Source: Bacteroidaceae bacterium
GTDB taxonomy: Bacteria; Bacteroidota; Bacteroidia; Bacteroidales; Bacteroidaceae
NCBI GenBank assembly: GCA_017470425.1
Contig: JAFUYT010000035.1
Span: forward strand, 1-43,654
DNA: 43,654 nucleotides
Direction of reading: 5' to 3'
Shown piece by piece: positions 1 to 43,654 of this stretch. The position numbers and the translations under genes are program-made. The notes beneath the pieces are model-generated. The model ran no database searches and was not told where the DNA came from. It saw only the letters and a program-made list of their open reading frames with translations. Within the stretch, counting starts at the first letter, position 1. The number at the start of each line of letters is the position of its first letter.

Positions 1-1
1 C

Positions 2-2245
2 GACACAGAAGTGTTCAACTCTCAACTTTCAACTGCCAACTCTCCACTTTCAACTTACACCTCCCCCGCCACGACCACCGGCACGGCCCATGTGCTTGAC
101 GTCTGCACCGACGACTGCACCATCGAGCTTGACGCCGTGAAGAACTCGGGCGACGAGGGCTTCCTCATCACCTTCGCATACGGCGATGCCAACAACTACG
201 TCTGGTGGAACCTCGGCGGATGGAACAACACGCGGCACGGCGTGGAGCAGGCCGTGAACGGCAGCAAGACGACCCTCGCCACCGCTGACGGCACCATCCA
301 GACGGGCCAGACCTACCACATCAAGATCGTGCGCAGCGGCCGCACCGCCAAGCTCTATCTCGATGACACGCTCATCCACACCGTCACCCTCTCCAACGCC
401 ACCGGCCAGCGCCTCTACCTCTGCGCCGCCCTCAACGAGGCCGAGGATGCCGCCATCGTGAAGGTCATCAACTACAGCGGCGAGGCCGTGCCCACCACCT
501 TCACCTTCGCCGATGCCACCATCAGCGGTGCTGCCGAGGTGCGTGTGATGAGCAACCCCGACAACTACGCCGAGAACTCGATGGAGAACCCCATGAACGT
601 GGCCCCGGCGACAGCGTCCGTCGGTTTTGCCGACGGAGCCACCCCCTCCCTCACCTACGACGTCCCCGCCTACTCCCTCTCCGTCCTCACCATCCCCCTC
701 TCCAGCGTCAGCCCTGAAGCCCGCCTCCAGCCCGATGGCGACCTGCCCACGCCCGCCGTCAGCTACGACTTCGAAAGCGGCGATGACATCTTTGAAATGG
801 CCGACGGCAACCATACCTTCTATACGGGCGGCGACGACAAGGGCTATCTCGACCTCGGCAACGAAGCCGCACAGGCCATTGGCACCCTCCTGAACGGCGA
901 GGCCTACAGCCTCAGCCTGAACATCCTGGCCAACGGCGGCGGACACCTCAACCAGTTCTGCTGGGCATGGAACGTCAACAACGGCACCACGAACTACGCC
1001 GGCCTCATCAACCAGGCCAACAACCTCAACTGGTACTTCGAGCGTGTGGCCTCCGGCACCACGAAGGTCAGCTCCCACGCCGGCCTCAGCCAGCGCACGT
1101 GGCACAACGTCACCGTCGTGGCCTCCGAGGGCACGGCCAGCATCTACATCGACGGCGAGCTGCGTGGCAGCAAGACCCTCACGGGCGGCAGCCTCCGCCT
1201 CAACGCGAACACGAAGGCATGGCTCGGACGCAGCCCTTTTGCGGCTGACGCGCGCATGACGGACGTCTTCTTTGATGACTTCACCGTCTATGACTGCGCC
1301 CTCACGCCCGCACAGGTGCTCGCTCTCACGCAGGCTGCCACCGCCAAAAGCGCTGACTGTCCCGCCCTGCACCCCGTACCCGATACCGCCCCCAACGCCG
1401 ACGCCCTCACCCTCATCGGCGACGGCACAGAGGTCGATATCACAGCCCTCCTCACGAATCCCGACTTTGCCGACGGCAGCAAGGGCTGGGAGGGCACGCC
1501 CTTCAGCGCCGCGCCCGGCACCGTGGCCGAGCATTACAGCCAGCTCTTCGACACCTATCAGGTGTTGCACAACATGCCCGCCGGCAGCTATCGCCTCTCG
1601 TGGCAGGGCTTCTACCGCAACGGTAACATCGCCAATGCCTACCTCCGCCATACTCTCGGCACCGAGGAGGTGGCAGAGGTGTATGCGGTGGCCCCCTATG
1701 ATGAGGCCCCCTATAATCCCCCGGTGGGGGATGAAGCCCCCTATAATCCCCCGGTGGGGGATGAAGCCCCCTATGATCCCCCGGTGGGGGATGTTAATAA
1801 CGGCAGAGAACCAACGCCCCCCGCCGGGGGGCCATGGGGGGACCCCCTCCTCTCCCTCTACGACGCCTCTGCACCCTACACCTATTCGCCCTACACCTAC
1901 CCCGACAACGTCCAGACGGCCAGCGATGCCTTCGAGGCCGGGCACTATGGGCAGCAGCTCACCTTCACCCTCTCAGAGAGCGCCGATGTCCGCATCGGCC
2001 TCCGCCATTTCACGCCTACCGTCTATGACTGGGCCTGCGTTGATCACTTCCGCCTCACCTACATCCGTGACCTCGACGGCATAGGACCCACCCCCGCCCC
2101 CTCCCGTGAAGGGAGGGGAGAGGCTGGCGCGGTGTATGACCTCAGTGGTCGGCAGATCACCCCCTCCTCCCCTCGAAAAGGGCGGAAGGAATCTCTTCCG
2201 AAAGGCATCTATCTCATCGGAGGCCAGAAGGTGGCCGTAAGATAA
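2..2245 (+). CDS. GH51-like alpha-L-arabinofuranosidase, 3' part (5' end outside window)
   Basis: The frame is open to the window edge, so the start and probably the catalytic barrel lie upstream; the first GTG at 11 is not a convincing start. The first ~150 residues (GDEGFLITF..., WWNLGGWNNT) resemble the beta-sandwich module of Bacteroidetes and plant GH51 enzymes. They are followed by a typical GH51 C-terminal sandwich (ENSMENP...VAP, then PAYSLSVLTIPL). After this come a LamG/concanavalin-like domain (about residues 250-440), a jelly-roll carbohydrate-binding-like module (NPDFADGSKGWEG, LPxGSYRL-type pattern) and a T9SS-like tail (YDLSGR...KGIYLIGGQKVAVR). The family would release terminal arabinofuranose from plant arabinan or arabinoxylan outside the cell. 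The gene carries three repeat insertions that are translated (1-60, 1691-1843, 2084-2200). The GH51 call rests on accessory domains only, because no catalytic residue is visible. Confidence 0.72.
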   Translation, partial: DTEVFNSQLSTANSPLSTYTSPATTTGTAHVLDVCTDDCTIELDAVKNSGDEGFLITFAYGDANNYVWWNLGGWNNTRHGVEQAVNGSKTTLATADGTIQTGQTYHIKIVRSGRTAKLYLDDTLIHTVTLSNATGQRLYLCAALNEAEDAAIVKVINYSGEAVPTTFTFADATISGAAEVRVMSNPDNYAENSMENPMNVAPATASVGFADGATPSLTYDVPAYSLSVLTIPLSSVSPEARLQPDGDLPTPAVSYDFESGDDIFEMADGNHTFYTGGDDKGYLDLGNEAAQAIGTLLNGEAYSLSLNILANGGGHLNQFCWAWNVNNGTTNYAGLINQANNLNWYFERVASGTTKVSSHAGLSQRTWHNVTVVASEGTASIYIDGELRGSKTLTGGSLRLNANTKAWLGRSPFAADARMTDVFFDDFTVYDCALTPAQVLALTQAATAKSADCPALHPVPDTAPNADALTLIGDGTEVDITALLTNPDFADGSKGWEGTPFSAAPGTVAEHYSQLFDTYQVLHNMPAGSYRLSWQGFYRNGNIANAYLRHTLGTEEVAEVYAVAPYDEAPYNPPVGDEAPYNPPVGDEAPYDPPVGDVNNGREPTPPAGGPWGDPLLSLYDASAPYTYSPYTYPDNVQTASDAFEAGHYGQQLTFTLSESADVRIGLRHFTPTVYDWACVDHFRLTYIRDLDGIGPTPAPSREGRGEAGAVYDLSGRQITPSSPRKGRKESLPKGIYLIGGQKVAVR
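12..58 (+). repeat. Heptamer-type CAACTTT repeats, translated
   Basis: A run of imperfect 7-bp units (TTCAACT, CTCAACT, TTCAACT, GCCAACT and so on) lies inside the open frame and encodes a Ser/Thr/Asn-rich linker. The same unit recurs at 15809-15832 and, in related forms, at several other sites in the window. Confidence 0.7.
1691..1843 (+). repeat. Palindromic GC-rich element with three 30-bp tandem copies, translated in frame
   Basis: Three 30-bp units (1701-1730, 1731-1760, 1761-1790), almost identical, each carry the palindrome CCCCCGGTGGGGG. A partial copy precedes them at 1691-1700. Each unit adds ten codons (a DEAPYNPPVG-like repeat). A second, inverted half lies at 1816-1843 (GCCCCCCGCCGGGGGG followed by CCATGGGGGG). 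The overall architecture matches the elements at 25915-25984 and 40824-40900. Confidence 0.85.
2084..2127 (+). repeat. Second palindrome family inside the coding region
   Basis: Sequence of the type CCCACCCCCGCCCCCTCCC-loop-GGGAGGGG-AGGCTGG forms a hairpin and is translated just before the C-terminal secretion signature. It resembles the more complete copy at 40076-40132. A degenerate C-rich/G-rich pair follows at 2161-2184. Confidence 0.6.
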
Positions 2246-2291
2246 AAAAAGACCGATTCCATCGAACCAAACCGCGAAATACCTGAACCCT

Positions 2292-5200
2292 ATGAGAACC
2301 TACCTGCGAACCCTCGCGCTGTCACTGGCGTGGTTGCTGATGAACGTGGCAACCGTCGCCCAGACCTGGACCGCCTCTGCCCCTGCGTCCGGCACCTTCT
2401 ATCTTTATAATGTCGGCAACGACGGCTTCCTGCGTGGCGCGAATGACTGGAGCACGCGCGCCTCCCTCACCCGTCAGGGCGGCATCCCTGTGACGCTGTC
2501 AGCGGGCACGGGTGACGGCGTCTATTACCTCTCCACCTCCCCGACCTACAACGGCCTCTTCCTGGGCTACGACGGCTACGTCGATGTCGCCAAGAGCGGG
2601 AAGTACACCGCCTGGCGCTTCATCGCCGTGGAGGGTGAGGAGAACACCTTCCTCCTGCAGGCCACGGCCAACAACCAGTATCTCGTGGGCAACGACAGCG
2701 ACCCCACCAAGACCACGGTGACCGCGACGGAACCCGCCACGGCGCTGGGCTACTGGCGGCTGGCATCGCGCGAGGCGCTGCTGGCGGCCTTCGGCGAGGC
2801 CACGCAGGAGTCGCCCGTGGATGCCACCTTCCTCGTCCTCGACCCTTACTTCGGGCGCGTCACCAATGCGGCCGGTCTCTGGAAGGGAACAGCCTTTACC
2901 ACCCATAATGGCTATGCTTCCGGAGCCTCGCAGAACTACTGCGTGGAGATGTGGAACACGACCTTTGACAGCTATCAGGAGCTGACGGGACTGCCCAACG
3001 GTGTCTATCGCATGACCGTGCAAGGCTTCTACCGCATGGGCGGCGGAGCCAACGACGCCGCCGCTGCTGCCGCAGCGCGCACGGCTGGCACCGAGGCGCT
3101 GAACGCCAAATACTACCTCAATGCCGTCGAGGCGTCGCTGATGTCCATCTTCGACTCGGAGCTGATGAAAGCCAGCAACTCGGAGTACAACACTTCTGCG
3201 GCTGTCAGCGTCGGCGGCGTGAACTACTATGTCCCCAATAACCTGTCACGCGCAGCCCGGGCCATGATGCTCGGCGAGTACGTCAACGCACCCCTGCAGG
3301 CAGTGGTCACCGACGGTACGCTGCGCATTGGCGTGCGTAAGAGCGTGGCGAGCAGTCAGGACTGGGCCGCGTGGGACAACATCACGCTGACCTACTGTGG
3401 CATCGACCTCAGTGCCCTTGTGGAGAGCTATGAGACGCAGCTCGCCGCTGCCAAGGCGCTGCAACCGCAGCTGATGTACGCGGGAATACGCGAGGCACTC
3501 GCGCAGGCCATCGCGGCAGCCGAGACCGACGTGAACACGGGCAGCCAGGCATGGCTCGAGGCCGCCCTCAGCGCCCTCGCCACTGCCATCAGTCAGGCGC
3601 AGGCCAGCATCGACCTTTATCAGACGGCCATCCCCGAGGCCATCGTTGTCGCACAGGGACAATCTACGAGCGAGACGGTGAAGAGCGCATTACAGACGAA
3701 GTACGAGGAAGGCGCCTACGCCGATGTGGCCGCTGTCTATGCCATCTATCAGAGCCTTGAGGCGGCTGCCCTCGGGACGGCTCCCGGCACTGACTACACC
3801 TCCCTGATCATCAACGCGGGCTTCGAGCTGGGCAACACCGTGGGGTGGAGCTTCGAGCACGCGGGTTCCGACATGGGGGCCTTCTCCACCACCAACGACA
3901 CCTACCTCTACTCCGGCACCGAAGGGGCTTACCTCTTCAACACCTGGACGAAGGGCATCAGCACCCTCGACCTCTACCAGACCGTCAGCGGTCTGCCTGC
4001 CGGCTACTACACCCTCTCGGCCGTCGTGGCCAGCTTCGGCGACGGTGCCCCCATCACGATGACGGCCAACGGCAGCCGCGCCAGTGTCTATCCCACCAAT
4101 GCCGCCGATGTCGATGGCGAGAAGAAGGTGGGCTACCTGCTGACCGTCGAGGAGGCCTTCGTGGGCAGCGGCGTCCTCCACTTCAAGGTCCAGAACACCG
4201 GCAAGGGGCAGACGCTCTTGAAGGCCGATGCCTTCAAGCTGACCTTTGTGCGGGCCTACGAGCCGCTTGACAACTACCGTGGCCTCGAGCTGGAGGTCTC
4301 GCTGGAGAACGACGAAGTGGCTCTCTATCTGGCGAATACCACCTACACGACCGACGATGTCACCGTCATGGGTGACTACGAGACGGATCCGCTCTTGCGC
4401 TATGACCGCCCTGCCGTCGTTGCCATCCCCGTCCCGGCACAGGAGACGGAGGCCACGCTCTCCGTCAGCACCACCGATGACTTCGCGGCCTCCACGCAGT
4501 TGACCGTGGCTCCGGGCACTGTGCTCTACGACCTCCCGAACCTCCTTCCCCAGCAGACCTATTATTATAAGGTGGTGGCCGACGAGGCTGTCATCGCCGA
4601 CGGCACCATCCACACGGGTGGCCGCCTGCGCATGATCAAAGCCGATGGAATCGCCAATTTTCGCGATCTTGGTGGTTGGGAGACTGCCGACGGCAATCGC
4701 CTCCGCTACGGCAAGATCTACCGTGGCTCGGAGCTCCGTGCCGGGAAGTTCTATACCGCGTCGGACCGCGACCTCGCCATGCTGAAGGCAGACCTCGGCA
4801 TCGGTGCCGAAGTGGATTTGCGCGAGGATATTGACTTCTTGAACGGCACGATGGGTGCCTCCGCCATCGACGACGCTACCTATTACTATGCCAACCTCAA
4901 CCGTTGGGGCGAGGATGCCCTCAACCTCGACGCGGCCAAGTTCAAGAGCGCCTTCGACCTCGTGCTGGCTGCCCTCCGCGCCGACAAGGCCGCCTACTTC
5001 CACTGCATCTACGGCGCCGACCGCACCGGCTGCTTCGCCTTCCTGCTCGAAGGGCTGCTCGGCCTGCCCGTGGATCAGCTCTACAAGGACTACGAACTGA
5101 CGTCGTTCTCCAGCGCGGGTCTCCGCACGAAAGACGGCATCGACCATAAGATACAGTACATCAGCGCGCTGCAGGGCACCACGCTACAGGAGAAGTTCTT

Positions 5201-6443
5201 CAACTACTGGCGCGGTGCCGTGGGTGTCCCTGCTGAGGAACTCCTCGACTTCATCCGCATCATGGTCGATGGTGAGAGTGCCATCACGTCGGCGGAGCTC
5301 GCCGACCTGCCCGCAGCGGCCGTGGCCGACGGCGACTACTACCTCTACCTGCCCGTGCAGCAGTGCTTCCTCGGCCGTGGCGCTGAGTATGGCACTCGCG
5401 GCGTTGCCGACAGCTACGGCGTGCCCGCCACCGTGAGGACCAGCGGCGCCGGTGTCGCCACCGTCTGTTTCCTCGACAACCGCCTCTACCTCGGCAGCGA
5501 CGGCTATGCCGACAAGGCACCGTACTACAACACCACATCGTGGTTCATCGAACCCGTCGCCGAGGGCTACGTCCTGCGTTCCCACAATGGTGCCTATCTG
5601 AAGATGTACGACGATGCGCGCGTTCGCGTGGATGCCGCCGATGTCTCGGAGGCTACGCCGGTCACCTTCCTGACGCTGGAACAGCAGAAGGCGCTCCTCG
5701 GGGAATCACGCCAGGCGAACCTCGCCCTCGCCGACGGCTACCACGACACCGATGAGGTCATCGCCATCAAGAGCGCTACGGCAGGCAGCACCACCGACTG
5801 GGTGCTGACCGCCACGACGGGCTCCACCTACAACACCGGCACCTACGGCGGCGAGCTCTACCAGACGGCGGGCACGGTCAGCCAGACCGTCAGCGTCCCC
5901 CATGCCGGCCTCTACCGACTCACGCTCAACGCCCTCTACCGTCAGGGCTCCAACGCCGACTGCAGCGCCCTCGGTGCCCAGGGCTATGAGCTCTCCAATG
6001 CCTATGTAAGCCTGCGCTCAGCCTCGGATGCAGAGGCCGATGCCTACACGGCGCAAATCCCCTCGTGGTACTCCGATGCTGCCGCTGCCGACAACCCCAA
6101 CACCACAGACCAGGCCAAGGCGCTCATGGATGCAGGCAAGTATGCCGTCGAACTCTATGCCTACATCGACGAGAGCTGTCAGGCGACTATCACTATCCAC
6201 GTCCCGAACTACATCGCCTACGGCTGGTGCCTCTTCAATAACTTCCGTCTCACGGCCCTTTCCGACACCGACGATGCCATCGGCAGCATCCGTGAGGACA
6301 CCGCCCTCGGTCAGGATGCAGCCTACGACCTCGCCGGGCGGAAGCTCGCAGACCGCCCCTCGTCCGTCAGCAACTTGCCTCATGGCGTTTACATCCTGAA
6401 TGGCCGCAAGGTCCTCGTAGGCAACAGATCGTTCAGCCGATGA
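2292..6443 (+). CDS. Large secreted modular protein with tyrosine-phosphatase domain
   Basis: This 1383-residue protein starts with a signal peptide (MRTYLRTLALSLAWLLMNVATVAQ). Its order is: a ricin/fascin-like 'FYLYNVGNDGFL' module (~30-160), a jelly-roll module (~185-375, QELTGLPNGVYRMTVQGFY), a helical Ala/Gln-rich spacer (~380-480), another jelly-roll (NAGFELGNTVGW, ~505-650), an FN3-like domain, then a protein-tyrosine-phosphatase fold of the Y_phosphatase3 type (~781-1000). That fold begins ANFRDLGG and carries the signature HCIYGADRTG (C905, R911). A second YYLYLP module, a final jelly-roll and a T9SS-like tail (AYDLAGRK...LPHGVYILNGRKVLV) follow. The family removes phosphate through a cysteinyl intermediate. 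The extracellular setting suggests phosphorylated glycans, lipids or inositol phosphates rather than cytoplasmic phosphotyrosine, but the substrate is unknown. The 46-bp gap suggests cotranscription with the upstream gene. Confidence 0.82.
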   Translation: MRTYLRTLALSLAWLLMNVATVAQTWTASAPASGTFYLYNVGNDGFLRGANDWSTRASLTRQGGIPVTLSAGTGDGVYYLSTSPTYNGLFLGYDGYVDVAKSGKYTAWRFIAVEGEENTFLLQATANNQYLVGNDSDPTKTTVTATEPATALGYWRLASREALLAAFGEATQESPVDATFLVLDPYFGRVTNAAGLWKGTAFTTHNGYASGASQNYCVEMWNTTFDSYQELTGLPNGVYRMTVQGFYRMGGGANDAAAAAAARTAGTEALNAKYYLNAVEASLMSIFDSELMKASNSEYNTSAAVSVGGVNYYVPNNLSRAARAMMLGEYVNAPLQAVVTDGTLRIGVRKSVASSQDWAAWDNITLTYCGIDLSALVESYETQLAAAKALQPQLMYAGIREALAQAIAAAETDVNTGSQAWLEAALSALATAISQAQASIDLYQTAIPEAIVVAQGQSTSETVKSALQTKYEEGAYADVAAVYAIYQSLEAAALGTAPGTDYTSLIINAGFELGNTVGWSFEHAGSDMGAFSTTNDTYLYSGTEGAYLFNTWTKGISTLDLYQTVSGLPAGYYTLSAVVASFGDGAPITMTANGSRASVYPTNAADVDGEKKVGYLLTVEEAFVGSGVLHFKVQNTGKGQTLLKADAFKLTFVRAYEPLDNYRGLELEVSLENDEVALYLANTTYTTDDVTVMGDYETDPLLRYDRPAVVAIPVPAQETEATLSVSTTDDFAASTQLTVAPGTVLYDLPNLLPQQTYYYKVVADEAVIADGTIHTGGRLRMIKADGIANFRDLGGWETADGNRLRYGKIYRGSELRAGKFYTASDRDLAMLKADLGIGAEVDLREDIDFLNGTMGASAIDDATYYYANLNRWGEDALNLDAAKFKSAFDLVLAALRADKAAYFHCIYGADRTGCFAFLLEGLLGLPVDQLYKDYELTSFSSAGLRTKDGIDHKIQYISALQGTTLQEKFFNYWRGAVGVPAEELLDFIRIMVDGESAITSAELADLPAAAVADGDYYLYLPVQQCFLGRGAEYGTRGVADSYGVPATVRTSGAGVATVCFLDNRLYLGSDGYADKAPYYNTTSWFIEPVAEGYVLRSHNGAYLKMYDDARVRVDAADVSEATPVTFLTLEQQKALLGESRQANLALADGYHDTDEVIAIKSATAGSTTDWVLTATTGSTYNTGTYGGELYQTAGTVSQTVSVPHAGLYRLTLNALYRQGSNADCSALGAQGYELSNAYVSLRSASDAEADAYTAQIPSWYSDAAAADNPNTTDQAKALMDAGKYAVELYAYIDESCQATITIHVPNYIAYGWCLFNNFRLTALSDTDDAIGSIREDTALGQDAAYDLAGRKLADRPSSVSNLPHGVYILNGRKVLVGNRSFSR

Positions 6444-6474
6444 CTTAAAACAGAAAAGGATACATTCTTATGGC

Positions 6475-6516
6475 TTTTATCACGCGTGAGAAAAACCTTT
6501 CTCACGCGTGATAAAA
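6475..6516. repeat. Perfect 19-bp inverted repeat (CACGCGTG core)
   Basis: The arms TTTTATCACGCGTGAGAAA (6475-6493) and its exact reverse complement (6498-6516) are separated by AACC. The position, about 30 bp after the phosphatase stop codon, fits a terminator or a REP-like element. Each arm also contains the self-palindrome TCACGCGTGA. Confidence 0.8.
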
Positions 6517-6599
6517 AGTTTTCTCATTGGTGAGAAAAACTGCTTCATGTAGTTTAACGCGTCCCCGCTGCGCCGTGAAGGCTTTGCTTGCTGCGGTAG

Positions 6600-6652
6600 T
6601 GCGGCGCGGTGAGGTGTGGTGTGCGGCACGGTGAGGTGAGGTGTGCGGCGCG
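6600..6652. repeat. 22-bp GC-rich tandem repeat, about 2.4 copies
   Basis: The units TGCGGCGCGGTGAGGTGTGG+TG and TGCGGCACGGTGAGGTGAGG+TG are followed by TGCGGCGCG. No coding role is apparent. Confidence 0.7.
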
Positions 6653-6958
6653 AAAAAGTAGATCCTTTCCCGTGTATTTCCCCTTTTTTAGGCAATATCC
6701 TACACCTTTTCAGGCATCCTACACCATATTCTACACTCTTGTAACCGACTGTTTATAAGTGGATAAGATAGTATGGGTGTAGGTATGTATATTATTTCCC
6801 CCAAAAAAACTTTCTCTCGCGCGCGTGAAAGGAGTCATGCGGACACGACTCTCCTGAACGGCCGCCCTGTCCCTGCCGTTCCCTCTCTCAAAAGGGGTAA
6901 ATGTGGACTCTTTTCGAAGTTTTTCTGTTTTGGAGAACGGAGTTACAAATATTATTTG

Positions 6959-6966
6959 TACTTTTG
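6959..6966 (+). promoter_or_regulatory. -7 promoter element before hsdM
   Basis: TACTTTTG matches the Bacteroidetes -7 consensus TAnnTTTG, 29 bp before the hsdM ATG. Confidence 0.55.
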
Positions 6967-6995
6967 CGCATACATTGTGGCTTAGTTAGAAATAT

Positions 6996-8525
6996 ATGGC
7001 AAGTAATCAGAATTCTTCGACCGTCACCGGCGACATGAAGAGCCGGATCGATAAGATATGGGATACGCTGTGGGCAGGAGGCATCACGGTGCCTGTGACC
7101 ATCCTGGAACAGCTGACGTATCTGTTCTTCATCAAGCTGCTGGACGACAAACAGCGCCATGAAGAGAGCAACGCCACGGAGTTCGGCTATGAGCTGGAGA
7201 ATCCGCTGTACAAGAAGGGTGAGAAGTGGCTGAACCCGGAGACGAAGCAGGAGGTGGCCTACGAAGACCTGCGCTGGTCGGTGTTCAAGGGCTTCTCCGC
7301 CCAGAACATGCTCCACCACGTGCGCAACAATGTGTTCGTGTTCATCAAGAACATCGGCAAGGAGAGCGGTTCCGCTTACAGCCGCTACATGCAGGACGCC
7401 GTCTTCAGCATTCCCAAGGCCGATGTGCTCCAATCGGTGGTCGATGACATAGACCTCCTGGATATGGAGGATGCCGACACCATGGGCGATGTCTATGAAT
7501 ATATGCTGGCGCGCATGTCGGAGAAGGGGCAGAACGGCCAGTTCCGCACGCCCCGCCACATCATCCGCATGATGATCACGATGGCAGAGCCCAAGATAGA
7601 CGACATCGTATGTGACCCCGCCATGGGCAGCGCAGGATTCATCATGGAGGCAGCGCGCCAGGTCTATGACCAGAACCACGCCACCATCCAGACCAACGAG
7701 GATGTGCGCCGCCGCTATTACTCCACGATGTTCAACGGCTTCGACACCGACCAGACGATGCTGCGCATCGGTGCCATGAACATGCTCCTGCATGGCATCC
7801 CCTCGCCGAATATCCGCTATCAGGACTCGCTGTCTGAGGACAACACCGACCAGAGCCGCTACACGCTTTGTGTGGCCAACCCGCCGTTCTCGGGCAAGGT
7901 GCTGAAGAGCACCATCAGCAAGAGCCTGCTGGCCACCTGCAACACGAATGCCACGGAGCTGCTGTTCCTCGCCCTCTTTGTCCGCTCCCTGAAGGTGGGA
8001 GGACGGTGTTTCTCCATTGTTCCCGACGGCGTGCTCTTCGGCAACGACAATGCCCACATGGCCATCCGCCGCGAACTCATCGACCACCAGTGTCTGCGCG
8101 CCGTCATCTCCATGCCCGCAGGGGTCTTCCAGCCCTACAGCGGGGTCTCCACGGCCATTCTGATTTTCACCCGGACGGATGCAGGCGGCACTGGCGATGT
8201 CTGGTTCTATGAGATGCACGCCGACGGCTTCACGCTGAACGCCAAGCGCACACCCACTGCCGACGATGACATCCCCGACCTGCTCCACCGCTGGCAGCAC
8301 CTCGAGGCCGAGCGCACCCGCACCCGCCGTGACCAGAGTTTCTTTGTGCCCGCAGAAGAGATTCGCCAGAACGACTACGACCTCACCTTTAATAAATATA
8401 AAGAGGTGGTGCGCGAGAAGGTTGTATATGACGCCCCCCAGGATGTCTTCGCCCGCATCGAGGCCCTGGAGGCGCAGTTCGCAGCCCGCCAGCAGGAGTT
8501 CAAGGAGAGGTACTTGACTCGATAG
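6996..8525 (+). CDS. hsdM: Type I restriction-modification DNA methyltransferase subunit HsdM
   Basis: This 509-residue protein has the N-terminal HsdM helical domain (SRIDKIWDTLWAGG...TYLFFIKLLDD) and an N6-adenine methyltransferase core. The SAM-binding motif DPAMGSAGF is at ~207-215 and the catalytic NPPF at 295-298. A C-terminal helical segment (~470-509) probably contacts HsdS. It methylates adenine in the bipartite site recognised by HsdS and is needed for both modification and restriction. It is the first gene of a same-strand locus with an accessory gene, hsdS and hsdR. The ATG lies 29 bp after a consensus -7 element. Its stop codon is the first of nine repeated in-frame TAGs (8520-8600). 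Confidence 0.95.
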   Translation: MASNQNSSTVTGDMKSRIDKIWDTLWAGGITVPVTILEQLTYLFFIKLLDDKQRHEESNATEFGYELENPLYKKGEKWLNPETKQEVAYEDLRWSVFKGFSAQNMLHHVRNNVFVFIKNIGKESGSAYSRYMQDAVFSIPKADVLQSVVDDIDLLDMEDADTMGDVYEYMLARMSEKGQNGQFRTPRHIIRMMITMAEPKIDDIVCDPAMGSAGFIMEAARQVYDQNHATIQTNEDVRRRYYSTMFNGFDTDQTMLRIGAMNMLLHGIPSPNIRYQDSLSEDNTDQSRYTLCVANPPFSGKVLKSTISKSLLATCNTNATELLFLALFVRSLKVGGRCFSIVPDGVLFGNDNAHMAIRRELIDHQCLRAVISMPAGVFQPYSGVSTAILIFTRTDAGGTGDVWFYEMHADGFTLNAKRTPTADDDIPDLLHRWQHLEAERTRTRRDQSFFVPAEEIRQNDYDLTFNKYKEVVREKVVYDAPQDVFARIEALEAQFAARQQEFKERYLTR

Positions 8526-8600
8526 AAGCGATAGAAGCAATAGAAGCAATAGCGACTATAGAATCTATAGAAACTATAGAAACGATAGAAACGATAGAAA
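8520..8600 (+). repeat. Nine tandem 9-bp units ending hsdM
   Basis: Units of the form CGATAGAAG, CAATAGAAG, CTATAGAAA and CGATAGAAA repeat nine times. In the hsdM frame every unit contains TAG, so the gene ends in an array of stop codons. Unit length is a multiple of three, so copy-number change would not alter the frame. Confidence 0.8.
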
Positions 8601-8636
8601 ACTAAAAAGAACTGAAACCTAAAAGAATAAAAGACA

Positions 8637-8720
8637 ATGGCAAAAGATAGCACGAAACCATTCAAGAGCATCTTCAGGCAGGTGCCGAAGTGGCAGGACC
8701 TATGGTTCTCGAAAGGTTGA
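8637..8720 (+). CDS. Possible 27-residue ORF of unknown nature
   Basis: The frame runs ATG...TGA and encodes a basic, aromatic-rich peptide (begins MAKDSTKPFK, ends WQDLWFSKG). It lies between hsdM and the hsdS-head remnant. I do not recognise it. It may be a short peptide gene, the truncated head of a lost accessory gene, or chance. Confidence 0.3.
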   Translation: MAKDSTKPFKSIFRQVPKWQDLWFSKG

Positions 8721-8745
8721 AAATGGAGAAGAAGGAGGAAGAGTA

Positions 8746-8784
8746 ATGGATAGAACGGAGTGGGAAAATAAGAAATATCTGTAA
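8746..8784 (+). pseudogene. Remnant or duplicate of the hsdS 5' end
   Basis: The frame ATG...TAA encodes 12 residues (MDRTEWENKKYL). Its first ~30 bp match the true hsdS start at 10348 (MDRTKWEYKKLG) with only a few substitutions, then diverge into a stop. It directly precedes the ATG of the accessory gene (8788). The simplest reading is that the accessory gene entered at the head of hsdS, leaving a copy of the hsdS start on its left. It may now act as a leader peptide coupling translation. Confidence 0.65.
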
Positions 8785-8787
8785 ACT

Positions 8788-10260
8788 ATGGCAGAGATTA
8801 GAATATTCATCAGCAGTGTACAGGCAGAGTTTGCCAGCGAGCGTAAACAGCTGTGCAACTATATCCGGCAGGACGCCTTATTGGGGCGGTTCTTCATTCC
8901 TTTTATCTTTGAGGAACTTCCTGCCATCAACACCTCGGCGCAAGAGGCCTATCTCACAGAGGCTGGCCAGTGCGACATCTACGTCGGGCTGTTTGGCGAG
9001 CGATATGGTTATGAAGACGGAGCGGGTGTCTCGCCTACAGAGCGCGAATATGACGTGGCCACCCAGCAGCACAAACACCGACTTATTTATCTGAAGAACG
9101 TACCCTCCCGTCATCCCAAGGAAGAGCGCTTCATTCATAAAGTGGAACAGGATGTGGTGCGCAAATCCTTTGATGCATACGACGACCTGCGCACAGCGGT
9201 CTATACTTCGCTGGTACGCTATCTGGAAGAAAAAGAATATCTCCGACTGCTGTCGTTCGATGCAACATTCCATCGTGCGGCCACGCTCGACGACATTGAC
9301 CCCTCGAAAGTGGAGTTGTTTGTCAATCTGGCCCGAGACCGCCGTAACTTCCCCATTCCTTTCAGCGCAGGCATTCCCAAGATTCTGACACACCTGAACC
9401 TGATGGCCGAAGACGGAAGACTGACGAACTCAGCCTTGTTGCTCTTTGCCAAAGACCCGCAGAAGTTCTTCATAACGTCGGAGGTGAAGTGCGCTCAGTT
9501 CTATGGCACGAAGGTGGAAAAGCCCATACCCTTCTATCAGGTGTTCCACGGTAGCATCTTTGAACTGGTTGACCAGGCTGTGGGGTTCGTGATGGGGCAT
9601 ATCAATGCAAAAGTGGGCGACCGCTCTAAATCAGCGTCGGTCGATGTTGACTACGAGTTTCCAGTAAAGGCTGTGACAGAGGCTATTGTGAACGCTGTCA
9701 CACATCGCGACTATACCAGCAATGCCAGTGTGCAGGTGATGTTGTTCCGGGATCGCTTAGAAATCCTGAATCCAGGAACGCTGCCATACGGTATGACTGT
9801 TCCTCTGCTGTCACAACTCCATTCGTCAATACCCACCAATCCTGTGTTAGCTCATCCTGTCTATTTGGCGGGCTATATTGAACGTATGGGAACTGGAACC
9901 ACGGACATTATAGAGCAATGTGAAGCAAAGGGACTGCCGACCCCAACTTTCAGGCAGAACAGTTTCTTCCAAGTAACGCTCTATCGTAAACTACAAGACA
10001 ATGGATTGGAGCAAAGGAATCAGGAAGAAGTTAAGCTTACTGAGGAAACAACGGCGATAGAGCTAAATGCCAAGCAAAGACTGGTAATTGTCTATTGTAG
10101 ATTGCCTAGAACGAGCCGACAGATATTGAAACATATCGGTGTAAGTTATCATTCTACTAACATAAAGAAATATATTAACGATTTGATAGATGCCAAATTG
10201 TTAAAAGTGGTGAATGGAAGTAGCAAGAACAACAGAGATGTAATGTATGTAAAGTGTTAA
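8788..10260 (+). CDS. DUF4062 / HATPase_c_4 accessory protein inside the type I RM locus
   Basis: In this 490-residue protein, residues 1-~150 match DUF4062 (MAEIRIFISSVQAEFASER..., GQCDIYVGLFGERYG), a TIR-like domain often joined to signalling or defence modules. Residues ~190-410 match the ATP-binding domain seen in Schlafen/AlbA_2-type proteins: EAIVNAVTHRDY with N302 in the N-box, DRLEILNPG, then GYIERMGTGTTDII and LPTPTF. The C-terminus (~425-490) looks like a winged helix. The AlbA_2 domain usual in this class is absent; DUF4062 takes its place. Lower GC than hsdM and hsdR suggests acquisition. Genes between hsdM and hsdS are known as restriction-linked ORFs (rlo, described in Campylobacter jejuni). 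A defence or regulatory role is inferred from context, not shown. Confidence 0.78.
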   Translation: MAEIRIFISSVQAEFASERKQLCNYIRQDALLGRFFIPFIFEELPAINTSAQEAYLTEAGQCDIYVGLFGERYGYEDGAGVSPTEREYDVATQQHKHRLIYLKNVPSRHPKEERFIHKVEQDVVRKSFDAYDDLRTAVYTSLVRYLEEKEYLRLLSFDATFHRAATLDDIDPSKVELFVNLARDRRNFPIPFSAGIPKILTHLNLMAEDGRLTNSALLLFAKDPQKFFITSEVKCAQFYGTKVEKPIPFYQVFHGSIFELVDQAVGFVMGHINAKVGDRSKSASVDVDYEFPVKAVTEAIVNAVTHRDYTSNASVQVMLFRDRLEILNPGTLPYGMTVPLLSQLHSSIPTNPVLAHPVYLAGYIERMGTGTTDIIEQCEAKGLPTPTFRQNSFFQVTLYRKLQDNGLEQRNQEEVKLTEETTAIELNAKQRLVIVYCRLPRTSRQILKHIGVSYHSTNIKKYINDLIDAKLLKVVNGSSKNNRDVMYVKC

Positions 10261-10287
10261 TTAAAAGCAGCTTGTAATATCTAAATT

Positions 10288-10332
10288 GTCAGAGATAGTG
10301 TCAGAGATAGTGTCAGAGACAGTGTCAGAGAT
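10288..10332 (+). repeat. 12-bp tandem repeat (GTCAGAGATAGT) before hsdS
   Basis: About 3.8 copies of GTCAGAGATAGT (one with AC for AT) lie between the accessory gene and hsdS, ending 15 bp before the hsdS ATG. Copy-number change would alter the spacing of any upstream promoter or leader to hsdS. Confidence 0.75.
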
Positions 10333-10347
10333 CTAACGTTGAAGAAT

Positions 10348-11493
10348 ATGGATAGAACGAAGTGGGAATATAAGAAGCTGGGAGAGGTTTGCGAGAAGTT
10401 GACCGATGGCAGTCACAATCCTCCAAAGGGGATTGAGTACAGCGATTACCATATGATAAGTTCTCAGAACATCTTCAATGACAGAATAGAGCTTACCGAT
10501 TTCAGGTGTCTGTCAAAGGAAGACTTTGAGGCGGAAGACAAGAGGACTGCTCTGAAGAAAGGGGATTTGCTACTAACCATTGTTGGAGCTATAGGAAGGT
10601 GTTATGTGCTGGACGGCACCGAAGGCCATATCACACTCCAGAGAAGCGTCGCTGCAATTACCCCCAAAGAGAACATCCTTTCTCGTTTCCTTATGTATTA
10701 CTTCATTGGGAACAATTCCAAGTTGAATGAAGAAGCTCATGGAGTCGCTCAGAAGGGTATCTATTTGAAGCAATTAGGCAATCTGATTGTCCCGATTCCG
10801 CCCATGTCCGACCAGCAACACATCGTTGCCGAGTTAGATTGCTTGAACGAAATGATTGCTCTGAAGCAAGAGCAGTTGAAGGAGTTCGACAAGCTGGCGC
10901 AGGCTATCTTCTATGAGATGTTTGGAGATGATTATGATTTTGAGAAGGTTAAGTTGGGTGATGTAGTTGAAGTGGCGTCAGGATTGGTAGACCCCAAGAG
11001 CGAACCATATTGCTTTCAGTTACATGTAAGCCCGGCAAACATTGTCAGTGGCACAAATGAAATCGTTAATTGTGTACAAGCAAAAGATGAGGGGCTAATA
11101 AGTGATAAATACCCATTTAAGTCTGGAATGGTGTTGTATTCAAAAATACGTCCTAACTTAAATAAAGTTGCCATGGCAAACTTCGACGGAATTTGTAGTG
11201 CAGATATGTATCCTCTTAATGTGTTGCCCAAGGCAAATAACATATATATTATGAAACTATTGTCGTCGAAGCATTTCTTAGAATATGCAATAAAGAATTC
11301 TGGACGTGCTCGTATGCCCAAGCTTAATAGAGAAACATTGTTCGCCTATGTTTTTAAACTCCCCCCTCTCCCCCTCCAGCAGCAATTTGCCGAGAAGATT
11401 TCTGCCATTGAGGCACAGAAGGAGCTGGTGAGGCAGAGCATTGCAGAGACACAGACGCTGCTGGATTATACGATGGATAAGTATTTCGGATAA
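10348..11493 (+). CDS. hsdS: Type I restriction-modification specificity subunit HsdS
   Basis: This 381-residue protein contains two target-recognition domains: TRD1 ~5-150 (WEYKKLGEVCEKLTDGSHNP...) and TRD2 ~200-335 (VKLGDVVEVASGLVDP...). Conserved helical spacers follow each (PPMSDQQHIVAELDCLNEMI and LPLQQQFAEKISAIEAQKEL). HsdS reads the two halves of the DNA site and holds HsdM and HsdR. I chose ATG 10348 over the TTG at 10339 because the duplicate head at 8746 starts with the same MDRT. TRD2 is clearly AT-richer than the rest, as expected for exchanged recognition domains. No invertase or second hsdS is present. Confidence 0.93.
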   Translation: MDRTKWEYKKLGEVCEKLTDGSHNPPKGIEYSDYHMISSQNIFNDRIELTDFRCLSKEDFEAEDKRTALKKGDLLLTIVGAIGRCYVLDGTEGHITLQRSVAAITPKENILSRFLMYYFIGNNSKLNEEAHGVAQKGIYLKQLGNLIVPIPPMSDQQHIVAELDCLNEMIALKQEQLKEFDKLAQAIFYEMFGDDYDFEKVKLGDVVEVASGLVDPKSEPYCFQLHVSPANIVSGTNEIVNCVQAKDEGLISDKYPFKSGMVLYSKIRPNLNKVAMANFDGICSADMYPLNVLPKANNIYIMKLLSSKHFLEYAIKNSGRARMPKLNRETLFAYVFKLPPLPLQQQFAEKISAIEAQKELVRQSIAETQTLLDYTMDKYFG

Positions 11494-11511
11494 AGTAATA
11501 AGATAAGGACT

Positions 11512-14500
11512 ATGCATAAGAACTTCGACTACCTCAAGGAACTGCCGCTGTTCACGACGCTGTACCAGCGTTGTGATGAGGCAGAGGTGTTCTGCAAGGC
11601 CGATCCGGACAAGGCGGCGATGGCGTGCAGGAGGGCACTGGAGTGGACCATCGAGCTGATATACAGGGTTCAGCACTGGGAGGTGTCGCCCAGGGCGAAC
11701 CTCTTCGAGAAGGTGCAAGATGCCCGCTTCGCGGAGTTCATCCATTCACGCGACCTGATGCGGAAGCTCCACTTCGTGCGCAGTGTGGGCAATCGTGCTG
11801 CCCACCAGGGAGGGGTGTCGAGGCGCGACTGTGAGTATGCCGTGCTGGACATCTACTATTTCGTGGGCGATGTGCTGAAGCTGCTGGGCTACATAGACCG
11901 CTACCCGTCCTTTGATCCTACGCTGCTGCCGGAAAGGGGCACACGGGTGATGACCGTCACGACCAATGAGGCCGCTGCCACCCGCCAACAGACAGAAGCC
12001 GCAGAGGAGGCGAAGCCCATCCAGACACCGACGGCCGAGGTGCTGGTGGCACATAACCCAGAGAACCTGAGCGAGGCAGAGACCCGCAAGATCTATATCG
12101 ACGAGATGCTGCGCGAGGCGGGTTGGGAGATCTCCGAGGCCGCAGGCGTCATCGTGAGCGGCAAGGCGTGCATAGAAATAGAGGTGCAGGGGATGCCCGA
12201 TACCCCATCGGGCAGGGGATATGCCGACTATGTGCTGTTCGACACCGACGGGATGCCGCTGGCCGTTGTGGAAGCCAAGAGGACGACCGTTGACCCTGTG
12301 GCGGGAAAGACCCAGGCAGAGCTCTATGCCCAGTGCTTAGAGGCCCGGTTCGGCGTGAAGCCTGTGGTCTATTATACCAATGGCTATGAAACCCATGTCA
12401 TCGACGGCCTGGGCTATCCGGCCAGAACCATCTACGGTTTCCACACCCGCCAGGACCTGCAGAAACTCATCCAGAAGCGAGGTCGGCAGGATATTGTCGA
12501 TATGCTGGCTAAGGAGGAAATCGTGGATAGGCCGTATCAGACCCGAGCCGTGAAGAGCATCTGCGAGCACTTCAACACGAAGCATCGCAGGGGCTTGCTC
12601 GTGATGGCAACAGGGACGGGCAAGACGCGTGTGGCCATCGCCCTGATAGAGGTGCTGCTGAGGAACAACTGGGTCAGGAACGTGCTGTTCCTGGCCGACC
12701 GCACCGACCTGGTGGATCAGGCCTTCGGTAAGTTCAACACCTACCTGCCCGACGAGACGAAGTGCAATCTCTGTGACCCGCGACAGACAAGGAATCTGGA
12801 TGCCCGCCTGCTGTTCTCGACCTATCAGACGATGATCAACTTCATCGACGCAGAGGAGAAGACCTTCAGCGTGGGACGCTTCGACCTGATTATCATCGAT
12901 GAGGCCCACCGCTCCGTCTTCGGCAAGTTTCGTGCCATCTTCGATTACTTCGACTCGCTGCTGGTGGGGCTGACGGCTACACCCCGAGAAGAGATTGACC
13001 GCAGCACCTACCGTCTGCTGGAACTGGAGGACGGCGAGCCCAATGATTTCTATGAATATGGGGAAGCCGTCAGAGACGGACACCTGGTGAACTTCGAGGC
13101 CTACCGCTATGACTCGGACATCCTGCGCAATGGCATCCGATACCGCGAACGCTCTGAGGACGAGCAGCGGCAGCTGGACACCATCTTCGAGAGTGAAGGC
13201 GAAGGGGAACGCGACATCGAGAGCAACGAGATATTCCGATATGTCTATAACACCGACACGATAGACAAGGTGCTGCAGGAACTGATGGAGAAGGGCCTGC
13301 GCGTGGACAGCGGCGAAAACATCGGCAAGACCATCATCTTTGCCTACAACCACAGGCACGCCGTGAAGATTGCAGAACGGTTCGCTGTGCTCTATCCGCA
13401 ACTGGGACCCGACTACTGCGAGGTGATTGACTATCAGGCCACACAGCGGAAACACCTTCTGGGCGAGTTCGAGAAGGTGGACCACGAGCCGCGTGTGGCT
13501 GTGAGCGTGGATATGCTGGACACCGGCATTGATGTGCCGGAGGTGTTGAACCTGGTGTTCTTCAAGCCCGTACACTCCAAGATCAAGTTCGAGCAGATGA
13601 AGGGGCGTGGAACGCGCCTGTGCAAGAACCTGCTGGGAGCAGGCAGGGATAAGGAGAAATTCCTGATCTTTGACTTCTGCAATAACTTCGACTACTTCGA
13701 TGAGCATCCGCAGGGAGCTACGGCGACCCGGACAAGGTCGCTGACGGAGCGCATCTTCTGTCAGAAATCGGAATTGGCCTTCCTCTTGCAGAGAGTGGCC
13801 CGCACAGATTTCGAGCGGCAACTGCACGGCGAGTTGAAGAATGAGTTGTGGAAACAGGTAGGAGGCCTGGGCTTTGAGCGCATCTTGGTCCGTAAGCATG
13901 GCGAAGAAATCGACCCGTTCCGCGCGGAGCAGTATTGGGAGCATCTGAGGGAGGCTGATGTGGCTGTGTTGCAGACGACGATTGCACCCTTGTTGGTGGC
14001 TTCTGGCGACGAAATGGCGATGATGCTGGATGCGCTGATGTATGCTTGCGAGATTGCACGTCTGCAGAGAATCTCATCTCCGACAGCTGTGACGGAAAAG
14101 ATCAAGCAGCTATGTCAGATTCTGAGAACCAAGAAGGGCAACATACCTCAGGTAAGGGAGCAGATGGCTACGATTGAAGAGGTGATTCCGGAACACTTCT
14201 GGACAGGAGCTACGCTGGAAGACCTGGAACGAGTGCGCAAGGTGCTGAGAGAGCTGGCGCGCTTTGCCATTGACGTACAGGACAACGCCACCTTCGACGT
14301 GGACATTGAAGATATGATAGACAATCCGCGGATAGATACGCCACAGGCCACCAACATCACTTACAAGCAGCGCGTGTTTGACTATCTGGCAGAACATCGC
14401 GACGACGAGGTGTTCCGGAAGATATTCAATATGAAACAGCTGACCATACAGGATGTGCATGAGTTGGAACGCATCCTATGGGAAGAGCTGGGCACTAAGG

Positions 14501-14883
14501 AGCAGTATGAGGACTATTGCCAGCGGGAACGCAAGATCTACGGGGGAAATGTGGCGGCACTGATACGTTCTCTGTGCGGCATTGACCGCACGAAAGCACA
14601 TCAACTGTTCTATGAGTTCCTGCGCTCTGAGAACCTGTCATCGCTGCAGGAAGAATATCTCAACAGCATCATCAACTATGTCTGCATGAATGGTGACATG
14701 GAACGCAGGACATTAGGACAGGATCCCTATCGGAGCTTCAACTGGCAACTGGCTTTCGGAGACAACAGGGCCAAGGTGGGCAATTATGTCGATCATCTGC
14801 ACTTCCTTATAAAAGGCGTGGAATCCTATTCGCAGGCAGAAGAAGCCTCTCCTGATTACCTCATGGCTGCGGAAAATCTGTAA
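11512..14883 (+). CDS. hsdR: Type I restriction endonuclease subunit HsdR
   Basis: This 1123-residue protein starts with a DUF4145-like domain (~15-130, ACRRALEWTIELIY...VGNRAAHQGG). A PD-(D/E)xK nuclease domain follows (D239, E254-x-K256 in VVEAKR). The SF2 translocase has Walker A GTGKT at ~368-372, DEAH beginning at D463 and a helicase C motif ending QMKGRGTRL. An EcoEI-type C-terminal region follows. It pumps DNA and cuts away from unmodified sites in complex with HsdM and HsdS. It begins 18 bp after hsdS, so the two are probably cotranscribed. All catalytic motifs look intact. Confidence 0.95.
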   Translation: MHKNFDYLKELPLFTTLYQRCDEAEVFCKADPDKAAMACRRALEWTIELIYRVQHWEVSPRANLFEKVQDARFAEFIHSRDLMRKLHFVRSVGNRAAHQGGVSRRDCEYAVLDIYYFVGDVLKLLGYIDRYPSFDPTLLPERGTRVMTVTTNEAAATRQQTEAAEEAKPIQTPTAEVLVAHNPENLSEAETRKIYIDEMLREAGWEISEAAGVIVSGKACIEIEVQGMPDTPSGRGYADYVLFDTDGMPLAVVEAKRTTVDPVAGKTQAELYAQCLEARFGVKPVVYYTNGYETHVIDGLGYPARTIYGFHTRQDLQKLIQKRGRQDIVDMLAKEEIVDRPYQTRAVKSICEHFNTKHRRGLLVMATGTGKTRVAIALIEVLLRNNWVRNVLFLADRTDLVDQAFGKFNTYLPDETKCNLCDPRQTRNLDARLLFSTYQTMINFIDAEEKTFSVGRFDLIIIDEAHRSVFGKFRAIFDYFDSLLVGLTATPREEIDRSTYRLLELEDGEPNDFYEYGEAVRDGHLVNFEAYRYDSDILRNGIRYRERSEDEQRQLDTIFESEGEGERDIESNEIFRYVYNTDTIDKVLQELMEKGLRVDSGENIGKTIIFAYNHRHAVKIAERFAVLYPQLGPDYCEVIDYQATQRKHLLGEFEKVDHEPRVAVSVDMLDTGIDVPEVLNLVFFKPVHSKIKFEQMKGRGTRLCKNLLGAGRDKEKFLIFDFCNNFDYFDEHPQGATATRTRSLTERIFCQKSELAFLLQRVARTDFERQLHGELKNELWKQVGGLGFERILVRKHGEEIDPFRAEQYWEHLREADVAVLQTTIAPLLVASGDEMAMMLDALMYACEIARLQRISSPTAVTEKIKQLCQILRTKKGNIPQVREQMATIEEVIPEHFWTGATLEDLERVRKVLRELARFAIDVQDNATFDVDIEDMIDNPRIDTPQATNITYKQRVFDYLAEHRDDEVFRKIFNMKQLTIQDVHELERILWEELGTKEQYEDYCQRERKIYGGNVAALIRSLCGIDRTKAHQLFYEFLRSENLSSLQEEYLNSIINYVCMNGDMERRTLGQDPYRSFNWQLAFGDNRAKVGNYVDHLHFLIKGVESYSQAEEASPDYLMAAENL

Positions 14884-14964
14884 TATTCATCAATCCAGAC
14901 GTCAATCTTCAAAAAATGATATGTAAAACTAATTCTGTGTACCTACTTATCAGAAAAAAATATA

Positions 14965-14972
14965 TATCTTTG
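14965..14972 (+). promoter_or_regulatory. -7 promoter element before the GH2 gene
   Basis: TATCTTTG matches TAnnTTTG 32 bp before the ATG at 15005, in an AT-rich stretch after hsdR. Confidence 0.6.
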
Positions 14973-15004
14973 CAGCCGAAATAAGTAACAAACAGATATT
15001 CCGA

Positions 15005-18000
15005 ATGATGAACACGACGAAACTATGGATGGCTGTGCTGGGTGTGTGCTGCGCCCTCACAGCTTCTGCACAGCGTAAGCAATGCATGGATGCCGACTGG
15101 CGTTTCTGTCTGGGCGATGGCAGCGCCGCCATCGCCGACCCCTCCGTGGCTGACAGCTGGCGCTCGCTCGACCTGCCCCACGACTGGAGCGTGGAGACCG
15201 AAGCGGCAGCACAGGCCGGCGGCCGCGTCATCGGGCCGTTCTCCACGAACAGCATCGGCAAATACCAGACGGGCCACACCGTGGGCGGCGAAGGATGGTA
15301 CATGAGGAAATTGAAAATTGAAAATGGACGGTTGAAAATGGACAATGGACAATTCTCCATTTACTTCGAGGGTGCCTACAACCAGTCGTGGCTCTATGTC
15401 AACGGCACGCTCTGCCACGAGAACGTCTATGGCTACACCAGCTTCCGCGCTGATGTGACGGAACTGCTGCACGAGGGCGAGAACACGATCCTCGTGCGCG
15501 TCCTCAACGAGGGCAACAACACCCGCTGGTACGCTGGCAGCGGCATCTACCGCCATGTCTGGCTCATCACCACGCCGAGCTTGCACGCCGACGATTGGGA
15601 GACGGTTGTTAAAGTGGACAATGGACTGGCGGATGGGGAAATCTCTGTCGAGACGCGCGTCTATAACGAGGGCAGCGAGGCGGCTGATGCCATTGTGAGC
15701 GTCGATATTATCGACGCACAGGGGACGACGGTGGCGACGCAACAGACGACGGTCGCCGTGCCAGCCAAAAACTCTCCGCTCGGCTCTGCCGCTTCGCGCA
15801 GTGAAGAACTTTCAACTTTCAACTTTCAACTCCCCTCCCTCCACCCCTGGAGTCCCGATACACCTTATTTATATACGGCGCGCATTAGCGTGAAGGATGC
15901 CGACGGGCAGACCCTCGACACCTTCACCAAGCGCTTCGGCGTGCGCACCCTCTCCTTCTCGGCTACCGAGGGTTTCCTCTTGAACGGCGTACCTACGCTG
16001 CTGCGCGGCGGCTGTGTCCACCACGACAACGGCCTCCTCGGCGCTGCCGCCTTCGACAAGGCGGAGCGCCGCAAGCTGGAGCTGCTGAAGGCACAAGGCT
16101 TCAACGCCGTGCGCTGCAGCCACAACCTGCCCTCGGAGAACTTCCTCGACGTCTGCGACGAGCTTGGCCTGATGGTCATCGACGAGTGCTTCGACCAGTG
16201 GCTGCGCAAGAAGAACAACGACGACTACCACCGCTACTTCGCCGACCACAGCACCGAGGACATTGCCACGATGGTGCGGCGCGACCGCAACCACCCCAGC
16301 ATCATTATGTGGAGCATTGGCAACGAGATCCCCGGCCGCATAGAGCCCGCCGGCATGGAGGTTGCCGCCCGTCTGCGGGCCACCGTCCGGGAACTCGACA
16401 CGACGCGCCCCATCACGGCCGCTATCTGCGGCTGGGACGAGGGCGCCGCCTGGAACTCCGCCGCACAGAACTGGGATGAGCAGGACGCGAAAGCCTTCCA
16501 GAGCCTCGACGTCGGCGGCTACAACTATCTCTATGACAAGTATGAGCACGACCACCAGACCCACCCCGACCGCGTGATGTGCGGCCTGGAGAGCTACCCC
16601 AAGCAGGCCTCCGAGAACTGGACGCTTGTGGAGCAGAAGCCCTACGTCATCGGCGACTTCGTGTGGACGGCGATGGACTACCTCGGCGAGGCTGGCATCG
16701 GTGCCGCCTACGCCGACCATGCCCCCACGATGTTCCAGGACTGGCCCTGGTTCAATGGCTACTGCGGCGACCTCGACCTCATCGGGCAGAAGAAACCGCA
16801 GAGCTACTACCGCGACGTCGTCTGGCGGCAGGCACCCATCACGATGGCTGTGCAGCCCACCGCCTCGCAGAACAATGCCTGGGGCTGGCAGCTCGAGGAG
16901 CAGCACTGGACGTGGCCCGGTCGCGAGGGGCAGAACGTTTCTGTCAACGTCTATAGCCGTGCGCCGCGGGTGCGCCTCTACCTGAACGACACGCCCCTTG
17001 GCGACAAGGCGCCCGGCACCACCTTCTGGGCGGGCTTCACCGTTCCCTATCAGCCCGGCACGCTGCGCGCCGTCAACCTCGATGCCGACGGCACTGAGCG
17101 GGTAGGGGAGGAGTTCGTGCTCCGCACCACAGGCCCTGCCGTCGGCGTGCGCTGCGTCTATGAGGATCCCGCCCTCTCGGCTGCGCTGAACGACCTGGCC
17201 TACGTCACGCTGGAGCTCGTCGATGCCGAGGGCAACGTCGTCACCAGCGACTGCACCACGCAAATCAGCATCCGCAACATAGGCGCTGGCGAGCTCATCG
17301 CCTGCGGCACCGCCTCGCCCAACGACATGAAGAGCTTCCGCTCCACCACGCCCACCGTCTTCCGCGGCCGCGCCCTCGCCATCCTCCGCTCCAACGGCGT
17401 GGCTGGTGAGGTGAAGCTGCAGGCCGACATCGTGGAGCAGGAGCAGCCTTTCACCTCCCACTTCTTCCGCAACGCCGACTTCGGCGCCGAGAGCCTCGAC
17501 GGCTGGACCGTCAGCTCGACGCAGTACATCAAGTACAACGCCACGTCGTGGCACGGCACGGAGCTGGACGGCTTCCTGGAGAGCTACACGGGATGGGGCT
17601 CGGCCACGACGTTGGCCGGACAGAGCATCTCGCAGAGCACACGGGTGCTGCCCGCCGGACAATACACCTTCGCCTTTGACTACAACGCCACTTTCCGGCA
17701 GGGCAGTCAGCGCTACCAGACGGAGGGCACCCTCGCGGGTGTCACCGTCTCGGCAGGCGGCGAGCAGATAGCTCTTGAACATATCAGCGGCGACCACGCG
17801 CAGCACGCAACAATCACCTTCACCCTCGCCGAGCCCGCGGCCGTCAGCTTCCTCGTGGCCTTTGCCGCCGACACCAATGCCGACTGGTTCGCACTGGACA
17901 ACCTGACGGTGGAGTATGCCGGCGACTATGATTTCGACACCCGTTACATCGACAAGACGGCTTCCGTGCCGGCCTTCGACGGCGCGGCATGGCCCAGGAT

Positions 18001-18610
18001 GGAGGGCAATGCCAGCGGCGGTTATACCGAGGCGAAGCTGGGTTCCGCGCTCTACAACAGCACGGGTCTCGCCTACTGGTCGCCCACGCCCCCGACGAAC
18101 AGCGACTTCTTTCGCCAGGACATCACCGGCCTGCCCGAAGGGCGCTACGGCATTGCCGCCTTCTGCGCCGCCAACCGCTGGAGCAGCAGTGACAACGACC
18201 GCAGCCATCAGGCTGGGGCCTTTTTTTTCGCCCGCGGCGGCAGTGGCACCATAGCTGAGACGGAAGTCTCTGCAGCCACCTATGCCCTCCACTCTCTCGT
18301 CATCGACCTGAAAGCTGGCGAGACCCTGACCCTCGGTATGCGTGCCGGTGCTGCCAATGGCAACAACTGGTGCTACCTCGCCGACATCACCCTTGTGCAG
18401 CTGTCAGCTCCCAACCCCGACGCCGATGGTATCCATGATATTGGACAATGGACCGCTCGGCCGAAGGACGCTTCAACGCTTCGAAGAATGGACAATGAGG
18501 CTGGTGCGTGGTATGACCTGAGCGGGCGTGCCATCGCCGCCCCACGTCCTTACGGTGGCCCTTATATCAAGGCAGGCGGCAGCCAAGCCAGTAAGTTCAT
18601 CGTCAAATGA
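15005..18610 (+). CDS. GH2 family beta-galactosidase-like enzyme with C-terminal binding modules
   Basis: This 1201-residue protein has a signal peptide (MMNTTKLWMAVLGVCCALTASAQ; ATG 15008 is an equal alternative). It has a GH2 sugar-binding domain (~60-190), an Ig-like domain and a TIM barrel (~315-600). The barrel carries DRNHPSIIMWSIGNE (acid/base E441) and GLESYP (probable nucleophile E529), then GDFVWTAMDYLGEAGIG. DUF4982-like and GH2 C-terminal sandwiches follow, then two jelly-roll modules (NADFGAESLDGW; NGNNWCYLADITLV) and a T9SS-like tail (YDLSGR...ASKFIVK). It should remove terminal beta-linked galactose or related sugars at the cell surface. Repeat DNA is translated at 15303-15361, 15809-15832 and 18441-18500. 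A long hairpin (18683-18716) follows the gene. Confidence 0.88.
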   Translation: MMNTTKLWMAVLGVCCALTASAQRKQCMDADWRFCLGDGSAAIADPSVADSWRSLDLPHDWSVETEAAAQAGGRVIGPFSTNSIGKYQTGHTVGGEGWYMRKLKIENGRLKMDNGQFSIYFEGAYNQSWLYVNGTLCHENVYGYTSFRADVTELLHEGENTILVRVLNEGNNTRWYAGSGIYRHVWLITTPSLHADDWETVVKVDNGLADGEISVETRVYNEGSEAADAIVSVDIIDAQGTTVATQQTTVAVPAKNSPLGSAASRSEELSTFNFQLPSLHPWSPDTPYLYTARISVKDADGQTLDTFTKRFGVRTLSFSATEGFLLNGVPTLLRGGCVHHDNGLLGAAAFDKAERRKLELLKAQGFNAVRCSHNLPSENFLDVCDELGLMVIDECFDQWLRKKNNDDYHRYFADHSTEDIATMVRRDRNHPSIIMWSIGNEIPGRIEPAGMEVAARLRATVRELDTTRPITAAICGWDEGAAWNSAAQNWDEQDAKAFQSLDVGGYNYLYDKYEHDHQTHPDRVMCGLESYPKQASENWTLVEQKPYVIGDFVWTAMDYLGEAGIGAAYADHAPTMFQDWPWFNGYCGDLDLIGQKKPQSYYRDVVWRQAPITMAVQPTASQNNAWGWQLEEQHWTWPGREGQNVSVNVYSRAPRVRLYLNDTPLGDKAPGTTFWAGFTVPYQPGTLRAVNLDADGTERVGEEFVLRTTGPAVGVRCVYEDPALSAALNDLAYVTLELVDAEGNVVTSDCTTQISIRNIGAGELIACGTASPNDMKSFRSTTPTVFRGRALAILRSNGVAGEVKLQADIVEQEQPFTSHFFRNADFGAESLDGWTVSSTQYIKYNATSWHGTELDGFLESYTGWGSATTLAGQSISQSTRVLPAGQYTFAFDYNATFRQGSQRYQTEGTLAGVTVSAGGEQIALEHISGDHAQHATITFTLAEPAAVSFLVAFAADTNADWFALDNLTVEYAGDYDFDTRYIDKTASVPAFDGAAWPRMEGNASGGYTEAKLGSALYNSTGLAYWSPTPPTNSDFFRQDITGLPEGRYGIAAFCAANRWSSSDNDRSHQAGAFFFARGGSGTIAETEVSAATYALHSLVIDLKAGETLTLGMRAGAANGNNWCYLADITLVQLSAPNPDADGIHDIGQWTARPKDASTLRRMDNEAGAWYDLSGRAIAAPRPYGGPYIKAGGSQASKFIVK
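15303..15361 (+). repeat. Heptamer-type repeats translated inside the GH2 N-terminal domain
   Basis: Units of the type AAATTGA, AAATGGA and CAATGGA encode KLKIENGRLKMDNGQF-like residues. They sit between two conserved GH2 segments (GWYMRK and FEGAYNQSWLYVNG), where other GH2 enzymes have a short variable strand or loop. Confidence 0.7.
15809..15832 (+). repeat. CTTTCAA heptamer array
   Basis: Three perfect CTTTCAA copies follow a CCGCTCGGC...GAAGAA core (15778-15808). They are translated in the GH2 Ig-like domain. Confidence 0.7.
18441..18500 (+). repeat. 58-bp interspersed element, copy 1 (inside the GH2 gene)
   Basis: TGGACAA-type heptamers flank a core with CCGCTCGGC and CGAAGAA. It aligns without gaps to the copy at 24375-24440 on the other strand (49 of 58 identical by my count) but is read in a different frame. 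It lies just before the secretion signature. Confidence 0.75.
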
Positions 18611-18682
18611 GCAGACAACCCTGTCGGTGCCTGCGGTGAAGCACTGGGACGAGAGAGACGCATTTGTTTCATTCCAGCGTCG

Positions 18683-18716
18683 CAAATCGGTCAAGATCCT
18701 CATCTTGGCCGATTTG
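18683..18716. terminator. Hairpin terminator after the GH2 gene
   Basis: CAAATCGGTCAAGAT / ATCTTGGCCGATTTG with a CCTC loop gives a near-perfect 15-bp stem, followed by TGTTTC. There is no long U tract, so efficiency is uncertain. Confidence 0.6.
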
Positions 18717-18764
18717 TGTTTCGGGATGACCGATTCGTTTACGCCGCGTGTGTAGGAGAAGAGT

Positions 18765-18772
18765 TACCTTTG
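18765..18772 (+). promoter_or_regulatory. -7 promoter element before the 664-residue secreted protein
   Basis: TACCTTTG matches TAnnTTTG 36 bp before the ATG at 18809. Confidence 0.6.
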
Positions 18773-18808
18773 CCGCAAATTCGCAAAACTAACTCAACTC
18801 ACACATCA

Positions 18809-20803
18809 ATGAAACAAAAACTACTTTTCCTCTTGTTTGCTGTGCTCGGATGTTGCATGGCACAGGCTACTCCTATTCCTTCTGCCTACTATTCGGCAGT
18901 TGGAGCGGGCAGTTTCTATCTCTACGACATCACTGCTGAGACATTCCTCTCGCATAGCAACAACTTTCCTGCAACGGCCTCAACGCCTGACGCAAGCTGT
19001 CTGATGGTGGTAAGCAGTAATGGCGATGGCACCTATGCCATCAAATACGATAATGCCAACTACCTGAAGATGGGCACTTACAACAATATCTATATCTGGG
19101 CCGATGGTGGTGACAGTGATACGAAGTGGATCTTTACCACTGTGGCTGATGCTGTCAATACATACATCGTGTCAACCAGCGAATATGCAGATCACTTTAG
19201 TACAAAGACATGGTATCTGATCAGCGGGAATGCAACGGACGTGGAAGCCAATGCACATCAATATGCGTTGATCACCGCAGCGAATTATGCTGAGTATGTT
19301 GCCCGTCAGGCCGCGGAAGCTGCGTTCTCCAAGGCCGTTAGCCAGGCGAACACTATCAAGGAGCAGACCTCAGCCTACACAGACCCCGGAACAGCGGTGG
19401 AAACTTTAGAAGGAGCTGTCTCTGCGGCGCAGACGGCTGTGGCCAGTGCTGCGGATGCAGCTGCTGTGAACACGCAGGCAGCTGCTGTGTTGGCTGCTGT
19501 CAAGACATTCATCGGTGCTGTGAACATCAACAGCGGCCAGCATCTTGACCTGACCTGTCTCATCGCGAATGCCTCGTTTGATGAGGGACGTGATGGATGG
19601 ACTTCCAATCCGGCAATCAACAACGTGAGCCACGGTGTGGCGGAGTTCTTCGGGAAATATGCCTTCGACATCAATCAGGTGCTTACCGATATGCCACGTG
19701 GCAACTATGAGCTGACGGTGGAGGCTTTCCAGTGGGTGTCAATGGGTACAAATGACGAAGATTATGCTTATTACAAGTCCGGTAACTATCCCGTAACGGC
19801 CAATATCTACATCAACGGCGGTGCCACTACCATTAAGAACGTAATGGAGGCCTCGTCGCCAACCGCATACGGAACGGTGGGGGTGGACGATTTCAAGGAT
19901 GAGGATGGTGGACACCATCCGAAGAACATGGCCACTAGCGCGCGCTACTTCGCCGATGAAATCTATAAAAATACGGTGCAAGCACAGGTGGAGGGTGACC
20001 TGACATTCGGCTTCCGTGGTCCGGCTGCCAGCCATAACAATTGGACTATCTTCGATGACTTCCGACTGTATTACTATGGTACAAGTGCCGTAGATATTAC
20101 CCTCGATGAGGGTAGCGCTACTTTCTCAGTCCTTTCGGACTACGATGCTGCTAACGTCACTTTAGAGCGCACGTTTAATGAAGGATGGAATGGTATAGTG
20201 CTCCCCTTCACGACCACAGTGGATAACCTTAAGACGAAGTTAGGAGCCACGGAGGTGAAGACATTCAGTAGCATCGCATACGATGCAGAGTCGGGCACGG
20301 TGACACTGAACTTCGCCGATGCCAGCGATGACCTGCTGGCAGGCGTTCCCTGCATAGTGAAGATTGCAGCTGGCAGTACTACCTGCAGTGCCACCTTTGA
20401 GGCTGTTCCTCTCAAGACAGACATCACAGAACAGGTGGTGACAGCAGCGGAGAACGCCCGCATCAGCTATGCCTTCACTGGAACCTACAACAAGGTAACC
20501 AAGAGCGACATGAACCTCTACTTCCTGTCAGGCGACAAGCTCAATCATGTCAGTACGGAACAAAGCATCACCATGAAGCCCTATCGCGCGTGGTTCAAGA
20601 ACCGCTCAACGGAAGAGGTGGAGGTGAAAGTGGCTTTGAACTTGGATGACATGGCTACAGGTGTCCAGTCTGTCTGTGCGGAGCCTGTCGTTGCGGGTGA
20701 TGTTTATGACCTAAGTGGTCGCAGCTACGGTGCAACCACATCTTCCTCCAAGCTTCCCAAGGGCATATATATTCGTGGAGGAAAGAAAATCGTGGTGAAG
20801 TAA
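18809..20803 (+). CDS. Secreted modular protein without recognised catalytic domain
   Basis: This 664-residue protein begins at MKQKLLFLLFAVLGCCMAQA, a clean signal peptide. The longer frame from 18716 would run through the promoter. The order is: a 'FYLYDITAETFL' module (~30-165) closely resembling the one in the GH30 enzyme, an Ala-rich helical segment (~170-240), a jelly-roll module (NASFDEGRDGW, DMPRGNYELTVEAF, ~250-430), a beta-rich domain (NEGWNGIVLPF, ~455-630) and a T9SS-like tail (VYDLSGR...LPKGIYIRGGKKIVVK). It could bind surface polysaccharide or act as a scaffold for neighbouring glycosidases. Its GC content is visibly lower than that of the flanking GH genes. I cannot assign a reaction. 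Confidence 0.75.
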   Translation: MKQKLLFLLFAVLGCCMAQATPIPSAYYSAVGAGSFYLYDITAETFLSHSNNFPATASTPDASCLMVVSSNGDGTYAIKYDNANYLKMGTYNNIYIWADGGDSDTKWIFTTVADAVNTYIVSTSEYADHFSTKTWYLISGNATDVEANAHQYALITAANYAEYVARQAAEAAFSKAVSQANTIKEQTSAYTDPGTAVETLEGAVSAAQTAVASAADAAAVNTQAAAVLAAVKTFIGAVNINSGQHLDLTCLIANASFDEGRDGWTSNPAINNVSHGVAEFFGKYAFDINQVLTDMPRGNYELTVEAFQWVSMGTNDEDYAYYKSGNYPVTANIYINGGATTIKNVMEASSPTAYGTVGVDDFKDEDGGHHPKNMATSARYFADEIYKNTVQAQVEGDLTFGFRGPAASHNNWTIFDDFRLYYYGTSAVDITLDEGSATFSVLSDYDAANVTLERTFNEGWNGIVLPFTTTVDNLKTKLGATEVKTFSSIAYDAESGTVTLNFADASDDLLAGVPCIVKIAAGSTTCSATFEAVPLKTDITEQVVTAAENARISYAFTGTYNKVTKSDMNLYFLSGDKLNHVSTEQSITMKPYRAWFKNRSTEEVEVKVALNLDDMATGVQSVCAEPVVAGDVYDLSGRSYGATTSSSKLPKGIYIRGGKKIVVK

Positions 20804-20839
20804 TCAGAAGTAGTAATCAACAGGCTAAAGTATTATCAC

Positions 20840-21019
20840 ATGAAAAAGATTTATAAATCCCCTCAGACTTATTGCTATGTGGTTATGGTGCAATCCTTGT
20901 TGGCCGCAAGTCAGCCTGGAGCTGCGCGAGGCACGAATCTCGATGGCGTAGAGACGCAAGAATGGAATGGCAGCGATGCTGCCACCAAGGGCTCTGGCTG
21001 GGACAATGTCTGGGACTGA
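20840..21019 (+). CDS. Small 59-residue protein, Bacteroidales-type
   Basis: The frame runs from ATG (MKKIYKSPQT) to TGA. It has a short hydrophobic middle (YCYVVMVQSLLAAS), a Gly/Ala/Asn region and an acidic aromatic end (WDNVWD). It lies 36 bp after the secreted modular protein and before a hairpin terminator, so it may be the last gene of that transcript. Short proteins beginning MKK.Y.SP and ending in Trp/Asp motifs recur in Prevotella-like genomes as I recall them; I know no assigned function. Confidence 0.55.
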   Translation: MKKIYKSPQTYCYVVMVQSLLAASQPGAARGTNLDGVETQEWNGSDAATKGSGWDNVWD

Positions 21020-21062
21020 GAATATATTGTAGAATCGTTTTGACGAGTTTGTTAGTTAGTGA

Positions 21063-21096
21063 AAGGTCGCCTTCACAAGCGTGTGGAGGCGGCCTT
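21063..21096. terminator. Hairpin terminator
   Basis: AAGGTCGCCTTCACA-AGCG-TGTGGAGGCGGCCTT forms a strong stem between the small ORF and the GH30 promoter. Confidence 0.7.
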
Positions 21097-21141
21097 ATTC
21101 AAAAAAACGTCTTCGAAGCTCGTTCGAAAGAAGAAAATAAC

Positions 21142-21149
21142 TATCTTTG
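21142..21149 (+). promoter_or_regulatory. -7 promoter element before the GH30 gene
   Basis: TATCTTTG matches TAnnTTTG 19 bp before the ATG at 21169. This also argues against the much longer upstream frame from 20872. Confidence 0.65.
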
Positions 21150-21168
21150 CACACACACAATCAAATAT

Positions 21169-23859
21169 ATGAAGAAACTGATGTTAAGGAAAACTTCTCT
21201 TGTATGCCTGGGGCTGTTCCTGGGTATGGGGCACGCAATGGCTCAACAGGTGGCCATCGGTTTCCGTTCTACCGACGGCAACTACTGGAAGATGCAGACT
21301 GAGACGCTTGTAGAGACCACGGAAGCAGCGGATGTCACGATTCGTAGTGACCAGCCGGCACAGACCTTCAAAGGGTGGGGCACCTGCTTCAATGAACTCG
21401 ACTACGAGGCATGGAACCTGCTCTCGGAGGCCGACCGCACGCTGTTCATTAAGCGTGCCTTCAACCCGGACGGTGACCTGCGCCTGACCGTGGGGCGCAT
21501 CCCCGTGGGTGCCTCGGACTATGCCTGCGACTGGTATTCCTGCGATGAGACACCCGGTAACACCGAGGACTTCGCGATGGAGCACTTCACCATCGAGCGC
21601 GACCTACAGCGCATCATCCCCAGCATCCGCCTGGCACAGGCCGAGCAGCCCGCGATGACGTTCTGGGCATCGCCCTGGAGCCCGCCGCAGTGGATGAAGA
21701 AGAACAAGCACTATGCGCAGGCCATCACCAGCACCAATGGCAACACCGAGGCCTTTCCGCCCTTGCAGCGCGACCAGTTCGTGGAGGACGAACGCTACTA
21801 CCACGCCTACTGCCTCTACTTCGACCGCTTCATCCAGGCCTACGCCGAGCAAGGCATCCCCATCACGGGGCTGGCTTATCAGAACGAGGCCTATTCCAAC
21901 ACGCCTTATCCGGGCTGCTCGTGGCTGTCTGCCACGACGGGCAAGTTCCTGGCCGAGTACCTCGGGCCGTACATGGCCGAGCACCAGCCCGACGTGACCC
22001 TCATCGCTGGCACCTTCAACACCAACCGATGGGATGTATTCCAGACTATCCTCTCGACTCCCGGCATCGACCGCTATGTGCGGCAGGTGGGCTTCCAGTG
22101 GGAAGGTCGCCAGCAGGTGGCCGCCGTGCGCTCGACATGGCCGCAGTATGAGTTGGTGCAGACCGAGAGCGAATGTGGGGGTGGCACCTTCGACTGGGGA
22201 GCAGCCGTGCACACCTTCGAGCTCTGCAACCACTACCTTTCCAACGGCATCACGACCTACACCTACTGGAACGCCATCCTCAAGGACGGCGGCTACAGCA
22301 CGTGGGGCTGGCGGCAGAATGCCCTCGTGCAGGTGAACAGCGCAGCTCGCACGGCTTACTACACGCCCGAGTACTACGCTTACAAACACTACACCCACCT
22401 GATTCCTGTGGGCTCGAAGATCCTGCAGTGCGACCCGTCGCGCCTGCTCGTGTCGGCCCTCCGGCCCGATGGCAGTGTGGTTGTCGTCATCGGCAACGAC
22501 AGCGGTAGCGACAGGGAGCTCAGCATAGACATCGACGGCCAGCTCCTGCACGCCACGCTACCCGCCAATTCCTTCTCCACCTACCTCTGCGGCGCGGAGG
22601 GCACCGTGGCCGATGTCCTGCGGCAGGAAGCCAGCGGGCTCTGCCATATCGAGCGTGACTTCCTCACTGAAGAGCAGTATGCCCAGCTCTCCGACGCCGT
22701 CGATGCGGGCGGCTATGATGCACTCCTCAGCGCGCTCCAGGGCGTGCTGACCGGCCACGGCACGCCGACCTTCACGCCTTCGGCTGAGCTCTACCAGCCC
22801 GTGGCCGCAGGAAGCTACTTCCTCTATGACATCACGGCCGGTAAGTTCCTGGGGCAGGTCGCGGCCGGCGCAGAGGCGAATCAGCCCCGTCTCGCCTCCG
22901 CTCCCGAGCGCATCGCCCTCAAACAAACTGCAAAGGGCTACACGCTCCGCTTCGAGAACCGCCCCACAGCCAGCGGTTATCTGAAGCTGGGTGTCTATAA
23001 CGGTCAGTACGCATGGGCCGACGGCGCTGCCACCTCCACCTACTGGACGCTCGCGGCAGACGACACGCACACGTTCACCCTCACGGCAGAGGCCGGCCAC
23101 TACACGCTGGGCAGCGGCGAGCAGCTCAGCGGGGCGTGGTATCTGGCAGGGACGAACGTGAGTAACCGTGCTGACGAGGCCCACCGCTATGCGCTCATCA
23201 GTATCGCAGATTATATCCGCGAGACACAGAATGCCACACCGGCCCTTCTGGGAGCAGCCACGGGCAGCGATGTCACCTCCGGCTGGCTGCGCGAGAAGAA
23301 CAGCGCCAGCGGCTATGCTGAACAGCAGCCGGCCATCAGCTCCTTCTTCTACGGGGGCTACGGCATCAGCCACTGGGCTGCCAGCCCGCAGACCAACGCG
23401 CGCATCATCTATCAGCAGGTAAGCGGTCTGCCTGCAGGCACTTACACGCTGACCGTCTTCGCCGCCGCCACCTTGTGGAACAACAACAATGGGGGTGACA
23501 ACCGCGAGGGCATCAGCCTCTTCATGGGCGACGGTGCCGCCACTGCGGCCACTCCCGTCACCACGGCGCAGTATGCGCCCTACACCCTCACCTTTGACCT
23601 CAGCGAGGGGAATACTTTGCAGCTCGGCCTGCGCGCTGAAGCCGTCAACGGCAATAACTGGGCGTTCCTGGCCGATGTCCGTTTGGCCTATCAGGCTCCC
23701 TCCCAGCCCGACGCTATCCACGCGATGAATCCGGGCACCGTGGAGGACGGGTCATGCTATGACTTGAGCGGTCGCCAGTGGGCGGACAGTCTGACAAGTC
23801 ACAACGTCCGCCACAAAGGTATTCTCATCAGGGGCGGTCAGAAGTTTGCCGTGCGATGA
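21169..23859 (+). CDS. GH30 family glycoside hydrolase with binding modules
   Basis: This 896-residue protein starts MKKLMLRKTSLVCLGLFLGM with signal peptide cleavage near AMAQ. The GH30 barrel (~45-420) has the family's entry motif (FKGWGTCFNELDYEAW), the acid/base in YQNEAY (E240) and the nucleophile in QTESECG (E333). A beta-sandwich side domain follows (~425-480). Then come a 'SYFLYDITAGKFLGQ' module (~540-690), a jelly-roll module (GLPAGTYTLTVFAA, NGNNWAFLADVRLA, ~710-845) and a T9SS-like tail (YDLSGRQ...KGILIRGGQKFAVR). GH30 members cleave beta-1,6-glucan, beta-1,6-galactan, xylan or glucosylceramide. The neighbouring GH2, GH51 and GH78 genes make a plant arabinogalactan target plausible, but the subfamily is undetermined. 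Confidence 0.88.
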   Translation: MKKLMLRKTSLVCLGLFLGMGHAMAQQVAIGFRSTDGNYWKMQTETLVETTEAADVTIRSDQPAQTFKGWGTCFNELDYEAWNLLSEADRTLFIKRAFNPDGDLRLTVGRIPVGASDYACDWYSCDETPGNTEDFAMEHFTIERDLQRIIPSIRLAQAEQPAMTFWASPWSPPQWMKKNKHYAQAITSTNGNTEAFPPLQRDQFVEDERYYHAYCLYFDRFIQAYAEQGIPITGLAYQNEAYSNTPYPGCSWLSATTGKFLAEYLGPYMAEHQPDVTLIAGTFNTNRWDVFQTILSTPGIDRYVRQVGFQWEGRQQVAAVRSTWPQYELVQTESECGGGTFDWGAAVHTFELCNHYLSNGITTYTYWNAILKDGGYSTWGWRQNALVQVNSAARTAYYTPEYYAYKHYTHLIPVGSKILQCDPSRLLVSALRPDGSVVVVIGNDSGSDRELSIDIDGQLLHATLPANSFSTYLCGAEGTVADVLRQEASGLCHIERDFLTEEQYAQLSDAVDAGGYDALLSALQGVLTGHGTPTFTPSAELYQPVAAGSYFLYDITAGKFLGQVAAGAEANQPRLASAPERIALKQTAKGYTLRFENRPTASGYLKLGVYNGQYAWADGAATSTYWTLAADDTHTFTLTAEAGHYTLGSGEQLSGAWYLAGTNVSNRADEAHRYALISIADYIRETQNATPALLGAATGSDVTSGWLREKNSASGYAEQQPAISSFFYGGYGISHWAASPQTNARIIYQQVSGLPAGTYTLTVFAAATLWNNNNGGDNREGISLFMGDGAATAATPVTTAQYAPYTLTFDLSEGNTLQLGLRAEAVNGNNWAFLADVRLAYQAPSQPDAIHAMNPGTVEDGSCYDLSGRQWADSLTSHNVRHKGILIRGGQKFAVR

Positions 23860-23870
23860 AAGAGCATTGA

Positions 23871-23895
23871 AAGGCCTCCTGCTGAAGGAGGCCTT
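23871..23895. terminator. Bidirectional terminator between convergent GH30 and GH78 genes
   Basis: AAGGCCTCCT-GCTGA-AGGAGGCCTT gives a perfect 10-bp stem followed by TT, only a few bases from both stop codons. It probably serves both strands. Confidence 0.85.
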
Positions 23896-23905
23896 TTCGT
23901 ATCGT

Positions 23906-26900
23906 TTAGCGTTTGGCGAACTTCTTGCCGCCCGCGATGTAGATTCCTTTTTGGAGGTTCCGTGCGGAGTGCGCAGAGAGGAAGGAATCTACAGAGGAAC
24001 TGATCCTCTGTCCGCTGAGGGCGTACAGCGCGCCTGACCCGGGTAGCCCGATTGCCTCACCGGCAGCCGTGATGCCGTCGCCCTCGCCGAGGGTGAAGCT
24101 GTAGTCGCCTGAGCCGACGATGACCTGTGTCTCCGTGGTGCCGTAGGTGACGCTGACGATGCCGCGCGTGCCAGCGCTGATGGCCGTGCCGTCCTCCTTC
24201 AGCACCATCCCGTCCGTGGCGGGCAGGATGAGGGTGGCTTCGGTGCCTGCGGGAACGGAGAACTGGAAGCGGTAGCCGCCGGTCGTCCGCTGCCAGGCCG
24301 AGCGGATACGGCCGTAGATGCACTCGGTGGCGATGTCGCAGTTGTTCAGGTCCGCGGGAATGTATGGAGCAATTCTTATTGTCCATTCTTCGGAGTTTCG
24401 AGGCGTCCTTTCGCCGAGCGGTTCATTGTCCATTATCCAACTGATTCCGCCGAGCTGTGTGTAGAACCATTCCTCGATGTGGTCCATCATGCAGTGGTTC
24501 TGCGAGAAAGCGCCCACGTCCCAGTACTCGGGCGTAGTGGTATAGCCTTGGCGCACCCAGTAGCCGTAGCTGGGACAGTCGGTCTGGTTGGCCATTTGCC
24601 AGACGATGTCGTTGTAGCCGTAGCGGGCCAGCGACATGAAGATGCACTTCAGGGCAATCTCGCCCGACTTCACCTTGTAGCCGTCGTTCTTCACGGCCTC
24701 GGCCAGCACGGCCGCCACCTCCGCCTCGTCGCCCTCGGGCACCAGCCCGTAGTAGAGCGGCTGTGCCTGCTCGCTCTGTCGGCCGCCGCCACCGCTGACG
24801 CTGGTATAGACGTGGGTCTCGGCGTTGTAGTACTTCGCGTTGAACGCTGTGCGTACGTTGGCCGCGAGGGTGGTGTAGGCCGTGGCGTCGGCATCGTGGC
24901 CGAGAGCCGTGGCCATCTCTGCCATCGCGCGCAGGATATAATAATAGGTACAGGTCTCGGTGAAGCCCGTCGGCACGAGTGGCGACACGCCCGCCGTCTC
25001 CTGGCCCCAGTCGCTGAGGACGCTGAACGAGTCGTTGATGATGTAGCCTGTGGTGTTGTCGGTATAGTGTTGGACGAGGCGGCACATCTGGGCGTAGTAC
25101 TTCGTCATGAGCGACGCGTCGCCGTAGTACTTCCAGCCCCGATAGGGCACGAGGATGGCCGCGCCGCCCCAGTTGACATCGTCGCCATAGACGTTCATGT
25201 AGTAGGGCGCTACGGAGGGCACGTGGCCGTCGGCCTGCTGGGCATCGAAGCAGTCGAGGACTACTTTATTGTAGAACGACTGCATGTCGAAGTTCGCGTT
25301 CAGCGAGACATACATCTCGTTGGGCACGTCTAACCACCCGAGCTTCTCGCGGTGGGGACAGTCGGTGATGCTGTTGTAGAGCTGCGAGGCGATGGCGTCG
25401 CGGCAGATGACGTGGATGTCGTTGATGAGGGCGTTGGAGGTCTCGACGGTTCCGATGTTGTCCATCGCCGAGCGGATGCGCAGGGCGGTGAACTGCTCGG
25501 GCTGCGGTTCCTCGTCGAGGCCGATGATCTGCAGGTAACGGAAACCGTGGTACATGAACTCGGGTCCCCACTCCTCTTCGTCGCTGCCCGCGAAAGTGTA
25601 TGTCTCGTAGGTGTCGGAGGGGCCTGTATAATAGTTCTCCATATACACCGAGCCGTCGGCGTTCAGGCTCTCGCCGCAGCGCAGGGTGATGGTCTGTCCT
25701 GCCTTGCCCCGCAGGCGGAAGCGGTACTGCCCGGCGAAGTTGCGGCCGAAGTCCACCATCCGCAGTGTGTAGCCCCCGCTCTGGATGGTCTTCACGCTGA
25801 CCGCCTGCCATTCCTCCACGACCTTCAGTGGCTCATACATGCGGCTGCGCAGTGTGCCGAAGCCGCTCACACCCGAGTGCGGGCTGGTGAACTTGGGCGA
25901 CGTGAGGAGGGAGAGGCCCCCCGTGGCCCCCCAGTGGGGGGCATTGGTTGGCTGTTCATCCCCCGCCGGGGGATTATAGGGGGCTGCATCATAGTCCTCC
26001 CCACCCCACCAGTTGCTGCCCAGCGTGGGCGAGGGTGCTGTCTGCCAGGTGGCATCGGTCACGATGCGCTCGCTGGTGCCATCGGTGTACTCGATGAGCA
26101 GTTCGGCCAGCAGACCTGTGTCGCCGTTGTTGCGCACCTCCCCCTTCGAGAAACGGTCGGTCAGGTATTCGATGTTATAGATGCCGCCCGCTACCTGCGC
26201 GAGGATGGTATTCGTACCCGTGCGCACGAGGTCAGTCACGTCGTAGGTGGAGTAGAGGATGGTCTTCTCATACTCGCTCTCGCCAGGCTCCAGCACGGCA
26301 TCTGTCACGGGGCTGCCGTTGAGCTTCATCGTGAACACGCCGAGGGCCGAGGCATAGATGCGGGCGCGGGCAATGGTCTTGCCGTCGGCGACCGCGAACT
26401 GTTTGCCGAAGTAAGGAACATGGTAGCGTTCGGCCGCTTTCGTGTAGGCTGCGGCGTAGGTGCGGCCGTCCGTCGAGGTCTGCACGGTGAAGGCCGCGGG
26501 GAAATTGGCCGCGATGTTGGCGGCCATGCCCACGGCGTGGTCGTTCTGTCGGGGGTAGAGCATGATCTTCGTCACCTCCTTGGCTGTGCCCAGGTCGGCG
26601 GTGATGGTGACGGGCGTGGCCACGTTCTGCTGCGTCGTCCATCCGTTGCGGCTGTCGGTGCCGCTCTTCAGACCGTCGTTGATGTAGCTGAGCGACCATC
26701 CGTAGCCCTGTAGCTCCCAGGTGTCAGCGCTCTTGCCGGCAGAGAAAGTGGCCGAGCGCGCTACGTTCTCGTTGCCGGCGTAGATCTCCACTTCTGCCAG
26801 CTGGGCGAACGAGTAGCCTGCGTCCGTCGAGGCGCGCAGTCCCAGCTCGGTGATGTTCAGCCGGAGGTAGCGGCACGTGATGGGTTCATTGAACTCTATC

Positions 26901-27370
26901 ACCAGCGGGTCGAGCGTCTGGTGGGCGATGCCCTCAGCGTGGATCCATTGTGCCGTCCACTCCGATGGCGAGAGAAAGGCCGTCTCGAACGTCGAGGTGG
27001 TGGCGGCGGTCTGGCCGAGGTTGTCGGTCACGGTGAGTGTCCACGTGTAGGCGGTGCAGCTCTGCAGGGATGTGCCACCGTAGGCGATGCCCGTCTGTGC
27101 GGACGAAGCGACGGTGCCCGAAGACCACATCTGTGTGCCGTCAGCCCTGACCACGGTGATGGCGTAGCTCGTCTGGCGACAGCCGCGTTCGCTGCTATTC
27201 AGCCTCCAGCTGAATGTAGGCGTCGGTGTGTCGATTCCCAAGGGAGCGGTGAGTGATTCCACCCGCAGGTTTGTCAGCGAGAGGGAGGCCGTGGCGCGGA
27301 GGGCGAAGCCCACGAGGAGCACCGCCGTCAGCAGCACTCTTGTCAGTGAGAAGTTCGTAGAAAATTTCAT
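23906..27370 (-). CDS. GH78 family alpha-L-rhamnosidase
   Basis: This 1154-residue protein starts at MKFSTNFSLTRVLLTAVLLV with a signal peptide. The earlier frame start at 27406 falls inside the promoter. It has an N-terminal FN3-like domain (LRVESLTAPLGIDTPTPTFSWRL), an inserted discoidin-like module (WELQGYGWSLSYINDG...GWTTQQN, ~155-270) and GH78 N-terminal sandwiches. The (alpha/alpha)6 catalytic domain (~640-990) has the acidic cluster TDCPHREKLGWLD (D670, E675, D681), which matches the family motif. A C-terminal sandwich and a T9SS-like tail (LSGQRI...LQKGIYIAGGKKFAKR) end it. It should release terminal alpha-L-rhamnose from pectic or arabinogalactan chains. Three repeat elements are translated in it (23939-23992, 24375-24440, 25915-25984). 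It is divergent from the fused regulator gene. Confidence 0.9.
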   Translation of the reverse strand: MKFSTNFSLTRVLLTAVLLVGFALRATASLSLTNLRVESLTAPLGIDTPTPTFSWRLNSSERGCRQTSYAITVVRADGTQMWSSGTVASSAQTGIAYGGTSLQSCTAYTWTLTVTDNLGQTAATTSTFETAFLSPSEWTAQWIHAEGIAHQTLDPLVIEFNEPITCRYLRLNITELGLRASTDAGYSFAQLAEVEIYAGNENVARSATFSAGKSADTWELQGYGWSLSYINDGLKSGTDSRNGWTTQQNVATPVTITADLGTAKEVTKIMLYPRQNDHAVGMAANIAANFPAAFTVQTSTDGRTYAAAYTKAAERYHVPYFGKQFAVADGKTIARARIYASALGVFTMKLNGSPVTDAVLEPGESEYEKTILYSTYDVTDLVRTGTNTILAQVAGGIYNIEYLTDRFSKGEVRNNGDTGLLAELLIEYTDGTSERIVTDATWQTAPSPTLGSNWWGGEDYDAAPYNPPAGDEQPTNAPHWGATGGLSLLTSPKFTSPHSGVSGFGTLRSRMYEPLKVVEEWQAVSVKTIQSGGYTLRMVDFGRNFAGQYRFRLRGKAGQTITLRCGESLNADGSVYMENYYTGPSDTYETYTFAGSDEEEWGPEFMYHGFRYLQIIGLDEEPQPEQFTALRIRSAMDNIGTVETSNALINDIHVICRDAIASQLYNSITDCPHREKLGWLDVPNEMYVSLNANFDMQSFYNKVVLDCFDAQQADGHVPSVAPYYMNVYGDDVNWGGAAILVPYRGWKYYGDASLMTKYYAQMCRLVQHYTDNTTGYIINDSFSVLSDWGQETAGVSPLVPTGFTETCTYYYILRAMAEMATALGHDADATAYTTLAANVRTAFNAKYYNAETHVYTSVSGGGGRQSEQAQPLYYGLVPEGDEAEVAAVLAEAVKNDGYKVKSGEIALKCIFMSLARYGYNDIVWQMANQTDCPSYGYWVRQGYTTTPEYWDVGAFSQNHCMMDHIEEWFYTQLGGISWIMDNEPLGERTPRNSEEWTIRIAPYIPADLNNCDIATECIYGRIRSAWQRTTGGYRFQFSVPAGTEATLILPATDGMVLKEDGTAISAGTRGIVSVTYGTTETQVIVGSGDYSFTLGEGDGITAAGEAIGLPGSGALYALSGQRISSSVDSFLSAHSARNLQKGIYIAGGKKFAKR
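23939..23992. repeat. Inverted repeat inside the GH78 secretion signature
   Basis: GTAGATTCCTT and its exact reverse complement AAGGAATCTAC bound a 54-bp segment. It is translated between the two conserved halves of the C-terminal signature (LSGQRI and LQKGIY). Confidence 0.65.
24375..24440 (-). repeat. 58-bp interspersed element, copy 2 (inside the GH78 gene)
   Basis: On the minus strand it reads TGGACAATG...CCGCTCGGC...CGAAGAATGGACAAT, matching the copy at 18441-18500 but translated in a different frame (MDNEPLGERTPRNSEEW). Confidence 0.75.
25915..25984 (-). repeat. 70-bp GC-rich inverted element inside the GH78 gene
   Basis: Two hairpin-forming halves face each other: GGCCCCCCGTGGCCCCCC-AGTGGGGGGC and CATCCCCCGCCGGGGGATTA-TAGGGGGC, with a 15-bp spacer. 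It is translated as APYNPPAGD...APHWGATGG. It belongs to the same family as 1691-1843 and 40824-40900. Confidence 0.82.
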
Positions 27371-27403
27371 AGCATGATGAGTTGTTTGGATGATTTCGTG
27401 TTG

Positions 27404-27411
27404 CAAAGGTA
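27404..27411 (-). promoter_or_regulatory. -7 promoter element of the GH78 gene
   Basis: TACCTTTG on the minus strand, 33 bp before the ATG at 27370. Confidence 0.6.
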
Positions 27412-27431
27412 GCGTATGCGATGCGAAATGG

Positions 27432-27507
27432 GGTTCAAAGGTCGTTCAAAAGGGTGAAAAATGGGCTCAAAGGGCCGTCGGCACCATTTTTGAACGCTCT
27501 TTGAACC
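27432..27507. promoter_or_regulatory. Candidate operator: inverted repeat between divergent genes
   Basis: GGTTCAAAGGTCGTTCAAAA (27432-27451) and, inverted, TTTTTGAACGCTCTTTGAACC (27487-27507) match at about 18 of 20 positions. Each half holds two GTTCAAA boxes in direct repeat ~11 bp apart, as AraC-type regulators often bind. A further CTCAAAGG lies between them. It sits between the -7 elements of the GH78 gene and the regulator gene. Confidence 0.5.
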
Positions 27508-27549
27508 AGAAAAGAACCCTCAGCGAACCTGCGAACCTCATTTTTTTGT

Positions 27550-27557
27550 TATCTTTG
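27550..27557 (+). promoter_or_regulatory. -7 promoter element of the double-sensor regulator
   Basis: TATCTTTG matches TAnnTTTG 22 bp before the ATG at 27580. Confidence 0.65.
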
Positions 27558-27579
27558 CAGCGCAATCACTCACAACGCT

Positions 27580-30500
27580 ATGAGACGTACCTCTCTCCTC
27601 CTGCTCCTGCTGACGCTGTTGCACAGTCTCGCGACTGCCGCCACGGACACCCTTGTGACGCGCCTTCTCTCCTCCACCCACGGCGACCTGCCCTGCGACG
27701 AGACTGCCGTGACGCTGCAAGACCGCGACGGCTTCATCTGGATCGGCACGCGCCTCGGCCTATACCGCTATGACGGCTATGCGCTCCAGTCCTACCGCAA
27801 CGACATCGACCACCCGCATCGCTTCACCTCGTGCGACATCAAACAGCTGGCCGAGGACCGCGACGGTGTACTCTGGATAGGCACCTTCCGGGGCGTGAAC
27901 AGACTGGATAAGCGCACGGGCGAGGTGCTGCGCTTCAACGACGGTGACAGCGTGCCCTCGGGCTACACCTGGCAACTGGTCTGCGACCGCGACGGCATCG
28001 TCCGCGCCCGCTCCGACCGCGGGTGGTATGCCTACACTGACGGCCGCTGGCAGCGCACGTCTGAGCCCACCGTGCCGCTCGCGCCTAATGGCAGCGCCGT
28101 GCAGCGCGACCGCGACGGTGCCACGTGGCGTTGTCTGCCCTTCGGTGGCGTGGAACTATCGATGCCGCGCCGCTCGCCGTTCGCGAACGACCGCCTGCGC
28201 GACACGACCGACGCCATTCGTGCCCTGACCGTCGATGCCTCGGGCACGCTATGGGTGGGCACTCAGCGGGGCGATGTCCTGCGCCGCGATGCCGCGACGG
28301 GCGACCTCGTCGCTACCCGCTTCCGCACGATGGCAGGCGAGGACATCAGGCAGCCGCTGCAGGTGAACGCCCTCTGTGCGTTGCCAGACGGTCGTCTGAT
28401 GGTGGGCACTGAGCGCCACGGCCTCTACGCCTGTGCGGCCGACGGTACCGTCCTTATGCACTATGACCGCGCGACGCCGTGGCTGTGCGACAATTGCATC
28501 TATAGTCTGTTGGCCACACCCGACGGCCGCCTGCTCATCGGCACGTGGGCGGGTCTCTCGGTGATGGAGCCCGGTGGGAGCGGCAGCTATATCGCCGCTG
28601 CCGGCACGACGGACCTGCGCCATACGCACGTTCTGAGTATCACACAGACCGCCGCTGATGACTATTGGCTGGGCCTCATCGGAGGTGTCCTGCACCTGCA
28701 AGGGCCGCTCACTACACCTTCACACGCGCGCGCGTTCCTTTATACGTATGTAGGTCAGTCCGCCACCACGCCCGCCAGTGTCGGTCAGAGTGCCGACACC
28801 GACGAACCGGCGAACCCGAACTACCGCATCGGCGGCATCTACCGCATCCTTCGCGATGGCCACGGCGACCTCTGGGCTTGCACCAGTGAACCGGGACTGC
28901 TGCGCTACGATGCTGACAGCGACGCCTTCTGCAGTGTCAGCCGCCAGTTTGGCATCAGCGGCGACAACGTGCGCAGTATGGAGGAGGATGCTGACGGCCG
29001 CCTGTGGATGCTCACCAACTGCGGCTTGGCTTGTCTGGACACCCCGCAGCCCGATGGTGAACGGCCGCTGCACCTCTACACCGTGCGCCACGGCCTGCCG
29101 CGCAACTACTACGGCAACTCCACCTCGTTGTCGCTGGCCGACGGCCGCCTCTGTGTCGCTGCTGGAAGCGACCTCACGGTGCTGACGCCCGCGGAAGCCG
29201 CACAGCGTGTCGGCCCAGCGCCCCACCGATGTCTCGTCACGGACATCACCGTTCAGGGTATATCGCTCTGGGATATGGAGTCGCGTGCATGGCAGCGGGT
29301 GGCCGATGTCCTGCCGCCTTATACGCGCCATGTCACACTGCCGCCTGGTCGCGGCACGCTCGGCATCAGCTTCTCCTCTTTCAACTTCGTCGAGCCCGAG
29401 GCTGTACAGTTTGCCTATCGCCTTGAAGGCATGGAGAATGAGTGGGTGTACCCGCAGGCGGGGGTATCAACAGTGCGCTATGTCAACCTGTCGCCCGGCA
29501 CCTACACCTTCCGTGTCCGCACTACCGATGGCGCTGAGGAGGCACAATTGCGCATCACCGTCTTGCCGCCGCTGTGGCGCCGCTGGTGGGCGTGGTGTCT
29601 CTACGCCCTGGCCGTGCTGGCTGCGGTGGCTTATGTCCGTCGGCGCTGGCAGTTGCGCCGCGAGCGGCTGGAGATGCAACGGCTGATGGCGCTGGAGCGA
29701 GAGCGCAACGAGGAGCTCTCGGCCATCGTGGCACAGCTCGGACGTCAGCAGGGGCAACCCGCACCGACGGGCGTAGAGGTGGCCGAGGCCATCAGCAGCT
29801 ACGACGCCGACTTCTTACGGCGGTGTGACGAGGCCATACGCCAGAACCTCAGCAATCCCGAGTTCGACCAGCAGGCACTCATTGCCGCCGTTGGCACGTC
29901 ACATTCCACACTCTATCGCAAGCTGAAGACCCTGTGTGGCACCGACGCTACCACTTATATCCGCCGCTTCCGCCTACAGACGGCCTGTGAAATGATGCGC
30001 CGCCAGCCTGGCATACGTGTGGCAGAACTGGCAGATGCCGTAGGTTTCTCGAGCCCCAAGTATTTCGCCACCTGTTTCCGCAAGGAGATGGGTTGCACAC
30101 CCACCGAGTGGGTGGCGAAGGGTGGCCTCCACGCTCTCTGCCTGCTGTTCTGCCTGAGTGGTCTGATGTCCCTTCACGCGCAACCCGCCCTGCACATCGG
30201 CACGGCCGAGGGTATGCCTGCCGAGCATGTCGTCTGTCTGGCTGAGGATGGGCGGGGGATGCTATGGATGGGCACCGAAGAGGGGCTGGTGGGCTATGAT
30301 GGCGTGGGCTTCGAACATTACACCACTGAGAACAGCGGCCTTACGGGCAACGGCTTCTCCGCCCTCTGGGCCGACACGCTGACGGGCCGCCTCTGGCTGG
30401 GGCTGAAGAGCGGGCTGGCGGTCATGGATTTGCAGACACGGCGCATCCACCCCTACGAGATTCCCGGTTTCTATAACATTGCCGACCTCGCGCCTGCCGC

Positions 30501-32697
30501 CGACGGTGGCCTGTGGGTGCTGAACATCGAGGACCGCTTCGCACACCTGAGTGCGGACCCCGACGGTAAAACCACCGAGCGCACAGCTGTTGTCTATGAG
30601 ATGGCCGACTTCCAGGGGCTCTACAACCGCCCGACGATGTTGCGCGACCTTGGCGGCGGGCGGCTCAGCGTAGAATCCCCTGTGGGCTGCTGGCTCGTGG
30701 ATGTACAAACGCGCGCCGTAGAGAGCCGACCGCAGCCCGAAGGGTGGGATGACCTGGCGCACCGCCTTCTGCTGACCGACCACAATGGCAACCGCTGGCG
30801 GGGCTCTGCCGGGGGCCTCGAATGTTGGCCGCATCGCCAAAGCGAGTTCCAGTTGTTGCAGGCAGAGGACGGCGGGCAGGACTTCATGGCATCCTCTGTG
30901 CTATCCATGCCCGACACAACCTTCTGGGTGGGCACCTCTGGAAAGCTGTTTCATTATGACCAGGCGGGAAAGCTCTTGCAGTGCTGCCCGATCCGCACAC
31001 CGCAGGGCATCGCCTTGTATCCCTACGTACTCCGTCAGGAGTCTGAAGAGACGTTGCTCCTCGGCACGGAGGCTGAGGGGCTGTGGCGCTTCAACCGGCT
31101 TACCGGACGCCTACAGCAGATTCCTTCGCCGTCCAGTGTCCTGAGCGTCTATGCGCTCCATCGTCAGTCGCATCGCTGGCTGCTTGCCACCAGCGACGGT
31201 GTTTATGAGCTACGCGATGGCGAGAATGGGTTGGAACGGCTCACTGACATGAATCGCGCCCTTCCCTCGCACTATGTTTTCAGCCTGGCCGAGGACGCAC
31301 AGAAGAAGCTGTGGGTGGGCATCTACGGCTCCGGCATCCAGATCTTCGACGCACAGGGCAGGCATCTGCAGAGCTTGAACCCACGTGACACGATACCCGG
31401 CCTGCCGTCCTTCCCGTCGGGCGCCATCACCCATCTGCACTGCGACAGTCATGGGCGAATGTGGGCTGCCACGCTGGAAGGCGTCATCCGTTTCGATGAC
31501 ACCCGCGAGCCTACCCGCTACACACTCTATTCGCTGGGCCACGGGTTGCCCACGCTCTACATCCGTGCCATCGGCGAGGATGGCGACGGGCGCCTTTGGG
31601 TGACCACGAATCGGGGGCTGGTGCGCTTCGATGAGGCGCGGGATGTATTCTGCACCTACCATCGTCCCTCGGGGCTGCCCGGGCGTCCCTTCTGCAATGG
31701 TGCGCTGGCACTGCTTGCCGACGGTCAGATGGCTATCGGCAGCGAGGGCGGCGCTACCCTCTTCGACCCGCAGGAGGCCGCTGAACCGAAACCGCTGCCG
31801 CGCTTGCAGCTGATGAGTTTCATGCTCCTGCGCACCGACCCGCACGGCGCGATGGCGTCGCAGTTCATCCCGCAGGACAGCCTCACCTTCGGCTATCGCG
31901 ACAACACATTCACGCTGACCTTCAGTCTGGCAGATGCCGCGCTTGCGGAGATGGTGGAGTACGCCTACCGCGTAGATGGTGCCGGCGGACAGTGGATCAG
32001 CCTGGGGCAGAGCCCGAAGCTGACGTTGCACAGTCTCGTGCCGGGGAACTATAGCGTGGAGATGCGCGTGCGGCTGATGGGTCAGCCGTGGCCCGAGGAG
32101 GCCGCCTGCACCGTAGCTTTCCGTGTGCGGCCGCCGTGGTGGCTGTCGTGGTGGGCCTATGTGCTCTATGCGATGCTCGCCTTAGGCGTCATTGTGCAGG
32201 TGATGCGCGCCTACCGCCGCCGGTTGGCGTTGGAGAACAACCTGCGCTATGTCATCAGCCTGAACAAAGACCTCAGTGCCCAACTGGCCGAGCGCGAAAA
32301 TGCGGCCATGCAACCTGCACAGGCTCAGGACACCCGCGAGCAGGAAATGCCTGTATCTACCATCTCCAAGGCCGACCAGGCACTGCTGGATAAGCTCAGC
32401 CGCATCATCTTCGACAATCTCGACAACCCCGAGCTGGACATCGACTTGCTCTGTGACCGCATGGCCATGTCGCGTTCCACGCTCTACCGCAAGGTGAAGA
32501 ATATGCTGGGTATGTCCACGAATGAGTATATCCGCATGGTACGGCTCGATGAGGCTGCACGGCGCATCGCCCACGGCGACCTCACGGAGCAGACCATTGC
32601 GGCCATCGCCGGGGACTGCGGTTTCAACAGTCTCAGCTACTTCCGCACCTGCTTCAAGGAGCGTTTCGGTGTCACGCCCAGCGAGTACGGGAAATGA
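27580..32697 (+). CDS. Tandem-fused membrane sensor regulator: two propeller/Y_Y_Y/TM/AraC units in one ORF
   Basis: A single 1705-codon frame begins with a signal-peptide-like segment. Unit 1 has a Reg_prop beta-propeller (~25-580, repeats such as DRDGFIWIGTRLGLYRYDGY), a Y_Y_Y domain (~585-660), a TM helix (~666-690), a short coiled linker and an AraC-type HTH (~743-845). A hydrophobic junction follows (~850-867). Unit 2 has a second propeller (~870-1430, DGRGMLWMGTEEGLVGYDG), Y_Y_Y (~1434-1518), TM (~1520-1545) and a second AraC HTH (~1603-1705). This is the sensor and output layout of Bacteroidetes hybrid two-component systems, but no histidine kinase, ATPase or receiver is visible in either unit. 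The periplasmic propellers probably sense an oligosaccharide and the HTHs bind DNA near the membrane. The likely target is the divergent GH78 gene and neighbours. Confidence 0.87.
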   Translation: MRRTSLLLLLLTLLHSLATAATDTLVTRLLSSTHGDLPCDETAVTLQDRDGFIWIGTRLGLYRYDGYALQSYRNDIDHPHRFTSCDIKQLAEDRDGVLWIGTFRGVNRLDKRTGEVLRFNDGDSVPSGYTWQLVCDRDGIVRARSDRGWYAYTDGRWQRTSEPTVPLAPNGSAVQRDRDGATWRCLPFGGVELSMPRRSPFANDRLRDTTDAIRALTVDASGTLWVGTQRGDVLRRDAATGDLVATRFRTMAGEDIRQPLQVNALCALPDGRLMVGTERHGLYACAADGTVLMHYDRATPWLCDNCIYSLLATPDGRLLIGTWAGLSVMEPGGSGSYIAAAGTTDLRHTHVLSITQTAADDYWLGLIGGVLHLQGPLTTPSHARAFLYTYVGQSATTPASVGQSADTDEPANPNYRIGGIYRILRDGHGDLWACTSEPGLLRYDADSDAFCSVSRQFGISGDNVRSMEEDADGRLWMLTNCGLACLDTPQPDGERPLHLYTVRHGLPRNYYGNSTSLSLADGRLCVAAGSDLTVLTPAEAAQRVGPAPHRCLVTDITVQGISLWDMESRAWQRVADVLPPYTRHVTLPPGRGTLGISFSSFNFVEPEAVQFAYRLEGMENEWVYPQAGVSTVRYVNLSPGTYTFRVRTTDGAEEAQLRITVLPPLWRRWWAWCLYALAVLAAVAYVRRRWQLRRERLEMQRLMALERERNEELSAIVAQLGRQQGQPAPTGVEVAEAISSYDADFLRRCDEAIRQNLSNPEFDQQALIAAVGTSHSTLYRKLKTLCGTDATTYIRRFRLQTACEMMRRQPGIRVAELADAVGFSSPKYFATCFRKEMGCTPTEWVAKGGLHALCLLFCLSGLMSLHAQPALHIGTAEGMPAEHVVCLAEDGRGMLWMGTEEGLVGYDGVGFEHYTTENSGLTGNGFSALWADTLTGRLWLGLKSGLAVMDLQTRRIHPYEIPGFYNIADLAPAADGGLWVLNIEDRFAHLSADPDGKTTERTAVVYEMADFQGLYNRPTMLRDLGGGRLSVESPVGCWLVDVQTRAVESRPQPEGWDDLAHRLLLTDHNGNRWRGSAGGLECWPHRQSEFQLLQAEDGGQDFMASSVLSMPDTTFWVGTSGKLFHYDQAGKLLQCCPIRTPQGIALYPYVLRQESEETLLLGTEAEGLWRFNRLTGRLQQIPSPSSVLSVYALHRQSHRWLLATSDGVYELRDGENGLERLTDMNRALPSHYVFSLAEDAQKKLWVGIYGSGIQIFDAQGRHLQSLNPRDTIPGLPSFPSGAITHLHCDSHGRMWAATLEGVIRFDDTREPTRYTLYSLGHGLPTLYIRAIGEDGDGRLWVTTNRGLVRFDEARDVFCTYHRPSGLPGRPFCNGALALLADGQMAIGSEGGATLFDPQEAAEPKPLPRLQLMSFMLLRTDPHGAMASQFIPQDSLTFGYRDNTFTLTFSLADAALAEMVEYAYRVDGAGGQWISLGQSPKLTLHSLVPGNYSVEMRVRLMGQPWPEEAACTVAFRVRPPWWLSWWAYVLYAMLALGVIVQVMRAYRRRLALENNLRYVISLNKDLSAQLAERENAAMQPAQAQDTREQEMPVSTISKADQALLDKLSRIIFDNLDNPELDIDLLCDRMAMSRSTLYRKVKNMLGMSTNEYIRMVRLDEAARRIAHGDLTEQTIAAIAGDCGFNSLSYFRTCFKERFGVTPSEYGK
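30112..30180 (+). other. Internal signal-peptide-like junction between the two sensor units
   Basis: After the first HTH the frame continues VAKGGLHALCLLFCLSG..., ending SLHAQ. From V845 (a GTG codon) this reads like a normal N-terminal signal peptide, with a basic start, a hydrophobic core and cleavage after A867. The first HTH end (TPTEWVAK) lines up with the true C-terminus of the second (TPSEYGK). It therefore looks like two tandem genes fused by loss of a stop codon. The segment must cross the membrane to place propeller 2 outside. Confidence 0.7.
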
Positions 32698-32722
32698 GTA
32701 ATGTGTGGGGAGGGGAGAAGGC

Positions 32723-33193
32723 TTACTTCTCGATAAGGCAGACGGCGTAGGCTGAGATGCCTTCTTCGCGGCCGGTGAAGCCGAGGCGCTCGGTCGTGGT
32801 GGCCTTGATGCTCACGGCATCGGGGTCGATGCCCATGACGTCGGCCAGACAGGCCTGCATGGCGGGGATATGTGGATTCAGCTTGGGGCGCTCGGCGCAG
32901 ACGGTGGCGTCGATATTGCCGACGCGGTAGCCCTTCTCGGCAATCAAGGCAATGGTCTTGCGGAGAAGGATCTTGCTGTCGATGCCATCGGTCTCGGCGG
33001 CGGTGTCGGGGAAGTGGTAGCCGATATCGCGCAGGTTCGCGGCGCCGAGGAGGGCGTCGCAAATGGCGTGGATGAGCACGTCGGCGTCGGAGTGGCCGAG
33101 GAGGCCAAGGGTGTGGTCAATGCGGATGCCGCCGAGCCACAAGGGGCGGTCGGGGACCAGCTGGTGGACGTCGAAGCCGAAACCGATGCGCAT
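32723..33193 (-). CDS. ispF: 2-C-methyl-D-erythritol 2,4-cyclodiphosphate synthase
   Basis: This 156-residue protein is the usual length for IspF. It shows the metal ligands D8 and H10 (GFDVHQL) and H42 (HSDADVLIHA), the FPDT loop and the C-terminal KATTTERLGFTGREEGI motif. It converts the CDP-methylerythritol 2-phosphate intermediate to the cyclodiphosphate in the cytoplasmic MEP pathway of isoprenoid synthesis. It lies 36 bp downstream of porV on the same strand, so the two are probably cotranscribed. It converges on the regulator gene with a 25-bp gap. Confidence 0.97.
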   Translation of the reverse strand: MRIGFGFDVHQLVPDRPLWLGGIRIDHTLGLLGHSDADVLIHAICDALLGAANLRDIGYHFPDTAAETDGIDSKILLRKTIALIAEKGYRVGNIDATVCAERPKLNPHIPAMQACLADVMGIDPDAVSIKATTTERLGFTGREEGISAYAVCLIEK

Positions 33194-33229
33194 GGGATGT
33201 TTAAAGTTTAAGGTTTAAAGTTATAACGA

Positions 33230-34420
33230 TCAACGACGCTTCCTCCCAAACAAATCCTTCATGCCGTCGAGGTCGAAGCCGAGGGTGAAGCGCATGGTCT
33301 GGTCGAGGGGATTGGACTGGGCGGTGGAGAACACGTAGGAGGCGTCGATGGAGAAGACGCTCATCTTGAAGCCGGCACCGGCGGTGATGTACTTGCGGTT
33401 ACCTTTGTTGGCGGCCTCGTCGTGGTAGCCCACACGGACGAAGAAGCGGTCGTTGTAGCTGTACTCAGCACCGATGCTCCACTGGATTTCCTGTAACTCT
33501 TCCTTAAAGCCGTTGGGGGCGTCGTGGAAGCTCTTGAAGATACCGGCGATGGGCGAGACGTCGTAGTACTCGCGCTGCACGCGGTCGGTGTAGTCGTTGT
33601 CGCTCTCGTCGGCTTCCTTCTTCGGGTAGGTAGGTACGAGCATCTTATTGGCATCGGCGGAGATGGAGAGGCGGTTGTACTCGTCGAACGGGATTGTCAG
33701 GTTCAGACCCAGGCGCAGGTTCGTGGGGATGAACTCCGAGTTGTCGTCGCCGCCGTAGCTGATCTTGGAGCCGATGTTGGAGATGTTCAGACCGAAGGCC
33801 CACTGGCACTCGTGGTTGCCCATCATGAAGTAGTTGTTGTAGTAGAGGGCGATGTCAGCGGCGAAAGCCTTACCAGCGGAGCTCTCGGAGGTGTAGTCGT
33901 AGGTGATGTCGGAATAGATGAAGCGCATACCTACGCCCATCGAGAAGTAGTCGGAGAGCATACGCGAGTAAGCGGCATCGACGGCGAACTCATAGGGCTT
34001 GATGGTCATACCCTCGATGGCGGAGCCTGCCTCGTTGTCCCAAAGCGACACCTCGCCGAGCGAGAAGTAGCGCAGGGAGGCGCTGATGGCGGAGTAGTCG
34101 CCGATGCGGTAGAAACCGGCCACGTTGGCCAGGTTGATGTCGCTGACGAGCTTGCGCAACCAAGGTGTGTAGCTCAGGGCTATGCCGGCGCGGCCCACGC
34201 AGAACGGGTACTTGGCAGGGTTCCAGTACTGCGAGTTGACATCGGCCTCAGTGGCGGCGCCCACGTCGCCCATACCGCCGCCGCGGGCGTCGGGGGCGAT
34301 GGACATGGAGGTGACGCTGGTCGTCACGGGGTTGAACATATTCTCCTTGTCCTGTGCGGCAGCGGTGAGGCTGGTCAGCAGGGCAAGCATGAGCAGGGTA
34401 TCACGTGTGAATCTTTTCAT
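33230..34420 (-). CDS. porV: Type IX secretion system outer-membrane protein PorV
   Basis: This 396-residue protein has a signal peptide (MKRFTRDTLLMLALLTSLTAAAQ). Next come the family's N-terminal block (FNPVTTSVTSMSIAPDARGG, GMGDVGAATEADVNSQYWNP) and a FadL-like beta-barrel of alternating strands ending in a basic FGRKRR. PorV (also called LptO) is an outer-membrane shuttle that accepts T9SS cargo and works with the sortase PorU. It lies 46 bp after porU on the same strand, as in many Bacteroidetes, and before ispF. The intact gene implies that the organism has a T9SS, although the translocon genes are elsewhere. Confidence 0.95.
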   Translation of the reverse strand: MKRFTRDTLLMLALLTSLTAAAQDKENMFNPVTTSVTSMSIAPDARGGGMGDVGAATEADVNSQYWNPAKYPFCVGRAGIALSYTPWLRKLVSDINLANVAGFYRIGDYSAISASLRYFSLGEVSLWDNEAGSAIEGMTIKPYEFAVDAAYSRMLSDYFSMGVGMRFIYSDITYDYTSESSAGKAFAADIALYYNNYFMMGNHECQWAFGLNISNIGSKISYGGDDNSEFIPTNLRLGLNLTIPFDEYNRLSISADANKMLVPTYPKKEADESDNDYTDRVQREYYDVSPIAGIFKSFHDAPNGFKEELQEIQWSIGAEYSYNDRFFVRVGYHDEAANKGNRKYITAGAGFKMSVFSIDASYVFSTAQSNPLDQTMRFTLGFDLDGMKDLFGRKRR

Positions 34421-34466
34421 CGTCGGAAAACGTTGGCTACAGATATATAACGTAGCGCTGCCGTTT

Positions 34467-37400
34467 TTATTGCCTTCGGTTGATAATGAGTTTTTGTGCG
34501 GCGGTCGCTTCGCTGCTCTCGTCGCAGGTCACACGAGCGCGGTAGAGATAGATGCCGCTGCCGAGCGGGAAGCCGCTGCCGGTGGTGAGGTTCCAGGGGA
34601 TGGCATAGAAGCCCGTGTCGTTGCTGCCTGACTCGGTGTGGCTCCACAGCAGGCGCCCCGAGAAGTCAAAGACTTCGACCGTGAACTCGCAGACGCTGCC
34701 CGGGCGGTCATACGTGAGCAGGAACTGCGTCTGTGAGCTGGCGGGGTTCTTGGTGGCTGCCAGTTGCACGATGCTCAGCGGCAGACCCGGATCCACGACG
34801 AAGTGGAGGGTGACGGAGTTCGGGTTGTTCAGAAGGTCCCAGGCGCGGAACACCAGCGTGTGCTCACCGGCGCTGAGCGCGGGGATGGAGAAGGCCACGT
34901 GGCCGCGTGTGTAGTCGCCGAACTCACCCGTGAAGTAGTCGTTGAGCGTGTAGGTCGTGGCGGGGTTGCCGTCGATGATGAGCTCCAGGTCGTGGCCGAG
35001 TCCGTTGCCGGCGGCGCTGATGCCGTTCTCGTCGGTAATCTCGGCAATGAAGTAGGGCGTGGCGCCGACGGTCTGCCCGTCGGTGAACGTATCGTCGCCC
35101 AGATAGGCCATGATATGGGGACCTTCAGCATTGTCAATGTCAGGCTCGGTGCCGCCGATGAGGAAGTCGTGGCTGTAGCCGTTGGCCTCGGTGTGGCGGT
35201 CGTTGGTGTTGGCGTAGAACACCAGTCGGCCGGCCTCGTTGCTGTAGTGGATATCCACGGGGATGGGGCAGGTGATGTCGAACGTTCCGGCGCGCACGCT
35301 GTCCTGTCCGTTGTAGAGGATCTTGTCGTAGGCGTTGTAGTAGAAGGTGGTGTCGGCGCCGGCGTTGTTGCGGCCCATGATGCGGCTCTCGCTGTCGTAG
35401 AGGCGGGCGGTGAGGACACCCTGGAAGTCGCTGACGCGGTCGCCGGAGCTGTGCTCGATGTGGCCAGTGAAGCGGGCCTTGCCGCCCGCGTGGAGCGTGA
35501 AGTCGTCGGGCAGCTCGCTGACGGCGGTGCCGTTGACGGCGTCGAGGACGACGCGGTTGCCGGGGTTGCCGAAGTAGAGGGCGGGGTCGCCCAGCAGGGC
35601 ATAGTGCAGCCTGTTCTCGCCCGACGGGCTGTTGACCTTGCTCAGTCGCACAGCGTCGCCCAGGCGGTTAGGGGCACCGCTGGCGTCCTTGGCGAAGAGG
35701 GCGCGGCAGAAGGCGTTGTTCAGGTATTCATTCTGATTGGCATAGACGGTGCGCGCGGTGCCGTAGAAGGCCACGGCGGCGCCGTTGGGGTTCAGAAAGG
35801 CTGTCTCGCCGATGTTGGTGGTCTGCGTGTCGAAGGGCATCACGTCGCAGGCCGCCGTCACCCACAGGGGTGCCCGCGGCGATTTGAAGTTGAGGAAGTC
35901 CTCGGTGCGCATCACCATCTCGTGGGAGAGGCAGTAGGTGGCGCCGTGGCCCGTGTAGTTCATCATGAGAGCACCCTCTTCCATCTGCTGGCGGATGAGC
36001 TTCTCAATGAGCGGGTAGCGGTTGCCGCTGGCGGAGGCTACGCGTGGGTAGGCATCCCACATCACCTCGCGCACCTCCAGCTCCGGGTAGTTGCTCTTGA
36101 CGATGTCGGCCACGCGCTTGACCATCTCCAGATGCTGGTTCTTGTCACCGTCGTCGCCCATGAAGCAGACGACGTTCTTCCAGGCTCCGGCGTAGTCGCC
36201 GCGCAGGTAGGTGAGTGTCTTATCGACGGCGGCCTTCGCCTCGGTGATGTTGCGCACGGGGAAGCGGCCCACGCCCAGGTCGGGCTTGTCGGAGGTCAGC
36301 GCGCTGCCCTCGCCGTCGTCGAGGAGGCCGAAGTAGTCTTCCATCACGTAGCACTGGGTGTCGCTCGTGGAGTTCTCGCTCTCGAAGCAGAGCAGGAAGT
36401 TGTCGGGCGAGAGGTTGCGCCAGACCGACGTGCGCATACGGTTGTCCCACGCGCAGTCACCGAAGAGCAGCAGGTAGCGCGGGCGGTCGGCGTTGGTCTC
36501 GGCGCGGTCGTAGAGCATCTTCAGGAAGCGGCGGTAGGCGGTGGCATCGGGTGTGCCGCTGGAGAACTCGTTGTAGATATGGTCGGCGCGGAAGACACCC
36601 ACGCGCAGCCCATCCCACTCGCGGTGGGCCTGTGCCAGGCGCTCTGCCTCGCCGTCGAAGATGCCGCTGGCGGGTGTGATGATGACCATGTCGAGGGTGC
36701 CGGTGGCGTGGAGGTTCTGGTTCCACACCTCACCCACGACGGTGGGCTGCGGGTACGAGGCGTAGGCGTTCACGTTGAAGACCACGTAGCGGTGTGCCTC
36801 GCCGTCGCCTGCCACGACGGCCCGGAAGTGGGGTGTGCCATCGACCGTCGTCAGCGTGCCGCTGATGGCGGCTGCGGGCTGGCCGCGCTCGGCGAGACGC
36901 CAGAGCTGGGGCTGCTGCCCGGAGGCGTAGCTGATGTCGTAGGTGCACGCCTCCTGGTCGCTGCGCGAGAACTGCACCTGCTGTACGCCGCCGTCGAGCG
37001 TCATGGCACCCGTGAATTTTAGTGTCAGGTAGTTCAGACGGGCGTGCTGTCCCTGCGTGGTCGAGATCTGTACGGTGTTGGAGGCGCTCGGAGCCGCTAC
37101 GCTGTAGATCTTGTTCACACTGCTGGCGTAGGAGTAGTCGCCGAGGGCGGAGAGGTTGAAGTTGCCCAGCGCCGCATTGTTGAAGCGCACGGTGGCCGTC
37201 GTGGCGGTGCTGTTGGCTGCCGTGAAGTTCACGGTCAGACGGCCTTGCCCGCCGACGCTGCGGCAGGGGAGCGTCAGCGTGTAGTTGCGGGTGTTGCCGC
37301 GGGCGTAGTCGTAGTCCTCGTAGAGCTGTCGGCCGCCGTGGTACCAGGCGTAGCTCTGCGGGTGGTAAGTGGTGTAGGCGTCGAAGGTAGAGACCAGCGC

Positions 37401-38219
37401 CGTCGCGGTCTCCGAGGAGGAGAGGGTGGGGACGTCGCCCGCAGGCGTAGCGGCTTCCGTGACGAAGTAACAGGCGGCGCGGGCGTAGTGGTTGGGCACG
37501 TGCTCATCGTTCCGCCAGGTGTCGAGGCCGTTGGCGTGGAACAGGTAGCCGTCGGGGACTCGAAGGAGCGTGACCGCCTCAAGGTCGTCGAAGTCCCTGT
37601 CGGCGTCGAGAGCTTCCTTCTGCAGGTGGCCGCCGTAGCCATAGATGCGGATGTTGTCGGGATTCGTGAAACCCATCTCGTTGAGGGCGCTGTAGGTCAG
37701 GTGATGGATGCCGTCGCTCTCCACGCTGATCTTCATCCATCGCCCCGTGGCCAGTACGCTCTCCGAGGCCCAGCGCTGGCTGCCCGCTGCCGCACGGCGC
37801 AGGCGGCGCGCGGCGGTCGCTTTCAGTGTCGGCGTGATCTCCACCTTGCCGCTTAGCAGCTTGTAGTAGTTGCCGTCCCGCACGATAAGGGGCACGAAGC
37901 TGATGTCCAGCACGCCCTCGCCGCGGCTGATGCCCACGGCGGATGTGATCCGCAGGCTGTCGCTGACAGATGCTTCGCTGCCGGGGATGGCGCGCAGGCG
38001 CTCCACCTCGCCCTTCGTGAGCGGTGCCCATTCGGGATAGCGCACACACACGGAGTAGTCGAACAGCCGGTAGTCGGTCTCTAACGGCACCAACTCATGA
38101 TAGGTCGGCACGATGCTGTCGATGCGCAGACGCTCCCAGTCGAACTGCGTAAAGTCCTGTGTGCGGGCTGTCAGGGGCCAGCACATCAGCATGATGAGTA
38201 TGTAGAGAAAATGTTTCAA
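34467..38219 (-). CDS. porU: Type IX secretion system sortase PorU
   Basis: This 1250-residue protein has a signal peptide (MKHFLYILIMLMCWPLTART), an N-terminal beta-rich prodomain (to ~430), a C25 gingipain-like peptidase domain (~530-850) and Ig-like C-terminal domains. The domain has the catalytic pair in NYTGHGATYC (H758) and VTAACDVMPFD (C791), with DLGVGRFPVRN upstream. PorU removes the C-terminal domain of T9SS cargo at the cell surface and attaches the cargo to lipopolysaccharide. Six proteins in this window carry a possible cargo signature. The C-terminus itself resembles a sorting-type fold (EVFDFSGRLLWS...YRARV). It heads porU-porV-ispF. Heptamer-like CAACTAT repeats lie just upstream (38231-38258). 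Confidence 0.95.
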   Translation of the reverse strand: MKHFLYILIMLMCWPLTARTQDFTQFDWERLRIDSIVPTYHELVPLETDYRLFDYSVCVRYPEWAPLTKGEVERLRAIPGSEASVSDSLRITSAVGISRGEGVLDISFVPLIVRDGNYYKLLSGKVEITPTLKATAARRLRRAAAGSQRWASESVLATGRWMKISVESDGIHHLTYSALNEMGFTNPDNIRIYGYGGHLQKEALDADRDFDDLEAVTLLRVPDGYLFHANGLDTWRNDEHVPNHYARAACYFVTEAATPAGDVPTLSSSETATALVSTFDAYTTYHPQSYAWYHGGRQLYEDYDYARGNTRNYTLTLPCRSVGGQGRLTVNFTAANSTATTATVRFNNAALGNFNLSALGDYSYASSVNKIYSVAAPSASNTVQISTTQGQHARLNYLTLKFTGAMTLDGGVQQVQFSRSDQEACTYDISYASGQQPQLWRLAERGQPAAAISGTLTTVDGTPHFRAVVAGDGEAHRYVVFNVNAYASYPQPTVVGEVWNQNLHATGTLDMVIITPASGIFDGEAERLAQAHREWDGLRVGVFRADHIYNEFSSGTPDATAYRRFLKMLYDRAETNADRPRYLLLFGDCAWDNRMRTSVWRNLSPDNFLLCFESENSTSDTQCYVMEDYFGLLDDGEGSALTSDKPDLGVGRFPVRNITEAKAAVDKTLTYLRGDYAGAWKNVVCFMGDDGDKNQHLEMVKRVADIVKSNYPELEVREVMWDAYPRVASASGNRYPLIEKLIRQQMEEGALMMNYTGHGATYCLSHEMVMRTEDFLNFKSPRAPLWVTAACDVMPFDTQTTNIGETAFLNPNGAAVAFYGTARTVYANQNEYLNNAFCRALFAKDASGAPNRLGDAVRLSKVNSPSGENRLHYALLGDPALYFGNPGNRVVLDAVNGTAVSELPDDFTLHAGGKARFTGHIEHSSGDRVSDFQGVLTARLYDSESRIMGRNNAGADTTFYYNAYDKILYNGQDSVRAGTFDITCPIPVDIHYSNEAGRLVFYANTNDRHTEANGYSHDFLIGGTEPDIDNAEGPHIMAYLGDDTFTDGQTVGATPYFIAEITDENGISAAGNGLGHDLELIIDGNPATTYTLNDYFTGEFGDYTRGHVAFSIPALSAGEHTLVFRAWDLLNNPNSVTLHFVVDPGLPLSIVQLAATKNPASSQTQFLLTYDRPGSVCEFTVEVFDFSGRLLWSHTESGSNDTGFYAIPWNLTTGSGFPLGSGIYLYRARVTCDESSEATAAQKLIINRRQ

Positions 38220-38253
38220 TTCTGTATATCTTTAAACTATCAACTATCAACTC

Positions 38254-38874
38254 TCACTTCACGTTGAACTCCAGAAGCTTCTCGCCTTCGAGCCAGCCGC
38301 AGAGGTGGTCATCGATGTGGACAGGGCCAACGCCGGCGGGGGTGCCCGTGAAGAGGAGGTCGCCTGTCTTCAGCGTGAAGAACAGGCTCACGAAGGCCAC
38401 CAGTTCATCCACCGCGTAGAGCATATCGGCCGTGTGGCCTTCCTGCACCGTCGCGCCGTTGATGTCGAGGTGGAAGTGCAGGTCCTGGATGCCGTGCTCC
38501 AATGCCGTCACTGGCACGAAGCGGCCGATGGCCGCGGAGCCGTCGAAGCCCTTGCAGAGATCCCAGGGAAGCCCTTGTGCCCGCAGGCGCTCCTGCAGGT
38601 CGCGCGCCGTGAAGTCGATGCCCACGGTGACGGCGTCGTAGTAGCGGTGGGCAAAGCGCGGCGAGATGCTGCGCCCCAGGCGGCTGATGCGTACCACCAG
38701 CTCCGTTTCGTAGTCGCAGCGCTCGGTGAAGTCCGGGATGAAGAACGGCCGGCCGCCCGTGAGCAGTGCCGAGTCCGCCTTCGTGAAGATCACGGGACTC
38801 TCCCTTTTATATAACGTTTCGCGAAGCTCTTTATTGTGCTCCGCATAATTCATTCCTACTGCCAGAATCTTCAT
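38254..38874 (-). CDS. Fumarylacetoacetate hydrolase family protein
   Basis: From MKILAVGMNYAEHNKE the protein is 206 residues. The longer start at 38907 lies upstream of the -7 element and is unlikely. The FAH fold is clear: DYETELVVRI (metal-binding acidic residues), YDAVTVGIDFTARDLQERLRA, KGFDGSAAIG and GDLLFTGTPAGVGPV. Members hydrolyse or decarboxylate 2-oxo acids (acylpyruvase, oxaloacetate decarboxylase, catabolic hydratases). The exact substrate cannot be read from sequence. It lies 34 bp before porU on the same strand, so it may lead that transcript. It is divergent from the esterase gene. Confidence 0.9.
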   Translation of the reverse strand: MKILAVGMNYAEHNKELRETLYKRESPVIFTKADSALLTGGRPFFIPDFTERCDYETELVVRISRLGRSISPRFAHRYYDAVTVGIDFTARDLQERLRAQGLPWDLCKGFDGSAAIGRFVPVTALEHGIQDLHFHLDINGATVQEGHTADMLYAVDELVAFVSLFFTLKTGDLLFTGTPAGVGPVHIDDHLCGWLEGEKLLEFNVK

Positions 38875-38892
38875 AGTCAGTTCTCTTGCGTG

Positions 38893-38900
38893 CAAAGATA
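38893..38900 (-). promoter_or_regulatory. -7 promoter element of the FAH gene
   Basis: TATCTTTG on the minus strand, 18 bp before the ATG at 38874. It may serve FAH-porU-porV-ispF. Confidence 0.6.
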
Positions 38901-39074
38901 CAACCATTTCGCGGTTCCCGCCAAATTTTTGGCCATAAAAGTGTCGCCGCCCTCTTGGAATCTGCCTGCGGGAGAATAATTCCGCGTTTTTGAATGTTTT
39001 CTGGCATTTTATGCGATGAGTTTGGTCATAATATCGTATATTTACACCCGAAAACGACCAAAACGACCCTTATC

Positions 39075-41420
39075 ATGAAGCAGAACTACGTGAAAACCAT
39101 CGTCCTATGCACGATTCTCAGTCTTGTGGCTTCGCCCGCCTGGAGCGCCCGTAAGAAGAAAACTGAAGTGAGGCCTACGCGTGTGGCCTGCGTGGGCAAC
39201 AGCGTGACCTACGGCTACGGTCTGCGCCACCGCGACCGCGACGCCTATCCGGTGCGTCTGCAGCAGATGCTGGACAGCGCCTATGGTGCCAACCGCTATG
39301 AGGTCGGGAACTTCGGACATTCGGGTTCCACCTTATTATCCAAAGGTCATCGACCGTATGTGAAGACGCCGGAGTTCCGTCAGGCGATGGACTTCAAGGC
39401 CGACTGGGTGGTCATCCACCTGGGCCTGAACGACACCGACCCGCGCAACTGGCCCGACTGGAAGGAAGATTTCATCCCCGACTACCGTGCGCTGATAGAT
39501 TCCTTCCGCACGGCGAACCCTGAAGCACGCATCCTCATCTGCCGGATGACGCCCATCTTCGACCGCCACCCCCGCTTCCAGAGTGGCACACGCGACTGGC
39601 ACGCCCAGATACAACAGGCTATCGGGCAGGTGGCCCGGGGCGCCAATGTACAGCTCATCGACCTCTACTCGCCCCTGCACTCGCGCCCCGACCTCTTCCC
39701 CGATGCCCTGCACCCCAACCCCGAGGGTGCGCAGATCCTGGCACGCACGGTCTATGGCGCACTCACGGGCGACTATGGCGGACTGCGCCTGCCGCCCGTC
39801 TATGCCAGTGGAATGGTGCTGCCGCGCGACGAGCACCTGCTTATCGAGGGACAGGCCAACGCCCGCCAGAACGTCCATGCCGTGCTGAGCCGGGACGGTA
39901 AGGTCGTGGAGGAGCGCGATGCCTTCACCCGCGCCGACGGCTCGTGGCAGATAGAACTGCCTCACATGAAGGCCGGAGGACCCTACAAGCTGACCTTCAC
40001 GTCCACTCCGCTGGACCCCAAGGACTACCACCTCTACTATCCCGACCACTATCCCTTCACTCTCCCCAATCTCACAAAGGCCCACCCCTCCCAGTCTCCC
40101 CTCCCTCAGGGAGGGGCTGGGGGTGGGCTTTTCGTCATTGACAGCCTCTACTTCGGCGACCTGTGGCTGGCCAGCGGTCAGTCGAATATGGAGCTGCGCG
40201 TGGATCAGTGCAACACCCTCGACCAGGACCTGGCCGACGCTGCACGCCTCGCCAACCGCCTACACCTATTTAATATGCCTGCCCGTGCCCGCACGGATGC
40301 CGTGGAGTGGGACGACAGCGTGCTACGCTACACCAACGAACTGCGGCACATGGACTTCCAGGGGTGGCACACAGCCTCGCCGGAGGTGGTTGCCAAGTTC
40401 TCTGCCGTGGCCTTCAACTTCGCGCGCGTCCTCTGCGACAGCCTTGAGGACATCCCCATCGGCATCATCTGTAATGCCGTGGGAGGCTCTACCACAGAGT
40501 CGTGGATAGATCGCACGACGCTGGAGCGGGAGTTCCCCAACATCCTGAACGACTGGCGCAACGGCGACTATGGCCAGCCTTGGGCACGAGGCCGCATGAC
40601 GCAGAACATCGCCCATGCCCTTAACAAGGAATCGGCGGCCTACAACCCGCTGCAGCGCCATCCCTACGATCCCGCCTACCTCTTCGAAGCCGCCGTCGCG
40701 CCCCTCGGGCATCTTCCCGTCAAGGGCGTCATCTGGTACCAGGGCGAGAGCAATGCCCATAACGTGGAGGTTCACGAGCGCCTGTTCCGACTGCTCGAAC
40801 AGTCGTGGCGCGAACACTTTCGCAAGCCCCCCGTGGCCCCCCGGTGGGGGGCTTCCAGAGAGAATGAGATGCCCCCCACCGGGGGGCTGCGGGGGGGCTT
40901 CCCTTCGCTTCCCTTCTACGTCGTCCAGCTCTCCAGCCTTCCCCGTCCCTCTTGGCCTGCCTTCCGCGACAGCCAGCGCCGCCTTGCCAATGAACTGCCC
41001 GACACATGGATGGCCGTCAGCAGTGATGTGGGCGATGCTGCCGATGTACACTATCGCACCAAGCGCCCTGTGGGCGAGCGGTTAGCACTGCTCGCTCTGA
41101 GCCACACCTACGGCCATGAGCTCGTCTGCGAAGGACCCACCCTGCACTCCGCTGTGCTGGGACAGAACCACACCGTCTCCCTGCGCTTCGACCACGCCGA
41201 CGGACTCATCTGTACCCGCGGCTTCGAGCTCGCCGGGCCCGACGGCCTCTTCCATCCCGCCACCATTCAGATTGAAGGCGACAGGATACAGCTCTCATCG
41301 CCCGACGTGCAATGGCCTGCTGCCGTGCGCTACGGCTGGAGCGGCTTCACCGATGCCGACCTTCGCAACCGCCAAGGTCTGCCCGCCTCCACCTTCCAGA
41401 CACGCATTCCACTGCATTAG
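39075..41420 (+). CDS. SGNH hydrolase / sialate O-acetylesterase fusion
   Basis: This 781-residue protein starts at MKQNYVKTIVLCTILSLVASPAWSA (signal peptide). The frame from 38994 has no support, and a -7-like TATATTTA lies at 39037-39044. Domain 1 (~38-230) is a GDSL/SGNH esterase with VGNSVTYG (S43) and DALHPN (D210, H213). Domain 2 (~360-690) is a SASA-type esterase with ASGQSNMEL (S370), WYQGESNAHN and DVH (D657, H659). Such proteins remove acetyl groups from sialic acid or other acetylated glycans, opening them to glycosidases. The GH20 gene follows after 7 bp. Two palindromic elements are translated (40076-40132 and 40824-40900). No T9SS-like tail is present. Confidence 0.87.
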   Translation: MKQNYVKTIVLCTILSLVASPAWSARKKKTEVRPTRVACVGNSVTYGYGLRHRDRDAYPVRLQQMLDSAYGANRYEVGNFGHSGSTLLSKGHRPYVKTPEFRQAMDFKADWVVIHLGLNDTDPRNWPDWKEDFIPDYRALIDSFRTANPEARILICRMTPIFDRHPRFQSGTRDWHAQIQQAIGQVARGANVQLIDLYSPLHSRPDLFPDALHPNPEGAQILARTVYGALTGDYGGLRLPPVYASGMVLPRDEHLLIEGQANARQNVHAVLSRDGKVVEERDAFTRADGSWQIELPHMKAGGPYKLTFTSTPLDPKDYHLYYPDHYPFTLPNLTKAHPSQSPLPQGGAGGGLFVIDSLYFGDLWLASGQSNMELRVDQCNTLDQDLADAARLANRLHLFNMPARARTDAVEWDDSVLRYTNELRHMDFQGWHTASPEVVAKFSAVAFNFARVLCDSLEDIPIGIICNAVGGSTTESWIDRTTLEREFPNILNDWRNGDYGQPWARGRMTQNIAHALNKESAAYNPLQRHPYDPAYLFEAAVAPLGHLPVKGVIWYQGESNAHNVEVHERLFRLLEQSWREHFRKPPVAPRWGASRENEMPPTGGLRGGFPSLPFYVVQLSSLPRPSWPAFRDSQRRLANELPDTWMAVSSDVGDAADVHYRTKRPVGERLALLALSHTYGHELVCEGPTLHSAVLGQNHTVSLRFDHADGLICTRGFELAGPDGLFHPATIQIEGDRIQLSSPDVQWPAAVRYGWSGFTDADLRNRQGLPASTFQTRIPLH
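40076..40132 (+). repeat. 57-bp palindrome translated inside the esterase gene
   Basis: AAGGCCCACCCCTCCCAG, then CTCCCCTCCCT-CAG-GGAGGGG, then CTGGGGGTGGGCTT form a long imperfect hairpin. It encodes a Pro/Gly-rich linker at the junction between the SGNH part and the SASA catalytic domain. It is related to 2084-2127. Confidence 0.8.
40824..40900 (+). repeat. 77-bp element with ~30-bp inverted halves, translated
   Basis: The left half (40824-40852, AAGCCCCCCGTGGCCCCCC... ) and the inverted right half (40871-40900) are near-perfect reverse complements. Each contains its own CCCCCC-GG(T)-GGGGGG hairpin, with an 18-bp spacer. It is the clearest copy of the family also seen at 1691-1843 and 25915-25984. 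It is translated as PPVAPRWGA...MPPTGGLRGG inside the SASA domain. Confidence 0.87.
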
Positions 41421-41427
41421 TTTATAC

Positions 41428-43473
41428 ATGTGCTGTAGTGTTAAATATCTCATCCTGTGCCTGATGGCCACATTCGCGTGTCCCGTCTTCGGGCAGGACG
41501 GCACGGAGCCTGCGGCATGGCTGCTGCCGAAGCCCAAGGAGATTGCCGTGAGCGGACAAGCGTTCAGTCTGAAGCGCTCGGTGCGCCTGAACGACCCCAC
41601 CGGCTCTACGCTCCTCGCATCTCTCTTCAAGACCAAGAAATCCGCGAAGGCAACGGTCACGGTGCGGCTGGTCAGCGACGATGAGCTGGGCACCTTCGAC
41701 TACGCCCTGCCGGGCTTCGAGAACGAGGGCTACCGGCTCAGCATCGCCCCCAACGCCGTCACCATCACCGCCGGCACACGGACGGGAGTCATCCGCGCCG
41801 CTCAGACCCTAATGCAACTCGCCGCTGCCACCGACGGCGCCCGCCTGCCGGGCGTGACCATCACCGACTACCCCGCCTTCAAGCTGCGCGGCTTCATGCA
41901 CGACGTAGGCCGCTCGTTCATCAGCTTCGAGGAACTGAAGCGGGAGATCGACCTGCTGGCGCGCTTCAAGGTCAACGCCTTCCACTGGCACCTGACCGAC
42001 AACCAGGCCTTCCGCTTCGAGTCCAAGGCCTTTCCGCAGCTCAACGAGGCCGCCTACACGACACGCTTCGCCGGCAGCTACTACACCCAGACACAATGCA
42101 CCGAGCTGGGAGCCTACGCTGCCGAGCGAGGCATGGTCATCATCCCCGAGATAGACATGCCCGGCCACTCCCGCGCCTTCACCGCCGCCATGGGCTACCC
42201 CATGAGCAGCCCGCAGGGACGCGCCGCGCTGAAGACCCTGCTCGCCGAGCTGGCAACGGCCTTCCCCCGGGCGCCATATCTCCACATCGGTGCCGACGAG
42301 GCGGGGACGACGGCGGAGTTCATCAACGAGATGACCGCCTACATCCACCAGTCGCTGGGCCGCCGCTGCGTTGTCTGGAACCCCATCAGCGGCGTCAGCA
42401 TCAGCACCGCCACGCTGCCTCATATCGACATGACCGAGATGTGGAGCACTGCGGGCCGGAAGATAGACGGCCTGCCCAATATCGATTGCCGCTACAACTA
42501 CGTCAACCACTTCGACGTCTTTGCCGACCTCGTAGGCATCTATCGGAGCAACATCTACTACTTCCAGCAGGGCAGTCCGGAACTGGCGGGAGCCATCAGC
42601 GCCGTGTGGAACGACCGCAAGCTCCCCGCCGAGCGTGACATCATCTACCAGAACAACCTCTACGCCAACGTCCTGGCCACCGCCGAACGCGGATGGATGG
42701 GCGGCGGCCAGCAGTACATCGAAGCGGGCGGCACGGCGCTGCCCCTTTCCGGCAGCGAGCTGGAGGAGTTCCGCGACTGGGAGCGCCGCTTCCTCCACTA
42801 CAAGGACACCTGGCTGCGCCACGAGCCCATCCCCTACGTGCGGCAGACCGACGTGCGCTGGCGCATCACCGCTCCCTTCCCCAACGGCGGCGACGCCTCG
42901 GCCGTGTTCCCGCCCGAAACAGCGACAGCCGACCCGTTGCCCCACAGCTACGACTTCGACGGCGAGACCTATGGCAGCACCGAGGCCGTGGGCGCCGCCG
43001 TCTATCTGCGCCACACCTGGGGAACCGTTGTTCCCGGCTTCTACGAGGCCACCGCACTAAACACCACCGCCTACGCCTGGACCTACGTCTATTCCCCCAA
43101 GGCGCAAGAAGCCGGGGCGCTCATCGAGTTCCAGAACTACAGCCGCTCGGAGAACGACCGCGCGCCGGACGTCGGACAGTGGGATCGCAAGGGCTCGCGC
43201 ATCTGGCTGAACGGCGTGGAGCTGCTGCCGCCCGCCTGGGAGAACTCCGGCAGGGGCATCACCTCCGAGACCGACCTGCTCAACGAAAACTTCGCCGCCC
43301 GCCAGCCCCTCCCCGTCCACCTCCATCATGGTTGGAACAAGGTACTCCTCAAGCTGCCCTACGTAGCCGCCGCCGGCGTCCGCCTGAACAAATGGCTGTT
43401 CACCTTCGTCCTCACCACCCCCGACGGCCGCCACGCCCTCCCCGACATCATCTATTCTCCAGACAAGCGCTGA
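41428..43473 (+). CDS. GH20 family beta-N-acetylhexosaminidase
   Basis: This 681-residue protein starts at MCCSVKYLILCLMATFACPV, 7 bp after the esterase stop. The upstream frame from 41116 overlaps the esterase and lacks a signal peptide. It has an N-terminal GH20b domain (~25-145, ending GTRTGVIRAAQTLMQL) and the TIM barrel (~150-470). The barrel carries RGFMHDVGRSF, FHWHLTDNQ, PEIDMPGHSRA and the catalytic pair GADE (D290, E291), followed by a C-terminal beta-sandwich (~475-681). It releases terminal beta-linked GlcNAc or GalNAc by substrate-assisted catalysis. Pairing with the esterase suggests mucin or N-glycan trimming in the periplasm or at the surface. No T9SS-like tail is present. Confidence 0.93.
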   Translation: MCCSVKYLILCLMATFACPVFGQDGTEPAAWLLPKPKEIAVSGQAFSLKRSVRLNDPTGSTLLASLFKTKKSAKATVTVRLVSDDELGTFDYALPGFENEGYRLSIAPNAVTITAGTRTGVIRAAQTLMQLAAATDGARLPGVTITDYPAFKLRGFMHDVGRSFISFEELKREIDLLARFKVNAFHWHLTDNQAFRFESKAFPQLNEAAYTTRFAGSYYTQTQCTELGAYAAERGMVIIPEIDMPGHSRAFTAAMGYPMSSPQGRAALKTLLAELATAFPRAPYLHIGADEAGTTAEFINEMTAYIHQSLGRRCVVWNPISGVSISTATLPHIDMTEMWSTAGRKIDGLPNIDCRYNYVNHFDVFADLVGIYRSNIYYFQQGSPELAGAISAVWNDRKLPAERDIIYQNNLYANVLATAERGWMGGGQQYIEAGGTALPLSGSELEEFRDWERRFLHYKDTWLRHEPIPYVRQTDVRWRITAPFPNGGDASAVFPPETATADPLPHSYDFDGETYGSTEAVGAAVYLRHTWGTVVPGFYEATALNTTAYAWTYVYSPKAQEAGALIEFQNYSRSENDRAPDVGQWDRKGSRIWLNGVELLPPAWENSGRGITSETDLLNENFAARQPLPVHLHHGWNKVLLKLPYVAAAGVRLNKWLFTFVLTTPDGRHALPDIIYSPDKR

Positions 43474-43530
43474 CTTTCTTTCGGCATAAACACCTATTAC
43501 GGCTCGAAACTACACTCTTTAAGATACTTT

Positions 43531-43576
43531 AGGAAGGTAAACCATAGAGATAAAATAGAAAAATGTTACCTTTCCT
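43531..43576. terminator. Weak inverted repeat after the GH20 gene
   Basis: AGGAAGGTAAAC and GTTACCTTTCCT form an imperfect stem with a ~22-bp loop, 58 bp after the stop codon. A terminator is possible but not convincing. The rest of 43474-43654 is AT-rich with no gene seen. Confidence 0.35.
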
Positions 43577-43654
43577 CTATAAATGGGAAACAAATTGCCC
43601 CGCCAAAGTAATTAAATCGTGGATTTACTTGAATTAGGCACATAAGCATCTCCA

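Follow-up and report, generated by a model that had tools for sequence, protein, structure and literature searches.

A single open reading frame in a Bacteroidaceae genome was found to carry two complete sensor-regulator units, each with a Reg_prop propeller, a Y_Y_Y domain, a transmembrane (TM) segment and an AraC-type helix-turn-helix (HTH), and neither with a kinase. The arrangement is best explained, with a probability of about 0.58, as a lineage-specific fusion of two unrelated and already kinase-less regulators descended from hybrid two-component systems (HTCS), which would act as a one-chain, two-sensor activator of a GH78 gene. The frame lies in a stretch of 43,654 nucleotides (contig JAFUYT010000035.1), called the window below. 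In genome G000, a single metagenome-type assembly, this stretch is contig C25.

The frame contains no stop codon within its 1705 codons. Pfam placed nine Reg_prop stretches, two Y_Y_Y domains and two HTH_18 domains on the whole protein, and when each half was scanned separately Reg_prop, Y_Y_Y, HTH_18 and HTH_AraC were all present in both. Each unit thus has the double HTH (HTH_18 plus HTH_AraC) of the AraC/XylS DNA-binding domain. HisKA, HATPase_c and Response_reg were absent from the fused frame in the Pfam search up to E = 1, and a separate scan of the unit 1 linker gave no HisKA up to E = 10. A Kyte-Doolittle scan (17-residue window, mean 1.6) gave four hydrophobic segments, at residues 6–22, 670–686, 849–865 and 1526–1542, of which the first and third are read as signal peptides 1 and 2, the latter now internal. 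The scan is only a rough guide since it misses the signal peptides of the relatives in G034 and G138 and the TM segment of that in G028. Given these four segments, the two sensors would lie on the outside and the two DNA-binding heads on the inside. The fused protein thus has the Reg_prop and Y_Y_Y sensor of an HTCS in both units, presumably in the periplasm, and the C-terminal AraC-type HTH, and it lacks the HisKA/HATPase_c kinase and the receiver; sensor, TM segment and DNA-binding domain with no phosphorelay domain point to a transmembrane one-component regulator. These results uphold the earlier note, which had described two propeller/Y_Y_Y/TM/AraC units in one frame and a transmembrane regulator with two sensors, two AraC-type heads and no kinase. 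The closest solved structures by sequence (3v9f, 4a2l and 3va6/3ott) were deposited as hybrid two-component sensors, and the closest for the DNA-binding part is 12aw. The features are collected in Table 1.

Table 1. Features of the fused frame and its divergent promoter region, in window coordinates.
Feature	Position	Strand	Basis or remark
GH78 alpha-L-rhamnosidase, divergent neighbour	23906..27370	-	Pfam Bac_rhamnosid domains; predicted start
TAnnTTTGC -7-like box of GH78 gene	27403..27411	-	motif match
Inverted pair of 20-nt arms, 18/20 matched, facing both divergent promoters	27432..27507 (27432-27451, 27488-27507)	.	sequence comparison
Predicted operator, 21-bp direct repeat TTTGAGC...TTTGAAC	27444..27471	-	exact pattern match; spacing common to seven other species
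TAnnTTTG -7-like box of regulator	27550..27557	+	30 nt upstream of regulator ATG
Whole fused frame	27580..32697	+	ATG start, 1705 aa plus stop, open frame
Unit 1 (aa 1-848): signal peptide, Reg_prop propeller, Y_Y_Y, TM, AraC HTH, tail VAKG	27580..30123	+	Pfam; alignment with seven GH78-linked relatives
TM1 (aa 670-686)	29587..29637	+	hydropathy scan
HTH_18 number 1 (aa 769-845)	29884..30114	+	Pfam E 7.9e-19, half protein
Junction: unit 1 tail VAKG, then signal peptide 2 (aa 849-865)	30112..30174	+	hydropathy; alignment
Unit 2 (aa 849-1705): internal signal peptide, propeller, Y_Y_Y, TM, AraC HTH	30124..32694	+	Pfam
TM2 (aa 1526-1542)	32155..32205	+	hydropathy scan
HTH_18 number 2 (aa 1624-1704)	32449..32691	+	Pfam

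The earlier note had also treated the missing kinase as unusual and had raised the question of whether relatives keep the fusion. The first idea did not hold up. Distinct frames of at least 300 residues with Y_Y_Y and HTH, taken from the loci in hand, were sorted by the length of the gap between the two domains; 33 of the 99 had a short linker and were classed as kinase-less, a number that includes the window and truncated copies of the same gene, and 66 had a long, HTCS-like linker. Pfam agreed with this sorting in all five relatives scanned (four kinase-less, one HTCS), and both HisKA and HATPase_c were found in the true HTCS of G104. Five further kinase-less relatives were scanned by Pfam, and kinase-less single-unit forms occur in at least 24 genomes of the genus and also in other genera of the family. 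The lack of a kinase is ordinary among such relatives. As to the fusion, no other frame of more than 1600 residues was present among the matches listed in whole-protein searches of four overlapping sets, each counting the window's genome: relatives (61 genomes), genus (139), family (399) and phylum (395). The genus, family and phylum searches used strict cut-offs and few candidates were scored per genome, which may have let a distant fusion escape notice. A query spanning the junction, run against 393 genomes of the order, gave matches on the HTH side, some extending slightly past stop codons, among the matches listed. No frame of the 99 but the window's had two HTH units. Among the genomes searched, the two-unit fusion is unique to the genome of the window. 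Two HTCS genes adjoin each other at L087 and L091, in two near-identical Bacteroidales assemblies.

A tree of 93 sensor rows was built from 27 kinase-less rows (both window units included), 2 HisKA-like rows and 64 HTCS rows, some of which duplicate one another exactly or nearly so. Apart from the window's own genome, 24 genomes of the genus and one named Prevotella record supplied the kinase-less and HisKA-like rows. Separating HTCS from the rest required 7 changes, with starred branches forcing at least 5, and all three states together required 8 changes against a mean of 25.5 after shuffling. This suggests several separate switches between kinase-bearing and kinase-less forms; that the direction was kinase loss is an inference, as the tree is unrooted. 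The tree method was a quick one with no mixture model, both window units carried a letter-composition flag and there was a warning of meeting long branches. Unit 1 clusters with the regulators of G034 and G135 (99*), and the wider set around them includes the full HTCS of G104 and G161. Unit 2 clusters with those of G153 and G028 (100*), apart from unit 1. The two units are 25% identical, and this low identity together with the separate clades and their starred support rules out a tandem duplication. The two units belong to different regulator lineages.

The relatives of unit 1 are informative about its likely target. Single-unit relatives stand divergent from a GH78 gene in seven species (G034, G135, G543, G740, G587, G567 and G733), the arrangement being found at 2 of 14 loci (G034 and G135) in one set and at 7 of 13 in a second set that repeats both. 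The other relatives of unit 1 in these sets had no GH78 match alongside, though some of those loci stop at contig ends. The seven GH78-linked regulators are 33–37% identical to unit 1, which by homology corresponds to this single-unit lineage, and the GH78 gene of the window is a likely regulatory target of the fused frame. For that gene the ATG at 27370 is a likelier start than the listed TTG at 27406 because the -7-like box overlaps the TTG. In all seven, TM and HTH are separated by some 50 additional residues that include the motif HE[FL][LM]TP, and this stretch is absent from unit 1 of the window. HisKA scored below the Pfam cut-off throughout the seven, with E values of 0.0062 to 0.67 in four whole proteins and no match in three; the extra segment of G034 scanned alone gave HisKA at E 0.0018. 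Neither ATPase nor receiver was found in the seven by Pfam. On weak profile support, the stretch is read as the degenerate remains of the dimerisation region of a kinase since lost. The loci of these seven HisKA-like remnant regulators, all divergent from GH78, are L120, L142, L171, L172, L173, L174 and L175.

Unit 2 has free-standing relatives in two species, G153 (56% identical) and G028 (51%), each with its own methionine and signal peptide. G028 also has another copy of the unit 2 regulator (L116, 8974–10833 of contig C42), which is broken: it has an internal stop and is matched over only part of its length.

The region between the GH78 gene and the regulator was examined for a common operator. 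TAnnTTTG is taken here to be the -7-like promoter box of both genes. In the window, G034 and G135 the predicted half-sites lie at -60 and -39 from the TAnnTTTGC box. By inspection, GARC half-sites exactly 21 bp apart are present between the two genes in all eight promoters (the window and the seven relatives). A strict operator pattern matched seven of the eight, with 0–3 of 1000 shuffles matching per region; it misses G543, which has ATGAAC for TTGAAC. Exact matches occur once each in the genomes of G034 and G135 and twice in G000, the two in G000 reflecting its duplicated contigs. Allowing one mismatch added eight in G000, of which seven fall within a simple repeat on C9; one match came from the reversed control. 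The half-sites of the window have diverged from those of the relatives. The window is therefore predicted to have an operator of the HTCS type, its direct repeats spaced by about 21 bp.

The same region contains an inverted pair of arms whose 18/20 match was reached in none of 400 shuffles (maximum 17). No other exact copy of the arms was found in G000, three further places matching at 3 mismatches, and a shorter pattern derived from them was absent from the other 138 genomes of the genus. Each arm has two TTTGAAC half-sites 11 bp apart. In G543 and G587, which are unfused, GAAC likewise follows 11 bp past the first half-site, so the 11-bp step may correspond to the two helix-turn-helices of one head. 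A perfect 8-bp tandem repeat, GCGAACCT x2, lies at 27523–27538 near the regulator promoter.

At the junction the codons read TGG GTG GCG AAG GGT GGC CTC CAC, and the VAKG tail of unit 1 runs directly into the signal peptide of unit 2 as G-LHALCLLFCLSGLMSLHA-Q. Compared with the free-standing relatives, the usual methionine of unit 2 is absent. The tail of G567, one of the seven GH78-linked relatives, is VAKG followed by a stop; that of G587 is VAEG, and the remaining five have other letters. Given that the window has VAKG followed by signal peptide 2, where G567 stops, the GTG at codon 845 is read as a tail codon of unit 1. The junction looks like the product of an in-frame deletion that removed the stop codon of unit 1, the spacer and the start of unit 2.

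Our preferred reading, that of a fusion working as one chain, would proceed as follows. Unit 1 would have been the private regulator of the divergent GH78 gene and unit 2 a separate gene, until the deletion took the stop codon of the one and the start region of the other. The chain would then cross the inner membrane in the order periplasmic sensor 1, TM1, cytoplasmic head 1 and internal signal peptide 2, followed by periplasmic sensor 2, TM2 and cytoplasmic head 2. Signalling would be of the one-component type: a rhamnose-bearing oligosaccharide, proposed as the ligand because of the GH78 neighbour, would bind in the periplasm and change the geometry of the sensor, and in a kinase-less chain this geometry alone would control the placement of the heads. 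The AraC heads would grip the 21-bp direct repeat and activate GH78, and through the inverted copy the regulator gene would probably be activated too. Several points count against the preferred reading. The evidence comes from one assembly, the searches gave no second genome with the fusion, and two in-frame starts close upstream may allow separate translation of unit 2. Signal peptide 2 would hold head 1 within about 5 residues of the membrane, which could hinder DNA binding; unit 1 is without the HisKA-like segment of its seven GH78-linked kin; and the operator half-sites have drifted.

It is possible that the fusion is real in the DNA and that signal peptidase cuts the protein after the internal signal peptide to give two separately acting regulators. 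The internal segment retains the form of a signal peptide, including the site between A and Q found in G153 and G028. However, the long cytoplasmic stretch ahead of it may change cleavage.

A decaying gene, to which a chance deletion joined unit 2 and in which one or both heads no longer function, seems unlikely. With only one of the genomes searched carrying the fusion, there is no sign that selection keeps it, and a head pinned close to the membrane and drifted half-sites would also be expected of such a gene. Decay would nevertheless have left full domains, HTH matches above the Pfam cut-off in both halves, an equal third-position GC of 0.78 in each half and the whole length of the frame free of stops.

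The fusion might also be false, a base or assembly error masking a stop or frame change between two adjacent or slightly overlapping genes; we regard this as rather improbable. The sequence comes from a single assembly. The same region is also present on contig C12, which over window positions 1–4592 and 24593–43654 (4593–24592 being outside the comparison) differs from the window only at position 45; the fused frame is identical and the junction open on both contigs but, belonging to one assembly, they are not independent evidence for the junction. An alternative reading frame reaches a stop 20 codons past codon 839, and in the genus, family and phylum searches the relatives sit in shorter frames, among the matches listed. 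The nearest upstream in-frame starts for unit 2 are ATG 837 and GTG 845 (30112), the next in-frame ATG being codon 863 at the end of signal peptide 2. Their position just upstream could allow separate translation of unit 2. Against this, these sole nearby start codons are both inside unit 1, and either is a less likely start for unit 2. No TAnnTTTG box was found within 200 nt upstream of GTG 845. Free-standing unit 2 has such a box at -34 in G153 and a near match only, at -29, in G028, and the absence is weak evidence since only 3 of 11 window gene starts tested have a box within 100 nt. Moreover, unit 1 homology continues in frame up to the tail and the signal peptide of unit 2 carries on in the same frame, no long homopolymer was found at the junction, and a chimeric join falling exactly at an in-frame gene border is unlikely.

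Very improbable is a covalent, built-in heterodimer, in which the fusion would replace the HisKA-like dimerisation part, the two heads of one chain would read the arms and both periplasmic sensors would have to agree before the rhamnosidase gene switches on, as the half-site pattern that might favour it appears also in unfused relatives. The earlier note had raised such a heterodimer, binding two operators, along with the idea that the chain could integrate two sugars.

Elsewhere in the window, a Type I restriction-modification cluster (HsdM, a DUF4062/HATPase_c_4 protein, HsdS and HsdR) occupies 6996–14883 on the plus strand. A 695-residue protein with no Pfam match is encoded at 18716–20803, also on the plus strand, between GH2 and GH30 genes, and has weak kinship to large proteins adjoining regulators in G028 and G068.

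Should the fused chain function, nature would have provided a sensor of two inputs that carries two DNA-binding heads. The fusion may show how sugar-sensing regulators become simplified and rewired. One bacterial family holds full HTCS, regulators with a HisKA remnant, kinase-less single regulators and a two-unit fusion. The stripping of a phosphorelay regulator down to a one-component switch can thus be tested through related proteins and a predicted common operator.

HTCS such as BT4663, named in PMC3878776, and those of PDB entries 3v9f, 4a2l and 3ott have in common with the window the Reg_prop propeller, Y_Y_Y domain, TM segment and AraC-type HTH. Tandem HTCS sites are spaced by an average of 21 bp according to PMC3878776, a spacing also found in the predicted direct repeat of the window. 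The window differs from them in having no HisKA, HATPase or receiver and in carrying two units per chain. According to work cited in PMC11253607, bringing two AraC heads together is enough for activation, and the paper argues that an HTCS must suppress this effect. No description of kinase-less forms or of two-unit fusions was found in the portions available of the open-licence literature searched, including PMC3878776, PMC11253607, PMC3243724 and PMC10766802. The single-unit kinase-less Reg_prop/Y_Y_Y/TM/HTH regulators of the genus and family, for which the searches made gave no name, have the domain order of each window unit, whereas the window fuses two such units. The seven GH78-linked regulators, a HisKA-remnant group for which likewise no name was found in the searches made, have the divergent GH78 neighbour and the operator spacing of the window, but they keep the HisKA-like segment, whereas unit 1 of the window is without it and is fused to unit 2. 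Membrane one-component regulators such as ToxR and CadC resemble the window protein in combining sensor, TM segment and DNA-binding domain in a single polypeptide that lacks a phosphorelay; their sensor and DNA-binding families are different and their orientation is the opposite.
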